DNA from: Terriglobia bacterium | GTDB lineage: Bacteria; Acidobacteriota; Terriglobia; Bryobacterales; Bryobacteraceae | DNA length: 64,000 bases | Assembly (NCBI GenBank): GCA_020073445.1 | Contig: JAIQFE010000007.1 | Span: forward strand, 132,001 to 196,000 | Reading direction: 5' to 3' | Part shown: positions 1 to 64,000 of the stretch, piece after piece | Numbering within the stretch: the first letter of the stretch is position 1 | Layout: every line of letters starts with the position of its first letter | Notes under the pieces: generated by a model | Told to the model about the DNA's origin: nothing | The model's database searches: none | What the model saw: only the letters and a program-made list of their open reading frames with translations | Position numbers and translations under genes: made by a program

Positions 1-1574
1 CCCCAGGCCGCGACGATCACCGCGCTGGTAGTCAGCATTCCCGGCTTCCAGTTGGTCTGGCCCCACTTGGGCGACACTTCTCCCAACATGTCCTGCAACA
101 TGAATCGCCCGACGCGAGTGCCGGAATCGAGCGTAGTCAAGATAAACAGCGCCTCAAACATGATGGCGAAGTGATACCAGAAAGCGAGCAGTGCGCGGCC
201 GACGCCACTCGACGCAAAAATCTGCGCCATGCCCAGCGCGAGCGACGGTGCTCCGCCGGTGCGATAGAACAGCGTCTGTTCGCCGGCTTCCCGCGCCATG
301 GTCTGCATTTCTGCGGCGGTCACCGGGAATCCCCAGCCAGTGATGGTTGCGGCGGCTGCGGCGGGCGTCGTGCCGACAATGCCTGCAGGGGAATTCACCG
401 CGAAGTACACGCCGGGCTGGAGCGAAGCGGCAGCGATTAGCGCCATCACCGCGACGAAACTTTCGAGCAGCATGGATCCATATCCCACCGCCAGTGCGTG
501 GCGTTCCCGTGCGAGCAGCTTAGGCGTCGTGCCCGACGAGATCAAGGCGTGGAATCCGGAAACCGCACCGCAGGCGATGGTGATGAAGCAGAACGGGAAA
601 ATCTTGCCCGCGAAGATGGGTCCGGTGCCATCGACGAATCGCGTAAACGGAGGCAGCTTCAGCTCCGGACGGAGGAAGATAATCCCGACGGCCAGCAGCA
701 CAACGACGCCCAGCTTCACGAAGGTGCTCAGGTAACCGCGCGGGGCGAGCAGCAGCCACACGGGCAGGGCGCTCGAAAAGAATCCGTAGACGATGAGCCC
801 GATGGCCAGGGCCACACCCGAATACGTAAACCAGGGAGCCAGTACGGGAGACTGCGCTACCGCCTGTCCGCCGAAGACGCTGGCCATCACCAGCACGAAG
901 CCGATAAGTGATGTTTCCACGACCTTTCCCGGCCGCCAGAATCGGAGGTACAAGCCCATGAAGACCGCGATGGGCATGGTCGCGACGATGGTAAACGTCC
1001 CCCACGGACTGCCTTTAAGGGCGTTGACCACCACCAGTGCAATCACCGCCAGCAGGATGATCATGATCAGCAGCACCGTGATCAGGGCCGTGAATCCGCC
1101 TACCTTGCCGACCTCCTCGCGGGCGATCTGACCAAGCGACTTTCCGTCGCGCCGGATCGATCCGAAGAGGATCACGAAATCCTGAACGGCGCCGCCCAAC
1201 GTGGCTCCGATCACGATCCACAGGAAGCCCGGGAGATATCCGAACTGGGCCGCCAGCGTGGGTCCCACCAGGGGGCCCGGACCGGCGATCGCGGCAAAAT
1301 GATGTCCGAAGACGATCCACTTATTGGTGGGCTCGAAATCATGCCCGTCGCGCAGCCGTTCAGCAGGAGTGGCGCGTTTGTCGTCCAGGGCCATGACCCG
1401 CGCCGCCACGAATCCTGCGTAGAAGCGGTATCCCACCAGGTAGGTACAGACGGAGGCGATAACCAGCCACGTGCTGTTGACCGGCTCCCCGCGACTATTC
1501 GCGACAGCCCCCATGGAAAAGGCCGCCGCCAAAGATATCGCGCCCCATAGGACGCGCCCCATAATTCGGCTCAT
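1..1574 (-). CDS. cstA: Carbon starvation protein CstA, C-terminus cut by window edge
   Basis: This is a many-pass inner-membrane protein of the CstA family (peptide/pyruvate transporters induced when carbon runs short). Reading the minus strand from ATG at 1574 gives about 524 codons with no stop before the left edge, so the C-terminus is missing. The family signature near residues 74-93 is clear (LRDGHDFEPTNKWIVFGHHF), followed by AGPGPLVGP and a long succession of hydrophobic helices. A purine-rich AAGAAG lies just upstream of the ATG. Family members are usually 550-700 residues, so most of the protein is present. The next gene is divergent. Identity is confident; the transported substrate in this organism is not known. 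Confidence 0.93.
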   Translation of the reverse strand, partial: MSRIMGRVLWGAISLAAAFSMGAVANSRGEPVNSTWLVIASVCTYLVGYRFYAGFVAARVMALDDKRATPAERLRDGHDFEPTNKWIVFGHHFAAIAGPGPLVGPTLAAQFGYLPGFLWIVIGATLGGAVQDFVILFGSIRRDGKSLGQIAREEVGKVGGFTALITVLLIMIILLAVIALVVVNALKGSPWGTFTIVATMPIAVFMGLYLRFWRPGKVVETSLIGFVLVMASVFGGQAVAQSPVLAPWFTYSGVALAIGLIVYGFFSSALPVWLLLAPRGYLSTFVKLGVVVLLAVGIIFLRPELKLPPFTRFVDGTGPIFAGKIFPFCFITIACGAVSGFHALISSGTTPKLLARERHALAVGYGSMLLESFVAVMALIAAASLQPGVYFAVNSPAGIVGTTPAAAAATITGWGFPVTAAEMQTMAREAGEQTLFYRTGGAPSLALGMAQIFASSGVGRALLAFWYHFAIMFEALFILTTLDSGTRVGRFMLQDMLGEVSPKWGQTNWKPGMLTTSAVIVAAW

Positions 1575-1755
1575 AGCTTCTTGATAAGAATAGCCGACCG
1601 GCATGCGAGCTGCATGGTTCGGCGGATAGTTCTAAAGTTGGGACTATTTGAACAGCCCTGGAGAGCCGATTGATTCTACGTGGACATAGGCGGGTACCTC
1701 AGGGAAACACCCGAGGCCGGGTTAAGCGAAATCTCTTGGCGTATAGGGAGATCTC

Positions 1756-1813
1756 TGACGGGAATTGGGGGGAAGAACGATTTGTCGGGACGGCATAAGC
1801 CACGTAGGATCAT
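1756..1813 (+). promoter_or_regulatory. Leader block shared with the 28.3-kb gene
   Basis: The untranslated stretch before the CpaE-like gene contains TGACGG, then after about 31 bases GCATAAGCC, five bases, and GGATC, ending 20 bases before the ATG at 1832. The same words, with the same spacing within one base, occur at 28304-28362 before an unrelated secreted-protein gene. This suggests a common cis-regulatory element or RNA structure. I could not fold it into a known riboswitch. The rest of 1575-1755 shows nothing I can name. Confidence 0.4.
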
Positions 1814-1831
1814 AGGTGAGGGCATTTCTAG

Positions 1832-3040
1832 ATGCTGAGGACAGTAATCATCGGTCCGGACGCCAGGCAGGCGCAACAACTGGAGAAAGCGCTGAGTGCG
1901 CTCGCCAATGAATTGACTGTCAGCCGTACCTTGCTCGCGTATCCCGATGAAGGCGAGCTGATTCGCACGCTTCGCACACACGCCCCCGAAGTCATATTTC
2001 TGAGCTTTGAAAAAAGCGACTTCGCCCTGAAAGTGGTCGAGCGCGTCTGGCAAGAAGTGGAAGGCGTCCAGTTTGTCGCCTATCACCGGGATTGCGACGC
2101 GACGACGCTCCGCGAAATCATGCGCGCCGGAGTGCGGGAACTGGTGGCCGAGCCATTCGAGCTCAGCGCCCTGGTCGAATCGCTGCGGAACGTAAAGACG
2201 CTGGTGGAGCAGAAGCCGCCGACGTACTCGTCCAAGGGGCGGATTTATTCCTTCCTTCCGGCCAAGGCGGGTTCGGGCGCCACCACCATGGCGCTCAATC
2301 TAAGCGCGGCCTTGTCGCGCGTGTCGAATACCCGCGTGCTGCTTTCCGATCTCGACCTGAGCTCGGGCATCCTGCGTTTCCTGCTCAAGATCCGCAATGA
2401 GCACGCGATCATGGAAGTGCTCGATCACATGCATGAGCTGGACGAGAACATGTGGCAGCAACTGGTCACCACCGTGGCCAAACTGGACGTGCTGCACTCC
2501 GGCCCACTGAATCCGAACGTGCGCGTGGAGCCGTCGCAGATTCATGACGTGGCCCAGTTCTGGCTGCGCAATTACGATGTGGTGTGCGTGGATCTTTCGG
2601 GCAACCTGGAACGTTATTCGCTGGAAATCCTTCGCGATTCCCAGCAGGTGTTCCTGGTCTGCACGCCGGAGGTGCCTTCGCTGCACCTGACTCGCGAAAA
2701 GCTCGCGTTTCTCAAGACTCTGGAACTGGACAGCCGCGTCGCGATCGTATTGAACCGGGTCTCCAAGCAGTCGCTGCTGACGCCGCAACAGGTCCAGGAT
2801 GTTCTGGGCGTGCCGGTGATGCACAGCTTCATCAACGACTACCAGGTAGTGAACACCGCCACGCGCGCGGGCGAATTCGTCGATCCCAAATCGAAGCTGG
2901 GCATGCAATTCGCGGAGCTGGCCGGCAGCCTGCTCAATAAACCGAGGGTGGAGACTCCTTCCAAGCGCAAGTTCCTGGAGTTCCTGTCCTCACCAACCCA
3001 GGCGTTGGTTGGCACCCGTAGCGCTCCTTCTTCTCGCTAA
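1832..3040 (+). CDS. CpaE/TadZ-like pilus assembly ATPase
   Basis: The 402-residue protein has the CpaE/TadZ architecture: an atypical receiver-like N-terminal domain (about 1-120) and a ParA/MinD-type ATPase domain (about 135-370). The P-loop region at 143-152 reads AKAGSGATT, so the usual lysines of the deviant Walker A motif are absent, as often in TadZ/CpaE proteins; a Walker A'-like LLSDLDLSSG follows at 170-179. The known role of the family is to localise the Flp/Tad pilus machinery at the cell pole. No other tad/cpa genes are in the window, so it is an orphan here. The ATG at 1832 has only a weak purine stretch (GTGAGGG) upstream. An alternative is a MinD-like positioning protein for another machine. 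Confidence 0.8.
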   Translation: MLRTVIIGPDARQAQQLEKALSALANELTVSRTLLAYPDEGELIRTLRTHAPEVIFLSFEKSDFALKVVERVWQEVEGVQFVAYHRDCDATTLREIMRAGVRELVAEPFELSALVESLRNVKTLVEQKPPTYSSKGRIYSFLPAKAGSGATTMALNLSAALSRVSNTRVLLSDLDLSSGILRFLLKIRNEHAIMEVLDHMHELDENMWQQLVTTVAKLDVLHSGPLNPNVRVEPSQIHDVAQFWLRNYDVVCVDLSGNLERYSLEILRDSQQVFLVCTPEVPSLHLTREKLAFLKTLELDSRVAIVLNRVSKQSLLTPQQVQDVLGVPVMHSFINDYQVVNTATRAGEFVDPKSKLGMQFAELAGSLLNKPRVETPSKRKFLEFLSSPTQALVGTRSAPSSR

Positions 3041-3169
3041 AGGGCTTCCCGCTAAAGGGCCGAGTAAGGGTCCTTAGATCGAATCTCAACGCGGTTTAAG
3101 GTGCCCCGTATGAGTAGGTAGGGTGTGTGCCTGAAGGGCATTTAAACCACTTCCGTGTAAATTGGATGC

Positions 3170-4723
3170 ATGTTCCACTGGATCTGCCCGGAGTGTGGCC
3201 AGGAAATCGCTCCGGGAGTCAAGGAATGTCCGGTTTGTGAGCCCCAGGCAAGCACCTCGCCCCTCCCTTCCGCTGGCCAACCGATTAAAGCCGACGTTGC
3301 ATCGGGAGTAGCCTCTGCTGGGCCTGTGGCGGCCGTAGCCGAGCCGGTGGTCGCAAAGCCCGTCGTCGCCCAGCCGGTCGCTCCGCCTATCGCTGCGCCG
3401 CCTGTTGCCGCGAAGCCAGTAGAAGAGCAGCTGGATCCCGATCCAAGAACCGTTCTGCAGCGCGAAGTCATCCTGCCGCCTGACGCAGTCTTGCAGCCGA
3501 AAGCATTCACCGGATCGAAACCGCCCGTGATGCTCGACGCGATACCGGCGGAAGCGCGGCCGGTGATCATGCCGGACGTGCCGCTGGGCGCTTCGCCAGT
3601 CGAACTGCCGGATCCCTTGCTTGAACCGGTATCTAACGGCCTGCCGCATGCGGAAACATTCGCCGATCGCCTGGCGGATCTGGCGGAACTGCTCCATGGG
3701 GAGCGCGTTCCGTATACTGCCCCGCGACTCTTCCAGGAATCGGCGGCGCCTGGCCCGCGGATGGAAAACAGGGCGCAGGCCGGGGAGAAAACGCCCGTCA
3801 TTGTCGACGTGACATTCCACGAGGATGTGACGCCCGACGGCAAGCCCACGCAGCAGTTACTAGCCGCGCCACCGAGCTTGCTCTTGCTTGCGGAGCCGCA
3901 GCCTCCTTCCGTCGCCAAAGACATACCGATCGAAGCCTTCCAGCCCAAACCGGCGAGCAGCACCGTACGAACCCAACAGACCGCCGCAGTGGAGCCGAGC
4001 GCTCCGGCGGCGGTTATCCTTCCGGATCCCCCGAATCGCGGTGTGGCGCCGGCGCTGGCGTCGCTCCAGGACTATACCGAAACCGCGGAGCGCTTAATGC
4101 ATCCCGCGGACTGCGATACGCCAACTGCCTGCGCGAAAGCGCTGCCAACGGTGACGCTACCGGGTCCGGCTCTCCCGCGCGAGCTGATGTCGCTGCAGGC
4201 GGCAGGCTTGGTTCCGATCGGAAAGGGCGGAAGGCGCGGAGCTGCACTGCCGAGCAGCAACGGCTGGGTGCTGAAATCCGTGGTCGTGGGGATCCTGCTT
4301 ACGGCCGGTTTGGCGACCTACAGCATGATGCCTGGCACCTCCTCGACCAGCGCTCCGCCGAAGCCCACTCCCGAACCGGCGCCCGATCCGCCAGTGTCGG
4401 CGCGCTCCGTCCGGTCCACGAACTCGTTGGCTCGCTTCGTGGAAGTGACCGGCGTCCGCTTCATGGAAGTGAACAAGAAACCCCAGATTCACTACCTGGT
4501 GGTGAATCATTCGAGCGCGCCCCTCAATAGCATGACCGTCTACGTGACTCTGCGGGCTGCGACGGGGAAGCCCGGGCAAGCCCCGATCGCGCGGATCACC
4601 TTCCGCTCGCCCGCACTGGCGGCTTTTGAGGCGAAGGAGATGTTCAGCTCCATCGAGCGTGCGACAGCACAGGTCGACCTGCCGGACTGGCAGGATCTGC
4701 GCGCCGACGTGGAAGTGCAATAA
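3170..4723 (+). CDS. Zinc-ribbon, Pro/Ala-rich single-pass membrane protein
   Basis: I do not recognise a named family. The 517-residue product starts with a zinc ribbon (Cys6, Cys9, Cys20, Cys23; CPECG...CPVC). It continues with a long Pro/Ala/Val-rich low-complexity region, then one hydrophobic helix near residues 364-385, and a compact C-terminal domain (about 410-517) with alternating beta-type hydrophobics (IHYLVVNHSSAPLNSMTVYV). The layout suggests a cytoplasmic zinc ribbon, a disordered linker and a C-terminal domain across the membrane that resembles DUF2393/FxLYD-like folds. The ATG directly precedes FHWICPECG, which fixes the start. It lies 129 bases after the CpaE-like gene on the same strand. 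Function is unknown. Confidence 0.7.
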   Translation: MFHWICPECGQEIAPGVKECPVCEPQASTSPLPSAGQPIKADVASGVASAGPVAAVAEPVVAKPVVAQPVAPPIAAPPVAAKPVEEQLDPDPRTVLQREVILPPDAVLQPKAFTGSKPPVMLDAIPAEARPVIMPDVPLGASPVELPDPLLEPVSNGLPHAETFADRLADLAELLHGERVPYTAPRLFQESAAPGPRMENRAQAGEKTPVIVDVTFHEDVTPDGKPTQQLLAAPPSLLLLAEPQPPSVAKDIPIEAFQPKPASSTVRTQQTAAVEPSAPAAVILPDPPNRGVAPALASLQDYTETAERLMHPADCDTPTACAKALPTVTLPGPALPRELMSLQAAGLVPIGKGGRRGAALPSSNGWVLKSVVVGILLTAGLATYSMMPGTSSTSAPPKPTPEPAPDPPVSARSVRSTNSLARFVEVTGVRFMEVNKKPQIHYLVVNHSSAPLNSMTVYVTLRAATGKPGQAPIARITFRSPALAAFEAKEMFSSIERATAQVDLPDWQDLRADVEVQ

Positions 4724-4795
4724 CGAGGTCTGGTCCAGCCTAAGCGGGCGGATTGCCGCTTGTGCTGACCAAGTTCCGTGAGATGCTGAACTCGA

Positions 4796-5275
4796 ATGGC
4801 TTTGGCACGCCAATCCACCTTTGATCTGCTGCCTCGCACGCGCCCTGGATATGGCTCCCCTAGGAGTGCCCCGTATAAGACTGAACGAAAGTTCTTGGAT
4901 TTTGTCGTTGACCGCGTGTCCTTATACGACACCATTGCCGGTGAACAGGATCTCGCGTCGGCCTTGTGGATAGACCCTCCGGTCCCGAACGAAATTGTAA
5001 AATCCATACGGCGACTACTGTTGCTTGATCCGGGCGACTTACCCAGCGGCCGCGTCTCTCTTTATACCTGCGCCGAGTGTGGTGACTTGGGATGCGGCGG
5101 TCTTACCGTTAACATCCTCCGGCGAGATGAGGACATTGTTTGGTGCGACTTCGGCTACGAGAACAATTACCAGAAGGGTCCGTATCTGGAGCCGTTTCGA
5201 TCCCTCGGTCCCTTTCATTTCGCTCGACGGTCTTACGAGGCGCGACTCATCCCGCTCCTCTCGCAATATTCATAG
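4796..5275 (+). CDS. Small cytosolic protein with C-x2-C-x4-C motif
   Basis: This is a 159-residue protein without signal peptide or membrane helix. It carries a possible metal site at Cys92, Cys95 and Cys100 (CAECGDLGCGGLTV) followed by VWCDFGYENNY. I recall similar short proteins scattered in actinobacteria and other soil bacteria, sometimes as lone accessory genes, but I cannot give a function. No toxin gene is adjacent, so an immunity role would be speculation. Its stop codon overlaps the far end of a decayed TIGR03435 reading frame on the other strand, which marks the left border of the accessory island up to 7183. Confidence 0.6.
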   Translation: MALARQSTFDLLPRTRPGYGSPRSAPYKTERKFLDFVVDRVSLYDTIAGEQDLASALWIDPPVPNEIVKSIRRLLLLDPGDLPSGRVSLYTCAECGDLGCGGLTVNILRRDEDIVWCDFGYENNYQKGPYLEPFRSLGPFHFARRSYEARLIPLLSQYS

Positions 5276-5392
5276 GGCGCCATAGGATTCGAATTGCAAG
5301 CGGTCCGACGCACGCCCTGCGAGCAGGAATGTGACGAACACACGTGGCGTCATGTATCTATTAGCGTGCGGGCTGAGTCGCAAGTTCCAATA
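5270..5392 (-). pseudogene. 5' relic of a second TIGR03435-type gene
   Basis: Right after the stop of the intact TIGR03435 gene, the minus strand shows a copy of that gene's own start region. Bases 5351-5390 match 6168-6206 at about 80 percent, including GTCATGTA, TATTAGC and AAGTTCCAA (plus-strand reading). From the copied ATG (5353) a frame of 27 codons reads like a decayed secretion signal ending in QFES, comparable to KFEVAS in the intact protein, then stops at 5270. It is best read as the left-over 5' end of a tandem paralogue whose body was deleted. Confidence 0.6.
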
Positions 5393-5393
5393 T

Positions 5394-6170
5394 TTAGTTC
5401 TCTGAGGACCGCTCCACGGAATCGACGACCAAATAGTCCACGGGAGCCTTGTCAGGAAACAGTTGTAGTCCCAGCTGCTTTAACGCCTCGGCGAAATCAG
5501 GAGCCGATAATGTTTCAGGTGATAACCTGTCCTGCCTCTTCACCGCAGCCAGGTCTTGTCCGGCAGGCGACGGCATCTTTAAGACGAAGTTGTAGAGTCC
5601 CTGGAGCCCGGTCTGATCGACGACAACGCGGTCCAGCCGCCCGGACAGGATCCCCACGAGCCGAATCATCTCCAAATTGCGGAATGTAAAACCATCGGGG
5701 GTAACGGAAACGCTGTAACCTCCCGCGGCGTCCCCGGCATCGAACTTTGGCCCGCCCGTAGCGACCACCAAACGGTATACCGGACCGGTCTTGGTTTCCC
5801 AGTGGAAGGCTAACTTGAAGCGATCCGCCAAAAGAGACTGAAGCATGAGCCGAAGTTGAGGCTTGGATACGGCCTGATCTGCTTTGGCAACGATATCGTA
5901 ACCCTGGGCAAGCGGAGCCCACAGTGCTTCTTTCGTGAGCGAACCGGGTCCAATGATCCGGCCCACTGGGAAGGTGTATGCCTCTCCGATGATGAACGCG
6001 AGAGAAAGCCCTCCGAAGTTGATTCCTTGCGGGCCGTAAGAAAATAAATTCCGTGGGCCGCCGTTCTGTTCCTTATAAGGCTTGGCCGAGGCCACCTCGA
6101 ACTTCGGAGGAGCTTGCGCGTGTAGGCTGCAACCCATCAGCAGGATTGCGGCGAGTATACATCGAGTCAT
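5394..6170 (-). CDS. TIGR03435-family secreted protein (Solibacter-expanded family)
   Basis: The 258-residue protein (start at 6170, MTRCILAAILLMGC...) has a signal peptide or lipoprotein-like N-terminus. It then shows the family hallmarks: FEVASAKPY just after the signal, a central LLADRFKLAFHWETK block, and C-terminal ALKQLGLQL followed by DYLVVDSVERSSEN. TIGR03435 is a family of unknown function strongly expanded in Solibacter-like Acidobacteriota. A longer frame begins at 6206 but would put 12 residues before the signal, so the inner ATG is preferred. It is transcribed away from the relic 5' end of the downstream DRE-TIM gene and followed at once by a broken paralogue. Confidence 0.85.
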   Translation of the reverse strand: MTRCILAAILLMGCSLHAQAPPKFEVASAKPYKEQNGGPRNLFSYGPQGINFGGLSLAFIIGEAYTFPVGRIIGPGSLTKEALWAPLAQGYDIVAKADQAVSKPQLRLMLQSLLADRFKLAFHWETKTGPVYRLVVATGGPKFDAGDAAGGYSVSVTPDGFTFRNLEMIRLVGILSGRLDRVVVDQTGLQGLYNFVLKMPSPAGQDLAAVKRQDRLSPETLSAPDFAEALKQLGLQLFPDKAPVDYLVVDSVERSSEN

Positions 6171-6222
6171 GTACTTATTAGCTTCGAGGAGGGTCGAAAG
6201 TTCCAAAACATTCTCCGACCAG

Positions 6223-6299
6223 GGGTCTATAATTGTTGGCTATAAACGGCAAGTACTTTGGCGAAAACGAGTGGTGGGCCAGCCCCTATAACTTCGTCC
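6223..6299 (+). pseudogene. Displaced 5' end of the 7184 gene (promoter plus about 18 codons)
   Basis: Bases 6223-6299 match 7164-7241 at about 70 of 79 aligned positions, covering the TATAAT box, the start region and the codons for KYF-ENEWW-SPYNFVP. In this copy the start codon is ATA, one base is lost just before it, and similarity ends abruptly at 6300. Three of the eight substitutions are silent third-base changes (TAC/TAT, AAT/AAC, GTT/GTC), so the two copies look like diverged homologues and not a fresh duplication. The end of the PEP-CTERM gene on the other strand lies inside it. Confidence 0.75.
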
Positions 6300-6867
6300 C
6301 ACTGGTGGAGTGACGCCGACGAAGGGCGACTGCGGTGATGCCAGCAGCCGTCAAAAGCAGCGCCGAGGGTTCCGGTACAATGGAGGCTGTACCCTCGAAG
6401 CCCGGATCGTCGACTGTATTGAAGTTATCCCCGCCGGTGTACGGATTACCGGAGCAGAAAAAAGAATTGTCGCAAGTGAAGGCAAACCACCGAATGCTTG
6501 CCGGCGCAGTGGGAGTAGTCACGAGCGCGTCGAAACCGCCCAGCGAGTTTCCAGAACCGATCGCGTCCGGGCTGAATCCTACAATAACCCAGTTGTTATT
6601 GTAGACCGTGGAGGAACCGCCAAAGCTGCTATTGGACCACGTGGGCCAGATCGTGGGATACCACCCTGTTGGGGAACCTGTTACGTCAGGCACTGGCAGT
6701 AGCACACCGAAAAAATATAGTTCTTGATTTGTGGTGTTGTCTACCGTGAAATCCAGGCTCCAATTGCCCGCTGAACCGCCCACGGTGTACGTGACGATTG
6801 GCTCTGCCGACAACGTCCCCAACGCAAGGATGAGCAACATCGCCTTGCGACCCGCATGACTTACCAT
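6286..6867 (-). CDS. PEP-CTERM secreted protein
   Basis: The 193-residue product has a signal peptide (about 1-21) and a Ser/Thr/Asn/Gly-rich beta-type body. Its C-terminal sorting tail is VPEPS (164-168), then a hydrophobic helix (168-182) and RRR (183-185): the classical PEP-CTERM signal that exosortase/archaeosortase-like systems recognise, usually on exported proteins tied to extracellular polymers. GAGGAGG lies five bases before the ATG at 6867 and fixes the start. The last four codons and the stop fall inside the relic of the DRE-TIM gene on the opposite strand, so the present C-terminus was partly formed by the insertion junction. No exosortase gene is in the window. Confidence 0.85.
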   Translation of the reverse strand: MVSHAGRKAMLLILALGTLSAEPIVTYTVGGSAGNWSLDFTVDNTTNQELYFFGVLLPVPDVTGSPTGWYPTIWPTWSNSSFGGSSTVYNNNWVIVGFSPDAIGSGNSLGGFDALVTTPTAPASIRWFAFTCDNSFFCSGNPYTGGDNFNTVDDPGFEGTASIVPEPSALLLTAAGITAVALRRRHSTSGTKL

Positions 6868-7183
6868 ATAGCCTCCTCATTCCTTAGTTTTCCGCTTAAA
6901 TGACTACTTATCGCAGAGTTCCACTTTGTAGTTCCGAATAGATCGTAGATATATAATATATTCAACGCTCACGGCTGGGGCCAAATCTTTCAGTGGCCTT
7001 GCAGTCATCTAGTACTGGTACGAACCAGATAGTGGGCTCAATCCTTCGCGGTGCTTGGACACTCCCTCGTCCCAGATACGCTTCTTTACTCAACTCATGC
7101 CTCCCGTGGGAACTGAGCCGGTGCTCAGTTTTAGCGGACCCCTCGTCGCCCAACGTCTACTCCGGGTCTATAATTGTTAGCTG
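6868..7183. other. 316-base gap: AT-rich patch, hairpin and promoter
   Basis: No convincing gene is present. The gap holds an AT-rich patch around 6950-6962 (GATATATAATATATTC), a 7-bp hairpin at 7111-7130 (AACTGAG / CTCAGTT, loop CCGGTG) followed by a short T run, and the TATAAT promoter of the next gene at 7169-7174. A 63-codon open frame on the minus strand (6962-7153) has no ribosome site or recognisable domain, and I leave it uncalled. GC content drops compared with the neighbouring genes, in keeping with acquired DNA. Confidence 0.5.
7169..7174 (+). promoter_or_regulatory. -10 box TATAAT placed for a nearly leaderless mRNA
   Basis: A perfect TATAAT ends ten bases before the ATG at 7184, so transcription should begin at or within a few bases of the start codon. 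No Shine-Dalgarno sequence is present between them. The same box is kept in the relic copy at 6228-6233. No good -35 hexamer is visible. Confidence 0.5.
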
Positions 7184-8404
7184 ATGAACGACAAGTACTT
7201 TCGCGAAAACGAGTGGTGGGTCAGCCCCTACAATTTCGTTCCTGAAGTCCGGAACACCTATCAACTTCCGAAGACCGTAAGCATCCACGACGCGACGCTG
7301 CGCGACGGTGAACAGACGCCCGGCGTGGTGATGAGCATCAAGGACAAAATCGAGATTGCCGAGAAGCTGGACGAGATCGGCGTCGACCGGATCGAAGCCG
7401 GGATGCCGGCGGTCTCCGGAATGGACTTTGAGGCCATTAAGCAGATCTCGAAGCTGGGGCTCAAGTCGAAGATCTACACCTTCGCGCGCGCCATCAACGC
7501 CGATATCGACAAGGCGATCGAATGCGGCTGCCACGGCGTGATCATCGAAGTGCCTATCGGATATCCCAAGCTTAAGTACCAGTTCAAGTGGACCTGGGAA
7601 GACGTGCTGCGCAAGAGCGTTCCGGTGATCAACTATGCCAAGTCGCGCGGCATGCACGTGGTGTATTTCCCCTACGACACGACGCGTGCGCTGGAAAGCG
7701 ATCTGAGCAACGTTCTGACGCGTATCATGCAGGAAGCGCCTCCGGATGCGGTGGGCGTGGTCGACACCATGGGCTGCATTCTTCCCGAAGCCATGAAGTT
7801 CATGGTCCGCATGGTGAAGAAGCTGACCAACAACTTGCCGGTGGAAGTTCACACGCACAACGATTTCGGCATGGCGGTCGCCACCGAGCTGGCCGGAGTC
7901 GAAGCGGGAGCGGATTGCGTCCATAGTTGCGCGAACGGACTAGGCGAACGCACGGGCAACGCCGCGCTCGAAGAGTTGATTGTCGCGCTGCACGTGCTCT
8001 ACGGGTTCGACACGAAGTACAAACTGGCCAAGCTCCCAGAACTGGGCGAACTAGTCAGCCGCATCGCGCGGTTCCCCATCGCGGCGAACAAGCCGATCCT
8101 GGGCGACCGCAACTTCACGCGCGAATCGGGCATTGGTGTCGACCTAGTGGTGAAAGAGCCGCTGGCGATGTTCGGGACGCATCCCGCGCTGACCGGTCGC
8201 AAGGGCGAAGTGGTCCTGGGCAAGAAGAGCGGCAAGCTCTCGATTACCTACAACCTGGAAAAGCTGGGCATCACGGATGCGGACGACGAAGCGATCGGCG
8301 AAATGCTGAAGCGCGTCAAGGACAAGGGCATCGAGAAGCGCGGCTTGCTGACGGACGACGAGTTCCGCGAGATCGTCGACAGTGTTCTAGTGGCTAAGCG
8401 GTAG
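7184..8404 (+). CDS. Homocitrate/isopropylmalate synthase-like DRE-TIM enzyme
   Basis: The 406-residue protein belongs to the HMGL-like/DRE-TIM metallolyase family. HDATLRDGEQTPG at 35-47 contains the conserved Arg40-Asp41, the metal-binding HxH lies near 223-227 (VHTHNDFGMA), and NGLGERTGNAALEE near 250 is the family signature. Members are acyl-CoA-dependent synthases (LeuA, NifV, homocitrate or citramalate synthase) or pyruvate aldolases (DmpG type). No leu, lys or nif genes are nearby. Instead it is followed by a deacetylase and LigJ on the same strand, so a role in the same catabolic route, perhaps aldol cleavage of the LigJ product, is possible but unproven. The next gene's TTG abuts the TAG stop. 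Confidence 0.8.
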   Translation: MNDKYFRENEWWVSPYNFVPEVRNTYQLPKTVSIHDATLRDGEQTPGVVMSIKDKIEIAEKLDEIGVDRIEAGMPAVSGMDFEAIKQISKLGLKSKIYTFARAINADIDKAIECGCHGVIIEVPIGYPKLKYQFKWTWEDVLRKSVPVINYAKSRGMHVVYFPYDTTRALESDLSNVLTRIMQEAPPDAVGVVDTMGCILPEAMKFMVRMVKKLTNNLPVEVHTHNDFGMAVATELAGVEAGADCVHSCANGLGERTGNAALEELIVALHVLYGFDTKYKLAKLPELGELVSRIARFPIAANKPILGDRNFTRESGIGVDLVVKEPLAMFGTHPALTGRKGEVVLGKKSGKLSITYNLEKLGITDADDEAIGEMLKRVKDKGIEKRGLLTDDEFREIVDSVLVAKR

Positions 8405-9040
8405 TTGGCCAAAGTCACACTAACTTTCGACAACGGCCCGGAATCGCAAGTCACGCCACAGGTCTTGGATTGCCTCGCGCATCATGGCGTGAAGTCGACC
8501 TTCTTTGTGCTGGGGCGGAAGGTCAGTACGCCCGCGGGTCTCGACCTCGCTCGCCGCGCGAGCCGGGAAGGGCACTGGATCGGCAATCACACGTGGTCGC
8601 ACATAGGACGCATGGGCGAGGGCACCGGCGAGGCGGCACTTCAGGAATTTGAGCGTACCGAACAAGCTCTTTCGTGGGTCAAGCAACCAGTGCCACTGTT
8701 CCGTCCTCGCGGAGGCGCGGGGAAGCTCGGCAAGGGTCTGCTGCATCCCGCAGTGGTCGAGCGGCTCACGCTGGGCGGGTATACCTGCGTGCTGTGGAAC
8801 TCCGTCCCGGGGGATTATCGCGACCCGGATGGCTGGATGGAGCGCGCGCTGGCCGATTGCCGGACCCGCGAATGGAGCCTCGTGGTCCTGCACGATCTTC
8901 CCAACGGCGCCATGCTGCACCTGGATGGCTTCCTTCGGAAGCTGCGGGAGGAGGGGTATCAACTCACCCAGGATTTTCCGCCGGAGTGCACGCCGATTGT
9001 CGGCGGCAAAATCGTGCAGCCACTGGATGGATTTTTGTAA
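8405..9040 (+). CDS. NodB-homology polysaccharide deacetylase family protein, altered metal site
   Basis: The 211-residue protein shows the NodB fold: motif 1 TFDNGPE (7-13), motif 2 NHTWSH with His62 and His66, and a Phe-Arg-Pro motif (LFRPRGG). In motif 1 the usual TFDDGP has Asn10 in place of the second Asp, normally a metal ligand, so activity may be changed or lost. No signal peptide is present, so it is probably cytoplasmic, unlike wall or chitin deacetylases. The TTG start follows the previous stop with no gap and the motif begins at residue 7, so this start is almost forced and translation is coupled. Context (LigJ downstream) suggests a small-molecule amide or ester hydrolase. Confidence 0.75.
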   Translation: MAKVTLTFDNGPESQVTPQVLDCLAHHGVKSTFFVLGRKVSTPAGLDLARRASREGHWIGNHTWSHIGRMGEGTGEAALQEFERTEQALSWVKQPVPLFRPRGGAGKLGKGLLHPAVVERLTLGGYTCVLWNSVPGDYRDPDGWMERALADCRTREWSLVVLHDLPNGAMLHLDGFLRKLREEGYQLTQDFPPECTPIVGGKIVQPLDGFL

Positions 9041-9052
9041 GCTTGAGGATTC

Positions 9053-10069
9053 ATGATCATCGATTGTCACGGCCACTACACCACGGCGCCCAAGGCGCTT
9101 CAAGATTATCGCGATGCGCAGACTGCCGCATTGAAGGATCCCACGCAGCCCCCATACGATGGCAAGATCAACATTAGCGACGACCAGATTCGGGAGAGTC
9201 TGGAAGGCGCCCAGTTGAAGCTCCAGCGCGAGCGCGGCACCGACGTCACCATCTTTTCGCCGCGAGCTTCGGCAATGGCGCATCATATTGGCACCGCGAC
9301 GACCAGTTCAGATTGGTCGCGGCATTGCAACGATCTGATTCATCGCGTTTGCACGCTCTATCCCAGCAACTTCGTGGGCGTGTGCCAGCTGCCGCAATCG
9401 CCGGGTGTGCCGCCTCAGAACGTCATCGCCGAGCTGGAGCGCTGCGTGAACGAGTTCGGTTTCATCGGCTGCAATCTGAATCCCGATCCTTCAGGAGGCC
9501 ACTGGACCGCCCCCGCGCTCACGGACAAGTACTGGTATCCGGTGTACGAAAAGATGGTGGAGCTGGATGTGCCCGCGATGGTGCACGTCAGTTCGTCATG
9601 CAACCCCGTGTTCCACGCGACCGGCGCGCATTACATCAATGCGGACACCACGGCATTCATGCAATTCATCCAGGGCGATCTGTTCAAGGATTTTCCAACG
9701 CTGCGGTTCATCATTCCGCACGGCGGGGGTGCGGTTCCGTTCCATTGGGGCCGCTATCGCGGTCTCGCGCAGGACATGAAGCGTCCGACGCTCGAGGAGC
9801 ACGTTCTGAAGAACGTGTATTTCGACACCTGCGTGTATCATCTGCCGGGAATCGAGCTGCTGCTGAAAGTAGTGCCGGTGGACAACATCCTGTTCGGATC
9901 GGAGATGGTGGGCGCGGTGCGCGGTATTGATCCTCGAACGGGGCAATACTACGATGACACCAAGAAGTATCTGGATGCGCTGCCGCTAAGCGATGGCGAT
10001 CGCTACAAGTTGTTCGAAGGTAACGCGCGCAAGGTATATCCGCGCATCACAAAGAAACTTTCCAAATAA
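9053..10069 (+). CDS. ligJ: 4-oxalomesaconate hydratase LigJ
   Basis: This 338-residue amidohydrolase-superfamily protein closely matches LigJ of Sphingobium, starting MIIDCHGHYTTAPKAL and including FSPRAS, LNPDPSGGHW, TGAHYxNADTTAFMQ and SEMVGAVRGIDPRTG-YYDDTK. Zinc ligands known in LigJ (His6, His8, His178, Glu284) fall at exactly these positions. LigJ hydrates 4-oxalomesaconate to 4-carboxy-4-hydroxy-2-oxoadipate in the 4,5-cleavage route for protocatechuate and gallate in the cytoplasm. TGAGGA precedes the ATG by a few bases. It is third in a tight plus-strand trio. The 3' end overlaps the convergent methyltransferase-like gene by 23 bases. LigI, LigK and ring-cleavage genes are absent from the window. 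Confidence 0.92.
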   Translation: MIIDCHGHYTTAPKALQDYRDAQTAALKDPTQPPYDGKINISDDQIRESLEGAQLKLQRERGTDVTIFSPRASAMAHHIGTATTSSDWSRHCNDLIHRVCTLYPSNFVGVCQLPQSPGVPPQNVIAELERCVNEFGFIGCNLNPDPSGGHWTAPALTDKYWYPVYEKMVELDVPAMVHVSSSCNPVFHATGAHYINADTTAFMQFIQGDLFKDFPTLRFIIPHGGGAVPFHWGRYRGLAQDMKRPTLEEHVLKNVYFDTCVYHLPGIELLLKVVPVDNILFGSEMVGAVRGIDPRTGQYYDDTKKYLDALPLSDGDRYKLFEGNARKVYPRITKKLSK

Positions 10070-10595
10070 GTACGGCCGCGCCGATCAGGAAGCCGGCAAG
10101 CGCCTGATATTCCTGGTTGCGCCTGTATACCGACCACTGAAATCGCTTGCCTCCGGCTTTGCCGATGGCCGGCCACAGGCGAGGCACACGCTTGGCGTAA
10201 TCGGCGTACTCGGGAAACAGCGATCGCAGATGCTGCTCTTCGAGCTCCACTACCGGCAGGTAGATCAGCAGGAACACCGCCCCGAAGAGCACGCCAAGCT
10301 CCCAACGGCGTGACGCGATCACGAATCCAGCCGCGACCGTCAGAGTCCCGATGTACAGCGGATTGCGCACGTACGCATACGGACCGCTCTCTGCCAGGGT
10401 GCGATTCTTTTCCAGATGTCCGGCGGCCCAGGCGCGCAGCGCCAACCCGAGGATCGACACGGGGATCCCGAACGCCAGCGACGTCCACGTCGGCGCGGAT
10501 AGCCATAGGAACGCGGCCACCATGAGAAATCCGCCGGGTACGCGCAGTTTCGCGACTGCGTCGGCGTAGGGTTTGGGGAAACTCACGCGGGGCAC
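10047..10595 (-). CDS. Isoprenylcysteine carboxyl methyltransferase-like membrane protein
   Basis: The 182-residue protein has several hydrophobic helices and the ICMT/phospholipid N-methyltransferase signature: YAYVRNPLYIG near residues 72-82 and the C-terminal EEQHLRSLFPEYADYAKRV segment that binds S-adenosylmethionine. Bacterial members methylate small lipids or unknown substrates at the inner membrane. It overlaps waaC by 13 bases, so it is the last gene of the bshB1-waaF-waaC operon and may act on an envelope lipid. Its substrate cannot be read from sequence. Confidence 0.8.
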   Translation of the reverse strand: MPRVSFPKPYADAVAKLRVPGGFLMVAAFLWLSAPTWTSLAFGIPVSILGLALRAWAAGHLEKNRTLAESGPYAYVRNPLYIGTLTVAAGFVIASRRWELGVLFGAVFLLIYLPVVELEEQHLRSLFPEYADYAKRVPRLWPAIGKAGGKRFQWSVYRRNQEYQALAGFLIGAAVLIWKVSL

Positions 10596-11521
10596 ATTTC
10601 CAGGGCTTCCAAGACTTCGGCGACGCTCACCGCGCGCATGCTGCCAGGGTCTGCCGCACGGCGCTTGTAGCTGGTGATCGCGCTGGAACTCCGCAAAACG
10701 TGAAGAGTCCCGCCGTAGGGCCCATGCGAAGCCGGATCGGTGGGGCCGTAGATCGCGACCCCGGGCTTGCCCAGTGCGGCCGCCAGATGCACCGGTCCGC
10801 TGTCCACGCCGACGATCGCCTGCGCGCGCCGGGTCGCGTCGATCAACCCTTCGAGACCGGAAAGGTGCACGTGCGCGCCTTGGATTTGTCTGAGCACGCC
10901 CTCGCTGTCAGGGGGGCCATTGACCACCAGAGGCAGCTTCAGCCGCCGTGCGAGCTCCGTGTAGTGCTCCATGGGCCACTGCTTGGAACCCCAGCCAGCC
11001 AGAGGACAAGCCAGCACGAACGGCTCGTCCGGCAGCGTGCCTTCCGGCTTACCAGGCGGTAGCGGAAACGTCCGCAGAAGGTTGGATGCGCCCGCGGCGG
11101 CCACTAGTTCGAGGTAGCGATCCACGCGATGCACGGCGCTGGTCCGTACCGTTGACGAATAGAACATGGCCGCGAAGCTTTCCCTCGCCTGGCTACGCGC
11201 CAGCCCTACGATCTTGTCGGCCTTCGCCGAGGCCGCGACCAGTGCCGATTGAATGAGACCTTGCAGGTCCACCGCAAGTTCGAAACGCTCGCGGCGCAGG
11301 AGCCTCCGGGTCGCCAGAATTTCGCGAGCCGAGCGCGTGAAGGGAATAATCTCGTCGACGAAGGGGTTGCCCTCGAGCAGGGGCGCCCAGCGAGGCTTGA
11401 TGACCCAGCTCAGGCGGCTGTGCGGAAAGCTGTGTTTGAGGCTGGCGACCGCGGGGAGGGCATGGATCACATCCCCCATCGAACCGAGCCGCACCACCAG
11501 AATTCGAAACATCTGACTCAT
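10583..11521 (-). CDS. waaC: Lipopolysaccharide heptosyltransferase I
   Basis: The 312-residue GT9-family glycosyltransferase has the N-terminal motif ILVVRLGSMGDVIHALPA, LLEGNPFVDEIIPF, and a C-terminal nucleotide-sugar block (GVDSGPVHLAAALGKPGVAIYGPTDP). WaaC adds the first L,D-heptose to Kdo of the LPS inner core on the cytoplasmic face. The stop of waaF overlaps its ATG (ATGA, 11518-11521), so the two are coupled. Length is normal for the family. GT9 members are alike, so the I versus II assignment rests on the RLGSMGDV-type start and on pairing with the neighbouring WaaF. Confidence 0.85.
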   Translation of the reverse strand: MSQMFRILVVRLGSMGDVIHALPAVASLKHSFPHSRLSWVIKPRWAPLLEGNPFVDEIIPFTRSAREILATRRLLRRERFELAVDLQGLIQSALVAASAKADKIVGLARSQARESFAAMFYSSTVRTSAVHRVDRYLELVAAAGASNLLRTFPLPPGKPEGTLPDEPFVLACPLAGWGSKQWPMEHYTELARRLKLPLVVNGPPDSEGVLRQIQGAHVHLSGLEGLIDATRRAQAIVGVDSGPVHLAAALGKPGVAIYGPTDPASHGPYGGTLHVLRSSSAITSYKRRAADPGSMRAVSVAEVLEALEMCPA

Positions 11522-12546
11522 TTCAGCAGGTCACATTTGAGCAATTCAAGTGCTGTCTCCGCTACCCGAGCGGCGCTGACGCGTGTCATGCAGCGGTGAT
11601 CGATGGGGCACTCGCGTTTCAGGCAAGGGCTGCACTCGACTTGTTCGCGGACCACCTTCGCCAGCGTGCCAGTGGGACCGGTGGCCACATCGTCGGTTGC
11701 GCCGAAGACGGCGACGGTCGGAACGCCCAGCGCGGAGGCGATGTGCATGGCCCCGGAATCGTTGGTCAGATAGACGCGGCAGGCCGCGGCCAGGTCGATG
11801 AACTCGGCGAGCGATGTTTCACCCGCGAAGTTCTTCACGCGCGTGGTGATCGATGCGGCAACGGACTCGCAGAGTGCACGCTCGTCTTTGGACCCGAAGA
11901 TGGCGACGGCTGCGCCGAGCTCACTGGCAACGCGATTAGCGGAGTCCGCGAAGCGCTCCGGCAGCCAGCGCTTGGCCGTCCCGTAGGCGGCTCCGGGGCT
12001 CACGCCGATTACGGCATCGCCCAGTCCGAGTTGGCGGAGTCGATCGAGGCCCGCGGAGCGCGCGGCGGGAGCGCCTTCCAGGCGGATCGCGTCGTTCTGC
12101 GGCAGTTCATCCACGATTCCGGCGCGCCGAAGCAGTTCCAAATAATAGAAACGTTCGTGACGAGGGATTTCGCCGGGTCTGGGCACGGGAATCGCTCGGG
12201 TGAGTAAAAAAGTACGGCCGTCGCGGGCGTAGCCGATCCGCTCGGGGATTCCGGCAAGGTACGCGATCACGGCCGCTTCAAAGGCGTTTTGGAGCAGGAT
12301 CGCGGTGTCGAATCGATGCGGGCGAAGCGCGCTGGCTGCAGCCCACTTTTCAGCCAGGGTTCGCGGCGTGTACGGAATCAGTTCGTTACAAAACGGCTCG
12401 CGGCGATAGAGATCGGCCACCCAGGGCTTGGCGAGGATCGAGATGCGGGCCTGAGGGAATCGCTGGCGCAACGCGCGCAAGGCGGGCAGGGACATCACCG
12501 CGTCGCCGACCCAATTGGTGGCGCGGACCAGAATCTTGTCAGGCAC
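11518..12546 (-). CDS. waaF: Lipopolysaccharide heptosyltransferase II
   Basis: The 342-residue GT9 enzyme starts KILVRATNWVGDAVMSLPAL, the hallmark of WaaF, and carries GVSPGAAYGTAKRW and TNDSGAMHIASALGVPTVAVFG in the donor-binding half, plus a Cys-rich tail (CSPCLKRECPIDHRCM) common in WaaF. It transfers the second heptose of the LPS inner core. It sits between bshB1 (11 bases upstream) and waaC (4-base overlap) in a minus-strand operon. Length and motifs are complete. Confidence 0.9.
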   Translation of the reverse strand: MPDKILVRATNWVGDAVMSLPALRALRQRFPQARISILAKPWVADLYRREPFCNELIPYTPRTLAEKWAAASALRPHRFDTAILLQNAFEAAVIAYLAGIPERIGYARDGRTFLLTRAIPVPRPGEIPRHERFYYLELLRRAGIVDELPQNDAIRLEGAPAARSAGLDRLRQLGLGDAVIGVSPGAAYGTAKRWLPERFADSANRVASELGAAVAIFGSKDERALCESVAASITTRVKNFAGETSLAEFIDLAAACRVYLTNDSGAMHIASALGVPTVAVFGATDDVATGPTGTLAKVVREQVECSPCLKRECPIDHRCMTRVSAARVAETALELLKCDLLK

Positions 12547-12557
12547 TACCCTCTAGT

Positions 12558-13274
12558 CTAACGGCCCAAGAGAGTCAGGACGTCGCCGAGGCCGGATAAT
12601 CGAACCGGCCGGTCCGACACCAGCGCTTCTCCATAGCGCGCGCCGGCCAGCGAACCGAAGTAGCGATCGCGCGATTCCAGACCGAACAGATAGTCGCCCA
12701 AGCCGTGTGCAATCACACCGAACTCTTCCGCCGTTTTCTCGAACTGGGATCGGTGGATGCGCATCAGCTCCAGCTTGCGCTGAAAAACCGTGGTCGTATC
12801 GATGACAAAGGACGGCTGCTCGAACTGATGCAGCGGGTAAAAGAGGAATGCGTCGGGCTTGTGCGGCGGATTCGGATCGTCGAGCTTGGTGAGCGCACAG
12901 TAAAGTTGCGAGTTTCGGGCGATGAGTCCCGCGGCCGCGTGGTCGGGATGACGGTCCTCCCAAAAAGGAGCAATCACCAGCTTCGGACGATGCCGCCGGA
13001 TGGCGCTGGCGACGAGTCGCCTGTTCCCGGGGGAGTCGACGAGGCCGCAATCGGGCAGGTTCAAGGACTCGCGAGCGCGTGCGCCGAGAAAATCCGCGGC
13101 GGCTAACGCCTCTAGCTGGCGCTGTTCGGGCGTTCCTCGCGATCCCATTTCACCGTTCGTCAGGTCCACGATCGCGAAGGAGGTCCCGGAATCCCGCAGC
13201 AGCAGTGCGATGCCACCGGCGCCCCATTCCACATCATCAGGGTGCGCGCCAAAGAGGAGAACGTCGACTGGCAT
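12558..13274 (-). CDS. bshB1: LmbE/PIG-L deacetylase, probably BshB1 of bacillithiol synthesis
   Basis: The 238-residue protein has the zinc motif GAHPDDVEWGAGG (His11, Asp13, Asp14) and the second site RHPDH (His109-His112). TNGEMGSRGTPEQR and DYLFGLESRDRYFG are typical of BshB1. BshB1 removes the acetyl group from GlcNAc-malate on the way to bacillithiol, a low-molecular-weight thiol known from Firmicutes, Deinococcus and some Bacteroidetes and Acidobacteria. BshA and BshC are not in the window, so a related GlcNAc-ligand deacetylase remains possible. It starts the minus-strand LPS operon and is divergent from the NfeD gene (36 bases between starts). Confidence 0.82.
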   Translation of the reverse strand: MPVDVLLFGAHPDDVEWGAGGIALLLRDSGTSFAIVDLTNGEMGSRGTPEQRQLEALAAADFLGARARESLNLPDCGLVDSPGNRRLVASAIRRHRPKLVIAPFWEDRHPDHAAAGLIARNSQLYCALTKLDDPNPPHKPDAFLFYPLHQFEQPSFVIDTTTVFQRKLELMRIHRSQFEKTAEEFGVIAHGLGDYLFGLESRDRYFGSLAGARYGEALVSDRPVRLSGLGDVLTLLGR

Positions 13275-13310
13275 AAACAGCCATGGTACCTGTAGTAGTG
13301 GGTATCCGAC

Positions 13311-14612
13311 ATGTTTAAGCGTTTCTGTCTAGCTGCGCTAACGGCGACCGGGCTATTGGCGGCGCCGAAGGTAATCGCGGTGGATATCGACGGCGTGATC
13401 CATCCCATCACGGTGGACCTTCTCGCGCACGCCCTGGATCAAGCGGCCAGCCAGAATGCCGCAGCTGTATTACTTCGCCTGAACACTCCTGGCGGGCTGC
13501 TGGATGCGACGCGCCAGATGAACGAGAAGATCGTCGCTTCGCGCGTGCCGGTGATCGCCTACGTCACTCCCAGCGGGGGCCGAGCGGCATCGGCGGGATT
13601 CTTTATTTTGGAAGCCGCGGATGTGGCCGCGATGGCTCCGGGCACGAACACGGGCGCGTCGTCGCCGGTGGCGCTCACCGGCCAGATGGATGAGACCATG
13701 AGGCACAAGGTCGAGAACGACGCCTCCGCATGGCTCCGCAGTACGGTGGAAAAGCGCGGACGCAACGCAACGCTGGCTGAGACCACGATTCGCCAGGCCA
13801 GCTCGTTTACGGAAAAGGAAGCGCTCGACCAGCATCTCATCGACCTGATCGCCTCCAGTGAACAGAAACTGTTCGAGGCCCTGGATGGACATCAGATCAC
13901 TCGATTTGATGGCCGTCAGGAAGTTTTACACGTGGCCGGAGCGGAGGTGGTTCCCTACGACTTGACGCTGCGCGAGCGGATCATCAGTGCCATCGCCGAT
14001 CCGAATGTCGGGTTCATTCTGCTGATCGTGGGAGCGCTAGGGCTGTACGTGGAGTTCAACTCGCCAGGGCTGATCCTGCCGGGGGTCGCTGGCGGCATTC
14101 TGCTTTTGATGGGCGTGTCCTCCCTGGCGGTGCTCCCATTGAGCTGGGTCGGAGTCTCGTTGCTGCTGCTGGGCGCGACGCTATTTATCTTGGAAGCGCA
14201 CTTCGCCTCGCATGGAGTCCTGGGCTCGGGTGGCACTGTTGCGTTGGTTCTCGGCGCCCTGATGCTCATTGACGGGCCACCAGAGATGCGGATTCATCTG
14301 GTCACGGCGCTATCGGTGTCGATACCCTTCGCGCTGATCACGATGTTCCTGCTATCGCTGGCTGTTCGGGCGCGCCGCAACAAATCGCTGATGGGCAGCG
14401 AAGGCTTGGTCAATGAAATCGGCGAGGCTCGGACCGCCCTCGCACCGGCCGGGAAAGTATTCGTGCACGGCGAATATTGGGACGCCGTATCGTCGACTCC
14501 CGTGGAGACGGGCGGGGAAGTGCGCGTCGTCGCTATTGATGGAATGAAGCTAAAAGTAGAGCCAAAGGCGGCCGGCCTGGAGATCGGCCCTACAGCAGTT
14601 CCGCCGCGCTGA
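13311..14612 (+). CDS. NfeD-type membrane serine protease (ClpP-class)
   Basis: The 433-residue protein has a signal peptide and an SppA/ClpP-like protease domain (about 20-220) with [14 protein letters not shown] and [12 protein letters not shown], in which Ser94 is the likely nucleophile and Lys133 the likely general base. A multi-helix membrane region (about 225-350) and a small beta-barrel NfeD domain at the C-terminus (about 365-433) follow. Long NfeD proteins cleave stomatin-type membrane proteins and are often paired with a stomatin/SPFH gene, but none is adjacent here. Its 3' end overlaps ndk, on the other strand, by 23 bases. Confidence 0.88.
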
Positions 14613-15003
14613 AGAAGAACGGGATTTCGACCGCGGCCGTCTCCGGCGCGTCCGATCCATGCACGCAGTTACGTTCGATGCTGGTCGCGAAGCGCTTGCG
14701 AATCGTTCCCTCGGCGGCGTTGGCAGGATTGGTGGCGCCCATCGTATCGCGCCACTTCTTGATCGCGTCCGGCGCTTCCAGAACCATGACGACCACGGGG
14801 CCTTCGGTCATGAACTTCACCAGCGAACCGTAGAACGGACGCTCGCGGTGGACGGCGTAAAAACCTTCCGCTTCCAGCTGGCTCAGCCGCTTCATCTTCA
14901 TTCCGGCGACGCGGAAACCGGCTTTCTGCGCGATGGCGATGATGTCGCCGGCCTGATTCGCGGCTACGGCGTCGGGTTTGATGATTGCAAAGGTACGTTC
15001 CAT
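14590..15003 (-). CDS. ndk: Nucleoside diphosphate kinase
   Basis: The 137-residue protein is a complete Ndk: [13 protein letters not shown] at the start, [27 protein letters not shown], and the active site RNCVHGSD with phosphoacceptor His115. It equilibrates nucleoside di- and triphosphates in the cytoplasm. It is the third gene of sucC-sucD-ndk, six bases after sucD. Pairing with succinyl-CoA synthetase makes sense because Ndk can interconvert the ATP and GTP made there. Confidence 0.97.
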
Positions 15004-15009
15004 ATTCTC

Positions 15010-15879
15010 CTAAAGATGTTTTTTGATCCGCTCGCCGATTTCGGCGGGCGATGCGCACACGTCGATGCCTGCGGCTTTCATGGCGGCGATCTTATCCGCG
15101 GCTTTGCCACTGCCGCCCGAGATGATCGCTCCGGCGTGTCCCATGCGCCGTCCCGGAGGTGCGGTCTGCCCGGCGATGAACCCCACGACGGGCTTCTTTA
15201 CGTTCTTCTGAATGTAATCCGCGGCTGATTCCTCGGCGCTGCCGCCGATCTCGCCGATCATCACGATGGCGTGCGTATCGGGATCTTCGTTGAACAGCTT
15301 GATCGAGTCGATAAACGTGGTGCCGATAATAGGGTCGCCACCGATGCCGATGCACGTGGATTGTCCGATACCCAGCCCCGTGAGCTGGCCGACCGCTTCG
15401 TACGTTAACGTTCCAGATCTCGAGACGACGCCCACGTGGCCCGGCTTGTGGATATACGCCGGCATGATTCCGATTTTGCATTTGCCCGGCGAAATGACTC
15501 CGGGGCAGTTGGGTCCGACGAGCCGGGTTTTCGGGTGCTCCTTGAGATAAGCCCACGCACGGAGCATGTCCGATTGCGGAATTCCCTCCGTGATGCAGAC
15601 GACGAGTGCGATCCCGGCGTCGGCGGCTTCCATGATCGCGTCGGCGGCGAAGGGCGGCGGCACGAAAATGACGGACGCGTTCGCACCGGTTGCCTGAACG
15701 GCTGCGGCCACGGTATCGAACACGGGCTGGTCTAGATGTTTTTGGCCGCCCTTGCCGGGTGTGACTCCGCCCACGACCTTTGTCCCGTAGGCGATGGCCT
15801 GCTGCGCGTGGAAGGTGCCTTCCTTACCGGTGAAGCCTTGCACTAACAATCGCGTATTTTCGTTTACAAGGACGCTCAT
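15010..15879 (-). CDS. sucD: Succinyl-CoA synthetase (ADP/GDP-forming) alpha subunit
   Basis: The 289-residue product from ATG at 15879 starts [21 protein letters not shown] and carries the CoA-binding Rossmann domain, [29 protein letters not shown], and the loop around the phosphorylated histidine ([11 protein letters not shown]). It binds CoA and forms the alpha half of the TCA-cycle enzyme. A longer frame from 15927 would overlap sucC's end and lacks a ribosome site; AGAAG precedes 15879. The sucC stop is eight bases upstream of the start. Confidence 0.97.
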
Positions 15880-15886
15880 TCGCTTC

Positions 15887-17050
15887 TCATTGGGCCGCCG
15901 CTGCGGCCACCACTTTTTCCGCCGCATCGCGCATCCCGTCGGCGACGATGATTTTGAGCCCCGATTCGCTCAGGATCTTGCGACCCTGCTCGGCGTTCGT
16001 GCCTTCCATGCGGACCACGATGGGAATACTCTGCGTCATGGCGCTGGTTGCTTCCACCACGCCTTGCGCCACGATATCGCCGCGCAGGATTCCGCAGAAG
16101 ACATTGATCAGCACGGCCTTTACGGATTTATCGGAAAGCAGGATGCGAAACGCGTTGCGGATCTGTTCGACGTTGGCGCCTCCGCCGGCATCCAGAAAAT
16201 TCGCCGGACTGCCGCCCGCGAACTTCACGATATCCATGGTGGCCATCGCCAGACCCGCGCCGTTCACCAAGCACGCGACGTTGCCATCCAGCTTGATATA
16301 GGTCAGCCCGAAGCGCGAAGCTTCCACTTCCAGGGGATCTTCTTCGTTCAGATCGCGCAGCTCCTGCAAGTCCTTGTGCCGGAACATGGCGTTGTCGTCC
16401 AGATTCATCTTGGCGTCGAGCGCGTAGACCTTGCCGTCCTTGGTGAGGATGAACGGATTAATCTCAGCGAGCGACGCATCTAGCGCTTCGTTGGCTCGCG
16501 CCAGCGCCATCATCGCCTGGGCCGCCAGGTTCGCAGATGCGCCTGGAATCCCGATGCCGAACGCCAGCTTGCGCGCCTGAAACGGCGTCAGGCCGAGCCC
16601 CGGTTCGATCGGCTCTTTCAAGATCCGCTCGGGGGTCTTGGCGGCGACCTCTTCGATCTCGACGCCACCGTCGGCCGAAGCCATGAACACGTTCTTGCCG
16701 CGAGCGCGATCGAGTACGATGCCGAGGTACAGCTCGCGCTCGATCGGCAAGGTTTCTTCGATCAGCACGCGGTGCACCACGCGGCCTTCCGGACCGGTCT
16801 GGTGGGTCACCAGCGTCATGCCCAGGATCTTTTGAGCGATCTCGGCGGCTTCCTCGGCGTTCTTGGCGACTTTGACACCGCCGCCTTTGCCGCGGCCGCC
16901 CGCGTGGATCTGCGCTTTCACGACCACGCTGCCGCCGATACGGGATGCCGCCGCTGCGGCTTCCTTCACCGAAAGTACGACTTCGCCTCTCGGGACAGGG
17001 ACTCCGTATCGTGCCAAGAGCGCCTTGGCCTGATATTCATGGATTTTCAT
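15887..17050 (-). CDS. sucC: Succinyl-CoA synthetase beta subunit
   Basis: The 387-residue product from ATG at 17050 starts [22 protein letters not shown], with an ATP-grasp domain including [20 protein letters not shown], and near the C-terminus [13 protein letters not shown] and [16 protein letters not shown]. It binds the nucleotide and succinate. The upstream extension in the same frame to 17092 is rejected because the family starts at MKIHEYQ. It is the first gene of sucC-sucD-ndk and is divergent from trpD with only 40 bases between the start codons, so the two promoters must overlap. Confidence 0.97.
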
Positions 17051-17090
17051 TGCGATGTTACAGTGGAGAATTCTCACTATAGCGCACGTC

Positions 17091-18107
17091 ATGTCCCTCC
17101 TGCCTTACTTGCATCGGGTTGTTGCGGGCTCCGATCTTTCCCCGGAGGAAGCGCATCAAGCCATGAGTGTGCTGCTCGAAGGCCAGGCCAGCGAGGTGGA
17201 GATTGCCGGGTTTCTGATAGCCCTGAAAATGAAGGGCGAGACCGCCGTCGAGCTGGCCGGATTTGCGCGAGCGATGCGCGATCGCATGATCGTGGTCGAC
17301 GCCGGTCCTGACGTCATCGACACCTGCGGAACCGGCGGCGACGGTGCGGGGACCTTCAACATTTCGACCGCGGTGGCGATCGTGATGGCGGGAGCAGGCG
17401 CGCACGTCGCCAAACACGGCAACCGATCGATATCGAGTACCAGCGGGAGTGCGGACGTTCTGGAAGCTTTGGGCGTGCGCATAACCGATGTGACGCCGGA
17501 GGAAACGGCGCGGTCGATTCGCGAGATCGGCATCGGGTTTCTGTTCGCTCCCGCGCTGCATCCGGCGATGCGGCACGCCCAGCCGGTTCGGCGGGCGCTG
17601 AAGACTCGGACGGTTCTCAATCTTCTGGGGCCCCTGGTGAACCCCGCCCGAGCCCGCGCGCAATTGATCGGCGCGCCTTCGCCAGAAACAGCCAAGCTGA
17701 TGGCTGAGGCTCTGGCCGAGTTGGGCACTCGAAGGTCCTTCGTCGTCCATGGCTGGGACGGCCTGGACGAAATCACCACGACAACCGCGACCGACGTTTA
17801 CGAAGTTACCGCCCAAGGTGTACAAAAGCACGTTTGGAAACCGGCGGATTTTGGCATACGCACGGCGCATATCGATTCACTTAAAGGTGGAGATGTTGTC
17901 CATAACGCACAGATGATACTGGAGATCCTGCGCGGCTGTTCTGGGCCTTGCCGGGACATCGTTCTGGTGAACGCGGCGGCGGGACTGCTCGCGGCGGGGC
18001 TCGTGGCGGACCTGCGCGGGGGCGTGGACGCAGCCGCTCAGGCGATCGATTCCGGCGCCGCGATCGCGAAACTGGAGTTGCTCAAAAAGAATTTTCCTAG
18101 TACGTGA
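17091..18107 (+). CDS. trpD: Anthranilate phosphoribosyltransferase
   Basis: The 338-residue protein (start MSLLPYLHRVVAG) has the PRPP-binding glycine loop DTCGTGGDGAGTFNIST, AKHGNRSISSTSGSADVLEALG, and FLFAPALHPAMRHAQPVRR, all characteristic of TrpD, which makes phosphoribosyl-anthranilate in tryptophan synthesis. The frame extends upstream to 17055 but the ATG at 17091 agrees with the family start. No other trp genes are adjacent, so it is a dispersed trp gene. Confidence 0.95.
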   Translation: MSLLPYLHRVVAGSDLSPEEAHQAMSVLLEGQASEVEIAGFLIALKMKGETAVELAGFARAMRDRMIVVDAGPDVIDTCGTGGDGAGTFNISTAVAIVMAGAGAHVAKHGNRSISSTSGSADVLEALGVRITDVTPEETARSIREIGIGFLFAPALHPAMRHAQPVRRALKTRTVLNLLGPLVNPARARAQLIGAPSPETAKLMAEALAELGTRRSFVVHGWDGLDEITTTTATDVYEVTAQGVQKHVWKPADFGIRTAHIDSLKGGDVVHNAQMILEILRGCSGPCRDIVLVNAAAGLLAAGLVADLRGGVDAAAQAIDSGAAIAKLELLKKNFPST

Positions 18108-18150
18108 GCCCGTTTCCTCCCATACTGCGCGATATCCAGTGTCGGAGGAA

Positions 18151-18174
18151 CGGGCGACTTACGCAGGTCGCCCG
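18151..18174. other. 8-bp perfect hairpin after trpD
   Basis: CGGGCGAC (18151-18158) and GTCGCCCG (18167-18174) form a perfect stem with an eight-base loop, 43 bases past the trpD stop. No T run follows on either side, so it is not a clear intrinsic terminator. Confidence 0.35.
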
Positions 18175-18241
18175 CTGGGTCCCGGACCGGGTGGCTTAGC
18201 TGCCCGGCCGGTGATCTGGTTTTGGCAGGATAAATGGGTAT

Positions 18242-19033
18242 ATGCCCCGCGTGCGGCTCTTTCACTGGCGAGCCGAGGAAGCCCAAACACTGATAGCCGC
18301 CTTGCGCGCGGGCGGCTACACCGTCGAGTATCCAGGCGACAAAGCCAACGGCAGTTGGCGCTCGCTGCGTGAGAATCCTCCGCTGGCAGCGATCATCGAT
18401 CTGACCAGGCTTCCGTCGCATGGCCGTTACGTTGCCGCCGAGATTCGCGCGAGCAAGTCCATGCGCAGCATTCCCATTGTTTTCGTCGATGGCGATCCGG
18501 AGAAAGTCGAGCGTATCCGGAAAGATCTTCCGGACGCGGTGTACACGTCGCGCTCGCGGCTGGTATCGGCCCTGAAGAGGGTCAAGCCGTTGGATAACCC
18601 GGTTACCGCGCCGCAGATGATGAATCGGACGGACCGCACTACGGCCGAGAAGCTCGGCATCAAGGCGGGCGCACGCGTAGCGTTGATCGATCCTCCTGCC
18701 GATTACGTGCGCGTACTGGGTAAGCTTCCCAAAGATGCGTCGCTCGAGGAAGTTATAAAGGTGACAGAGGAGCCGCGGGAAACACTGCTGATGACGCTGT
18801 GGTTCGTCCGCGATCCCGACGGGTATGCGAACGGTCTCGCGGCAGCACGGAAACGCGCCTTGACCAGCAGGCTGTGGATCATTTATCCGAAGAAGCAGCG
18901 GGCGGGCGGATCCCCGTCGGGTCTCACGCAGGGTTTTATCCGGGAAGCGGCGCTCTCGGTGGGCTTAGTGGACTATAAGGTGTGTTCGGTGAACGAGGTT
19001 TGGACCGGACTGCTGTTCACGCGGAAGAAATAG
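18242..19033 (+). CDS. Receiver-like domain fused to a DUF3052-type domain
   Basis: The 263-residue protein appears to be a two-domain fusion. Residues 1-115 look like a degenerate receiver (AAIIDLTRLPSHGRYVAAEI, then IPIVFVDGD), with no full set of acidic pocket residues. Residues 125-263 resemble DUF3052: KLGIKAGARVALIDPPADY, LWIIYPKK, FIREAALSVGLVDYKVCSVN and WTGLLFTRKK. DUF3052 proteins are usually small stand-alone proteins of unknown function. No kinase is adjacent. It is convergent with the vWA operon, only three bases away. The fusion suggests that the DUF3052 part is regulated or targeted by the N-terminal domain. Confidence 0.65.
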   Translation: MPRVRLFHWRAEEAQTLIAALRAGGYTVEYPGDKANGSWRSLRENPPLAAIIDLTRLPSHGRYVAAEIRASKSMRSIPIVFVDGDPEKVERIRKDLPDAVYTSRSRLVSALKRVKPLDNPVTAPQMMNRTDRTTAEKLGIKAGARVALIDPPADYVRVLGKLPKDASLEEVIKVTEEPRETLLMTLWFVRDPDGYANGLAAARKRALTSRLWIIYPKKQRAGGSPSGLTQGFIREAALSVGLVDYKVCSVNEVWTGLLFTRKK

Positions 19034-19036
19034 CAA

Positions 19037-21523
19037 CTACTCCCGCGCTATCACGCCTTTCCACTTGCGCATCACCAGCTCCGCCAGGCTCAGCAGCACG
19101 GCGAGTCCCAGCAGCCCGGGCCACAGTTGCAGAGACGACGCGATGGACCGCCCTCCGCCGGAATAAACAGACGCAGGATCCGGCTGGAAACGGCCGCCGG
19201 TGAACTCGGCGACCTGTTTGAGCAGAGCTTCGTTCGATCCGTAATCCGCCAGCTCCGCTTCAGGACGATACAACCCGGCTTCGGGGAACGCGCGCGACTC
19301 TTGAACGGGCCGCACGCGGAACAATCCTTGCCGCTGGCCGATCGGCAGCCTTCCGCGAAACGTGCCCGCAGCGATTTTCTTCACCGGAACCGGCTGCTGG
19401 AATCCGTCGGGCCCGAAGGCGTAAATGTCGGGGATCTGTTCGGGTTCAGGAACGCCGCGGCCCAGGCGATACTCCGTTACAAGGTCGCCGTTGGCGCTGT
19501 CGTACTCGATCGACGCTTCGCCGCCTTGAGCGCGCGGAAGCAGATCGCGGCAAAGATTCGTCCAGAACTTGTCGTAGCCTTTCCACGTCACCCAGTCCGC
19601 CGCCCAGCGAGCCTTGGCATCGGAAGTGAACACGGCCGAGCGTCCCAGCCCATATTGCCAGCGGGCCAGCAACGGATCATGCCGATCAAGCTGCAGGATG
19701 GTTTCCGCCGTGGGCTTGGATATGAACCGAACATATCCCTTAAGCGCCGGCGCGGTTTCCATGCCCACGTCGTTAAGGATTTCCGCATGCTTCAGCACTT
19801 CGGCGTTAAGCGGGCGCTCCACCGTGGTCGATCCGGTATGCTCCAGCACGTCGCGCAGCAGGAGTTGCTCTAAACCCTGGGGCTCGGTCAGGAAGTACGA
19901 TTTTCCGCCGGCGGACAACGCTACGCGCTCCAGATAACCTCGATTCACATCCTGTCCCAAGCCGACCGTGGAAATTGTGATCTTCTGCGCTTCCGCTTCC
20001 TTGGCAAGGCCCAGGCTATCGCCCTCTTCCGAAATACCGTCGGTCAGAAGAACGATGTGCTTATACGTGGCCATCACGGGACGAATGCGCCGATACGCTT
20101 CCGTCAACGCGGGAGCGATCTGGGTGCCGCCGTCGGGCGTGATTCCCGAAATCAGGCGCTTGATCGTCGCCTTGTCTTCCGCGCGCCGGATCGGCACGGC
20201 CCATTCGAAGGAATTGTCAAAAATCAGGACGCCGACCTGATCGATGGGGCGCAGGTTCTCAACCACTCCGATAGCGGCGACGCGGGCCAGCTCCATCTTG
20301 CGGCCTTCCATAGACGACGATTTATCGATGATCAGCACCACAGCGGTGCCTTCGGGCGAACGCGGAGGAGCCAGCTTCGCGGGCAACGTCCGATCGAGGG
20401 CGTCTTCCACCTTCTTGTCTTCCTTGTACAGATTCCGTTCGCCGCCGATCACCAGCAGTCCGCCGCCCTGCTGGACGTATTTTTCGATGGCCTGCTTGCC
20501 GGCGGGAGGAATCGCCTCCAGATCCCAGTTGTTGAAGATCGCCAGCTGGTAATCGTTCAAGTGAACATCGCCTGGATCTTTGACTCGCGTGACATCGAAC
20601 TGAGCGGCGGCAAGAGTGGCCGACAGATGCCAGTCCTGGTCCGCTGGATCTTGCGAAATATACAGCACCCTTGGTTTCCGCAGGGTGACGGCCTGATCGA
20701 AGTGCACCTCGCCCAGTGAGGCGGCGCGAATCGACACGGAAATATCGAGCGCGCCGGGCGTATTCAGGCTGGCATGCAAGCGCAGAGGATTCTCGCCGCG
20801 GGACAAGTTCACCTGCGTCTGGCCCAGCGGCTTGCCTTCGGCCGAAAGCTCGACTTGCGCCGGACCCGCGGACGGAGACGACACCGTTACGTCGATCGGA
20901 AATTGTTCGCCGGTGAACGCGATGGAGGGCAGGCTCACGGATTCCAGGCGCAAAGCCGGTTCAGGATGCCCGGCCAGCGCAAAGGTATCGATCGGGATGC
21001 CCAACTGCTGGGCCTGCCAGGCGGCCCGCGCGATGCTTCCCCTGTTCTCCCTGCCATCCGAGATCAGCGCGACGCGCGGAACCATGCCGGACGGGAGCGA
21101 CGCTATAGCTTCGCGAACCGCGGCTTCCAGGTCGGTCGCACGGCCTGCTTCGCCGGTTGTCGAGGTGAGTTTGAGATTGCCCTGTTGCTCGTTAGACGTC
21201 AGATCCCGTGTGGATCGCGCAAAAGGGACAACTTTCATCCAGTGACGGCCCCGTGCGCCGGACATCGTCTGCGCGAGCTGCGAGGCCCGTTGGAGATCGG
21301 CCGCCGAAGAACTAGCGGACGTATCGACAAGCACTGCTAGGGCGACTTTGGTTTCCTGCAGAATCATGCGTGGCTCTGCCAGAGCCAGCAGGATCGCCAT
21401 GAAGCACGCGGCCTTGAGGACCAGGCCCAGCTTGCGCGCGGTGCGCCGCCATTCGAAGAGAATCCAGGCGAGAGGCAGCCACGCGATCGCCAGAACCCAG
21501 GTGCGATCGAATGTCACAAGCAC
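19037..21523 (-). CDS. Large membrane protein with two vWA regions and an amidotransferase-like core
   Basis: The 828-residue protein begins with two membrane helices (about 8-24 and 35-50). An N-terminal vWA-like region follows (LVDTSAS, Asp67), then a beta-sandwich (about 190-280), a class I glutamine-amidotransferase-like segment (about 285-365, GGGLLVIGGERN), and a second vWA with an intact MIDAS start at Asp400 (IIDKSSSMEG). It ends with a C-terminal helix near 800-815. It is the last gene of the MoxR-DUF58-BatA-vWA operon. In such operons vWA proteins bind metals and partner proteins, and the MoxR ATPase acts as chaperone. The exact target is unknown; related Bat operons are linked to envelope stress. 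Confidence 0.82.
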   Translation of the reverse strand: MLVTFDRTWVLAIAWLPLAWILFEWRRTARKLGLVLKAACFMAILLALAEPRMILQETKVALAVLVDTSASSSAADLQRASQLAQTMSGARGRHWMKVVPFARSTRDLTSNEQQGNLKLTSTTGEAGRATDLEAAVREAIASLPSGMVPRVALISDGRENRGSIARAAWQAQQLGIPIDTFALAGHPEPALRLESVSLPSIAFTGEQFPIDVTVSSPSAGPAQVELSAEGKPLGQTQVNLSRGENPLRLHASLNTPGALDISVSIRAASLGEVHFDQAVTLRKPRVLYISQDPADQDWHLSATLAAAQFDVTRVKDPGDVHLNDYQLAIFNNWDLEAIPPAGKQAIEKYVQQGGGLLVIGGERNLYKEDKKVEDALDRTLPAKLAPPRSPEGTAVVLIIDKSSSMEGRKMELARVAAIGVVENLRPIDQVGVLIFDNSFEWAVPIRRAEDKATIKRLISGITPDGGTQIAPALTEAYRRIRPVMATYKHIVLLTDGISEEGDSLGLAKEAEAQKITISTVGLGQDVNRGYLERVALSAGGKSYFLTEPQGLEQLLLRDVLEHTGSTTVERPLNAEVLKHAEILNDVGMETAPALKGYVRFISKPTAETILQLDRHDPLLARWQYGLGRSAVFTSDAKARWAADWVTWKGYDKFWTNLCRDLLPRAQGGEASIEYDSANGDLVTEYRLGRGVPEPEQIPDIYAFGPDGFQQPVPVKKIAAGTFRGRLPIGQRQGLFRVRPVQESRAFPEAGLYRPEAELADYGSNEALLKQVAEFTGGRFQPDPASVYSGGGRSIASSLQLWPGLLGLAVLLSLAELVMRKWKGVIARE

Positions 21524-21536
21524 CTCCGGTGCAGTG

Positions 21537-23462
21537 TCATGACGCCTTCCTCCACTGCGTCATTCTTTTGAAGTGCGGAGCCATCGCCGCCGAGGCTCGC
21601 AATCGGAACGCCCGGCTGCGTCCATACAGGAGCCAGTCCGCCAGCAGCCCGATTCCACCCAGCAGCGCCAGCCACGGCCACAAATCGCGAGGCGCGGCGT
21701 CTGCCGCCACAGCACGCGGCACGCCTTTATGAACGCTGGCAGGTACGCGCCAAACCGCCTCGCCGACATCCGGCAGAGTTTGCGAATACACCATCTCGCG
21801 ATCGCCCATCTGCACGCGCACGGTGCCCGGGGCTCCGGAAAAGAAACGCAGACTATTCCCGGAATTATTCACATCCACGGTGAAGGGCAGGGAACGATTC
21901 TCTCCGTCTAAAACACGGATGTCTTGCGGTTTTGCGTCTTTGTCGACGGCTACGTTAACCGAGCCAACGGTGCCCGCCTGAAACTCCCACTGGCGGAATG
22001 CGCCGGGTGTCATCCAGCGGAGGATGTTGGCGAACAGTAGCGGCGTCGCCAGTTGGTACTTCATCGCGCCTCGGCCCGGGTTGAAACCGATCACGACCTG
22101 TTTGGGATTAGTTCCTCGCGCGACAACGACCGGCCCTTCCGTCGTTTCCGCTACCGTGATATCTCCAGCCGCGGGCGAAAACATCTCAGCCGATTCGAGC
22201 GTCACATCGCGAGTGCGCAGCCCCGCGCCCAGAGGCGATTCAGGATGCCACTGGTCCAACCTGACACCTGTTCGAGTGGCCCCAACAGGCACGGGCGATC
22301 CGGCCGCGGGCGGCTGGATCCAGATGGATGCCGCGTGCGGAGCCGAAGGCGGTGCGAAGCGATCCAGAACCACCACATCGGCCTTTATAGCCGGATCATA
22401 CTTCTCGGGCGATTCAAACGTCGCGTCCACTTGCGGATTCGCGGCAAACAGGGGGCGCAGCAACTGCGGCTCGCTGGAATACACCACCACGTGGGAAGAA
22501 ATTTGAGGCGGCAGCTCCACTACGGCCCGGTCATCTTGAGCGAAAGCATCGCGCACGTTCAGTCGAGCTTCGAGAAATCCGCCGGACTTGGCGGCGTACG
22601 TGAACGTGGCTTGCTCCTCCGTGCCGGGGCGCAGCGTCAAGCGCCGCGATCCCGCAGGAGACTTGGAGAACTGCAAACCTAGATCGACACTCTGCGGACG
22701 CACGCCATAATTTCGAACCACGACGAAAATATCCCAGCTATCGGGCGCCGTGGGCGATCGACGCAGACCAATTTTACGCAGCCCGACATTTTCTTGAGCG
22801 GAGCTGGTAGTCACCACACGCAGGTTCGCTGGGAGCGTCGTCAGCCCGGCTTCCTCTTCGGAAACGCGTCCTGCGCCGACGAAAACGATTTCTCCCGGGC
22901 GTTGGGATTGCAGCTTCTGGGCTCGATCCGCGAATTCCAGGGCCTGGGCCAGGTTCAAGGCCGAAGCTCCCGGCTGCGATTGCTGGATCGCGCTTTCGAG
23001 CGCGCCGCGGTTGGATTCGAAGGCCGTAGCAGGAGTCGCCAGCGCGTCGGCACGCACCAGCATCACGCGGTCGCGCCGGGGGATACTGCGCAGATAAGCG
23101 CGAGCATTGGCCTTGGCTTGATCCATCAGAATGCCTTGACCTACACGGGACCCCATCCATGCGGATGTATCGAGCACGATCACGTGATCCCGTCCGGCGG
23201 CGTCGAAGATCCCCAATTGCGGGCCTGCGATCGCGGTGAGCAGCAGCGCCAGGCTCAGCAGCTGCAGGAGCAGGCTCCAGGGTTGCTGGATGCGGCGGCG
23301 ATGCTTCAGCTCGGTGCGAACGTCGGCAGCCGACCAGAAGCGCAGGGTCGCCACCAGTTGCCGGCGCTTGGAACGATCGAGCAGATAGAGCGCTACTACC
23401 CCGGCTGAGATCGCGCCCACGAGGCCGAGCAACTCTCCAAGACCGAGGTTGAGGAAATTCAT
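21537..23462 (-). CDS. BatA-domain membrane protein with degenerate vWA
   Basis: The 641-residue protein starts with the BatA N-terminal membrane domain (helices about 8-28 and 62-80; ELKHRRRIQQPWSLLLQLLSL). The vWA-like region has VLDTSAWMG at 96-104, in which Trp102 replaces the second MIDAS serine, so metal binding is doubtful. A long periplasmic part follows, with a C-terminal helix near 610-630. It begins directly after the stop of the DUF58 gene (TAAATG) and precedes the larger vWA gene by 13 bases. Confidence 0.8.
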   Translation of the reverse strand: MNFLNLGLGELLGLVGAISAGVVALYLLDRSKRRQLVATLRFWSAADVRTELKHRRRIQQPWSLLLQLLSLALLLTAIAGPQLGIFDAAGRDHVIVLDTSAWMGSRVGQGILMDQAKANARAYLRSIPRRDRVMLVRADALATPATAFESNRGALESAIQQSQPGASALNLAQALEFADRAQKLQSQRPGEIVFVGAGRVSEEEAGLTTLPANLRVVTTSSAQENVGLRKIGLRRSPTAPDSWDIFVVVRNYGVRPQSVDLGLQFSKSPAGSRRLTLRPGTEEQATFTYAAKSGGFLEARLNVRDAFAQDDRAVVELPPQISSHVVVYSSEPQLLRPLFAANPQVDATFESPEKYDPAIKADVVVLDRFAPPSAPHAASIWIQPPAAGSPVPVGATRTGVRLDQWHPESPLGAGLRTRDVTLESAEMFSPAAGDITVAETTEGPVVVARGTNPKQVVIGFNPGRGAMKYQLATPLLFANILRWMTPGAFRQWEFQAGTVGSVNVAVDKDAKPQDIRVLDGENRSLPFTVDVNNSGNSLRFFSGAPGTVRVQMGDREMVYSQTLPDVGEAVWRVPASVHKGVPRAVAADAAPRDLWPWLALLGGIGLLADWLLYGRSRAFRLRASAAMAPHFKRMTQWRKAS

Positions 23463-24344
23463 TTATGCCACCGCACCACTTCTTACCAGCGGACCAAAGA
23501 TGGCTTGCTCGATCGGAACCGAGGTCGGCACGCCCAGGTATCGACCGTTATTCCGCTCGGCGACCTTACGAATCAGCTCGGCGTGGGCGTCGAACGCTGC
23601 GGTGTACTGCGCGCGAGCGTCACTGTCGAAAGCCAGCTCCACTTTCTGTCCGGTTTCCGCGTCCTCGATCTCCAACTCCCCTTCCCATGGTGGCTCGCGA
23701 TCTTCGTCCGCCCAGACCTGCAGCAGGATCAGCTCGTGCCCGAAATCGGCCAGGTACTGGAGCGGCTTTTCGCAGTCGCGGTCATCCAGGAAATCCGAGA
23801 TCACCAGCGTCAAGCCCCGCTGCGGATATTTCGAGCAGAACTGGCGGGAGCAATCCATGAAATTCGTTTGCCCGGCAGGTTGCAGGCCGGCTAGAAAATT
23901 CATGGCCGGCGTGAACCGGTGCCGCCCGCCGCTGGCCGTGAAGGCATCGTGCAACTTGTTGCTAAAAGGTTGCAGCGAGATCGAATCCAGCCGCACCAAC
24001 CCGACGTAGCACATTGCCGCCGCGAGCCTTTGCACATATTGGAACTTGGGAATTTCTCCCGTCTCCATGGACTTGCTGATGTCGATCAGCATGCGCACAG
24101 GAATCCGCGGCTCCAGCTGGAACATCTTGAGAAACAGCTTTTCCAGGCGCAGGAAAGCACGCCAGTTGACCGCGCGCAGATCGTCGCCATGATGAAACTG
24201 GCGATGATCCAGGAACTCCTGGCCCGATCCGGCAAAGCGCGAAGTGTTGTGGCCGCCCACCAGCCCGGGCAGCGAGTTCTGCCACTGGATGGTCAGCCGT
24301 TCCAGGCGTTCGAGAAATCGGGTTCCAAGAAGCGGTTCAGGCAC
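23463..24344 (-). CDS. DUF58-domain protein of the MoxR operon
   Basis: The 293-residue protein has the DUF58 signature near residues 48-68 (EFLDHRQFHHGDDLRAVNWR) followed by a vWA-like fold (RMLIDISKSMETG). DUF58 proteins are partners of MoxR AAA+ ATPases. Its start overlaps the moxR-like gene by eight bases and its stop touches the next ATG, indicating tight translational coupling. No transmembrane helix is evident, so it is probably cytoplasmic at the membrane face. Confidence 0.87.
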   Translation of the reverse strand: MPEPLLGTRFLERLERLTIQWQNSLPGLVGGHNTSRFAGSGQEFLDHRQFHHGDDLRAVNWRAFLRLEKLFLKMFQLEPRIPVRMLIDISKSMETGEIPKFQYVQRLAAAMCYVGLVRLDSISLQPFSNKLHDAFTASGGRHRFTPAMNFLAGLQPAGQTNFMDCSRQFCSKYPQRGLTLVISDFLDDRDCEKPLQYLADFGHELILLQVWADEDREPPWEGELEIEDAETGQKVELAFDSDARAQYTAAFDAHAELIRKVAERNNGRYLGVPTSVPIEQAIFGPLVRSGAVA

Positions 24345-25332
24345 GTGAGGTAACCGCGGCGGCCACGCTCGGAATAATTTTGCTCAGGATGGTTTCCGGA
24401 GTTTGCCCTTCCGCGTGGGCGTCGAAATTCAGAATGACCCGGTGGCGCAAAACCGCGGGCGCGATGGTGTCCACGTCTTCGATCGAAAGATGCAGCCGGC
24501 CCTTCATCAGCGCGAATACACGTCCGCATTCGACCAGCGCCTGCGCCCCGCGCGGCGAACTGCCATATCGGATGAACTTCTTGGACAGCTCGTGTGCTTC
24601 GGCCGCGTCCGGCTGCGTGGCCATCACCAGGTTGATGGCGTGATCCTGTACGTGCGGGGCAACTAAAACCTGATGGCAGGCGGCGCGCAATTCCAGGATC
24701 TCCTCACGCGTGACCACGGGCGACACTTCGATCTCATCCTTTTGGCTCGTGCGTTCGACGATGGTGCCTAGTTCGGCGCGCGTAGGGAAGCGCACCAGGA
24801 TCTTCATCAGGAAGCGATCGAGCTGCGCTTCCGGAAGAGGATACGTTCCCTCCATCTCGATCGGATTCTGCGTCGCCATCACCAGAAACGGAGGCTCCAG
24901 TTCCATGGTCTGCGTTCCGCTGGTGACGGTGTGTTCCTGCATGGCTTCAAGCAGCGCGGACTGCGTTTTCGGCGTCGCGCGATTGATCTCGTCCGCCAAA
25001 ACCAGATGCGCAAAGATCGGACCCGGCGAGAAGCGTAGAGCCTTGGTTCCGCTCTCGCTATCGATGATCATGCTGCCCACGATGTCGGCGGGCATCAGGT
25101 CGGGTGTGAACTGGATGCGCGAATACTTCAGGTGCATCACCTTGGATAGGGTCCTCAGCAGTGTGGTCTTGCCCAGCCCCGGAACGCCTTCGAGTAGTAC
25201 GTGGCCGCCCGCCAGCAAACAGATAAGCACGCCGTCGACGACATCCTGCTGTCCTACGATGATCTTTCCGATTTCTTCGCGAACGCGGTTGAGCTTCGAG
25301 GTCGCGAGCTGGAGGGCGGTATCTGGCTGCAT
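24337..25332 (-). CDS. MoxR-family AAA+ ATPase
   Basis: The 331-residue protein has Walker A GVPGLGKTTLL (Lys55), Walker B VLADEINRATPKTQSALLEAM, sensor MATQNPIEMEGTYPLPEAQL and the arginine-rich lid typical of MoxR. MoxR ATPases act as chaperones that insert metals or activate partner vWA proteins. It leads the four-gene minus-strand operon and is divergent from the 25428 gene. The family assignment is firm; the client process is unknown. Confidence 0.93.
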   Translation of the reverse strand: MQPDTALQLATSKLNRVREEIGKIIVGQQDVVDGVLICLLAGGHVLLEGVPGLGKTTLLRTLSKVMHLKYSRIQFTPDLMPADIVGSMIIDSESGTKALRFSPGPIFAHLVLADEINRATPKTQSALLEAMQEHTVTSGTQTMELEPPFLVMATQNPIEMEGTYPLPEAQLDRFLMKILVRFPTRAELGTIVERTSQKDEIEVSPVVTREEILELRAACHQVLVAPHVQDHAINLVMATQPDAAEAHELSKKFIRYGSSPRGAQALVECGRVFALMKGRLHLSIEDVDTIAPAVLRHRVILNFDAHAEGQTPETILSKIIPSVAAAVTSRA

Positions 25333-25427
25333 CCAGACTATATTATCTCAGGCCGCCCGACCTCGCCCTTTACCTGCGAACGTTGACCCAGTAGAATCGG
25401 AGCAATCGGAATCCAAATTTAGCATCC

Positions 25428-26324
25428 ATGATTAGAATGCCCAGAAGAAACGCGATCGCGATCGCCGCAGTTGTGATGTTCCTTGCCTTTTCATTGGCCA
25501 TCTTTGCGCAATGGCCGTCGTTTCCCACGCCGGGATCTCCTAAACTGGCGAACGGACAACCGGATCTGAACGGACCGGCACCGAAGACGGCCGACGGCAA
25601 ACCGGACCTTTCGGGTGTATGGAGCGCTCCGCGCGGCGGTCCCGGAGGACCGGGTGACGGGAAAGGGAAGGGAAAGGGTCCTGGCGGTCCACCTCCGCCT
25701 CCTCCACCCCCGTCCAACGGGAAAGCGGGATATCCGCAAGGCGGGTTCCAGAATATGGCACAGAACATGCCGGGCGGCTTACTGCCCTATCAGGAATGGG
25801 CGCTGAAGCTGCGCAATGAACGTCTGGCGGAAAACAGCAAAGACCATCCCGACGCTCACTGTCTGCCTTTGAACCCGGTGCAGTTGTGGTTTCATCCGCA
25901 GCCTCGCAAGCTCATCCAAAACACCCGCGAGATCGTGATGCTTGCCGAGTCGAACGGAGGCACGCGCCAGATCTTCACCGATGGCCGTGCGCTTCCCAGC
26001 AAAGACGATGTGCAGCCCTGGTGGTACGGCTACTCCGTAGGAAAGTGGGAGGGCGACACGCTGGTGGTGGAGTCGACCGGCTTCCTGGATAACGGATGGA
26101 TCGATGAAAACGGCAGCCCCATAACCAATGAAGCTCATGTGACGGAGCGCATCCGCCGGCCCAACTACGGGACGCTTGAGGTGGAAGTGACAGTGAACGA
26201 TCCCAAGACTTACACCCGGCCGTGGACGGTTACCGCGAACCAGCGCCTGATGCCCGACGATGAACTGATCGAGTTCATCTGCGGGGAAAACAACAGGAGC
26301 ACTCCCCACCTGGTCGGCAAATAG
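25428..26324 (+). CDS. Acidobacterial secreted protein with Gly/Lys and polyproline insert
   Basis: The 298-residue protein has a signal peptide (about 1-27, ending near FAQ), two DGKPDLSG-like motifs (PDLNGPAPKTADGKPDLSGVW), a low-complexity insert of Gly-Lys repeats and eight prolines (about 66-95), and a C-terminal domain of about 190 residues with WWYGYSVGKWEGDTLVVEST and NEAHVTERIRR. The GDTLVVEST / DGKPDLSGVW pair is common in large families of secreted proteins in Solibacter-like genomes, function unknown. The ATG follows 95 bases of divergent promoter region shared with moxR. Confidence 0.7.
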   Translation: MIRMPRRNAIAIAAVVMFLAFSLAIFAQWPSFPTPGSPKLANGQPDLNGPAPKTADGKPDLSGVWSAPRGGPGGPGDGKGKGKGPGGPPPPPPPPSNGKAGYPQGGFQNMAQNMPGGLLPYQEWALKLRNERLAENSKDHPDAHCLPLNPVQLWFHPQPRKLIQNTREIVMLAESNGGTRQIFTDGRALPSKDDVQPWWYGYSVGKWEGDTLVVESTGFLDNGWIDENGSPITNEAHVTERIRRPNYGTLEVEVTVNDPKTYTRPWTVTANQRLMPDDELIEFICGENNRSTPHLVGK

Positions 26325-26325
26325 A

Positions 26326-27264
26326 CTATCTGAGCCCGACCGATCCTCTTGTCACGCGATCGACGAACAGCTCGAGAAAGGCTGGCGCGTTTACTTTGAC
26401 TGCAACCTGTGTCTTGGACCCGGCCGATGGCTTGAACATCGTTTGCCCGGGGCCAGATAGCGGTACGTCGACCGTGCCGGCTTGCATCTCGAGTAAGTCT
26501 GGTCGAAAAATGGCCGCGATGGCCAGAGGATCGTACAGAGTAGGATTCGGCTCGTGGCTCTGTTCCTCGGCCAGATCCACCAGGTGAATCAGGAATTTCG
26601 CCGCGGGATCGTCGGCGATACGCATGCGGTCCAGATCCTTCTCGCGCAGCTTGCACTGCGACGTCACATCGAGGCCGACGGCGGTGATCGGGATGCCGGA
26701 GCTAAAGACAATCTCCGCGGCGGCACGATCGCGCTTCACGTTGTATTCGGATTCCGAGCTGAGGTACGCACCTCCCATAATCACGATCCGTTCGATATTG
26801 TTTTTGATGCGCGGATCGGTCTTCAGTGCCAGCGCGATGTTGGTCATCGGGCCGATGGCGACGATCGTAATCTTGCCCCTCGATTGCAACGCTGTATCTA
26901 TGATGAGATCCGCCGCACGCTTGCGCGCGGTCTCAGGAATGACATCGTTGCGCGTCAGGACGTCGAACTCTTTGGACGGGACCGACGTCGTGGGGTCGAG
27001 CAGTGGCTCGGACGCGCCCATCGCCAGGGCAATGTCTCGGCGATTGTAGACGCTCAGCATCTTCCACGCGAGACGAGTCTTGCTCTCGACGTCATCGATC
27101 ACCGTGGTTACGGCCCGTACGTCCAATTCCGGCGAATGCAGCGCGAAGGCGAGCGCCAGAGCGTCGTCAATCGAGTCGCCGATGTCGGTGTCGAGGATGA
27201 TGGGGATGCGCTGTGCGGACGCAGAAACGCATGCTAGTACGACGAACGCGACCAACTTCCACAT
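26326..27264 (-). CDS. Exported inosine-uridine-type nucleoside hydrolase
   Basis: From ATG at 27264 the 312-residue protein has a signal peptide (MWKLVAFVVLACVSASAQ). The nucleoside hydrolase Asp cluster follows at once (IILDTDIGDSIDDALALAFA), then GPMTNIALAL, YNVKRDRAAAEIVF and the late TLYDPLAIAA with the calcium-binding Asp. The family hydrolyses ribonucleosides to base and ribose; export points to nucleoside scavenging. A frame extension to 27306 would precede the signal and is rejected. The gene is preceded by the four-hairpin repeat and ends two bases from the convergent 25428 gene. Confidence 0.88.
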   Translation of the reverse strand: MWKLVAFVVLACVSASAQRIPIILDTDIGDSIDDALALAFALHSPELDVRAVTTVIDDVESKTRLAWKMLSVYNRRDIALAMGASEPLLDPTTSVPSKEFDVLTRNDVIPETARKRAADLIIDTALQSRGKITIVAIGPMTNIALALKTDPRIKNNIERIVIMGGAYLSSESEYNVKRDRAAAEIVFSSGIPITAVGLDVTSQCKLREKDLDRMRIADDPAAKFLIHLVDLAEEQSHEPNPTLYDPLAIAAIFRPDLLEMQAGTVDVPLSGPGQTMFKPSAGSKTQVAVKVNAPAFLELFVDRVTRGSVGLR

Positions 27265-27287
27265 GCCCGGATTATAGCCCTGATGGA

Positions 27288-27396
27288 AGTGGGGTCGGCC
27301 TTTCAAGGCCGCAGCCGGGCTTCTGCCCGGCCCACTGGATTCTCATCGTCACGCCGGCTGGAAAGCCGGCGGCAGGCTCGAAAGCCTGACCCCACT
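27288..27396. repeat. Four-hairpin palindromic element with outer inverted repeat
   Basis: The outer arms AGTGGGGTC (27288-27296) and GACCCCACT (27388-27396) are perfect inverted repeats. Between them lie four compact hairpins: CGGCCTT/AAGGCCG, CCGGGC/GCCCGG, GCCGGCT/AGCCGGC and CAGGCT/AGCCTG, each with a 2-5-base loop. The right end overlaps the stop codon of the phenylalanine hydroxylase gene. It resembles a BIME/REP-type mosaic unit between two minus-strand genes. Confidence 0.75.
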
Positions 27397-28249
27397 ACGC
27401 TTCCAGGAAGCTCTGCAGATCCACTTCGTTGACCTCAGGCTCGCCCGCGGCCACATGGTTCAACTTGCCGGCCTTCATCCACCGCTCCAGTTCGTCCACC
27501 AAGCTGTAGAGGTGATCGAAGGAGTCGACGATGAACAGCAGCGGCTGGTAGTGATCGATTTCAAACGCCTGGTTAATCGCCCATTCGATCTGAAGCGGGT
27601 AGCGCTGCACATCCGGCGACGCAACGGCGTGCTCGATCTCGCCGAAGGAACTGAGCAGCCCGCTTCCATAAACTCGTACACCAGAGCCCGACCGCATCAG
27701 TCCGAACTCGATGGTGAACCAGAAGAACCGCGCCATCGCGCGGAAGATGCTGGTGAGCGTACGGACGCGCTCTCCCGGATCGCGGATTTCCGAAACCAGC
27801 GCGGCGGCCGTATGCGCGCATTCTCCGAATCGCACCAGTGTTTCCGCGAAGTGCGGATCGGTGTGCATGGGAACGTGCCCGGCGATGTCGTGGAAGATGT
27901 CCGGCTCCGGCAGGTAATCCAGCGTTTTGCCGTTCCGGATGGTGACGGTGGTAGGGAACTCACGATTGCGGAGGCAATCGAAGAACAGGAACGCCGGCAC
28001 GTATCCGGCAACTGCGCGGGCCCGGAAACCGGTCAGGGGCGACAGGAACCGGTTCACATCCTCCAGGCGAGGAATACGGTCCAGGGGCAGGCAGAGTGAC
28101 TGAATCCCGGCCTGGAAACGTTCGTTAGCGTACTGCTCCCAACGCGGAAGCATCCGGCTGTAGAGCCTGCGCCAAGTCTCGTGATCCTCGGCTGTATACA
28201 ACTCATATGGCTGGCGGACGTAAAGCTCCGGAATGGCGATAGTTTCCAT
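27395..28249 (-). CDS. phhA: Phenylalanine 4-monooxygenase (monomeric bacterial type)
   Basis: The 284-residue protein (start METIAIPELYVRQPYELYT) is a pterin-dependent aromatic amino acid hydroxylase. The iron ligands are visible as PEPDIFHDIAGHVPMH (His120, His125) and FWFTIEFGL (Glu181), with PLTGFRARAVAGYVPA upstream. It converts phenylalanine to tyrosine using tetrahydropterin and oxygen. No regulatory ACT domain is present, as in other bacterial enzymes. No pterin dehydratase (phhB) gene is adjacent. Upstream residues in the frame to 28285 have no family counterpart. Confidence 0.95.
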   Translation of the reverse strand: METIAIPELYVRQPYELYTAEDHETWRRLYSRMLPRWEQYANERFQAGIQSLCLPLDRIPRLEDVNRFLSPLTGFRARAVAGYVPAFLFFDCLRNREFPTTVTIRNGKTLDYLPEPDIFHDIAGHVPMHTDPHFAETLVRFGECAHTAAALVSEIRDPGERVRTLTSIFRAMARFFWFTIEFGLMRSGSGVRVYGSGLLSSFGEIEHAVASPDVQRYPLQIEWAINQAFEIDHYQPLLFIVDSFDHLYSLVDELERWMKAGKLNHVAAGEPEVNEVDLQSFLEA

Positions 28250-28303
28250 CCGCTTACAGCATACTCCAATATGACCCACTGTCAAGTGGTGTTAATGATC
28301 TTG

Positions 28304-28362
28304 TGACGGAAAACTAAGGGGAAAGCCCCGTATGTCTCGTCGCATAAGCCGGTTAGGATCGT
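28304..28362 (+). promoter_or_regulatory. Leader block, second copy (see 1756-1813)
   Basis: TGACGG, GCATAAGCC and GGATC occur in the same order and spacing as before the CpaE-like gene, 17 bases upstream of the ATG at 28378. A GGGG/CCCC hairpin with an AAAG loop (28317-28328) lies within this copy but not in the other. This is either a shared promoter type or a structured leader. Confidence 0.4.
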
Positions 28363-28377
28363 AAACGGAGGGCCATT

Positions 28378-29034
28378 ATGCGCCTTGTGTTGCGTTTCTC
28401 GATGCTGTTGGTGATTGCCGGTCTTGCCTGGTCTCAGGCACTTACCGATGCCGCCGCCGCGGTCGCGGGTGGCTCGGTTGGTGCGGGTGCCGGGAAGAAA
28501 GTGGGAGAGGGCATCTCCAACGTTTTGAATAAGGTGGACGCGACAACCGCGAAGGCCGCGAAGACCGAGAAGTCCGCAAGCGCCGAAAAGCCGGGCGACA
28601 AGACTGGAACCACCGCAAAGCCCTCACAGAAGGCCAGCGCAGGCGATGGCGCCAGCGGCGGCAGTGGTGGGGGAGCGGTTCTGAAGGTCGGGCCCGGAGG
28701 AGTAGTGAAGGACCATTCTCTGGTACCTCCGCCTCCGGCTAAGAAAGTCGTCGCCGTAGTTCCCCCGCCGCCTCCTTTGACCCCGCCGGCGCCGGCTGTA
28801 CAGATTCCGGTGCTCGTGCTGCCACCGCCGCCGCAGGCCACTCCTGAGGATCTCCGGACCCTCGCGGGCGGGACGCCCCGCGCCGACGTTTTGAAGCTCG
28901 GGCCACCCTCCTCGCGCATCACCATGTTTGACGACGGCCATCTGGTCGAAATCTATCGCTACCAGTCGCGCGATACGACCTTTGGAGTCGTGCGCCTCAG
29001 CGACGGATCTGTCTCCAACGTCCAAGTACGCTGA
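28378..29034 (+). CDS. Secreted low-complexity protein with small C-terminal domain
   Basis: The 218-residue protein has a signal peptide (about 1-20), an Ala/Gly/Lys/Thr-rich disordered stretch (20-100), several polyproline runs (115-155), and a compact C-terminal domain (about 160-218: GTPRADVLKLGPPSSRITMF, then DDGHLVEIYRYQ). The last part resembles the SmpA/OmlA style of small envelope domain, but similarity is weak. GGAGGG lies seven bases before the ATG. Function is unknown; the shared leader suggests co-regulation with the CpaE-like gene. Confidence 0.6.
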   Translation: MRLVLRFSMLLVIAGLAWSQALTDAAAAVAGGSVGAGAGKKVGEGISNVLNKVDATTAKAAKTEKSASAEKPGDKTGTTAKPSQKASAGDGASGGSGGGAVLKVGPGGVVKDHSLVPPPPAKKVVAVVPPPPPLTPPAPAVQIPVLVLPPPPQATPEDLRTLAGGTPRADVLKLGPPSSRITMFDDGHLVEIYRYQSRDTTFGVVRLSDGSVSNVQVR

Positions 29035-29054
29035 CTGAAAAACGCGATTGAACA

Positions 29055-29133
29055 CCGCTCCAGTACTGTCGCGGCTCGGTAAATCGCTGTAAACGCAGAC
29101 CACCGATTCCGAGCCGCGAGAGTCATCGAGCGG
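29055..29133. repeat. Long imperfect inverted repeat (25-base arms)
   Basis: Arms at 29055-29079 and 29109-29133 pair at 21 of 25 positions around a 29-base loop; both contain the core TCGCGGCTCGG or its complement. A single 22-base arm with one mismatch recurs at 37696-37717. This behaves like a dispersed REP-type palindrome between the secreted-protein gene and the glycosylphosphotransferase gene. Confidence 0.7.
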
Positions 29134-29188
29134 GGTATTGTATTTCCGCAACCCCTGACAGCTTGGGCCGCATTGTATTCTGTCCTTA

Positions 29189-30607
29189 GTGTTTCGCGGG
29201 CAGCGCCAGAGGGTCAGAATCTTATTCGGGACGGCCGACGTCGTTCTGATCTTGCTCGCCTTCGCGCTGGCCTACGCGATTCGCTCGCGCCTGAATCTTG
29301 AACACGAGTTCTTCATTCCGCCGGGTGTCGGCGCAGCCCTGCTGATCTGGTCGATGGTTGTCTGGGTAGCCGCCGGCGCCTGGTGGGAGACTTACGACCG
29401 CATCGACGCCACACACCCCCGCATCATTCTGCGCCATGCTTTCCGGCAATGCCTGCTGGGCGCGATGTCGGTCATTCTCTTTCAATACTTCTGGCGCCTG
29501 GATCTCAGCCGTCTTTTTGTGGCTTTGTTCGCGCTGTGTACGTGGTTCCTGCTGTGTCTGTTCCGCCTGAACGCCGGCCTTCTGTTGCGCGTGGTGCGCC
29601 GCGAATTCTCGGTGCCCCACTACGTGATGGTGGTGGGCCTGGGCGATGCCGCGCAGCGGCTCGCGCGTCAGTTGGAGGAAGCAGGAGCGTCCCACGGCAT
29701 CCGGTTACGAGGATTCTTCGCGGATTCCCCGGAGGCTGCGTCCACTCCCATCGAACTGGTCCACAAGTATCCCGTTCACGCCATCAGCGAGCTTCCCGAG
29801 ATGCTGCGCAGCCACGTGATTGACGAGATCATCTTCGCCACCGACAGCCGGCGCCTGGCCGAGCTCGAAGACGTGATGCTCTTGTGCGAGGAAGAGGGCG
29901 TCCGGACGCGCATCGCGGTGGGGTTTCTGCCGCACGTCAACAGCCGCGTGTACCTGGATCGCCTGGGAAGTTCCCCGCTACTGACGTTTTCCTCCACGCC
30001 GCACGATGAGATTCGTCTATTGGTGAAGCGTTTGACCGATATCGTGCTGGCCGGCGCCGCTCTGCTGCTGTTGTTTCCCGTCATGCTGCTGATCGCCCTG
30101 CTGATCCGGCTGACCTCGCCGGGCCCCGCAATCTTCCGCCAGGAACGCTGCGGGCTGAATGGGCGGCGCTTCGTGTTCTACAAGTTCCGGTCCATGTGTC
30201 TGGACGCGGAGGCCATGCGCGAATCGGTGGAGCACATGAATAACCGCGAGGTAGTCATGAAGATCCCCAACGATCCCAGGCTCACGGGAGTCGGCCGTTG
30301 GCTGCGGAAATTTTCGGCCGATGAACTGCCGCAACTGTGGAATGTGCTCAAAGGGGACATGTCGCTGGTCGGGCCCCGGCCTGCGATCCCGTCCGAGGTG
30401 GAACAATATAAGCGGTGGCAGCGCCGGCGGCTTCGGATGCGGCCCGGTCTGACCTGCCTGTGGGCGATCAGCGGGCGCGACGAGGTCGACTTCGAGACCT
30501 GGATGAAGCTTGACATGGAGTATATCGACAACTGGTCTCTCGGGCTGGACTGGAAAATCATTCTGCGTACGATTCCGTCCGTGCTCAGCGGCCGGGGCGC
30601 GCACTAG
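29189..30607 (+). CDS. Polyprenyl glycosylphosphotransferase (exopolysaccharide priming enzyme)
   Basis: The 472-residue protein has four N-terminal membrane helices, a CoA-binding-like cytoplasmic domain (about 145-255), a fifth helix (IVLAGAALLLLFPVMLLIAL) and the catalytic bacterial sugar transferase domain: FRQERCGLNGRRFVFYKFRS, KFSADELPQLWNVLKGDMSL, VGPRPAIPSEV and RPGLTCLWAISGR. Such WbaP/WcaJ-type enzymes load the first sugar-phosphate onto undecaprenyl phosphate for exopolysaccharide synthesis. The start is GTG at 29189, chosen because it directly precedes the first helix region. Downstream genes on the same strand are not glycan genes, so it is an isolated priming enzyme here. Confidence 0.9.
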   Translation: MFRGQRQRVRILFGTADVVLILLAFALAYAIRSRLNLEHEFFIPPGVGAALLIWSMVVWVAAGAWWETYDRIDATHPRIILRHAFRQCLLGAMSVILFQYFWRLDLSRLFVALFALCTWFLLCLFRLNAGLLLRVVRREFSVPHYVMVVGLGDAAQRLARQLEEAGASHGIRLRGFFADSPEAASTPIELVHKYPVHAISELPEMLRSHVIDEIIFATDSRRLAELEDVMLLCEEEGVRTRIAVGFLPHVNSRVYLDRLGSSPLLTFSSTPHDEIRLLVKRLTDIVLAGAALLLLFPVMLLIALLIRLTSPGPAIFRQERCGLNGRRFVFYKFRSMCLDAEAMRESVEHMNNREVVMKIPNDPRLTGVGRWLRKFSADELPQLWNVLKGDMSLVGPRPAIPSEVEQYKRWQRRRLRMRPGLTCLWAISGRDEVDFETWMKLDMEYIDNWSLGLDWKIILRTIPSVLSGRGAH

Positions 30608-30620
30608 TTCGACAACATCT

Positions 30621-31235
30621 ATGGAACTTGTCCCCACACAAGACGACGTCGTTGCGCTGCTGCGCCGGACCGGCGGCCTGCGCGACGGCCATTTCGAGTA
30701 TCCCGGAGGCCAGCACATCACCGAATACCTGCAGGTGGCGCTCACGATGCGCGATTACGAGGCCGCCAAAATCCTGAGCGTAGGACTGAGCCGAAAAGTG
30801 CGTGCGAACACCGAGATTCGGGCGATGATTCCGGAGCTTTCGGTGGTGGCGCCGGCGATCGGAGGTCTTCCGGTGGCCTATGGCGTGTGCGAAGCCCTGC
30901 GCGCCCGCCAAGTATATTGGGCCGAGCGTGAGAACGATAACGAACCCCTCCATTTCCGCCAGTATTTGGAAGTTCAGCGGGGCGAAAAAGTGCTCCTGGT
31001 GGATGATATCCTGCGTACCGGCCAGAAACTCGCAGAGGTCAAGAAGCTGGTGGAAGAGCGCGGCGGCGAAGTGGTGGGATTGGCCGTCGTCGTGTACCAG
31101 CCGAATCCGAATTGCCTGGACTTTGGTGTGCTGCCCTTCTACTACTTAGCGCAGCTCGACGGCAAATACTACGCGAACGCGCCGGCTTGCGACCTGTGCA
31201 AACGGGGCGTAGCATTCGATAAAGTCCACCTGTGA
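30621..31235 (+). CDS. pyrE: Orotate phosphoribosyltransferase-like protein
   Basis: From ATG at 30621 the 204-residue protein shows the type I PRTase fold with the PRPP loop LLVDDILRTGQKL (125-137), an early GHFEYPGGQHITEYLQ element and PAIGGLPVAYGVCEAL. A Cys pair (CDLCKRG) near the C-terminus is unusual. It should transfer phosphoribose from PRPP, most likely to orotate in UMP synthesis, although other PyrE-like paralogues exist. It follows the glycosylphosphotransferase gene by 13 bases and its stop overlaps the GTG of the next gene (GTGA). Confidence 0.75.
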   Translation: MELVPTQDDVVALLRRTGGLRDGHFEYPGGQHITEYLQVALTMRDYEAAKILSVGLSRKVRANTEIRAMIPELSVVAPAIGGLPVAYGVCEALRARQVYWAERENDNEPLHFRQYLEVQRGEKVLLVDDILRTGQKLAEVKKLVEERGGEVVGLAVVVYQPNPNCLDFGVLPFYYLAQLDGKYYANAPACDLCKRGVAFDKVHL

Positions 31236-31999
31236 CCAGACGCACACTGCTGTGGATGCCGCTCGCGCTCGCGGCGCAATCGATGCGGCCCCGCGTCGAG
31301 ATCACTTGGATTAAAGGGTCCAGCGTGCCCGAGGAATTCGCGCGCGAAAGCGTGGTCTTCCCCAGGGCGTACACCTGCTGTCCGGCGGCCGGGCTCGCGA
31401 AGAAGGCGCTCGAGACCGGACGGTTTCCCCATGCAGCGCGGCCCAATGATCCTTCGATCAGCACGTTGCTGGGCTCCTCGGGATCGTCTTCCGAAGGGAT
31501 CACAGTGCTCACCGCGGAGTCGGGGATCGGAGAAGACTCGCCGGTCCAGCGATCGATCCTGGTGCCCTTGGCGATTCGCTGGCCGGGAAAACTGAAGCCG
31601 CGGGTCGCCGGCGAACTGCTCATTTCGCATGCTGACGTGCTGCCAACATTGCTCGCGCTTTTGGGAATTGCGCCGCCGGAAGGTTTGCAGGGCCGCGATC
31701 TGTCGAAGTTGATCCAGAGCGGCGCTGGTGAGGTGCCGGATTCGGTGTATTGCGAAGGCCGGATCGGCATGCCCGGCGAATGGCGTGCGGTGATCCGCGG
31801 CTACGACAAGCTCGTGATTCGTCCTCAAGAGGAAGCTACGCGCCTGTACAACCTGGCCGACGATCCGGCGGAAGAAACCGACCTGGCGCACGACCGGGAG
31901 CATGAGCTGACGCGCGATTCCATGCTGGCGCTCGCGCGGCAATGGATGCGGAAACTGGGGGACGGTGTGGACCCCTCAGGATTGCGGCTGCGGAACTAG
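31232..31999 (+). CDS. Shortened sulfatase-like pseudoenzyme
   Basis: The 255-residue protein has the ends of a type I sulfatase but not its chemistry. VVFPRAYTCCPAAGLAKKAL sits where the CxPSR formylglycine motif should be (no Ser/Arg), with TGRFPHA after it. Later, TAESGIG replaces the usual TSDHG, and VPLAIRWPGKL, ADVLPTLLALLGIAPP, LQGRDL and LYNLADDPAEETDLA are typical C-terminal motifs. The N-terminal Asp-Asp metal ligands and about 200 central residues are missing. It is roughly half the family length, yet the frame is open. A short Arg-Arg signal-like N-terminus is present. Coupling to pyrE argues that it is translated. Its role is unknown. Confidence 0.65.
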   Translation: MTRRTLLWMPLALAAQSMRPRVEITWIKGSSVPEEFARESVVFPRAYTCCPAAGLAKKALETGRFPHAARPNDPSISTLLGSSGSSSEGITVLTAESGIGEDSPVQRSILVPLAIRWPGKLKPRVAGELLISHADVLPTLLALLGIAPPEGLQGRDLSKLIQSGAGEVPDSVYCEGRIGMPGEWRAVIRGYDKLVIRPQEEATRLYNLADDPAEETDLAHDREHELTRDSMLALARQWMRKLGDGVDPSGLRLRN

Positions 32000-32024
32000 C
32001 TGCACGGACGCGGCTTGCCTCGCC

Positions 32025-32666
32025 CTACTGTTTCGGAGGCGGATCAGTGGGGCGCCGCAGGGTCGGCTTCTTCTTGGCGGTCCCGTCTTTCTTGTCCTGC
32101 TCCTTCTTCTCCTTCGCTTCCTCGGGAGTCAGCGCAGCCGTACGCTCGGCCTTTTCCTTCTTGTCTTTCGCGTCGATGCTATTGGCGCGGCCGGTCAGGT
32201 CCTCCTGCGAAAGTTCCAGGCTGTCGGAAGTCGTGTCGATGGCGTCCTTCAGCACGTAGTCGTAGCGCGAAAGGTCGGAAGGTGCCGAGTTCTGGATCTT
32301 CTGCAAGCGAGCCAGCATGGCCTTTTCACTATCGACCGTGGCGGCCATCCCAACATTGAGCACGACCTTTCGGCGCAATGCATCGTCCGCAACGGTGTCG
32401 ATGGCGTCGATGATCTTGGTGTAATCCTCAAGCAGATCGTGAATCATGGCCGACCGGCCGGCCTTGTTCTGCGACACCAGCTGATCCACCTGTTCCACAC
32501 GCTGCTTGGCGAACACCAGGTAGAGCTTCAGGCGTTCGTTGGGTTCCTGCACCAGCCGGATCTGATCGGCTTCGTCGTTGGTCAGGAAATCCCGCCCGCC
32601 GACTTGCGCAAACAGAGGAAGTCCGATGCAAACCAACACCATTGCTTGGATTCGGAGAGTTTTCAT
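32025..32666 (-). CDS. Secreted helical protein with charged C-terminus
   Basis: The 213-residue protein has a signal peptide (about 1-20) and a mostly helical body ([20 protein letters not shown]), and ends in a Lys/Glu/Asp-rich, probably disordered tail (about 165-213). No family recognised. Its ATG overlaps the stop of the upstream 32663 gene by four bases, so the two are coupled and likely act together. Convergent with the sulfatase-like gene. Confidence 0.6.
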
Positions 32667-33073
32667 TTCTTCTTCCCCATTATCCCAGTGATCAGTTTGT
32701 CGTGAATGTCGGAAACCGTATGCTGCACAGGTTCCACCGCGCCGCGGTCGAACGCGCTCATCAGATCGCTGAGGCTGTCTAAACGACGCAGGATTTGCCG
32801 CGTGGATTTCTCCGCGTCCTTGAATGCCTTCGGGTTCCGCCGGGGATCTTTGCCCGTCGCCATGAGCGAATCATAGGAGAGCTGGACTCCGGCTTCCACT
32901 TCGCCGAGCGCGGTGCGGCACGCATCCACCTCGCCTTTCTTATACAGGTCGCGCGCGGAATCGAGCGCCGAATCGGCGAATTGCAACGCGAGCTGGCTGC
33001 GCTTCTCCAGCCGAGGCTCGGCTTTGATCCCAGTCAGGTCCAGTGCGAGCAGGAGTGTCAGCAGTAGAACCAT
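32663..33073 (-). CDS. Small secreted helical protein
   Basis: The 136-residue protein has a short signal-like N-terminus ([18 protein letters not shown]) and a helical, charged body with [20 protein letters not shown] and a Lys-rich end. No family recognised. It lies between the TPR gene (two bases upstream) and the 32025 gene (four-base overlap) in a three-gene operon, suggesting an envelope-associated complex with the TPR protein. Confidence 0.6.
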
Positions 33074-33075
33074 AC

Positions 33076-34287
33076 TTATCTCTTACCCAATTTTCTCTCC
33101 AGCACCTTCACGCGCTGTCGGGCGATAAATTCCTGGTCGGGATTCACATTCTGACTCGCGGCCAGAAACTTGTTGTAGGCTTCCAGGGCTTCTTTGTTCT
33201 TCTCCAACCGGTCCAAAGTGATCGCCCGCAGGTAGAAGTGACCGGCCGTTTCTGCGCCAAGGGCATGCACCTTATCGAGAGCCGCCAGACCATCCACCGG
33301 CTGTTCCGCCATGATCAGAACGCCGGCGAGCTCGGTCCAGGCCTGGGCCGCATCGGGCTTGAGCTTGGTTGCGGCTGAGAACTGCTCGGCAGCCGGGGGG
33401 AATTTCCGCTCGTCTCTGAGCGTCCGTCCGTAAAACATGCGCAGTTCGAAATCGTCCGGCGCGGATGCCACGCCCTTGGCGATCAAAGGCTCCGCTTTCG
33501 CGAGCTGCTTCTCCTGTACATACGCGTGCGCCAGTGCGATCTGATTCGCCGGCGTGGGCGATTTTGCAACCACTGGTTCGAGCGCCGTGATGGACGCCGC
33601 CGCCTGCCCGGTCGAGAGCAAAAGCACTCCAGCACGCTCTTGAGCGCCTGGATCGTCGGGAAACTCGCGGTAGATATCCAGGGCCTGCGGAAGCTCGCCA
33701 TGTTCCTCAAACAAGGTGGCAAGCTCCAGCAGGTAGCTGTGGTAGGCGTGCTCCAGGTTCGCAGCCTTTCGATAATGCGGTCCAGCTTCGTTGCGGTGGC
33801 CATCCCGGGCGAGCGCTTGTCCCAATCCCAGCTCCGCTTCGGCCGAAGCCGCGTCCATTTCCACGGCCTTCTCAAATGCGATGATGGCCTCCGTCAGCTG
33901 CTTGGTTTCGAGAAGGGCGGTAGCCAGATAGTAGACCGGCTTGAACTCTTTGGGCTTCTGCTCCCCGGCTGCTTTCAAATAGGGAATCGCCGATGCGGGA
34001 TCATGCGCATTCAACAGCGACATCGAGAGATTGAGTTGCGCTTCATACAAGCCTGGATGCAACTCCAAAGTCTTTTTGTACTCGGGAATGGCCTGCGCGT
34101 CCTTGTTGGCCATGCTGTAGGCGAGTCCAAGATTGAAATGCGCGCTGTAATCGGCGGGGTCGGCCGCAATGGCCTTGGTGAACGACTCCACCGCCGCATC
34201 CGAATTTCCCGCGTCCAGCGCCTTGAGGCCCTGTGAAACAAAATCGGGGGCCTGCGCCAGCAGGACCAGCAAGGCGATCGTCCACAT
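33076..34287 (-). CDS. Exported TPR-repeat protein
   Basis: The 403-residue protein has a signal peptide (about 1-20) followed by about ten tetratricopeptide repeats (for example SAHFNLGLAYSMANKDAQAI and LYEAQLNLSMSLLNAHDPAS). TPR arrays bind partner proteins. It starts the three-gene minus-strand operon with the two small helical secreted proteins, which are natural candidates as partners. The start is separated from the upstream GNAT gene by the 90-bp palindromic element. The ATG at 34287 places the hydrophobic signal at once. Confidence 0.8.
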   Translation of the reverse strand: MWTIALLVLLAQAPDFVSQGLKALDAGNSDAAVESFTKAIAADPADYSAHFNLGLAYSMANKDAQAIPEYKKTLELHPGLYEAQLNLSMSLLNAHDPASAIPYLKAAGEQKPKEFKPVYYLATALLETKQLTEAIIAFEKAVEMDAASAEAELGLGQALARDGHRNEAGPHYRKAANLEHAYHSYLLELATLFEEHGELPQALDIYREFPDDPGAQERAGVLLLSTGQAAASITALEPVVAKSPTPANQIALAHAYVQEKQLAKAEPLIAKGVASAPDDFELRMFYGRTLRDERKFPPAAEQFSAATKLKPDAAQAWTELAGVLIMAEQPVDGLAALDKVHALGAETAGHFYLRAITLDRLEKNKEALEAYNKFLAASQNVNPDQEFIARQRVKVLERKLGKR

Positions 34288-34325
34288 ACTTCTGCTTAGA
34301 TTGTAGCCCTCGCCCTGACAGGTGG

Positions 34326-34415
34326 AAAAAGGGGACAGGCTATTCTGTCCCCTCCAGTAAGCTCCTGACTTCGCCGGTCAGCGTGGGAGTGGACAGAGCT
34401 GCCTGTCCCCTTTTT
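34326..34415. repeat. 90-bp palindromic element, copy 1
   Basis: The ends AAAAAGGGGACAGGC and GCCTGTCCCCTTTTT are perfect 15-bp inverted repeats. Inside, GGGGACAG can pair with CTGTCCCC at 34345-34352, and GGACAG/CTGTCC forms a third hairpin, so alternative folds compete. It lies six bases past the GNAT stop. A second 90-bp copy is at 41782-41871. Both strands end in a T run, so it may act as a two-way terminator. Confidence 0.8.
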
Positions 34416-34421
34416 CTTTCA

Positions 34422-35213
34422 CTACCTTGTCAGATACACCGAAAATTTCGCGACTTCCTTGAATCCCAGCCTTCGATACAACGAATATCCGGCATCTGTC
34501 GACTGGAGCACGATACGTTTAAGCCCGGTCCGAGCTTGTTCCGACGCGACGGCGGCACGCAGCAGCGCTTCGCCGTAACCCAGGCGGCGGCATTCCGGAA
34601 GCGTCGACAAGGAGTACACGCCCAGGGCGTCCGGCGTCGCCACTGTGGCGGCAATCGCCACGGCTTTCCCACCGGCTAAGCCGACAAATCCACGGTAATC
34701 GCCGAGCCATGCCCGCTCCGGCTCGTACACCGCTTTTGCGATTCCCATGGGAATGTCGAAGCTCACCGAGGTGAGCGCTCCGAAAGCTTGCCGAGTAGCC
34801 TTGTCCGCGACCGGCACGCATTCGATTTTCGGCAGCGGCCGCACCGGCGGCGCCAGCGCTTCGGCCAGCATTCCGGGAGCCTGCGAAATCGGTCGCAGGT
34901 CGCGATCCATCAACAGCGAGCGCGCCCGGCGTCGCGTGGAAAAATCGAGCGAGTCTTCGCACAGCCAAAACGACCAGCGCATGGTTCGCGGCGCGAAGTA
35001 GCGGGCGCAGCGGGCGAGACGTTCGGTGAATCCGTCGATTCCCTCCGGCGGCTGGTCCGCGAGCATGGCGATGTTGAACACGCCGTAATCGAGGCCGGAA
35101 TAGATGGCCAGTGCGCCGTCCAGCGGATGGTTCTCGCCGGCGCCGGTCGCGTCGCCAAAGAATCGCATGGCGGCGCGCAGGTTGGCATCGACAATCTGAA
35201 AATCGCGCATCAC
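34422..35213 (-). CDS. GNAT-family N-acetyltransferase
   Basis: The 263-residue protein has an N-terminal region of about 120 residues without a clear family (AIYSGLDYGVFNIAMLADQP) and a C-terminal GNAT domain. The GNAT part carries the acetyl-CoA loop RRLGYGEALLRAAV, then IVLQSTDAGYSLYRRLGFKE, a standard motif A/B pair. The substrate is unknown. It lies 13 bases downstream of priA on the same strand and is probably cotranscribed with it. Confidence 0.82.
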   Translation of the reverse strand: MMRDFQIVDANLRAAMRFFGDATGAGENHPLDGALAIYSGLDYGVFNIAMLADQPPEGIDGFTERLARCARYFAPRTMRWSFWLCEDSLDFSTRRRARSLLMDRDLRPISQAPGMLAEALAPPVRPLPKIECVPVADKATRQAFGALTSVSFDIPMGIAKAVYEPERAWLGDYRGFVGLAGGKAVAIAATVATPDALGVYSLSTLPECRRLGYGEALLRAAVASEQARTGLKRIVLQSTDAGYSLYRRLGFKEVAKFSVYLTR

Positions 35214-35226
35214 ACCTTTATGCAGA

Positions 35227-37680
35227 TCAGAGCAAGGTCATGGGATCGACGTCGATCGCCAGGTTCGCCGGACCCCATTTCTCGGCTGCTGCGAACTTTC
35301 GAACCTCCGCCAGGACTTCGCTGAGCCTTTTACGACTGGCGGTCTTCAGCAGCATTTGATAACGATACTCGGTCTTCACGCGCAACACCGGCGCCGGCGC
35401 GGGGCCCATCACGCGCACACCTTCAGGCGCCGGATTCAGCAACCTGCCCAACGCCGCGCTGCGCGACAACGCATCCTCTTCATTGGTGGAGCGGATGATG
35501 ATGTTCGCCATCGCTCCGAACGGCGGGTAATACATGAGCCTCCGGAACTCGATTTCCTTGCGATAGAACTTCTCGTAGTCCTGCTCGGCGGCACACTGGA
35601 TCGCGTAATGCTCGGGATTGATGGTCTGGATCAAAACAATACCCGGCGTTGCTCCGCGGCCCGCGCGACCCGCTGCCTGCGTGAGAAGTTGAAATGTCCG
35701 CTCCGCCGAGCGGAAATCGGGCAATCCCAGGCCCAGGTCCGCGTTGACGATCCCGACCAGAGTCACGTTGGGGATGTCGTGCCCCTTGGCGATCATCTGC
35801 GTGCCCACCAGAATGTCGTAATCGTGCTCGCGGAAGCCGGCGAGGATCGTTTCGTAGTCCCGCTTTCCGCCCACCGTGTCGCGATCCAGCCGCGCGATCC
35901 GAGCCTTCGGAAAGAACGCGCCCAGCTCCTGCTCCAGTCGTTCGCTGCCCACGCCGACAAATTGCAGATAGTCGCTCGCGCATTTGGGGCATCGTTCCGG
36001 AACCGGCGTCGCGTAGTTGCAGTAGTGACACAGCATACGCCGGTCGCGCTTGTGATAGGTCAGCGTGACCGAACAGTTCACGCATTGGAGCCGCTCGCCG
36101 CAGGCCCGGCACGCGACGAAGCTTGAGAATCCGCGCCGGTTCAGCAGCAGCATGGTCTGCTCGCCGTTCTCCAGACGCTCGGTCACCGCATCCACCAGCG
36201 CGCGAGAAAATGTCGCCTGCTTGCGGGTTTCCAAAAACTCCTGGCGCATGTCGATCACCGAAACCGCCGGCATGGGGCGGCGCTCGATGCGGCCGGGCAA
36301 AACCAGTCGCGTGTACTTGCCACGCTCGGCGTTGTAGCGGGTTTCGAGACTGGGCGTCGCCGAACCGAGCACGATCACCGCCCCTTGATTGCGCGCCCGT
36401 ACCACCGCCACATCGCGCCCGTGGTAGCGCGGCGTTTCCTGCTGCTTGTAGCTCTGGTCGTGCTCTTCGTCGACGATGATCAACCCCAGGTTCTGCACCG
36501 GCGCGAAGACGCCGGACCGGGTGGCGACCACCACCGAAGCCTGGCCCGAGCGAATCCTGCGCCACTCCTGGGCGCGTTCGGAATCGTGAAACGCGGAGTG
36601 CAAAATCGCCACTCGCTCTCCGAAACGCCGATGAAACTGCCCGGCCACGGCGGGAGTCAGTCCGATTTCCGGGACCAGTAGCAGCGCGCCTCGGCCCATC
36701 GCGAGGACCGCTTCGATTGCGCTCAGATACACTTCCGTCTTGCCCGATCCCGTGACGCCTTCGAGCAAGAACGCCTGAAACTGGCGCGCGGCCAGCGCGG
36801 CGCCGATGGCCTCGAAAGCATCCTGCTGGTGCGGATTCAGCGTGTGCGGAGCGCGGGGCGGGGCAGCCATGCTCGACACCGGCTCCAGGGCGAGCCGGGC
36901 GAGCTGCCGCCGGGCCAAGGCACGGGCCGCCGTGCTGGCTTTCGGCAACGTCTCTTCGAGCGTGGCGAGATTGTGCTGGCCGGGATGCAGCTCGAGATAG
37001 GCAAGCAGCTCGCGTTCCGGCTTCGGAATTTTATCCGTCGCGCGCGCGACAAATTCCACGCGCAGCCGTGCGGCGGACGCTCGCAGGGGATCGCGCTCGG
37101 CGGCGACATCTTCCGATTCCACGAATCCTTTCTTTTCGAGCGACCGCAGCACCGCCGCGGCTTTCGGGACCTTCTGTGCAAGGTACGTTGCCGACAGCGC
37201 TCGCCCGTCGAGCATGCGCAGGATCGCCGACGCCGGATCCTCCTGCTCTGTCCCTGTCAGGTGCAGCTGCCGCGCCGTATCGCGTCCCGAGGGAGTGAGC
37301 GAATAGATGCGCCCTCGCCGGACGTCGGCGGCCAGGGGCGTCATCGCGCGCAAGGTGTCGCCAAGGGGGGCGCAATAGTACGTCGAAATCCAGCGGCCCA
37401 GGTCCAGAAGACTTTGGTCCAGGGCAGGCTCTTCGTCCAGCAGCCGCAGGGCTTCCTTGGTAGGACCGGCCTGTGGCCGGTCATGTGTCGCCAGGACCAC
37501 GCCCGTTAGCTTGCGCGACCCGAACGGAACCAGGATCCGGCAGCCGGGCTGCACACGGCGGCGCAGCGTTTCGGGAAGCCTATAGGTAAAGGCTGTGTCG
37601 ATCGGGACCGGGAGGCTGACATCGCAGTAAACCGGTGCTTCGGATCGCGGTTCCGGGGGAAAAGGTGCAGCAGACGTCAC
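35227..37680 (-). CDS. priA: Primosomal protein N' (replication restart helicase PriA)
   Basis: The 817-residue protein has the PriA DNA-binding N-terminal domain (VYCDVSLPVPIDTAFTYRLP), Walker A EGVTGSGKTEVYL, Walker B VDEEHDQSYKQ, and the eight-cysteine zinc cluster (CRACGERLQCVNC...CHYCNYA...CPKC). Helicase motifs VGTQMIAKGHDIPNVTLVGI and QAAGRAGRG follow, then a long C-terminal domain. PriA reloads the replisome at stalled forks. All motifs are intact and length is slightly above the usual 730. An alternative start a few codons downstream is possible. Confidence 0.96.
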   Translation of the reverse strand: MTSAAPFPPEPRSEAPVYCDVSLPVPIDTAFTYRLPETLRRRVQPGCRILVPFGSRKLTGVVLATHDRPQAGPTKEALRLLDEEPALDQSLLDLGRWISTYYCAPLGDTLRAMTPLAADVRRGRIYSLTPSGRDTARQLHLTGTEQEDPASAILRMLDGRALSATYLAQKVPKAAAVLRSLEKKGFVESEDVAAERDPLRASAARLRVEFVARATDKIPKPERELLAYLELHPGQHNLATLEETLPKASTAARALARRQLARLALEPVSSMAAPPRAPHTLNPHQQDAFEAIGAALAARQFQAFLLEGVTGSGKTEVYLSAIEAVLAMGRGALLLVPEIGLTPAVAGQFHRRFGERVAILHSAFHDSERAQEWRRIRSGQASVVVATRSGVFAPVQNLGLIIVDEEHDQSYKQQETPRYHGRDVAVVRARNQGAVIVLGSATPSLETRYNAERGKYTRLVLPGRIERRPMPAVSVIDMRQEFLETRKQATFSRALVDAVTERLENGEQTMLLLNRRGFSSFVACRACGERLQCVNCSVTLTYHKRDRRMLCHYCNYATPVPERCPKCASDYLQFVGVGSERLEQELGAFFPKARIARLDRDTVGGKRDYETILAGFREHDYDILVGTQMIAKGHDIPNVTLVGIVNADLGLGLPDFRSAERTFQLLTQAAGRAGRGATPGIVLIQTINPEHYAIQCAAEQDYEKFYRKEIEFRRLMYYPPFGAMANIIIRSTNEEDALSRSAALGRLLNPAPEGVRVMGPAPAPVLRVKTEYRYQMLLKTASRKRLSEVLAEVRKFAAAEKWGPANLAIDVDPMTLL

Positions 37681-37695
37681 CTGATGGAATTATAC

Positions 37696-37717
37696 CCGCT
37701 CCATTACTGTCGCGGCT
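37696..37717. repeat. Single REP-type arm
   Basis: CCGCTCCATTACTGTCGCGG followed by CT matches 29055-29076 with one mismatch. Here it lies alone between the divergent priA gene and the 37752 gene, next to a TATAAT box. Confidence 0.6.
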
Positions 37718-37728
37718 TTGGAGGCTGT

Positions 37729-37734
37729 TATAAT
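37729..37734 (+). promoter_or_regulatory. -10 box TATAAT of the 37752 gene
   Basis: TATAAT ends 17 bases before the GTG start, with AGGAG (37741-37745) in between as ribosome site. The -35 region would fall inside the REP-type arm at 37696-37717, where no good hexamer is visible. Confidence 0.5.
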
Positions 37735-37751
37735 TCTGCGAGGAGACCATT

Positions 37752-38678
37752 GTGAAAACCGCCATCCTTGCCCTCGGAGCCTTGTCCCTTTTCCTGGTAG
37801 CGTCGGCATCCGCGAACGAACTCGATGACACCTATCAGAAGCTGAAGGACGCTCAGGCCGCGAAGGATCCGGACGCCGTCAAGAAATGGGCCGTCGAAAC
37901 GGCGAAGATGGCTAAGGCCGAAGCCACGGGTCCGAAACTGGACGGCTTTTCGGAAGAGGACTGGCCCAAGCGGGTCGATTACGCCAAAGGGGTCGGAACC
38001 CTCAGCGAATACGCTCTTGCCACGACGGCCGCTCAGGCGGGTCTGGCTCCCGCGAAGGTGGTCGAACTGACGGAAGCGTTGCTCGCGGTCAATCCCAAGA
38101 GCACGTATCTCGGTCTTGCTTCCAATGCTTATCTGGGGGCGCTTGGAAAGATGGGCGGCGCGGACAAGCAGATCGAGGGTGCCACCAAGATTGTCGGCGG
38201 TAGCCCTAACGAAGAATACGCGCTGATGACGCTCGCGGACAACCTGATCTCCAAGGGTCGTTCGGACCAGGCCTACACCTACGCTACGCGGCTGGTGACG
38301 GTGATGAAATCCAAAGCCAAACCCGAGGGCTACTCCGACGAAGAGTGGAACCGCGTCAAGTCGACCATGCTTTCGCGCGGCTATTACGATGCGGGCGTAG
38401 CCGGCTGCGTGCGCCAGATCTGGAAGGATTGCGATACCAACCTGCGAGCCGCGCTTCCGATGATCAGCGGCCAGACTGCGATGACCGGTCCTGCGTATTT
38501 CTACCTGGGCGTCGCGAACTACCAGCTTTCTAAGATCACCACCGATCGCACCAAGCTTCAGGAAGCGCTGAAATTCGAGCAGCAGTCCGCTGCCATTGCC
38601 GGTCCGATGCAGGGACAAGCGTCGCAGTACGTAACGGTGATGCAGAACGAACTGAAGGCGCCCGTCGTCCGGCGGTAG
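37752..38678 (+). CDS. Secreted TPR-like helical protein
   Basis: The 308-residue protein has a signal peptide (about 1-21, ending SASA) and a helical repeat body with pairs resembling TPR helices (KLKDAQAAKDPDAVKKWAVE; SNAYLGALGKMGGADKQIEG). The GTG start sits six bases after AGGAG. It is followed by a porin-like gene, so it is probably periplasmic. No function can be assigned. Confidence 0.65.
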   Translation: MKTAILALGALSLFLVASASANELDDTYQKLKDAQAAKDPDAVKKWAVETAKMAKAEATGPKLDGFSEEDWPKRVDYAKGVGTLSEYALATTAAQAGLAPAKVVELTEALLAVNPKSTYLGLASNAYLGALGKMGGADKQIEGATKIVGGSPNEEYALMTLADNLISKGRSDQAYTYATRLVTVMKSKAKPEGYSDEEWNRVKSTMLSRGYYDAGVAGCVRQIWKDCDTNLRAALPMISGQTAMTGPAYFYLGVANYQLSKITTDRTKLQEALKFEQQSAAIAGPMQGQASQYVTVMQNELKAPVVRR

Positions 38679-38751
38679 GTTCCTCCGTTTTTACAAAACG
38701 TTTACAGGTTGTGAACGACTTGCATCCCGATGCCTCGGCATAATCGGGGGC

Positions 38752-40140
38752 ATGATATTTAGTCTTCGCAAGAATTGTTTAGCCGCATCGCTTGCATTTG
38801 CAATATTTACGATGCCGGCTCAGAGCCAAAACGCTCCGGCCACGGCACTCGAGGATCACACTCCACCGGACGGCCCGTATTATCCAGGGGCCCCGAAATC
38901 GAGCTCGAAACTGCAAGCCCCCATCGGGGATTACATTCTTCGCGTGTATGGGACGCTGATCATGAACATCTCGACGTCCGACACGGTTCAGGTCGGGCAG
39001 GATGTTCCGCTCTGGCCTTTGCCCGGCAACGCCAACGTGACGTTTCCGGACGGCACCACCAAACGCGCCGGAGCCGTCGGCGACACGATCTTCACGGCCC
39101 GCCAGTCTATCGTCGGCTTTCAGGTGAGCCCAAAATCCACCGGCAGCGGCTGGAGTCCGTCCGGGCTGGTCGAGATCGATTTCTTTGGCTCGCGGCCCGT
39201 GGATCCGAATTTTCAACCCCAGAATCGCGTCTTCAATCAGCCGCGTCTGCGGCGTGGCTACCTGCAGTTGGATAAAGGCGATTGGAAGATCGTCGCCGGC
39301 CAGGACAAAGCTATTCTCGCGCCGCTCGATCCCATCTCGCTCTCGCACGTCGCGATGCCTTTAGGCTTCACCGCCGGAGACTTGTGGGCGCTGCTGCCGC
39401 AAGTACGCGTGGAGAACCGGCACAAGTTCGGCAAGTCCACTCTTCTGGTCCAGGGCGGCATTCTGCGCCCGTCGTTTGGCGATGCGCGTCTGACCGATCA
39501 GTCGGGGGTAAACGGCTCGGCCGTGGACGGCACGTTCTCGGGTTTCGGCGAGCGCGGACGGCAGCCTTTCTATGAGGCTCGCGTGGCGTATTCGCATCCC
39601 ATGGCCGGAAGGACTGCGACCATAGGCGTCAGCGGGCACTATGGCCGTGAAGCGGTCGGCGCGGACAAGGACGTCGATTCCGACGCCGTTGCCGTCGATT
39701 GGAGCATACCCATCCACAAATATCTGATCTTCCGCGGCGAAGGCTTCACCGGAGCGAACCTGGTTCCGTTTGGTGGCGGAATCGACCAGGGTGTCGCATT
39801 TACAGCTGCGGCGGGAGCAACACCCGCGAATTTCCGCAAGATCGCCGATCAAGGCGGATGGTTGGAACTCATTTCGCCGGTAACTCCGAAAGACATTCTC
39901 TACGCGGGCGCCGGCACTGACGATCCGCGCGACCGCAATCTGATGCCGGGTTCCACGCGCTCAAAGAATTCGTTCGTGTGGGCGAGCTATTTCCGCAAGC
40001 TCGGTCCGGACGTGACTGCGGCGTTCGAATGGAGCTTCTGGGATTTCCGCACGCGGACGTTCAATGGTGCGAATCTCGGGCCGCGCGCAACCTCGGGCCG
40101 GGGCAACGTCATCAACATTGCGCTCGCCTACCAGTTCTAG
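38752..40140 (+). CDS. Outer-membrane beta-barrel (porin-like) protein
   Basis: The 462-residue protein has a signal peptide (about 1-25). A stretch of alternating aromatic/hydrophobic strands follows (IGDYILRVYGTLIMNISTSD; LRRGYLQLDKGDWKIVAGQD; SFVWASYFRKLGPDVTAAFE), and it ends with the typical barrel C-terminus NIALAYQF (final Phe). This layout matches acidobacterial porin-like proteins of unknown specificity. The ATG at 38752 directly precedes the signal. The gene ends by overlapping the convergent 40137 gene by four bases. Confidence 0.75.
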   Translation: MIFSLRKNCLAASLAFAIFTMPAQSQNAPATALEDHTPPDGPYYPGAPKSSSKLQAPIGDYILRVYGTLIMNISTSDTVQVGQDVPLWPLPGNANVTFPDGTTKRAGAVGDTIFTARQSIVGFQVSPKSTGSGWSPSGLVEIDFFGSRPVDPNFQPQNRVFNQPRLRRGYLQLDKGDWKIVAGQDKAILAPLDPISLSHVAMPLGFTAGDLWALLPQVRVENRHKFGKSTLLVQGGILRPSFGDARLTDQSGVNGSAVDGTFSGFGERGRQPFYEARVAYSHPMAGRTATIGVSGHYGREAVGADKDVDSDAVAVDWSIPIHKYLIFRGEGFTGANLVPFGGGIDQGVAFTAAAGATPANFRKIADQGGWLELISPVTPKDILYAGAGTDDPRDRNLMPGSTRSKNSFVWASYFRKLGPDVTAAFEWSFWDFRTRTFNGANLGPRATSGRGNVINIALAYQF

Positions 40141-40598
40141 GCCTTTGTGGTTCGGTTGTCGGGGGGACGGGCTATGAATCCCTGTTCCTCCGCCAGCAAT
40201 AGCTTCCAGGCGCTCTGCCAATCGGTAGGCCAGGGCAGCCTGACGATCACCTTCACGCGAATCCGGGACAGACTCTTACGCGCCGGGGCGGGTACGGCTT
40301 CTGTCGCTGCGACGGCGACCGCCACTCGGGCGACTGGAGTCGTCGAATGATCCCAAGCGAAAGATCGAAACGCGTAGAAACGCGTCAGGCAGCCCCCGCA
40401 CCGGTAGGGCCGGAGCAGCAACATCCCAGCCAGAGCATCGGACGGTTGGGTCTTGGAAGGCCGGACTTTGGCGGCTCCGCAACGCCAGCATTCGGTCCGA
40501 TGCCGGGTCCGAATTCCGGCTCTCACCAGGTACGCCATGGCGCACAGCAGCATCAGGAGGGTGACGAAAAGAGCGGGAAGTACCCAAGGACTGGACAT
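40137..40598 (-). CDS. Small membrane protein with zinc-ribbon-like Cys motif
   Basis: The 153-residue protein (start MSSPWVLPALFVTLLMLLCAMAYL, 40598) has one N-terminal helix, then CWRCG and YRCGGC (a probable four-Cys zinc site) and a basic C-terminal tail. The frame continues upstream to 40646, but the inner ATG places the helix at the N-terminus. Upstream lies an unusual palindrome (40683-40723) that could control it. No family recognised. Confidence 0.55.
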   Translation of the reverse strand: MSSPWVLPALFVTLLMLLCAMAYLVRAGIRTRHRTECWRCGAAKVRPSKTQPSDALAGMLLLRPYRCGGCLTRFYAFRSFAWDHSTTPVARVAVAVAATEAVPAPARKSLSRIRVKVIVRLPWPTDWQSAWKLLLAEEQGFIARPPDNRTTKA

Positions 40599-40682
40599 AG
40601 GCTGGGGGAGGCCGGGGAGCCAGTATAGCGAACCGCCCCGGAACAATTCTCTAAGGATTTGTCCGGTCCCTCACGTACAGGA

Positions 40683-40723
40683 CGCGACAGGTTGTCCTGT
40701 TTTCGATGGGACAAAATGTCGCG
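40683..40723. promoter_or_regulatory. 15-bp inverted repeat, possible operator
   Basis: CGCGACAGGTTGTCC (40683-40697) and GGACAAAATGTCGCG (40709-40723) are inverted repeats matching at 13 of 15 positions around an 11-base spacer. The gap 40647-40877 otherwise holds nothing recognisable. A dimeric regulator site upstream of the small membrane protein is the simplest reading. Confidence 0.5.
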
Positions 40724-40877
40724 GACGTTCAGCAACTCTTTAGTTTTCAGTAGCCGCCTTGTGGAGTCCGGCGTGCTTCCTGGATAGCAACACGCCCAAA
40801 GGGAAGGTCCAGAGCAGCCGCGATCCGGACCCGGATTGCTCCTATCGGTGAGGCTCTGGACCCTCCCCGTCCGTTCC

Positions 40878-41753
40878 TCAGTGCGTAATCGCGTAGACGA
40901 TGTAGTTCACGCCTAGCCGGATCCCCAAAGCCGAGTATCGTTCCGGATAGCGCGGGTCGTCGGCGAATTCCCAGGAATCGCCCGTGTCGGAGTTGTACAT
41001 CGCCTGCACCAGCACCCGCCCCTTGTCATCGTAAATCGCGCGCCAGTAAGGCACGGTGCCGCCGTTCTTGGAACCTTCCCGCAGGTGTTCCGAGCCGACG
41101 ATGATGTAGCGGTCGTCCAGATCGAACACCGAGTGAAAAATCTGATCGTCGTTCGGGATGTCTTGAACCTGGCGATCCGGAAACGCGTAGCCGATGCGCT
41201 CGACAAATTCGCCCCACTCCGCGGTTCCGTGGATGTCGTCGGCCATGAAGAAGCCGCCGCGGTTGAGATAGTCGCGCAGGATCTTACCCTGTTTCTCGGT
41301 CAAGCCCCATTCGCCGGCTTGGACCGCATAAATGAACGGGTAGTTGTAGACGTCGTCGCCGTCTTCCAGGTCAACCACCTGCTCCACCGGACGCGCATCC
41401 ACGCGCGTCAGGCGTCTCACAGCCTCTAGAAAGTGCCGATCCGCCCGCGGATAATCCTGGGTCCACAAGGATCGCCCGCGATGATAGTCCGGGTCTTCTC
41501 GTCCCCGATAGCCGTCAAGAGGTCCGCCGGGAAACATGATCCGGCCGAAAACGAAGTCCGTCTCGCGATCCCAGCCCGGGGGAAGGGGAATCGATCCCAC
41601 TGAGTACTCCATCCCCGGATACTCGCGAAAAGGTTTGTGATCGGCGAAAAGCTTAAAAGCGAAAAGCACTCCGAGTACAGTTGCAAAGGCCAAGGGAACC
41701 GGTATCTTCCGAAGCGTCGTGCGCAGCACTCTGCCTCTGAGGATACCGCGCAA
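40878..41753 (-). CDS. DUF4159-domain protein
   Basis: The 291-residue protein has one N-terminal membrane helix (about 18-36) and the DUF4159 core: NYPFIYAVQAGEWGLTEKQ, GKILRDYLNRGGFFMADDIHG and VFDLDDRYIIVGSEHLREG. DUF4159 is an amidotransferase-like fold often seen with MoxR/vWA genes; the catalytic Cys is not evident. It is separated from the upstream GAF-ANTAR gene by palindromic element copy 2. Its function is unknown. Confidence 0.82.
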   Translation of the reverse strand: MRGILRGRVLRTTLRKIPVPLAFATVLGVLFAFKLFADHKPFREYPGMEYSVGSIPLPPGWDRETDFVFGRIMFPGGPLDGYRGREDPDYHRGRSLWTQDYPRADRHFLEAVRRLTRVDARPVEQVVDLEDGDDVYNYPFIYAVQAGEWGLTEKQGKILRDYLNRGGFFMADDIHGTAEWGEFVERIGYAFPDRQVQDIPNDDQIFHSVFDLDDRYIIVGSEHLREGSKNGGTVPYWRAIYDDKGRVLVQAMYNSDTGDSWEFADDPRYPERYSALGIRLGVNYIVYAITH

Positions 41754-41781
41754 GTCCCGACATAGATGATGGGGCCGGGCG

Positions 41782-41871
41782 AAAAAGGGGACAGGCTACT
41801 CTGTCCCCTCCCGTAGGGTTCTGACTTCGCGTGCCATCGTGGGAGTGGACAGAGCTGCCTGTCTCCCTTTT
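41782..41871. repeat. 90-bp palindromic element, copy 2
   Basis: The same layout as 34326-34415: AAAAAGGGGACAGGC at the left, GCCTGTCTCCCTTTT at the right, and internal GGGGACAG/CTGTCCCC. It lies three bases past the stop of the GAF-ANTAR gene, on the same side of a minus-strand gene as copy 1. The right arm carries a T insertion that breaks perfect symmetry, suggesting age. Confidence 0.8.
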
Positions 41872-41874
41872 CAG

Positions 41875-42642
41875 CTACTCCCGCGGATCCCGCGGCGTCG
41901 TCTCTTTCCGCCCGAGCTCTTCGGCCAGAATGATCGCCTCGGCCAGCTCCTTCATCGGACGGCGAAGCCGGCGGCTTTCATTGCGCATCCGCAGATAGGC
42001 TTCTTCCTCGGTGAGGTTCTGGCGGCGCTGCAGGATGCCCTTGGCGCGCTCCACCACCTTGCGAGTTTCCAGTTGCCGCTTGACCTCTGCTGTTTCTTCG
42101 GTCAGGCGCGCATTCTCTTCTTCGAGCAAGCTCTTGGCGATGGCGCTGCCCATCTGCTCGCCCATGAACTGGATGGTGGAGATCTCCTCGGCCGTGTGCG
42201 CGTGCCGCTCGCGATGGTGCACGTTGATCACGCCGATCACTTTGCCTTTGTTGATGAGCGGAACCGAGAGGAAGGCCTCGTAGGTATCCTCCACCAACGC
42301 CGGGAAGAATTTGAAGCGCGAATCCTCGGCAGCTTTCGAAGAGAGCGCGACAGGCGACTGGTGTTCTGCCACCCAGCCCGTGACTCCCTCGCCAACTTTC
42401 ATGCGCAGGTTCCCCAGGTCCGCGGCGTGCGGAACCTGAGATGCGCGCAGCACGAATTCCTCCGTAGGCATTTCCACCAGGTAGACAAGGCAGGCATCGC
42501 ATCCCGAGATCTGGGATGTAAGGCCCACAATTTCCCCAAGCATCTCATCCAAGGACAGCTCGGAGCTGACAATCCGGCTTACACGGTGTAAGACCGAGAT
42601 TTCCTCCGGCTCCTCCCGTTCGATTTTTTCTGTCGCCATCAT
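41875..42642 (-). CDS. GAF-ANTAR regulator
   Basis: The 255-residue protein has a GAF sensor domain (about 20-165; CDACLVYLVEMPTEEFVLRA, MKVGEGVTGWVAEHQSPVAL) and a C-terminal ANTAR domain (KVVERAKGILQRRQNLTEEE, AYLRMRNESRRLRRPMKELA). ANTAR domains bind paired-hairpin RNAs and prevent termination. A start at 42639 (second Met) is equally possible; the frame extends to 42705 with no support. The downstream DUF4159 gene, beyond a palindromic element, could be a target, but this is inference. Confidence 0.85.
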   Translation of the reverse strand: MMATEKIEREEPEEISVLHRVSRIVSSELSLDEMLGEIVGLTSQISGCDACLVYLVEMPTEEFVLRASQVPHAADLGNLRMKVGEGVTGWVAEHQSPVALSSKAAEDSRFKFFPALVEDTYEAFLSVPLINKGKVIGVINVHHRERHAHTAEEISTIQFMGEQMGSAIAKSLLEEENARLTEETAEVKRQLETRKVVERAKGILQRRQNLTEEEAYLRMRNESRRLRRPMKELAEAIILAEELGRKETTPRDPRE

Positions 42643-42764
42643 ACTAACGAGCCTAAGACCGCTGAGGCTCGCGGTCCAATCAAAACTTTCTATGAACCGA
42701 ATCACCCGCTATGTTACGGACGGGAAACAGTACTCGGACGGGCGCATGGATGTACAACGAATCG

Positions 42765-42822
42765 TTGCGTTTGACCCGAAAGTAACCCTATAATGAGGCA
42801 GCGGTAAACCTCTGAAGGAGGT
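42765..42822 (+). promoter_or_regulatory. Promoter and strong ribosome site of the 42832 gene
   Basis: TTGCGT (42765-42770), an 18-base spacer and TATAAT (42789-42794) form a good housekeeping-type promoter. AAGGAGGT (42815-42822) is a full Shine-Dalgarno sequence nine bases before the GTG at 42832 and decides that start. Confidence 0.65.
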
Positions 42823-42831
42823 ACTGTTCGC

Positions 42832-44196
42832 GTGAGCGCATTTCGACTGGCAGTCGCGGTTGGCCTAACGAGTCTGACGGGCGTGGCGGTTCTAGCTGCG
42901 CCGGATCCCTCAAAAGTCACCTTCAACAAGGACGTTCTGCCGATTCTGCAGAAGAATTGCCAGAGCTGTCATCGTCCTGGTGAAGTGGCTCCCATGTCAC
43001 TGTTGAGTTACAACGACGCCCGGCCCTGGGCCAAATCGATCAAGGCCGCGGTGGTCGCCAGGAAGATGCCGCCATGGATGGCCGAGCAGAACGTCGGCCA
43101 TTTCAAGAATGACCGCACGCTGAGCGCCGCGGATATCGCCACGCTGACCGCGTGGGCCGACAATGGCGCGCTCGAAGGCGACACCAAGGACAAACCCGCC
43201 GCGCTGACCTTCCAGGACGGCTGGAACATCAAACCCGACATCATCGTGGAAATGCCTAAGCCGTTTCCCATTCCAGCCACGGGAACCATCAACTACAAGT
43301 ACGTGCTGGTGAAAACCAATTTCCCCGAGGACATGTGGATCTCGTCCGCGGAAATGCGTCCAGGCAATCCCAAGGTTCTGCATCACGGAAAAGTGTGGGT
43401 GCGGCCGCCGGGATCGCATTGGCTGGAAAACGCCGAGAACGGCGAAGCGTATGAGAACGAAACCCAGCGCGAGATCATCGGACGCAACGGCGCCGAAGAA
43501 GGCAATGACATCCTGGGCAAATTCAATCCGGGCCTGGGCGCGCAGAGCTTCGATATCAACGGCTCCGCGAAGTTCGTGCCCAAGGGATCCGACCTTGTAT
43601 TCGAATTGCATTACACGACCAACGGGAAGCCCACTGAGGATGCTTCGAAGATCGGGCTGGTGCTGGCGAAGAATCCGCCGCTGAGCCGCTACTACTTCAA
43701 TGCGGGGCCGACGGCGTCGAATCTGGCGATTCCGGCGGGCGATGGAAACGCGGAAGTGGTCAGCGAACTGACGCTCGCACAGGACGCCAAACTGGTATAC
43801 GCTCAGCCGCATATGCATCTCCGCGGCAAGGATTTCGAGCTGCGTCTGGTATTTCCAACCGGAGAAACCCAGACCGTCCTAAAAGCCAAGTGGGATTTCG
43901 AATGGCAGATGGGTTACGAAATGGCGAAGCCGATCGAAATGCCGAAAGGCACGCGCATGATCGGGATCTCGCACTTCGACAACTCGGCGAACAACCGCTT
44001 CAATCCCGATCCGGCGAAAGAGGTCGTTTGGGGTCCGCAGAATTGGGATGAGATGAGCAATTGCTTCATCGGCGTGATTATTCCTACGGAGATCAAGCCG
44101 GAAAGCGTGTTCAAGCGGTCGGGTCCGAGCCTGCTGCCTCGCGGCCATTCGGGCCCGACGCTCGCTGCTCTCGAAGCCGCCAAGCGAAACGAATAG
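42832..44196 (+). CDS. Cytochrome c / copper-monooxygenase-like secreted protein
   Basis: The 454-residue protein has a signal peptide (about 1-23). A cytochrome c domain follows with haem site CQSCH (43-47) and a possible axial Met in KMPPW. The C-terminal part (about 150-440) recalls type II copper monooxygenases (PHM/DBM fold): VLHHGKVWV and QPHMHLRGKDFELRL offer the expected His and HxH/Met ligands. Such fusions are known in Acidobacteriota and Planctomycetes with unknown substrates. The GTG start is fixed by AAGGAGGT. It is exported and should carry electrons from an oxidised substrate or to oxygen. It is convergent with pgk, 26 bases away. Confidence 0.78.
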   Translation: MSAFRLAVAVGLTSLTGVAVLAAPDPSKVTFNKDVLPILQKNCQSCHRPGEVAPMSLLSYNDARPWAKSIKAAVVARKMPPWMAEQNVGHFKNDRTLSAADIATLTAWADNGALEGDTKDKPAALTFQDGWNIKPDIIVEMPKPFPIPATGTINYKYVLVKTNFPEDMWISSAEMRPGNPKVLHHGKVWVRPPGSHWLENAENGEAYENETQREIIGRNGAEEGNDILGKFNPGLGAQSFDINGSAKFVPKGSDLVFELHYTTNGKPTEDASKIGLVLAKNPPLSRYYFNAGPTASNLAIPAGDGNAEVVSELTLAQDAKLVYAQPHMHLRGKDFELRLVFPTGETQTVLKAKWDFEWQMGYEMAKPIEMPKGTRMIGISHFDNSANNRFNPDPAKEVVWGPQNWDEMSNCFIGVIIPTEIKPESVFKRSGPSLLPRGHSGPTLAALEAAKRNE

Positions 44197-44222
44197 CGGC
44201 TAATCAAAGCAAATTAGAGTTT

Positions 44223-45398
44223 CTATTTGCGGCCAGTCTCTAACGCGGCGACACCTGGCAGTTCGATGCCCGCCAGAAACTCGAGCGACGCGCCACCGCC
44301 TGTCGAGATGTGACTGATCTTGTCCGACACGCCCGCCGACTTGATCGCTTTTTCCGAATCCCCGCCGCCGACCACGCTCACCGCGCCCGACGCGGCCACG
44401 GCCTTCGCCAGCGCCACAGTACCCTTGTCGAACGGAGGCGTCTCGAACACGCCCATCGGGCCATTCCAGATCACCGTCTTCGCGCCGCCGATGACCTGCT
44501 CGTAGGCGGCCACGGTCTTCGGACCGATATCCAGCCCCATGAGGCCATCCGGCACCTTGTCGACCACCTGCGTCGCGACGCCCGCCTTCAGCTCCCCGGC
44601 GACCACGTGATCCACCGGCAGCATCAGCTTCGATCCGGCCTCGGCCATTAGCTCGCGAGCCAGATCGATCTTGTCTTCCTCGACCAGCGACTTCCCGGTG
44701 CCCTCGCCACGCGCCCGCAGGAAGGTGTATGCCATGGCCCCGCCTATCATCAACTTGTCGACGACCTTCATCAGGTTCTGGATCACTTCGATCTTGTCCG
44801 AAACCTTCGCGCCGCCCAGGATCGCGACACATGGACGTGCGGGGTTTTTGACGGCCTTGGTCAGGTACTCGATTTCCTTGTCCATCAGCAGCCCGGCGGC
44901 GGCCTGTTTGACGAAGCTGATCATTCCGACTGTCGACGCGTGCGCACGATGCGCCGAGCCGAAGGCGTCATTCACGTACACATCGCATAGCTTCGCGAGC
45001 TGCTTCGAAAACTCGGGATCGTTCTTTTCTTCCTCCGCATGGAACCGCAGATTCTCGAGCAGCAGCACCTCGCCGGGTTTCGGCAGCATCGCTTCCACGG
45101 CCGGTCCGACGCAGTCTGGAGCCATCGCCACCGGTTTTCCCAACAGCTCGGCCAGCTTCGCCGCAATCGGCTTCAGGCTCATCTCCGGATTCGGCTTGCC
45201 CTTGGGACGGCCGAGGTGGCTCGCCAGGATCAAGCCCGCGCCCTTTTCGAGCGCGAATTTTATGGTTGGCAGTGACGCCCGAATACGCTTGTCGCTGGTG
45301 ATTTCCTGGCCGCCGTTCGCCAGCGGGACATTGAAATCCACGCGGATGAAGACGCGTTTACCGGCAAGATCCAGATCTTTGATAGAGAGGGTGCTCAT
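44223..45398 (-). CDS. pgk: Phosphoglycerate kinase
   Basis: The 391-residue protein is complete: [26 protein letters not shown] at the start (shown in parts), [49 protein letters not shown] and near the C-terminus [10 protein letters not shown] and [14 protein letters not shown]. It makes ATP and 3-phosphoglycerate in glycolysis. It is coupled to the upstream thioesterase gene by a four-base overlap (ATGA). No gap gene is next to it, which is unusual for pgk. Confidence 0.97.
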
Positions 45399-45823
45399 GT
45401 GTTCTCTTTGATCCCCGTGGTTTTAATTCCGAGTGTCTCGTGATATTTTTGCGGCAGCTTGGCCGGTCTGCGGTCGGCGCCGCAGAATACGTGCTTGGTG
45501 TAGCCGGTCGCCAACTTCCGTCCGTCGTCCGCGGCCAGCAGTTCATAGTCGAACCGGATCATACGTGGAGTGGCTTCTGCGACCGAAGTGCGAACAATAA
45601 CTTCTTCATCGTACACGGCGGGCGACAGGTAGCGGCAACTCACCTCCGCCACCACCAGAAGTATCCCGTCCTCGCGCTCCATATCGCGGTAGCGCAGTCC
45701 CGACGCCCGCCAGTATTCGACGCGTCCTACTTCCATCCAGACGAGGTAATTGGCGTGATACACCACGCCCATCTGGTCGGTTTCGGCGTACCGTACGCGC
45801 AGGCGAGTCTCGACGGATGCCAT
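45395..45823 (-). CDS. YbgC/4HBT-type acyl-CoA thioesterase
   Basis: The 142-residue hot-dog protein has the active-site Asp motif [21 protein letters not shown] and a typical length for the YbgC/4-hydroxybenzoyl-CoA thioesterase group. It hydrolyses acyl-CoA thioesters in the cytoplasm; in other bacteria YbgC lies by the Tol-Pal genes, absent here. Coupling to pgk (ATGA) is probably only operon structure. Confidence 0.88.
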
Positions 45824-45909
45824 AAGGTGGTGATTATAACCGGTTTACTAAGTATGTTCCTGAAACCAGGAACGCGGGATTACGTCTGATACCATGACAT
45901 CATAAAATT

Positions 45910-46632
45910 GTGCGAATCCGCGTCTTGTTTTTTGGTGTGTTGCGTGACATTGTCGGCCTGCGGGAGGACTCCATTGAGATCCCCGATGGCTCGCGCCTGG
46001 AATCCGTCTTCGAGCACTATGCCAGACACTTTCCTCGACTTCGGGAGATGTCGGCCAGTCTGGTTCTTGCTTTGAATCAGAGTTTTTCCGAGCCTAGCGC
46101 CCCCGTGTCAGAAGGCGACGAGGTGGCATTCTTGCCGCCTGTAAGCGGAGGCTCCGCCCAGTTTACCCAGGTGATCGAAGATCCCGCCGGGCACTTCTTC
46201 GCGATCACCCGCGATCCGATCGATAGCCTGGGCTTGGCGCACCGCCTGCAACGCGGCGAGGATGGCGCGGTGGTCACCTTCGAAGGAATCGCGCGCAATA
46301 ACACCAAGGGCCGGCCGACCCGGTATCTGGAATACGAGTGCTACGAGGCCATGGCGATCAAGATGATGGCGCAGATCGGCTGCGAAATCGCCGGCGCGTT
46401 TCAGGTCGGCAGGGTCGGCATGATCCACCGCCTGGGACGAATCGAGATCGGGGAAGCGAGCGTGGTGGTGGTCGCGGCCGCTCCGCATCGCAAGCCTGCG
46501 TTTGACGCGGCGCTCGAAGGTATCAACCGGCTGAAGAAGCTGGTTCCGATCTGGAAGAAAGAATACTTCGCCGACGGCGAGGTGTGGGTGGATGGCGAAT
46601 GGGACGATTCCGTCACAAAAGCGCGCTCGTAG
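45910..46632 (+). CDS. moaX: Fused molybdopterin synthase (MoaD-MoaE, MoaX type)
   Basis: Residues 1-81 are a MoaD domain (MRIRVLFFGVLRDIVGL...) ending PPVSGG, and residues 85-240 are MoaE (GAVVTFEGIARNNTKGR, LEYECYEAMAIKMM, AAAPHRKPAFDAALEGINRL and KKEYFADGEVW). MoaD must expose its terminal Gly-Gly to accept sulfur, so the fused chain should be cut after Gly81, as known for MoaX of Mycobacterium tuberculosis. It converts cPMP to molybdopterin with MoeB-type activation. The GTG start is the first in frame before the MoaD beta strand. The next gene's ATG is inside its 3' end. Confidence 0.9.
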   Translation: MRIRVLFFGVLRDIVGLREDSIEIPDGSRLESVFEHYARHFPRLREMSASLVLALNQSFSEPSAPVSEGDEVAFLPPVSGGSAQFTQVIEDPAGHFFAITRDPIDSLGLAHRLQRGEDGAVVTFEGIARNNTKGRPTRYLEYECYEAMAIKMMAQIGCEIAGAFQVGRVGMIHRLGRIEIGEASVVVVAAAPHRKPAFDAALEGINRLKKLVPIWKKEYFADGEVWVDGEWDDSVTKARS

Positions 46633-47534
46633 CGGCCAGTGCGATTGCGATTGGCATCGCGATCGGCATTGCGAAGGCCCAGATCAAGGTCGACGTGAAG
46701 TTGGTCCGGCTTCTGGTGTCGGTGAAGGATGCTAAAGGCCAGCTGGTCGGATCGCTGGAGAAGCCCGACTTCACCGTCTACGACACCGGAGTGAAGCAGG
46801 ACATCGCCATATTTGAGCACCATACCGAGGTTCCGCTATCGGTGTCCCTGCTGATCGATACCAGCGGATCGACGGCCACGAATCTTCGCTACGAGACCAC
46901 GTCTGTGGAGAAATTCCTGCGGGCGCTGCTGCGGGAAGGAAATCCCGGGGATTCTGCCGCGCTATACGCTTTCGATGACGAAGTCACGCGGTTGAATGCG
47001 TTTACCCGCCGCGAGCAGCGGCTGATCGACTCGCTCAAGGAGTTGCGGGGGAAGGCCGGGACGTCTTTCTACGATGCCATCCACCTGGCATCTCGCGACT
47101 TGGCCGGCCGCGACGGACGGCATGTGATCGTGGCCGTTACCGACGGCGGCGATACCACCAGCGTCAAGAAATACGCCGACGCCTTCGAATCCGCGCAGAA
47201 CGCCGACGCGATCATCTATCCCATTCTGGTGATCCCCATCACCAACGATGCCGGACGAAATCTGGGCGGCGAGCGCGCCTTGGAGACGCTTGCCAGTGGT
47301 ACGGGCGGCCGCGTGTTTCAGCCCATGGGCGCGGGCGAGCTGGACGATGCCTTCACGCAGATCCTGCGGGACCTGCGAACGCAGTACCTGGTCGCGTATT
47401 ACCCACGCAATGTGCCTGCGGATGCCCCGCGCTTCCACCTGGTCAAGGTCGAGCTTGGGCGCAAAGATTTGCGGGCCACGACGCGCACCGGATACTATGG
47501 GGATGCGCCGCTTACAGGAAAAGCGTCGCGCTGA
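46599..47534 (+). CDS. vWA protein of the acidobacterial TIGR03436 type
   Basis: The 311-residue protein has a signal peptide (MGRFRHKSALVAASAIAIG...), a short N-terminal beta domain (KVDVKLVRLLVSVKDAKGQLV), and a vWA domain with intact MIDAS (LLIDTSGST, later DGGDTTS). It ends with the typical TIGR03436 tail (TQYLVAYYPRNVP, VELGRKDLRATTRTGYY). The family is named for its expansion in Acidobacteriota; function is unknown and the location is probably periplasmic. The ATG at 46599 lies inside the moaX 3' end, 34 bases before its stop. Confidence 0.88.
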   Translation: MGRFRHKSALVAASAIAIGIAIGIAKAQIKVDVKLVRLLVSVKDAKGQLVGSLEKPDFTVYDTGVKQDIAIFEHHTEVPLSVSLLIDTSGSTATNLRYETTSVEKFLRALLREGNPGDSAALYAFDDEVTRLNAFTRREQRLIDSLKELRGKAGTSFYDAIHLASRDLAGRDGRHVIVAVTDGGDTTSVKKYADAFESAQNADAIIYPILVIPITNDAGRNLGGERALETLASGTGGRVFQPMGAGELDDAFTQILRDLRTQYLVAYYPRNVPADAPRFHLVKVELGRKDLRATTRTGYYGDAPLTGKASR

Positions 47535-47548
47535 TCGCCCCCTAAACC

Positions 47549-47857
47549 GTGGCTGGAACCAGTAAAACAAAAGCACCCGAGCAAACCTTCGAAGAGGTCC
47601 GCTATCTGCGAAACCTCTCCGAGAGCCGCATCCTCGTGCGCGCCCGCCTCACGGACAACTCGGAAGTCGAGGGCATCGTCGAGTTTTACGACGTCGACTT
47701 CATCCGTCTGACGCGCGACGGCCAGCCCAACTTGTTCCTGTACAAGCACGACATCAAATACTTATACGAAGTGGGCTCTTCTGAATCGCGCACAACGGAA
47801 CGCGGCGACAGCGCCTCTGAAATCACGGAGAGGACGTCGCCGCGTCCTGTGCGCTAA
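47549..47857 (+). CDS. Divergent Hfq/Sm-like protein
   Basis: The 102-residue protein has an Sm-fold layout: an N-terminal helix (FEEVRYLRNLSESR), the Sm1-like part ILVRARLTDNSEVEGIVEFYD with the conserved Gly, and an Sm2-like end FLYKHDIKYLYEV, in which YKH matches the Hfq signature (YKHAIS). The C-terminal tail is charged and probably disordered. Hfq rings bind U-rich sRNA and mRNA. The sequence is far from classical Hfq, so it may be a paralogue with other targets. The GTG lies 14 bases after the vWA gene and the next gene starts two bases after its stop. Confidence 0.65.
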   Translation: MAGTSKTKAPEQTFEEVRYLRNLSESRILVRARLTDNSEVEGIVEFYDVDFIRLTRDGQPNLFLYKHDIKYLYEVGSSESRTTERGDSASEITERTSPRPVR

Positions 47858-47859
47858 GT

Positions 47860-48672
47860 TTGCCCTCTTACCTGGAAACGGCAGTCGAGATTGCACGCGA
47901 AGCCTCGGCCCTGGTGCGCGATTTCGCAGGCCGGCGCATCGGGTTCGAACTCAAGGGCGAGCATGACCTGGTCACCGCCGCCGATCGCGCCAGCGAGAAG
48001 CTCATCGTGGAACGCCTCCAGGCGCACTATCCGTCTCATTCGATCGTGGCGGAGGAGGGCGGGGGACAGGCCGGATCGTCCGACTTCCGCTGGTACGTGG
48101 ATCCCCTGGACGGCACCACGAACTTCGCGCACAGCTTTCCCGTGTACAACGTGACGCTGGCACTCGAGCAAGCTGGCGAATTGGTGGCGGGCGTAATCGC
48201 CGATCCCACGCGCGATGAGATCTTCACCGCCGAGCGAGGCTCGGGCGCATTTCTGAACGGTGAGAAGATTCATGTGTCCAAGGTGAATCGCCTTGAGGAC
48301 GCATTGGTCGCCACCGGATTCCCGTCGCGCAGGCGTCACCAGAACGTCAACGTTCACTTCTTCTATCAGCTCTCGATGCTGTCGCACGGCGTGCGCAGGC
48401 CTGGAGCCGCCGCGCTCGATCTGGCCTATGTGGCCTGCGGAAGGCTGGACATGTTCTGGGAGTTCAACCTGAATCCCTGGGACGTCGCGGCCGGGGTTTT
48501 GCTCATTCGCGAGGCCGGAGGCCTGTGTACCGATATGCGCGGCGGGTCCCTGGATATTCGCGGTCAGCACATCCTCGCCGATAACGGGCTGGTTCACGAC
48601 GAGACCGTGGCTCTGTTCGCCGACATCTTCGCCGGACGATATCGCCATTCCCTGCCTGAGCTTCCTGGTTAA
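47860..48672 (+). CDS. suhB: Inositol monophosphatase family protein (SuhB-type)
   Basis: The 270-residue protein has the metal-binding motifs of the IMPase family: EEGGG, WYVDPLDGTTNFAHSFP and, late, LNPWDVAAGVLLIREAGG. It dephosphorylates inositol-1-phosphate or similar sugar phosphates with magnesium. The best start is TTG at 47860, two bases past the Sm-like gene, because the fold begins at once (TAVEIAREASALVRDFAG). Coupling to an Sm-like RNA protein is notable since SuhB also takes part in rRNA antitermination in Escherichia coli. Confidence 0.9.
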   Translation: MPSYLETAVEIAREASALVRDFAGRRIGFELKGEHDLVTAADRASEKLIVERLQAHYPSHSIVAEEGGGQAGSSDFRWYVDPLDGTTNFAHSFPVYNVTLALEQAGELVAGVIADPTRDEIFTAERGSGAFLNGEKIHVSKVNRLEDALVATGFPSRRRHQNVNVHFFYQLSMLSHGVRRPGAAALDLAYVACGRLDMFWEFNLNPWDVAAGVLLIREAGGLCTDMRGGSLDIRGQHILADNGLVHDETVALFADIFAGRYRHSLPELPG

Positions 48673-48723
48673 ATCGCTCGCCGGACGCAAACCTGCCGGT
48701 CGGCTTATGCGTCAATAGAGCTA

Positions 48724-50562
48724 GTGAGGACTCTCAAACCCTTCCTGATCGGCTGGGCGCTGCTCGCTGCCTTCGCCGTCCTGTGGGCGCAAGGGGGGCG
48801 CGGCCGCGGCAATCAGGGTCAAGCTCAGACAGGACAGCCAGGTCAGGCAGGACAACCCGGTCAGGGAACACCCGCCGTGACTTTGCCGCCCGGATCAGTC
48901 GAGGGTCGCGTATTAAGCATCACTGGCGAGGTTCTCCGAAAAGTGACGTTGACCCTGCGACCCAACGGGCGGGGCGGCGGCAGCTACGGGACCACCAGCG
49001 CCAACGACGGAAGTTTCCGGTTTCCATCGGTCGATCAAGGTACCTACATGCTTACCGGCGAGCGTACCGGCTATGTGCGCGAAACTCTCAGTACGCCCAG
49101 CGGGCAAACCCTGCCCATCGAAGTTGTTTCCGAGAAGAACACCAGCGGCATCGAGCTCAAGATGACGCCCCAAAGCGTGATCGCGGGGCACGTATTCGAT
49201 GAAGATGGCGATCCGGTCCAGTCGGTCAACGTCGAAGTGTGGCGCTACACCTACCCGCGCGGCCGCAAGCAAATTACGCAGGTGCAAAATGGGACCACCA
49301 ACGACCTAGGCGAGTTCCGGATCGCCAATCTGGCTCCCGGCCGGTATTTTGTGAGCGCTACCGCACGGCGCGGCGCGCTCCAGGCGATCCTGAACGGCGG
49401 TGGACGTGGAGGGCGCGGTGGCGGTCCTGGTGGCCGCCAGGCAGCCGGTGGAGGACGCGTCGGGCCCGTGGAAACCATCGAAGACTACGTCACCACCTAT
49501 TACCCGAACCTGACGGAAGCGACGAACGCGTCGCCGTTGAATCTCGTCGCCGGTAGCGAGGTGCGCGGCATCGATATCCGTTTGCTCAAGGCGCGTTATC
49601 ACCGCGTCAGTGGATCCGTCGCCGGGCTTCCGGCTGCTGGCTCCGGAGCGGACGACGCCAAGGCCAAAGGAAAAGGCAAAGCCGGAGATGGCGGATTCGC
49701 GCTGGCTGGTCCGGGGATCATGCTGTCTCTCACGCCGCGGAACGGCGAGGGCGGCCGGCAGCTGGCAGGCGCGCAGGTGTTTGCCGACGGAAGTTTTGAA
49801 TTTCCCGCGGTGCCGCCGGGGTCGTACTACATCAACGCCCAAACTCCCGGGGCCGTGCAGCAGCGACTCACCGCGCGCGTGCCGGTGGATGTCGGTAACG
49901 GCGACATCAACAACGTTTCCCTCCGGCTTCAGCCACCGCTTTCGCTTTCGGGCGTCCTTACGGTGGATAGCACGCAGCCGAACGTACGCCTGGGTTCGTT
50001 GCGGCTGACATTCACTCCATCGGAGCCCGGACCCGGAGGTCAGGGACGCAACGGTCAAGCGCAGCTCGCCGATGATGGGACGTTTCAAGCCACACTCGCC
50101 GCCGACGCATACCTCATCGAAGCTGGCGGCATGCCGGATGGATACTATCTGAAATCGGTGAAACTTGCCGGGCGCGAGATGCCCGATGCGACGCTCGATC
50201 TTAACTACGGCGGAGGGCAGGTCCAAGTGGTTCTGGCTCCCACTGCGGGCGACATCACGGGAACGGTCCAGAATTCGCACGGCGATCCGGCTGCCAGCGT
50301 GCAGGTCACGGCGGTTCCGACGTCGGGATCTTTGCGCAAGGACATGAACAAGCTGGTGACTACCGACGCCATGGGAAATTTCACCCTCCACGGCCTTCCT
50401 CCCGGCGAGTATAAGATCTTCGCGTGGGAGGAGGTCGAGACCAATGCCTGGATGGATCACGACTACCGCCAACCGTTCGAGACCCAGTCCGTATCCGCCA
50501 AAGTGGACGCGAGCACGACACCTACGGTCCAGCTCAAGCTGATCGAACGCGGAGCGCGCTAG
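48724..50562 (+). CDS. Secreted carboxypeptidase-regulatory-like domain protein
   Basis: The 612-residue protein has a signal peptide (about 1-22), a Gln/Gly/Pro-rich spacer, and at least three carboxypeptidase-regulatory-like beta-sandwich domains (GSVEGRVLSITGEVLRKVTL; VIAGHVFDEDGDPVQSVNVE; ITGTVQNSHGDPAASVQVTA). Glycine-rich and Lys-Gly inserts occur near 220-245 and 310-320. These domains bind surfaces or TonB-dependent receptors in related bacteria. GTG at 48724 directly precedes the signal. It is followed 20 bases later by the first PQQ dehydrogenase, probably in one operon. Confidence 0.8.
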   Translation: MRTLKPFLIGWALLAAFAVLWAQGGRGRGNQGQAQTGQPGQAGQPGQGTPAVTLPPGSVEGRVLSITGEVLRKVTLTLRPNGRGGGSYGTTSANDGSFRFPSVDQGTYMLTGERTGYVRETLSTPSGQTLPIEVVSEKNTSGIELKMTPQSVIAGHVFDEDGDPVQSVNVEVWRYTYPRGRKQITQVQNGTTNDLGEFRIANLAPGRYFVSATARRGALQAILNGGGRGGRGGGPGGRQAAGGGRVGPVETIEDYVTTYYPNLTEATNASPLNLVAGSEVRGIDIRLLKARYHRVSGSVAGLPAAGSGADDAKAKGKGKAGDGGFALAGPGIMLSLTPRNGEGGRQLAGAQVFADGSFEFPAVPPGSYYINAQTPGAVQQRLTARVPVDVGNGDINNVSLRLQPPLSLSGVLTVDSTQPNVRLGSLRLTFTPSEPGPGGQGRNGQAQLADDGTFQATLAADAYLIEAGGMPDGYYLKSVKLAGREMPDATLDLNYGGGQVQVVLAPTAGDITGTVQNSHGDPAASVQVTAVPTSGSLRKDMNKLVTTDAMGNFTLHGLPPGEYKIFAWEEVETNAWMDHDYRQPFETQSVSAKVDASTTPTVQLKLIERGAR

Positions 50563-50582
50563 AATGCTTTGGGGGACTCATC

Positions 50583-52553
50583 GTGCGTTTAGCTCGCTTT
50601 ATGCGGTGGTCAGAGATGTCCGCAGTTGCCGGTGTGATCGTGCTATCGGTGGTACTTGCGCAGGTCGGACCCGCGCAACAAGGTAAAGGCAAGGCAACCA
50701 AGGCCGCAGCCAAGCAGACCAGCATCCCGCCGGGCGACTGGCCGCTCTATAGCCGCGACCTGGCCAGCGACCGCTTCTCGCCGCTGACCCAGATCAACAC
50801 CACTAACGTCGCTCAGCTGAAGCAAGCCTGGACGTATCGGCCGCCCGCTCCTCCTCCCTCGCCCGATAACGAAAAGGGCGGCGGCAAAGGGAAAGGCAAA
50901 GGCGGACCGGCAGGGCTGGTCGCGGAATTGACTCCCATCGTCGTCAACGGCGTGATGTATGTTGCCGGCGGCAACCGGGTCTTCGCGCTGGACGCAGATA
51001 ACGGCAAGGAGTCCTGGTCTTACACGGCTCCCGGTCCCGTTGCGAATCGCTCCGTCGGCTATTGGCCCGGCGATGGTAACAATCCCCCGCGAATTCTCTT
51101 CACGACCGGAACCAAGATGATGGCCCTCAATGCCAACACCGGCACAGTGGATCCGGGCTTCGGCAAGGAAGGTTCGGTGGACATCGGTATTGGCTGGGGC
51201 GGCGCTCCGTATGTCTATAAGAACCTGATCATCATGGGAAATAACAACGGCGAGGCCAATCTCGGCCCTCCCGGAGATACGAAAACCTACGACGCCCGCA
51301 CCGGGGCGAAACTCTGGGAATTCAAGTCGGTCGCCCAGCCCGGCGATCCGAATCACGCGAAGGCCTGGCTCGACGATGGCTGGAAGAATCGCTCCGGAGT
51401 CAACGTGTGGGGCTGGTATTTCACCGTCGATGAAGAGCGCAACCTGCTGTATATGACCTTCGGCAGCCCGGCCGGTAACTATTGGGGCGGCGATCGCCCG
51501 GGTACGAACTTATACGGAAACTCGATCGTCGCCGTCGATGCGACCACCGGTCAATACAAGTGGCACTTCCAACTGGTCCATCACGATCTATGGGATTCCG
51601 ATCTTCCCGCCGCGCCCAGCTTGTTCAACGTCGTGAAGAACGGCCGGACGATTCCCGCACTGGCGGTGATCAACAAGAACGCGCTGATGTATATCCTGAA
51701 TCGTGAAACCGGCGAACCGATCCACGGCGTGGAGGAGCGTCCCGTTCCGAAAGGCGACGTGCCCGGCGAGTGGTATTCGCCGACGCAGCCGTTCCCGGTG
51801 AAGCCTCCGCAACTGGCTCGCAATAGTTTCGATAAAGCCAAGGACATGGTCACCGCGGCGGACACGACGCCAGAACATGTCAAGGCCTGTGAAGAGCTGT
51901 GGGAGAAAGCCGGCGGGTACACGAACGCCGGACCCTTCTCGCCGTTCGTCTACCATGAGGCGGGCACCCCGCCCAAGAGCAGCATTCAATTCCCGGGCAA
52001 CGGCGGACCCAACTGGGGAGGCACCACAGCCGATCCCACCACAGGCTACGTTTTCATCGCGACGCACGACGCCGCGCTCTCGGGATGGATCGAGAAGAAG
52101 GTTCCCGGAGGCAACTACGGCAATCTGACGGAGGGATCCACGCTGCCCTATGATCGCGGCAGTATTTCCGGGCCGGGGCCATACACCGGGTTCACCGCAG
52201 GCGGTTTTCCGTGCCAGAAACCACCATGGGGCCGACTGTTTGCGATCAACGCCAACACCGGCGATATCGCCTGGCAAGTGGTCTTGGGAATCAACGAGCG
52301 CCTGCCCGAAGGCAAACAGAACGTCGGCAACGTGGGCAGCGCGGGTGGAACCACTACCGCGGGCGGTCTGCTGTTCATACCATCGGGCGACAATCGTTTC
52401 CATGCATTCGACTCGAAGGCCGGCAAGGAGTTGTGGCAGGTGAAGATGGACGCCACCATGAATGCGAACCCGATGACTTATACAGGCAAGAGCGGCAAGC
52501 AGTACGTTGCGGGTATTGTCGGCGGCGCTGTGGTAGCCTTCGCGTTGCCGTAG
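50583..52553 (+). CDS. PQQ-dependent dehydrogenase, paralogue 1
   Basis: The 656-residue quinoprotein begins at GTG 50583, fixed by GGGGGA upstream. It has a signal peptide, a Lys/Ala spacer, then the eight-bladed propeller with DWPLYSRDLASDRFSPLTQI, TPIVVNGVMYVAGGNRVFAL, VHHDLWDSDLPAAPSLF, WGGTTADPTTGYVFIATHD and ends in PWGRLFAINANTGDIAWQV. It lacks a fused cytochrome c. The family oxidises alcohols, sugars or polyols in the periplasm, passing electrons to a cytochrome. A Gly-Lys insert lies near 95-110. The substrate is not readable from sequence. Two paralogues follow. Confidence 0.85.
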   Translation: MRLARFMRWSEMSAVAGVIVLSVVLAQVGPAQQGKGKATKAAAKQTSIPPGDWPLYSRDLASDRFSPLTQINTTNVAQLKQAWTYRPPAPPPSPDNEKGGGKGKGKGGPAGLVAELTPIVVNGVMYVAGGNRVFALDADNGKESWSYTAPGPVANRSVGYWPGDGNNPPRILFTTGTKMMALNANTGTVDPGFGKEGSVDIGIGWGGAPYVYKNLIIMGNNNGEANLGPPGDTKTYDARTGAKLWEFKSVAQPGDPNHAKAWLDDGWKNRSGVNVWGWYFTVDEERNLLYMTFGSPAGNYWGGDRPGTNLYGNSIVAVDATTGQYKWHFQLVHHDLWDSDLPAAPSLFNVVKNGRTIPALAVINKNALMYILNRETGEPIHGVEERPVPKGDVPGEWYSPTQPFPVKPPQLARNSFDKAKDMVTAADTTPEHVKACEELWEKAGGYTNAGPFSPFVYHEAGTPPKSSIQFPGNGGPNWGGTTADPTTGYVFIATHDAALSGWIEKKVPGGNYGNLTEGSTLPYDRGSISGPGPYTGFTAGGFPCQKPPWGRLFAINANTGDIAWQVVLGINERLPEGKQNVGNVGSAGGTTTAGGLLFIPSGDNRFHAFDSKAGKELWQVKMDATMNANPMTYTGKSGKQYVAGIVGGAVVAFALP

Positions 52554-52561
52554 GACTCCTC

Positions 52562-53323
52562 GTGAAGCACGCTTCTTTGTGGTGCTTCGTTGTAACGGGC
52601 CTGTGCGCGCAATCGCTGCCGGTGGTGTCGATGCAGACCGATCCGGATCGTATTGCCCAGAGCTTGCGCGATAAAAAGCCGGCGATGCCTACGGAGGATT
52701 GCGCAGCCCTCGATCTCTGGGAGTGTCACTCGGACTACCCAGACCGAGTTTCAGACCTGTCTCTACGTTGGGTTCAATTGGACGACGATCCGGAACTGGA
52801 GGCGATCCTGATCGTGGAGGCCAAGGCCGAATCCACATACATGGCCTACGTCTTCGATAAGCAGTCGACTTGGAGGATGGTCGGTTCGTTTTCCTGCGAG
52901 CGGTCCTGCGAGCCCAATAGTTTCGTCCGGGTTCAGAAACTGACCTCAGATTCCCCGCTGCTCATACTGGTCCAGCGCGACTTGGGCGGAAGCGCGCAAT
53001 TCTTAATGACTGCAAGCGCATATCACCTGCATGGGGGCAGACTCTCGCAGGCACTTGAGGTTTCGACTGAGGAAGACGTTTCCTTACCGCCTGAACGGAT
53101 CACGCGCCGTTGGGTTCTGGCATCACAAGATCGTTTGGTGATTCATACCACTCGGCAAACGGTGCCCGCCCGAATTCGAAACAATTGCGAAGTCTACCGC
53201 TGGAGTCCGGTGGGTTCCGCGTTTGAATTGGCTCCTGCCGATCGAGCACAGTACTGTGATCTGAAAACAGGCGCGCCAATCCCCGGCAAGTCTTCCCCGA
53301 CAGGCCTTGGGGCCTATCCGTAG
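52562..53323 (+). CDS. Secreted protein between PQQ dehydrogenases
   Basis: The 253-residue protein from GTG 52562 has a signal peptide (about 1-22) and several Cys residues (CAALDLWECH; CERSCEP) suggesting disulfides. No family recognised. It starts eight bases after the first PQQ dehydrogenase, so it is cotranscribed and may be its partner. A longer frame from 52211 overlaps the dehydrogenase and is rejected. Confidence 0.6.
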   Translation: MKHASLWCFVVTGLCAQSLPVVSMQTDPDRIAQSLRDKKPAMPTEDCAALDLWECHSDYPDRVSDLSLRWVQLDDDPELEAILIVEAKAESTYMAYVFDKQSTWRMVGSFSCERSCEPNSFVRVQKLTSDSPLLILVQRDLGGSAQFLMTASAYHLHGGRLSQALEVSTEEDVSLPPERITRRWVLASQDRLVIHTTRQTVPARIRNNCEVYRWSPVGSAFELAPADRAQYCDLKTGAPIPGKSSPTGLGAYP

Positions 53324-53359
53324 TGAGGCGGGACAACTATACTTGATCGAAGGATACCG

Positions 53360-55324
53360 ATGCGCGCTCAATCCACGTTGCTTCTTGCTTGCAGCACGAT
53401 CTTGCCACTCTTAGCGCAGTCTCAGGCCGACCGCGACTGGCCGATGTTCAATCGCGATCTCGCCGGTACTCGCTACTCGCCGCTGAAGCAGATCGACGCG
53501 TCGAACGTATCGAAGCTCACCAAGGCCTGGCAGTATCGATTTAACCGGGAAGGGAAGACCATCAGCGGTCTCAGCGCGAGCGAGCTGTACCAGGAGATTA
53601 CGCCCATCGTCGTAAACGGCATCATGTACACACCGTCGGGCGATCGCGTAGTCGCACTCGAGCCGGAAACCGGCAAGGAGATATGGACCTTCGAAGTGCC
53701 CGACAAGGGCCTGGCGTCGTTTCGTGGCGTTTCCTACTGGCCCGGCGATCGCAACAATCCGCCGCGCATCATCTTCACCACCAGCCGCAAGATGATGGCT
53801 CTGAACGCGCGCACCGGCAAGGTGGATCCGGGCTTCGGCAAGGAAGGCTCGGTTGACCTGGAAGTTCCGTACGCGGGCACGCCCACCATCTACAAGAACT
53901 TGCTGTTCGTCGGGACCAATTTCTACGGACCGGGCGAGCGGCACATCGCTCCTCAGCTCGATCAGGCCGGCGGCCAGATTCCCGAGCAGCACGCTTACGA
54001 CGTCCGCACGGGCAAGGAGCTGTGGACGTTCCATACGATTCCTCGCGACGGTGAACCTGGCAACGAAACCTGGGCCAAGGGTACCTGGCAGAATCGCACC
54101 GGGAACAATGTCTGGGCCTTCGCGCTCACGGTGGACGAAGAGCGCGGCATTCTCTACATCCCCGTCAGCGGACCCGGCGCGAACATCTACGGCGGCGACC
54201 GTCCTGGCGCGAACCTCTACGGCAACACGCTGGTCGCTCTCGACGCAAACACCGGGAAGATGAAGTGGTATTTCCAGACGGTCCATCACGAGCTGTGGGA
54301 TTACAACCTGCCGCCCGCGCCCGGCTTGATCGACATCAAGAAAGACGGAAAGACGATTCCGGCGCTCGCGCAGGTGGGCAAGTCGGGCTACATGTTCATC
54401 CTGAATCGCGTTACGGGCGAGCCAGTGTACGGCGTGGAAGAGAGGCCGGTGGCGAAATCCGATGTGCCGGGCGAAGTATCTTATCCGACGCAGCCGTTTC
54501 CGCTCAAGCCGCCGGCGATTTCGCGCACCAGCATGACCAAGGACGATATCGTCACGGCGGCGGACACCACGCCGGATCACGCGAAAGCCTGCCGGGATCT
54601 CTGGGAGCGCTCCGGGCTGCACAACGAGGGTCCGTTCACTCCGTTCCCGTATCACGCGGAAGGTTCGGATTCGAAACCGGCGATCATCTTCCCGGGATTT
54701 ACGGGCGGCGCCAACTGGGGCGGCACGGCGACCGATCCGAAGCTCGGATACATTTTCGTGAACACCAAGGAGTCGCCCGCTGTAGGCTGGATGCAGCCGA
54801 ATCCGAAGTACGTGGCAGGCAATAAAGACGGGATCGAGCCCTACATCCGCAGCGCGCCGCAGGGGCTAGGCAGTTTCACCGCTCCCGCGCACGATGCGGA
54901 TGGCAAGCAGATCGGCAACTATCCCTGCTTCAAACCGCCATGGGGCCGCTTGATCGCGGTGAATGCCGCCACTGGCGATTTCGCATGGCAGGTTCCCCTG
55001 GGCGTGACGGACTCGCTTCCAGAGGGCAAGCAGAACACCGGCGCGACCAACACCGCGGGTCCGATCGTTACGGCGGGCGGGCTGGTGTTCATCGGCTCGA
55101 CTTCGGACAACCGCTTCCGCGCCTTCGATTCAAAGACCGGCAAGGAGCTGTGGGTCACCAAGCTCGACTACACTGCGACCGCGGTGCCGATGACCTTCAT
55201 GGGCAAGAACGGGAAGCAGTATGTGGCGATCGTCGCGGCGACCGGCGGAGGCGGCGGGCGCGGTGGCCGAGGCGGGGCGCCAGGGCCGCAGAATCAAGGT
55301 ATATTCGTCTTCGCGCTGCCGTAA
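53360..55324 (+). CDS. PQQ-dependent dehydrogenase, paralogue 2
   Basis: The 654-residue quinoprotein has a signal peptide (about 1-20) and the same propeller landmarks as paralogue 1: DWPMFNRDLAGTRYSPLKQI, TPIVVNGIMYTPSGDRVVAL, VHHELWDYNLPPAPGLI and WGGTATDPKLGYIFVNTKES. A Gly/Arg-rich patch lies near the C-terminus (about 630-645). It is exported and lacks a cytochrome domain. It differs enough from the other two copies to suggest a different substrate. The hicBA relic follows 24 bases later. Confidence 0.85.
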   Translation: MRAQSTLLLACSTILPLLAQSQADRDWPMFNRDLAGTRYSPLKQIDASNVSKLTKAWQYRFNREGKTISGLSASELYQEITPIVVNGIMYTPSGDRVVALEPETGKEIWTFEVPDKGLASFRGVSYWPGDRNNPPRIIFTTSRKMMALNARTGKVDPGFGKEGSVDLEVPYAGTPTIYKNLLFVGTNFYGPGERHIAPQLDQAGGQIPEQHAYDVRTGKELWTFHTIPRDGEPGNETWAKGTWQNRTGNNVWAFALTVDEERGILYIPVSGPGANIYGGDRPGANLYGNTLVALDANTGKMKWYFQTVHHELWDYNLPPAPGLIDIKKDGKTIPALAQVGKSGYMFILNRVTGEPVYGVEERPVAKSDVPGEVSYPTQPFPLKPPAISRTSMTKDDIVTAADTTPDHAKACRDLWERSGLHNEGPFTPFPYHAEGSDSKPAIIFPGFTGGANWGGTATDPKLGYIFVNTKESPAVGWMQPNPKYVAGNKDGIEPYIRSAPQGLGSFTAPAHDADGKQIGNYPCFKPPWGRLIAVNAATGDFAWQVPLGVTDSLPEGKQNTGATNTAGPIVTAGGLVFIGSTSDNRFRAFDSKTGKELWVTKLDYTATAVPMTFMGKNGKQYVAIVAATGGGGGRGGRGGAPGPQNQGIFVFALP

Positions 55325-55348
55325 GATTGCCCTTGCTATCATCCGAAC

Positions 55349-55557
55349 ATGAAGCCGCTGGTAACGCTTGAACGGGACGAGTCCGGCATGATCGTCGCCG
55401 AATGTCCAGCGATTCCCGGATGCGTCTCTCAGGGGCAAACCGAATCCGAAGCGTTGGAGAACATTCGCGAAGCGATAGCAGGGTGTCCCTTGAACCCCGC
55501 GCCGCGAATGACATGCCTTTGACGATCGAGGTCCGCGAGGTCGAAATCTCCGTCTGA
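55349..55557 (+). pseudogene. Frameshifted hicB-type antitoxin
   Basis: From ATG 55349 the first 43 codons read as HicB (MKPLVTLERDESGMIVAECP..., then QTESEALENIREAI). The frame then slips near 55480-55490 and stops at 55520. In another frame the typical HicB end ANDMPLTIEVREVEISV runs to TGA 55555-55557. So an indel splits the gene; a sequencing error cannot be excluded. Its stop overlaps the ATG of the hicA relic (TGATG), the normal hicBA arrangement. Confidence 0.7.
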
Positions 55558-55673
55558 TGCCACCTCTCCCTCCGTCTGTGGGGAGCGCGCCATCAAGGCC
55601 TTCCAGAATGCTGGCTGGACTAAAGACCGGCAACTATGACCGTTTCAAAATTCCTGGAAAGCTTGTAAGCTAA
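55557..55673 (+). pseudogene. Decayed hicA-type toxin
   Basis: Across two frames the region encodes GERAIKAFQNAGWTKDRQ, which matches the start of HicA (mRNA interferase), followed by GNYDRFKIPGK in the third frame. The catalytic His block (GSH) is changed and the protein ends after about 38 codons, so no active toxin can be made. It lies eight bases before paralogue 3 of the PQQ dehydrogenases. Confidence 0.65.
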
Positions 55674-55680
55674 ATCCTGC

Positions 55681-57606
55681 ATGCAAATCCGATATATCGC
55701 GATTTTAGGCGTTGCGCCGGCGCTCTTCGGCCAAAGCTCTGCGATTCGCCCGGGCGATTGGCCCCGCTACGGCCGCGATCTGACCAGCACTCGCTTCTCT
55801 CCGCTGAACCAGATCACCAGCGGCAATGTCGCGAAGCTTAAGACCGCCTGGACCTATCAGCTCCGTACCGACGAGGAACGCAGTCGCGCAGGCCGGGGCG
55901 GGGGAATCGGCGGCTATTCGCAGGTCACACCCATTGTCGTGAACGGAGTAATGTACATCACGGCCGGGAATCGCGTCCTGGCGCTCGATCCCGATACCGG
56001 CAAGGAAATCTGGAAATACGAAGTCACCGGCGGCAATCCCTCCGCTCGCGGGGTCACCTACTGGCCCGGCGACGCGGACAATCCGCCGAGGATCATCTTC
56101 ACCGCCGGACGCCGGATGGTCGGCCTCAATGCTCGCACCGGCAAGATCGATCCGGGCTTCGGCAAGGAAGGCGAGGTCGACCTGGTGGTTCCCTATAATT
56201 CGCCTCCGACCGTTTACAAGAACATGCTGTTCGTCGGCGCCAATGTCGGGGAGCAGCCGGCTACCGGCCAGCCCGGCGATACGCGCGCGTATGACGCTCG
56301 CACCGGCGCGAAGAAGTGGGAGTTTCACTCTGTCCCTCGTCCGGGTGAGCCCGGCCACGAATCCTGGACCGGGGAAGAATGGAAGGATCGCACCGGAGTC
56401 AACAACTGGGGCTTCTTCATGACCGTCGACGAAGCCCGCGACACCCTCTACACCACCTTCGGAAGTCCCGCCAGCGACTTCTACGGATTCGACCGCCAGG
56501 GCAATAACCTGTTCGGTAACTCCGTTGTGGCTCTGGATGTTAACACCGGAAAGATGAAGTGGTACTTCCAGGCGGTTCACCACGATTTATGGGACATGGA
56601 TCTGCCGCCCGCCCCGGTCCTGCTGGATCTTACGGTGAAGGGCAAGAAGATCCCGGCGCTCGCTCAGACCGGCAAGGTCGGATACATGTACATTCTCGAT
56701 CGCACGACTGGCAAGCCGGTGTTCGGCATCGACGAAAAACCGGTCGCGCAGAGCAAGGTCCCCGGAGAGCACACCTCGCCCACTCAGCCGATTCCGGTAA
56801 AGCCTCCGCAGCTCGCGCGGCATGCGTTCGATCCCGCCACCGAAATGGTCACCGCCGCCGACACCAACGAAGCGCACGCCAAAGCCTGCGCGGAACTGGC
56901 GGAAAAGAGCGGGCCGCTGGTAAACGAAGGTCCCTTCACGCCATGGGTCTATCGCGCGCCCGGTGCGCCGCCGACCTCGAGCATCATTTTCCCCGGTGCG
57001 ATCGGCGGAACCGACTGGGGCGGCATGTCTGCCGATCCCCGCAACAACTACGTCTTCGTAAACACGTCGGATTACGCCAGCATCGGCTGGATTGAAAAGA
57101 TGCCGGACAACGCGCGTGTACCGTACGACCAGCGCAGCGTCTACGGCGCGCCGGTTCCTTCCAAATTTTGGGATCGCAAGACCGACGCCAAGGGAGCCCT
57201 GCTGGGATCGTCGTCGTGGCCGTGCCAGAAACCGCCATGGGGACACCTGACTGCGGTGAACGCGAACACCGGCGATTTCGCCTGGCGCATCGTGTTCGGT
57301 GTCACCGACGATCTGCCTGAAGGAAAGAAGAACACCGGACGTGTCAACGGCGGCGGGTCGATCGCCACCGCCGGGGGCTTGGTGTTTATTGGCGCGACCA
57401 ACGATAAGCGCTTTCACGCCTTCGATTCGAAAACCGGGAAACTGCTGTGGGAGATCAAGCTCGAATACGACGCGATCGCCACGCCGATCACATATTCCGG
57501 GAAAAACGGGAAGCAGTACGTCGCGATCACAGCCTCGGGCGGTCTGGGGATTACCGATCCGAACCCGAGCAATCACGAACAGATCTACGTATTCGCTCTG
57601 CCGTAA
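55681..57606 (+). CDS. PQQ-dependent dehydrogenase, paralogue 3
   Basis: The 641-residue quinoprotein has a short signal peptide (about 1-18) and the family landmarks DWPRYGRDLTSTRFSPLNQI, TPIVVNGVMYITAGNRVLAL, VHHDLWDMDLPPAPVLL, WGGMSADPRNNYVFVNTSD and PWGHLTAVNANTGDFAWRI. It also lacks a cytochrome domain. An Arg/Gly-rich loop near 65-75 (RAGRGGGIGG) is unlike paralogue 1. It ends the dehydrogenase cluster and is convergent with the CusF-like gene, 11 bases away. Confidence 0.85.
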   Translation: MQIRYIAILGVAPALFGQSSAIRPGDWPRYGRDLTSTRFSPLNQITSGNVAKLKTAWTYQLRTDEERSRAGRGGGIGGYSQVTPIVVNGVMYITAGNRVLALDPDTGKEIWKYEVTGGNPSARGVTYWPGDADNPPRIIFTAGRRMVGLNARTGKIDPGFGKEGEVDLVVPYNSPPTVYKNMLFVGANVGEQPATGQPGDTRAYDARTGAKKWEFHSVPRPGEPGHESWTGEEWKDRTGVNNWGFFMTVDEARDTLYTTFGSPASDFYGFDRQGNNLFGNSVVALDVNTGKMKWYFQAVHHDLWDMDLPPAPVLLDLTVKGKKIPALAQTGKVGYMYILDRTTGKPVFGIDEKPVAQSKVPGEHTSPTQPIPVKPPQLARHAFDPATEMVTAADTNEAHAKACAELAEKSGPLVNEGPFTPWVYRAPGAPPTSSIIFPGAIGGTDWGGMSADPRNNYVFVNTSDYASIGWIEKMPDNARVPYDQRSVYGAPVPSKFWDRKTDAKGALLGSSSWPCQKPPWGHLTAVNANTGDFAWRIVFGVTDDLPEGKKNTGRVNGGGSIATAGGLVFIGATNDKRFHAFDSKTGKLLWEIKLEYDAIATPITYSGKNGKQYVAITASGGLGITDPNPSNHEQIYVFALP

Positions 57607-57617
57607 ATTGACGGCGA

Positions 57618-57947
57618 TTACTTCTGCTTAGCCTTGTCCGCCGGCGGCACCACGTGGACGTCGTACAGCGTATAGTCGCCGTCATACACCGTGGCACTGA
57701 TCCGATCCCCGACCTTGACCTTCTTGAGGACGTCGGACTTGTCGACCTTGTACGCCATGGTCATGGCGTCCATGTAACCCTCGACCTTGCCGTGGTTCAC
57801 CGTCAGGCGGTCCGTTTGCACACCCTCCACTTTCCCCTCGAGCGTGTGGGACTTGCCCTTCGCCTGTTGCGCCGTAGCGGTCATGCCTACTAAGCACGCG
57901 ATCGCTAAAGCTACTGCCAGCACGTGCAGAATCCGATGAACTCTCAT
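57618..57947 (-). CDS. CusF-like periplasmic metal-binding protein
   Basis: The 109-residue protein has a signal peptide (about 1-27) and an OB-fold-type body with NHGKVEGYMDAMTMAYKVDK, in which His, Met and Met take the positions of the copper ligands in CusF, and KVGDRISATVYDGDYTLYDV. CusF carries Cu(I)/Ag(I) to an efflux pump. The Trp that caps the metal in CusF is replaced by Tyr. It is divergent from the histidine kinase, suggesting that the two-component system senses metal or controls this gene. Confidence 0.75.
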   Translation of the reverse strand: MRVHRILHVLAVALAIACLVGMTATAQQAKGKSHTLEGKVEGVQTDRLTVNHGKVEGYMDAMTMAYKVDKSDVLKKVKVGDRISATVYDGDYTLYDVHVVPPADKAKQK

Positions 57948-57998
57948 TTGAGGAACTCCCCTATGAAGAAGTTTATCATCGTCCTTTCGCGTGCCACC

Positions 57999-58013
57999 TT
58001 TAACATTTTTAAC
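57999..58013. promoter_or_regulatory. TTTAAC-N3-TTTAAC direct repeat
   Basis: Two TTTAAC words nine bases apart lie between the CusF-like gene and the histidine kinase gene, with a third similar word (TTTTAC) 11 bases on. Read on the other strand this is GTTAAA-N3-GTTAAA, matching GTTAAG-N3-GTTAAG at 60525-60539. It is a candidate binding site for the OmpR-type regulator. Confidence 0.45.
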
Positions 58014-58068
58014 CTACGTTTTACCGAGCTTTAGCACCAGCCATCCGCGTGCTCGCTTATGTTAGTAG

Positions 58069-59814
58069 ATGATGGACCCGGATCAGATCCGACGTCGAGC
58101 CCCCGTGCTGTGGCTCTTCATGGCGCTGCTGGTGGTCCTGGTCTGCGTCCTGGCCGTTCTGCAGTACCGCTGGATCGGCGAGCTCAGCGTCACCGAAGAA
58201 AAGCAACTCCAGTACGATCTGCAGGCGGCGGCCAACAAGCTGAGTAGTTCTTTCAACGCCGAACTCAGCGCTGCCGCCGAAGGGCTGCAGCCCAGCGAAC
58301 AGCAGGTCCAAGAGATGGGGCGGCAGAAGGCCTATGAACGCCGCTACAGCGAGTGGCACATGTCCGCGGCACATCCGCGCCTGTTTCGCCGGGCCGCTAT
58401 GGTGGGCGAGGAGAATGGCCGCCTCGCACTGCGCATGTTCAACCCGGAAACCGGTGCTTTGGAACTTGTGGAATGGCCCGCCGACTGGATCCCGTGGCGA
58501 GAGTTTGTCGCCTTGAGGCTTTCCGGCGTCAATTCTCAGCGCCCCGAGAATTCCCCGCTGATCGACTATCCCCGATTCCGTAACCAGCCGGATCCCGGTT
58601 CGGGGCGTCAGGAAGAATTAGAGTGGCTGCTCCTGGATGTCGATGCTAAGTACGTGAGCGAGGTCATATTGCCGGAGCTGCTCACGCAGCAACTCGGCGA
58701 TGATTTCCGTTCGCAGTATCGAGTGGAAGTGTCCGTGCGCGCAGATCCTTCCAAGGTCATTTTCGGAACGGACTCCGGCCGCGCGCCATCGTCTGGGAAC
58801 CAGGCCCCAGCGACCGCCACCTTGTTCGATCCTCCTCGGCCTCCACGGAACGGGGCATCTGGACAGACCGTGCCAGTCCGGGGCGTCTCGAACGATTCTG
58901 GACGCGGCCGGTGGATGCTCTCGGTGTGGCTGCGAGATGGTTCGCTTGAAGCCATCGTCGCCAAGACCCGCCGCCGCGATTTAGCGATCTCCGGAGGCGT
59001 CCTGCTTCTGATGCTTGCCACGGGCGCCGCATTGGCCCAGTTTTCGCGCCGGGCGCAGCAGCTAGCTCAAGTGGAAATGGAATTCGTCGCAGGTGTGTCC
59101 CATGAGCTGCGCACGCCACTGACCGTGATCCGGACCGCGGCGTTCAATCTGCGCGGCAAAGTGGCGACGAATCCGTCGCAAGTGGAGCGTTATGGCGCTC
59201 TCATCCAGCAGGAAAGCGAGCGTCTCGGCGCGATCGTCGAGCAGGTCCTGCGTTTCGCCGGCGCCAAGGCCGGCCGTGTGGTGCAGGAGCGCCAGCCGGT
59301 TTCTGTTGCAGGTCTAATCGAAGGGACCCTGCAATCCAACAAAGGCATGCTTGAAGACGCCTTGTGCGAAGTGCAGACGCATATCGAACCGGGTCTGCCG
59401 CCGATCAGCGGAGATTCGCTGGCGCTGCGTCATGCTCTGCAGAACCTTTTGGCCAACGCGGCCAAATATGGCGGGGCTGCGGGCAGGCAATCGGTGGAGA
59501 TATCCGCGCGAGCCGTGCGCGGCGCTACCGGGAATAAAGCAGCGGAGATTGAAATTCGCGTTGCCGATCGCGGCATGGGAATCCCTCCTGAGGAACAGAA
59601 GCACGTGTTCGATGCGTTCTTCCGCGGAAGAAAAGCCGTGGAGGATCAGATTCACGGTACCGGGCTTGGCCTGCACCTTGTGAAAAGAATCGTGGAAGCT
59701 CACGGAGGAACCGTGAGCCTGGAGAGTGAGCCCGGCGCCGGATCCACGTTTATCGTGCGCATTCCGGCCGCTCCGGCGGAACATCAGGATGAACTCGCGC
59801 ATTCTCTTGGTTGA
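58069..59814 (+). CDS. Sensor histidine kinase
   Basis: The 581-residue protein has two membrane helices (about 11-29 and 303-322) enclosing a periplasmic domain of about 270 residues without a recognised family. The kinase core follows: FVAGVSHELRTPLTVIRTAA (phospho-His), NLLANAAKYGG (N box), DRGMGIPPEEQKHVFDAFFR and HGTGLGLHLVKRIVEAHGG (G boxes). No HAMP domain is evident. Its 3' end overlaps the regulator gene by 26 bases, so they form one pair. The CusF-like neighbour hints at a metal or envelope signal. Confidence 0.93.
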   Translation: MMDPDQIRRRAPVLWLFMALLVVLVCVLAVLQYRWIGELSVTEEKQLQYDLQAAANKLSSSFNAELSAAAEGLQPSEQQVQEMGRQKAYERRYSEWHMSAAHPRLFRRAAMVGEENGRLALRMFNPETGALELVEWPADWIPWREFVALRLSGVNSQRPENSPLIDYPRFRNQPDPGSGRQEELEWLLLDVDAKYVSEVILPELLTQQLGDDFRSQYRVEVSVRADPSKVIFGTDSGRAPSSGNQAPATATLFDPPRPPRNGASGQTVPVRGVSNDSGRGRWMLSVWLRDGSLEAIVAKTRRRDLAISGGVLLLMLATGAALAQFSRRAQQLAQVEMEFVAGVSHELRTPLTVIRTAAFNLRGKVATNPSQVERYGALIQQESERLGAIVEQVLRFAGAKAGRVVQERQPVSVAGLIEGTLQSNKGMLEDALCEVQTHIEPGLPPISGDSLALRHALQNLLANAAKYGGAAGRQSVEISARAVRGATGNKAAEIEIRVADRGMGIPPEEQKHVFDAFFRGRKAVEDQIHGTGLGLHLVKRIVEAHGGTVSLESEPGAGSTFIVRIPAAPAEHQDELAHSLG

Positions 59815-60475
59815 GGACGAACCCGGGCTAAGCCTCACGGTGACCGATCTTCTTGAGGCCGAAGGCTACCAGGTGGACACTGCCATGGACGGACCCACTG
59901 GCCTTGCCAAAGCCGGCACTGGCGATTACGATGTGGTCATTCTGGATGTCATGCTTCCGGGCATGAGCGGCTTCGATGTGTGCCGCGAGTTGCGCCAGAA
60001 GGGCTGCGATACGGCGATCATCATGCTGACCGCGAAAACGCATGTGACCGATCGAGTGGTCGGGTTGAAGCTCGGCGCTGACGACTATCTGGCAAAGCCG
60101 TTCGATCCTTCCGAGCTTCTTGCCCGCGTCGAGTCTTTGCTGCGGCGCGTCCCCAAGAAGAAACGGATTCCCGTGGCGCAGTTCGAATTCGGCAACGTGA
60201 GCGCCGATTTCGCGCTCGGCCAGGTGTACAAGAAGGGCGAGCCGGTCACCATGGCCGCCAAGGAATTGCAGTTACTCCGCTACCTGATCGACCGTCGCGG
60301 CACCGTGGTTTCGCGAGAAGAGCTGCTCCAAAACGTGTGGGAGTATCAGGCCGAGGTGTCCTCGCGGACCATCGACGTGCACGTGGCTTGGCTCCGGCAA
60401 AAGCTCGAAGATAACCCGCAAAGCCCTCAGTACATTCACACGGTGCGCGGTGTGGGCTATCGATTTACGGCTTAA
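59789..60475 (+). CDS. OmpR-family response regulator
   Basis: The 228-residue protein has a receiver (acidic pair near 10-11, phospho-Asp53 in ILDVMLPGMSG, Lys in YLAKPFDPSE) and a winged-helix DNA-binding domain (MAAKELQLLRYLIDRRGTVV, SSRTIDVHVAWLRQKLED, IHTVRGVGYRF). The ATG at 59789 overlaps the kinase gene; the frame runs upstream to 59726 but the receiver begins here. It should bind direct repeats, and two matching repeats lie at each end of the pair. Confidence 0.95.
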   Translation: MNSRILLVEDEPGLSLTVTDLLEAEGYQVDTAMDGPTGLAKAGTGDYDVVILDVMLPGMSGFDVCRELRQKGCDTAIIMLTAKTHVTDRVVGLKLGADDYLAKPFDPSELLARVESLLRRVPKKKRIPVAQFEFGNVSADFALGQVYKKGEPVTMAAKELQLLRYLIDRRGTVVSREELLQNVWEYQAEVSSRTIDVHVAWLRQKLEDNPQSPQYIHTVRGVGYRFTA

Positions 60476-60502
60476 AATAAGCTTTCTTCATTTATTTCCT
60501 GC

Positions 60503-60539
60503 GTTAAGTCTCTGCCAAAGATCCGTTAAGAAGGTTAAG
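60503..60539. promoter_or_regulatory. GTTAAG repeats before the phosphatase gene
   Basis: GTTAAG occurs at 60503-60508, 60525-60530 and 60534-60539, spaced 22 and 9 bases. The last two form GTTAAG-N3-GTTAAG, the same pattern as near 58000. They lie 28 bases after the regulator stop and 39 bases before the phosphatase ATG. Confidence 0.45.
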
Positions 60540-60578
60540 CGCTTCACACCTGCGAGCTTGCGTCGGCGTCTCAATGGT

Positions 60579-61988
60579 ATGGACAGACAATCGCAGCGAT
60601 GGTTCCGCATATGGGTGCTCGCGGGAGCCGGTCTCGCGATCCTGCTTCTGGCAAGCAGCGTGATCAACTATATAGTCTCGGAACGCGCCAGCGCTCTCTT
60701 CAACACCCGGCACGAGATGGCCCGTGAAATGACGGCACTGGACCAGCTGCTGCACGTCCAGAAACCGAGCGCTGCTTCTTTGAGCGGTGTGCTGGAGCAA
60801 GTGGTGCGTGAAAGCAACGGTAGCCTGGCGTGGGCGCAGATACTCGATCGGGAAGGCGTCGTGATCGCGCGTTCGGACGCCGCCGCCGCGCCCGCCTTTA
60901 CCGTGGATTACGTCGCGTCACGGATTCGCGAGCGCCGCCCGGTCTTTGCCGTTCGCGATACACGCGCCGGAAAAGTGGTGGTGGAAGCGTTCGCCATTCG
61001 CCTCCCGTCGTACGCCTCGTCTGCGTCTTTCAAAACCGTCGCTCTGAAGAATGGCCCTCCGGGAATGGCTTTCGTCGAGCTGGCCTCCTTCGCCAATGCC
61101 GGCGTTCTGGCGTGGCCGGTCCGTTGGACTCTCATCCTGGGTGTCACGACGGGCTGCGCTCTGCTGGTCGCCCTGGTGGTGTTGGCTGTCCGCTTCCGTG
61201 CGCATCTCTCCGCGCGACGCGTCGAGCGCCAGATCGAGATCGCTCAGCAGGTGCAGCGCGGGTTGCTCCCGGCTGCCAGTTCCTCACCGCGCGATTTCAA
61301 ACTCGCAGCCGAATGGCGGCCGGCTTCAAATGTCAGCGGCGACTTCTATGACGCCTTCGACCTTCGCGAACAAGGAGCGGCTTTCGTAGTCGGCGATGTT
61401 TCAGGCAAAGACGTTCCCGCAGCGATGCTGGCCAGCCTGATCCAAGGCACGGCCCACGCGTCGGACTGGACCCGTTCGGCTGTCGATCACAACGCCGCCA
61501 CCGAGCAGCTCAACCGCCTGCTGTGCGAGCGCGCCTCGCAGGAGCGCTTCGCCAGCCTGTTCTGGGGATATTTCGATGCGCGAACCGGACTGCTGCACTA
61601 CGTGAATTGCGGCCACTGCGCACCGCTGTTGTTCCGTGCTCGCGGCCAAAACGTATTGCAGCTTAGCGACGGAGGTCCCGTACTCGGTCTATTGCCCCGG
61701 GCCCGATTCGAGCAAGGCGTCGAACGGCTAGAGCAGGGCGACCTTCTGGTGCTCTACTCCGATGGCGTCATCGAAGCCGCGAATGCCGTCGGCGAGGAGT
61801 TCGGCGAAGCTCGCCTGATCGCTGCGGTGGAGTCTGGTGTACACGACGAACCAAGCGAGATCCGGGATCGAATTCTTCGCTCCGTGCGCGAATTCACCGG
61901 CAGCGACGTTCTTGCCGACGATCAAACCTTGCTGGCCATTCGCTATACGGGAACCGCCGTCGCAGCTCTGGACGTTCAAGCTGCTTAG
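60579..61988 (+). CDS. RsbU/SpoIIE-type PP2C phosphatase with sensor domain
   Basis: The 469-residue protein (ATG 60579) has two membrane helices (about 12-32 and 185-210) around a periplasmic sensor of about 150 residues, then a PP2C/SpoIIE catalytic domain. Metal-site motifs include SNVSGDFYDAFDL, VGDVSGKDVPAAMLA and LVLYSDGVIEAANAVGEEFG. QVQRGLLP is the usual linker at the start of RsbU domains. Such enzymes dephosphorylate anti-sigma-factor antagonists. No STAS or anti-sigma gene is nearby. It may be controlled by the two-component system through the GTTAAG repeats. Confidence 0.9.
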   Translation: MDRQSQRWFRIWVLAGAGLAILLLASSVINYIVSERASALFNTRHEMAREMTALDQLLHVQKPSAASLSGVLEQVVRESNGSLAWAQILDREGVVIARSDAAAAPAFTVDYVASRIRERRPVFAVRDTRAGKVVVEAFAIRLPSYASSASFKTVALKNGPPGMAFVELASFANAGVLAWPVRWTLILGVTTGCALLVALVVLAVRFRAHLSARRVERQIEIAQQVQRGLLPAASSSPRDFKLAAEWRPASNVSGDFYDAFDLREQGAAFVVGDVSGKDVPAAMLASLIQGTAHASDWTRSAVDHNAATEQLNRLLCERASQERFASLFWGYFDARTGLLHYVNCGHCAPLLFRARGQNVLQLSDGGPVLGLLPRARFEQGVERLEQGDLLVLYSDGVIEAANAVGEEFGEARLIAAVESGVHDEPSEIRDRILRSVREFTGSDVLADDQTLLAIRYTGTAVAALDVQAA

Positions 61989-62268
61989 GCGTTTTTTCTG
62001 GCGGAGATGGGGGATCCGATCATGACTGCCCCAATCGGCTCCGCAAGTTACAGATTACACGTTCCCAGGGATGCCCAGGCTACCAGCAATCCCGAGCACC
62101 ATTGCACGCTATTGCACGCTGGCGGCACCGCTGGGGAAGGAAAAGACGAAGCCCTAACGCACTATCAGTCCGGATGGTTGCAACTACGAATAGAACGCGC
62201 GGAAGCTGAACGTCGCGCTGAGCGTCGCTGTCGTGAACCGTCAGTAGTCCGTCCAGGCTTTCGCCGGG
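61989..62268. other. 280-base gap with a 10-bp tandem repeat
   Basis: ATTGCACGCT occurs twice in direct succession at 62101-62120. No gene, tRNA or clear terminator is visible in the gap. A 136-codon open frame on the plus strand crosses into the LamG gene and is rejected as a shadow. Confidence 0.4.
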
Positions 62269-64000
62269 TTAGGGCGTCGGCACAGTCGCGGCTGCCTGAG
62301 CCGAAAAGACACTCTCGTTGCCGTTGGCATCCACCGCGGTACTCACATAGTAGTAAGTTTGACCAGCCTGAACCGTTGTGTCGATATACTGAAGCCCGCC
62401 GATCGGAGCTCCATTGAGCTTCGTATAGGGCCCACCTGAAGTCGTGCTCCGATACACGTTGTAGCTCACACCTGGAGTGATGCTTGCAATCCAGCTCAGC
62501 GTCGCGCTGTGTGACACGGGAACCGGCGATTGAAGTGAGGTGCCACCCGTTGAGGCATTCATATCCGCCTGAATCTCAGCGGCAGATAACGCACGATTGT
62601 ATATTCGGACCTCATCGAGACTGCCATTGAAGTAGTTGCCCACAGGTGCGTATCCGGCCTGGCCGACCAGCAGGAACGCATAGTTGCTGCCCGCCCCGGT
62701 CACTTTGAGCGGAGAAACCGAGCTCAAGGCACCATCCACGTAGAAAGAGACGTTGTTGTTCAGACTGATCGTGACCGCGATGTGGTGCCACTGACCGTCA
62801 TTCACCTTAGCCGTGTCGTTCGCGATCTTATTGCCATAAACGGCAGCGTTATAGGTGCCCACTTCCAAGGCCAAGGTGCCGGCTGCGGTGGTCCTCAAGA
62901 CATAGCCGTAGCCTTGCGTGTCGTACTTGGCGATGAACGCTTCGCTGCGGCTGGAATTGGTCGTCTTGATCCATGCGGCCAGAGTGAGATCTTTGTTGAG
63001 CTCGGCCTGGCTGGCGTAGCCCATATTGATCGAACCGTTGTTCGAGAAGGCGTAGGCGTCTCCCACCTGTCCGGACGTCCGGGTAATGGAACCCGATAGG
63101 GTACCGGTGTAGCCATTGCCGGATTTGTCGAACGCCTGTGTACTGCTGGTGTCGGCAGCATCAAAAGTCCAGCGACCGATTAACCCTGTTGGCAACGTCG
63201 TGAGTGTCGGAGTCGGGGTGGGCGTCGGAATTGGCGTCGGAGTCGGAGTCGGGGTGGGAATCGGTGTGGGATCAGGTGTCGGTGTTGGGGTGGGAGTCGG
63301 GGTGGGAGTCGGGGTGGGAGTAGGATCAGTGGTGCCGACTGTGCCAGTAGAGAGTCCGTTGATTTCGCTTGACGAAAGCGCTCTGTTGTAAATCTGTACT
63401 TCATCGAGACTGCCATTGAAGTAGTTGCCCACAGGTGCGTATCCGGCCTGACCGACTAGCAGGAGCGCGTAATTGCTGCCTGCCCCGGTCACTTTGAGCG
63501 GAGAAACCGAGCTCAAGGCACCATCCACGTAGAAAGAGACGTTGTTGTTCAGACTGATCGTGACCGCGATGTGGTGCCACTGACCGTCATTCACCTTAGC
63601 CGTGTCGTTCGCGATTTTGTTGCCATAAACGGCGGCGTTGTAGGTGCCCACTTCCAAGGCCAACGTGCCGGACGCGGTGGTCCTCAAAACATAGCCGTAG
63701 CCTTGCGTGTCGTACTTGGCGATGAGCGCCTCACTGCGGCTGGAATTGGTTGTTTTAATCCACGCAGCCAGCGTGAGATCTTTATTGAGCTCGGCCTGGC
63801 TGGCGTAGCCCATATTGATCGAACCGTTGTTCGAGAAGGTGTAAGCTTGTCCCACCTCTCCGGAAGTTTGCGTAATTGCACCCGACAGCGTACCTGTGTA
63901 GCTGTTGCCGGATTTGTCAAAGGCTTGCGTACTGCTGGTGTCGGCAGCATCAAACGTCCAGCGGCCGATTAAGCCTGTCGGCAACGTCGCAGGAGTCGGT
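62269..64000 (-). CDS. Secreted LamG/Fibronectin type III protein, N-terminus outside window
   Basis: The frame is open to the right edge; the TTG at 63984 is not the real start because the reading continues as a Pro-Thr linker (PTPAT). It contains two nearly identical LamG (concanavalin-like) domains ([60 protein letters not shown]), joined by a Pro-Thr repeat linker, and a C-terminal fibronectin type III domain (about the last 90 residues, [20 protein letters not shown]). Such proteins bind glycans or mediate surface contact. More LamG units probably lie beyond the edge. No sortase or PEP-CTERM tail is visible at the C-terminus. Confidence 0.88.
62580..63978. repeat. Two LamG-encoding DNA units, 789-bp period
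   Basis: Bases 62580-63189 and 63369-63978 are almost identical and lie 789 bases apart, each encoding one LamG domain. Most differences are single bases. The linker between them is a separate Pro-Thr repeat (63190-63335). Recent duplication or gene conversion is the simplest cause. Confidence 0.85.
63190..63335. repeat. Pro-Thr linker minisatellite
   Basis: Six-base units of GTCGGn type (plus strand), that is Pro-Thr codon pairs on the coding strand, repeat about 20 times with occasional Ile, Asp or Leu codons. Such tracts gain and lose units easily by slippage without breaking the frame. Confidence 0.85.

Follow-up and report, generated by a model that had tools for sequence, protein, structure and literature searches.

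The window analysed here comprises 64,000 nucleotides (positions 132001 to 196000 of contig C83, genome G000) of a 6.58-Mb draft genome (6,579,597 bases in 102 contigs), which is of Bryobacterales (Acidobacteriota) type and has Terriglobia/Bryobacterales assemblies as its closest named relatives. On the forward strand at 7184–8404 lies an HMGL-like (DRE-TIM) gene encoding a protein of 406 amino acids, which matches PF00682 but scores below the curated cut-off for all 25 NCBIfam models listed. Self-comparison of the window revealed that the start of this gene is present twice, as a direct repeat of 78/79 nt (6223–6300 and 7164–7242, both on the forward strand) with 88.6% identity over 79 columns (E = 8e-21) and a spacing of 941. 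The duplicated unit consists of GGGTC, a TATAAT box, 9 nt, the start and the first 19–20 codons of the HMGL-like gene. Of the two copies, the right one is intact, with TATAAT at 7169–7174 followed after 9 nt by the ATG at 7184, and because it supplies a full start the HMGL-like gene is complete. The left copy has decayed: TATAAT is retained at 6228–6233, but ATA replaces ATG at 6242, one base is missing just before the start, and three residues encoded by the former first codons have changed (D, R and V to G, G and A). An earlier note on this DNA had described a promoter and first codons occurring twice about 941 bp apart, a left copy without its start codon, a right copy opening the gene and a PEP-CTERM gene between them, and this description was borne out throughout. 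Among the relatives, G014 and G019 have the same TATAAT–9 nt–ATG layout, and G020 and L077 have it with one base fewer; given this conservation, the HMGL-like transcript is probably leaderless or nearly so.

The segment enclosed by the two copies (6301–7163) is 863 bp long, with a GC content of 0.540 compared with 0.609 for the window. Its gene, on the reverse strand at 6286–6867, encodes a 193-amino acid PEP-CTERM protein (TIGR02595 at 21.1 bits, cut-off 16) that is a probable exported protein, and the last codons and stop of this gene lie inside the left copy. At E = 1e-6 the protein was found in 3 of 151 genomes, namely its own and those of two relatives (46 and 40% identity) belonging to two other genera. 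The homologue in G096 stops directly after the arginine cluster, whereas the protein in the window continues for about 8 residues past it and takes its stop codon from the left copy. No match to the DNA of 6301–7163 was found in the 22 other genus genomes searched. When 4724–7183 was used as the query against 23 genus genomes, the only matches outside its own place were to the gene-start unit and to short pieces in or beside the TIGR03435 gene described below.

The DNA to the left of the left copy is also non-native, which the earlier note had missed. This second stretch (about 4727–6222) fills the 1.5 kb that separate the left copy from the upstream gene; its GC content is 0.558, and it has no counterpart at the HMGL-like locus in G014. 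It contains a forward ORF of 159 amino acids (4796–5275), without a family match and present at E = 1e-4 in 1 of 151 genomes (its own only), and a TIGR03435/DUF3738 gene on the reverse strand (5394–6206), with its ATG probably at 6170. Among the matches listed, the best relative of the TIGR03435 protein outside its own genome is 65% identical and comes from another genus. A decayed second copy of the 5′ end of this gene (5322–5390, reverse strand) is 74% identical to 6139–6206 with a spacing of 817. A separate second event would have placed the 159-amino acid ORF and the TIGR03435 gene left of the left copy. No recombinase, integrase or transposase family was recognised in the three ORFs of the non-native DNA using Pfam, NCBIfam, PADLOC and PHROGs, in keeping with the remark in the earlier note that no integrase is present.

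The ancestral state of the locus was examined in the four closest relatives compared (G014, G019, G020 and L077). Each of them has one copy of the unit, and the 863-bp segment is absent from the HMGL-like locus in all four. The upstream gene (3170–4723, forward strand, 517 amino acids) is the native left neighbour in G014, G019 and G020. In G014 it is followed by a spacer of about 40 bases and then the HMGL-like gene; the corresponding distance is about 0.3 kb in G019, and in G020 the two genes are separated by 3.9 kb of other cargo. The cargo upstream of the HMGL-like gene in L077 is the same as that in G020, as far as the contig extends. Both units were also blasted against 20 of the 41 loci fetched, where at most one gene-start place per locus was found, the remaining matches being one of 12 nt and one of 13 nt. 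Since the unit is single in all four close relatives, the doubled gene start is, by sequence comparison, derived in the lineage of the window's genome. The earlier note had proposed an insertion into the 5′ end of the gene that kept a full start, and had argued that the same two-copy order in all relatives would mean an old duplication; with four of four relatives single-copy, the proposal of an insertion stands. The empty-site proof at this locus is weaker than for the two sister events described next, because the left flank of the left copy is non-native.

Two sister insertions were found on contig C24, and these show the scar more cleanly than the focal event, with both flanks continuous with the empty site. 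At 255 kb, an insertion of 1466 bp (C24:255273–256738) is bordered by a 64-bp target duplication (255209–255272 and 256739–256802). The site is empty in G014 and G020, where exactly one 64-bp unit is present (target overlap −64 in both), and alignment with either genome is continuous from the left flank through the left unit and from the right unit through the right flank; the insert has no match in G019. The unit comprises the end of a 65-codon membrane-type ORF, also found in G020, together with the promoter and GTG of a PAP2-family gene, and the duplication leaves both the ORF and the gene whole. The cargo is a 428-amino acid protein with weak, below-cut-off similarity to I-set domains. The second insertion, of about 1.6 kb (C24:24690–26303), has a duplication of 65–72 bp (24620–24691 and 26299–26370), and G020 has the empty site (overlap −65). 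The gene to the right is oppositely oriented in G014 and G019, and no match to the insert was listed in either genome. The duplicated unit here corresponds to the final 20-odd codons of a 342-codon frame, which has the same length in G020 and which we take to resemble threonine aldolase; an assignment of the unit to the end of a PqqD-like gene was rejected, as it ends the 342-codon frame instead. The cargo consists of a 197-amino acid protein and a 257-amino acid protein with a phosphodiester glycosidase domain. Searches of the three sister-event ORFs against Pfam returned no recombinase family. All three inserts (the focal one and the two on C24) are low in GC (0.517–0.550, compared with 0.606 for C24 and 0.609 for the window), and because the two copies of the units differ by 7–11%, the insertion events are old.

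Local direct repeats (25–160 nt, at least 80% identity, 300–6000 apart) were sampled in 861,000 of the 6,579,597 bases of the genome, window included (about 13% of the genome). This gave 13 rows, 4 of which resemble one dispersed repeat family at C83:75–77 kb. The three strongest of the other nine are the focal repeat, C24:255 kb and C24:24.6 kb, and the empty-site comparison covered these top three; the other six are at C24:67639, C24:180726, C39:123326, C63:100303, C63:45762 and C63:101713. Alignable orthologous stretches were also surveyed for extra DNA of at least 300 bp in the window's genome, and 8 such loci were found: two with clean 64–65-bp duplications, the focal one, one with a poor 33-bp match and four without overlap. 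The 33-bp overlap (C24:52876–53848) was not counted because the copies match poorly, leaving 5 of 8 loci without a clean duplication, a proportion that gives no unbiased rate because, in two of the three positive cases, it was the repeats that led to the site, before contigs of the relatives were selected for comparison. The four insertions without overlap have a GC content of 0.594–0.611, higher than that of the three inserts counted. Conversely, extra DNA in G014 or G020 was seen at 12 loci, with overlaps at two, both in G020 (28 and 12 bp).

A total of 21 PEP-CTERM loci and 30 TIGR03435 loci were scanned for repeats, and the focal locus emerged in both sets; the other repeats were tandem paralogues, intragenic repeats or short ones. 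The earlier note had proposed a search for other PEP-CTERM genes flanked by duplicated gene starts; none was recognised among the 20 other loci listed. Self-repeats were present in 6 of these 20. Those of L109 and L112 lie within coding sequence, L116, L118 and L120 are adjoining PEP-CTERM genes on C9, and the PEP-CTERM gene of L127 is flanked on either side by a direct repeat of 31 bp. For the 31-bp repeat that flanks the PEP-CTERM gene on C101, the genome contains just two exact copies of the core and two further sites that match it with 2 mismatches; no match to this locus was present among the fetched pieces of the relatives. The same scar as at the focal locus was found twice in the genome around other, non-PEP-CTERM cargo.

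The differences between copies were polarised against the relatives. Seven fall within the 59 nt from the ATG, of which 4 are derived in the left copy and 3 in the right (compared with G014, G019 and G020), and this split is as expected of an in-place duplication with one decaying and one selected copy. The three changes of the right copy are silent by inspection and are found neither in the left copy nor in the relatives. At C24:255 kb, 4 of 6 differences are derived in the right copy, none in the left and 2 are ambiguous; those at C24:24.6 kb, polarised with G020 only, are mixed (3 left-derived, 2 right-derived). Synonymous divergence (dS) between the HMGL-like gene of the window and that of G020 is 0.49 over 297 codons. 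Under simple assumptions and with this value, the changes in the left copy are too few for a pseudogene dating back to the split from the relatives (P = 0.0004) and those in the right copy rather many for a young duplication (P = 0.026). Changes on the side of the window's genome are also concentrated at the start of the gene, where 5 of the 10 seen in 660 nt fall within the first 92 nt (P = 0.007; the gene of G019 was compared only to about nt 660, with an indel beyond). These clock and clustering signals are weak and fit the import of one copy as well. The view in the earlier note that one copy came from a diverged homologue is thus not required by the seven differences, each explicable by a change in one copy, and retains these weak signals in its favour. 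Two possible traces of context were followed and dropped. A native, G014-like spacer upstream of the right copy was at first matched by only 2 of 1000 shuffles (G014) and 15 of 1000 (G019), a claim abandoned because 871 of 3000 and 137 of 3000 shuffles, respectively, did as well once the GGGT present in both copies was excluded. The evidence that the left copy is of G020-like origin, a common CCGACCA, was weak (25 of 1000 and then 279 of 3000 shuffles).

Taken with the variable long duplications and the lack of a recombinase, the architecture of the locus leads us to infer that a staggered break was filled in around captured DNA, and we regard it as probable that a foreign segment was inserted at the start of the HMGL-like gene in this way, with in-place duplication of a 78/79-bp target. 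Nicks some 60–80 nt apart would have produced a double-strand break, both sides of which would have been filled in before captured linear DNA was sealed into it, probably through end joining. Selection would then retain those insertions in which the duplication keeps the genes on either side intact, and this would account for the position of all three units on gene ends. End joining is plausible in this lineage because Ku is encoded; all 4 genomes searched have it, compared with 1 of 14 controls. The marks of an insertion sequence or DNA transposon are lacking, as there are no long terminal inverted repeats (exact terminal inverted matches within 40 nt of the insert ends reach 7 nt at most) and the duplications are of 64–79 bp rather than short and of fixed length. 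Neither an integrase (in the focal ORFs) nor a common att core (in the three units) was found. The relic of a site-specific element, with its integrase lost and the repeats representing attL and attR, would also leave direct repeats at a gene start with the full start on the right, but with no integrase family in the ORFs scanned, three inserts without a common target or ends, and other cargo upstream of the same gene in G020 and L077 without a second unit, this reading is largely refuted by the differing unit sequences and is very improbable. A common att-like site or mobile ends were rejected on the same comparison, there being no common motif of more than 6 nt among the three units and no match longer than 6 nt between the ends or units of the three inserts.

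The main rival to fill-in around captured DNA is an unlikely one, in which donor DNA already carried the PEP-CTERM segment joined to a homologous gene start, making one copy foreign. Such DNA could have entered with one end joined by homology and the other illegitimately, or as a circle by a single crossover. It is consistent with the three silent changes confined to the right copy, with the excess of right-derived and absence of left-derived differences at C24:255 kb and with the clustering of changes at the gene start. Against it, divergence from the relatives beside the units is not clearly raised at C24:255 kb and is raised only a little in the focal gene; the differences of the third event, judged from G020 only, are mixed, and inspection of the 1.5-kb flanks of the PEP-CTERM homologues in two other genomes revealed no HMGL-like ORF. 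To our knowledge, a long target duplication is not a usual mark of homology-facilitated illegitimate recombination. That process, in which foreign DNA is integrated without a transposase via one homologous end, is reported in three competent species and Escherichia coli (PMC3240628); in contrast, no clear donor tract is seen here, and the signals are weak and conflicting. A longer tandem duplication next to an already adjoining PEP-CTERM gene, later reduced by deletion to a partial gene start, is less likely still. The TIGR03435 5′ remnant behind the intact gene does resemble a decayed tandem copy, and several TIGR03435 genes lie side by side in the genome, but at least two precisely placed events would be needed, whereas the sister events fit a single step, the empty site being collinear with both of their flanks. 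In a draft of 102 contigs, a chimera assembled from strain variants might be suspected; with copies that differ by 11% and the same architecture, flanks in register, at two other loci, it is very improbable.

Insertion at a filled-in staggered break has partial parallels in known systems. Patch-mediated double-strand break repair, described for eukaryotes, would turn a widely staggered break into direct repeats tens of bases long that enclose filler DNA, a pattern like that of the present scar. The integrative element SXT enters the 5′ end of prfC and supplies a new start, so that, as here, the host gene retains a promoter and start; SXT-type elements carry an integrase, whereas none was recognised at this locus.

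The closest match is to insertion with long target duplication, which is known from the comparison of two Helicobacter pylori genomes (Nobusato et al. 2000, as cited in the relevant passages of PMC1643837, PMC3031569, PMC3154945, PMC3874152 and PMC4978471), with a duplication length given in one of these as "in the order of 100 bp" (PMC3874152). As described in those passages, the H. pylori cases are insertion polymorphisms between related genomes at an otherwise collinear site, have long direct target duplications of variable length that are single at the empty site, and are not tied to a known mobile element. The same holds here, where the duplications are of 78/79, 64 and 65–72 bp and no transposase or integrase was found in the ORFs scanned, with both flanks of the duplication shown in the two C24 events only, since the focal left flank is non-native. 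The H. pylori inserts are frequently restriction-modification systems, with no requirement for these stated in the passages concerned, whereas no such family was found in the ORFs scanned here. Instead, the cargo consists of a PEP-CTERM protein, a 428-amino acid protein with weak I-set similarity and the pair of 197-amino acid and phosphodiester glycosidase-domain proteins, in a different phylum. The three insertions therefore match insertion with long target duplication in its features, except for the frequent restriction-modification cargo. A study of Arabidopsis reports transposed genes flanked by direct repeats of >30 bp; for 13 of 18 such genes, the repeat corresponds to sequence found in a relative at the orthologous site (PMC2869330). 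This concerns a plant, and besides target duplication the authors consider the re-entry of circles through homology.

More broadly, Bryobacteraceae may recurrently gain single genes without a recombinase, through end joining of captured linear DNA at widely staggered breaks, with survival of only those insertions in which a 30–80-bp duplication spares both neighbours; this wider reading is tentative, and we hold it to be possible rather than likely. If it is true, three cases in 13% of the genome would correspond to roughly twenty per genome, and soil bacteria would be gaining genes to a sizeable extent by a hidden route. Because a foreign gene bordered by a duplicated gene end can be recognised as a scar, gene gains that involve no mobile element become countable, and the preservation of both neighbours by the duplication offers a simple reason for scars lying on gene ends. 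The little-studied pattern of H. pylori restriction-modification genes would also be extended to other kinds of gene, and to the Acidobacteriota, for which no report of insertion with long target duplication was seen among the papers listed by full-text literature searches. A query for Acidobacteria and target duplication returned an IS6/IS26 paper only, and, among the papers listed, one McrBC paper (PMC2614495) contains both "long target duplication" and terms beginning with Acidobacteri-.

The spacer upstream of the HMGL-like gene holds unrelated cargo in relatives, both in the close relative G020 (L039, 7746-11525) and in L077, a contig of a close relative (1-2609). By reading, this cargo encodes a BlaI-like regulator and two proteins in which a BlaR1-like peptidase is fused to a TIGR03435-like domain, the second of them being partial in L077. 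The spacer seems to be insertion-prone. A further insertion relative to G020 was found on contig C24 of the own genome (G000:C24:52876-53848), where 973 bp with a degraded 33-bp overlap adjoin a gene named by reading as asparaginyl-tRNA synthetase-like. This site may be an earlier example of the scar seen at the focal insertion with its target duplication.

Across the own genome, there were 21 PEP-CTERM and 33 TIGR03435 matches. On contig C101 (L127), a PEP-CTERM gene has a 31-bp direct repeat on either side of it (453-483 and 1424-1453; 97%, spacing 971), and exact matches to the core of this repeat in the own genome are confined to these two places. No empty counterpart of this site turned up in the relatives' sequence pieces that were compared. 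Contig C9 of the same genome has PEP-CTERM genes next to each other and, likewise, TIGR03435 genes next to each other (12931-15121 and 24330-26995).

Self-comparison of the window showed that the 5' end of its TIGR03435 gene is present twice (5322-5390 and 6139-6206; 74%); the alignment scored 64, and the highest score among 500 shuffles was 34. The decayed copy at 5322-5390 lies immediately past the stop codon of the gene and looks like a remnant of a tandem copy that has since been lost.

Relatives of the HMGL-like protein at 61-80% occur not only in the Bryobacterales but also in Rhodoplanes, other Rhizobiales, and spirochaetes, and the protein fell below every named synthase cut-off among the models listed. 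In this part of the window (7184-10069), its gene is followed by those for a polysaccharide deacetylase and an amidohydrolase, and the protein may belong to an uncharacterised enzyme family. Two contigs with a Bryobacterales-type HMGL-like gene, L061 and L077, stand under Bordetella and Phycisphaerae assembly names; these assemblies are probably contaminated or mislabelled bins.

Other repeats were also noted. A dispersed family, seen at G000:C83:75149-77173 (L167, 15149-17173) and in L200 (2971-3118), bears at its ends a stretch like TCGGTAGGCAGTCCCCA and is REP-like in look. Within the window, self-comparison gave a 604-bp direct repeat at the window end (62597-63200 and 63386-63989; 91%, spacing 789) and a 92-bp repeat (34325-34416 and 41781-41872; 88%, spacing 7.5 kb) that also has a partial match in the reverse orientation.
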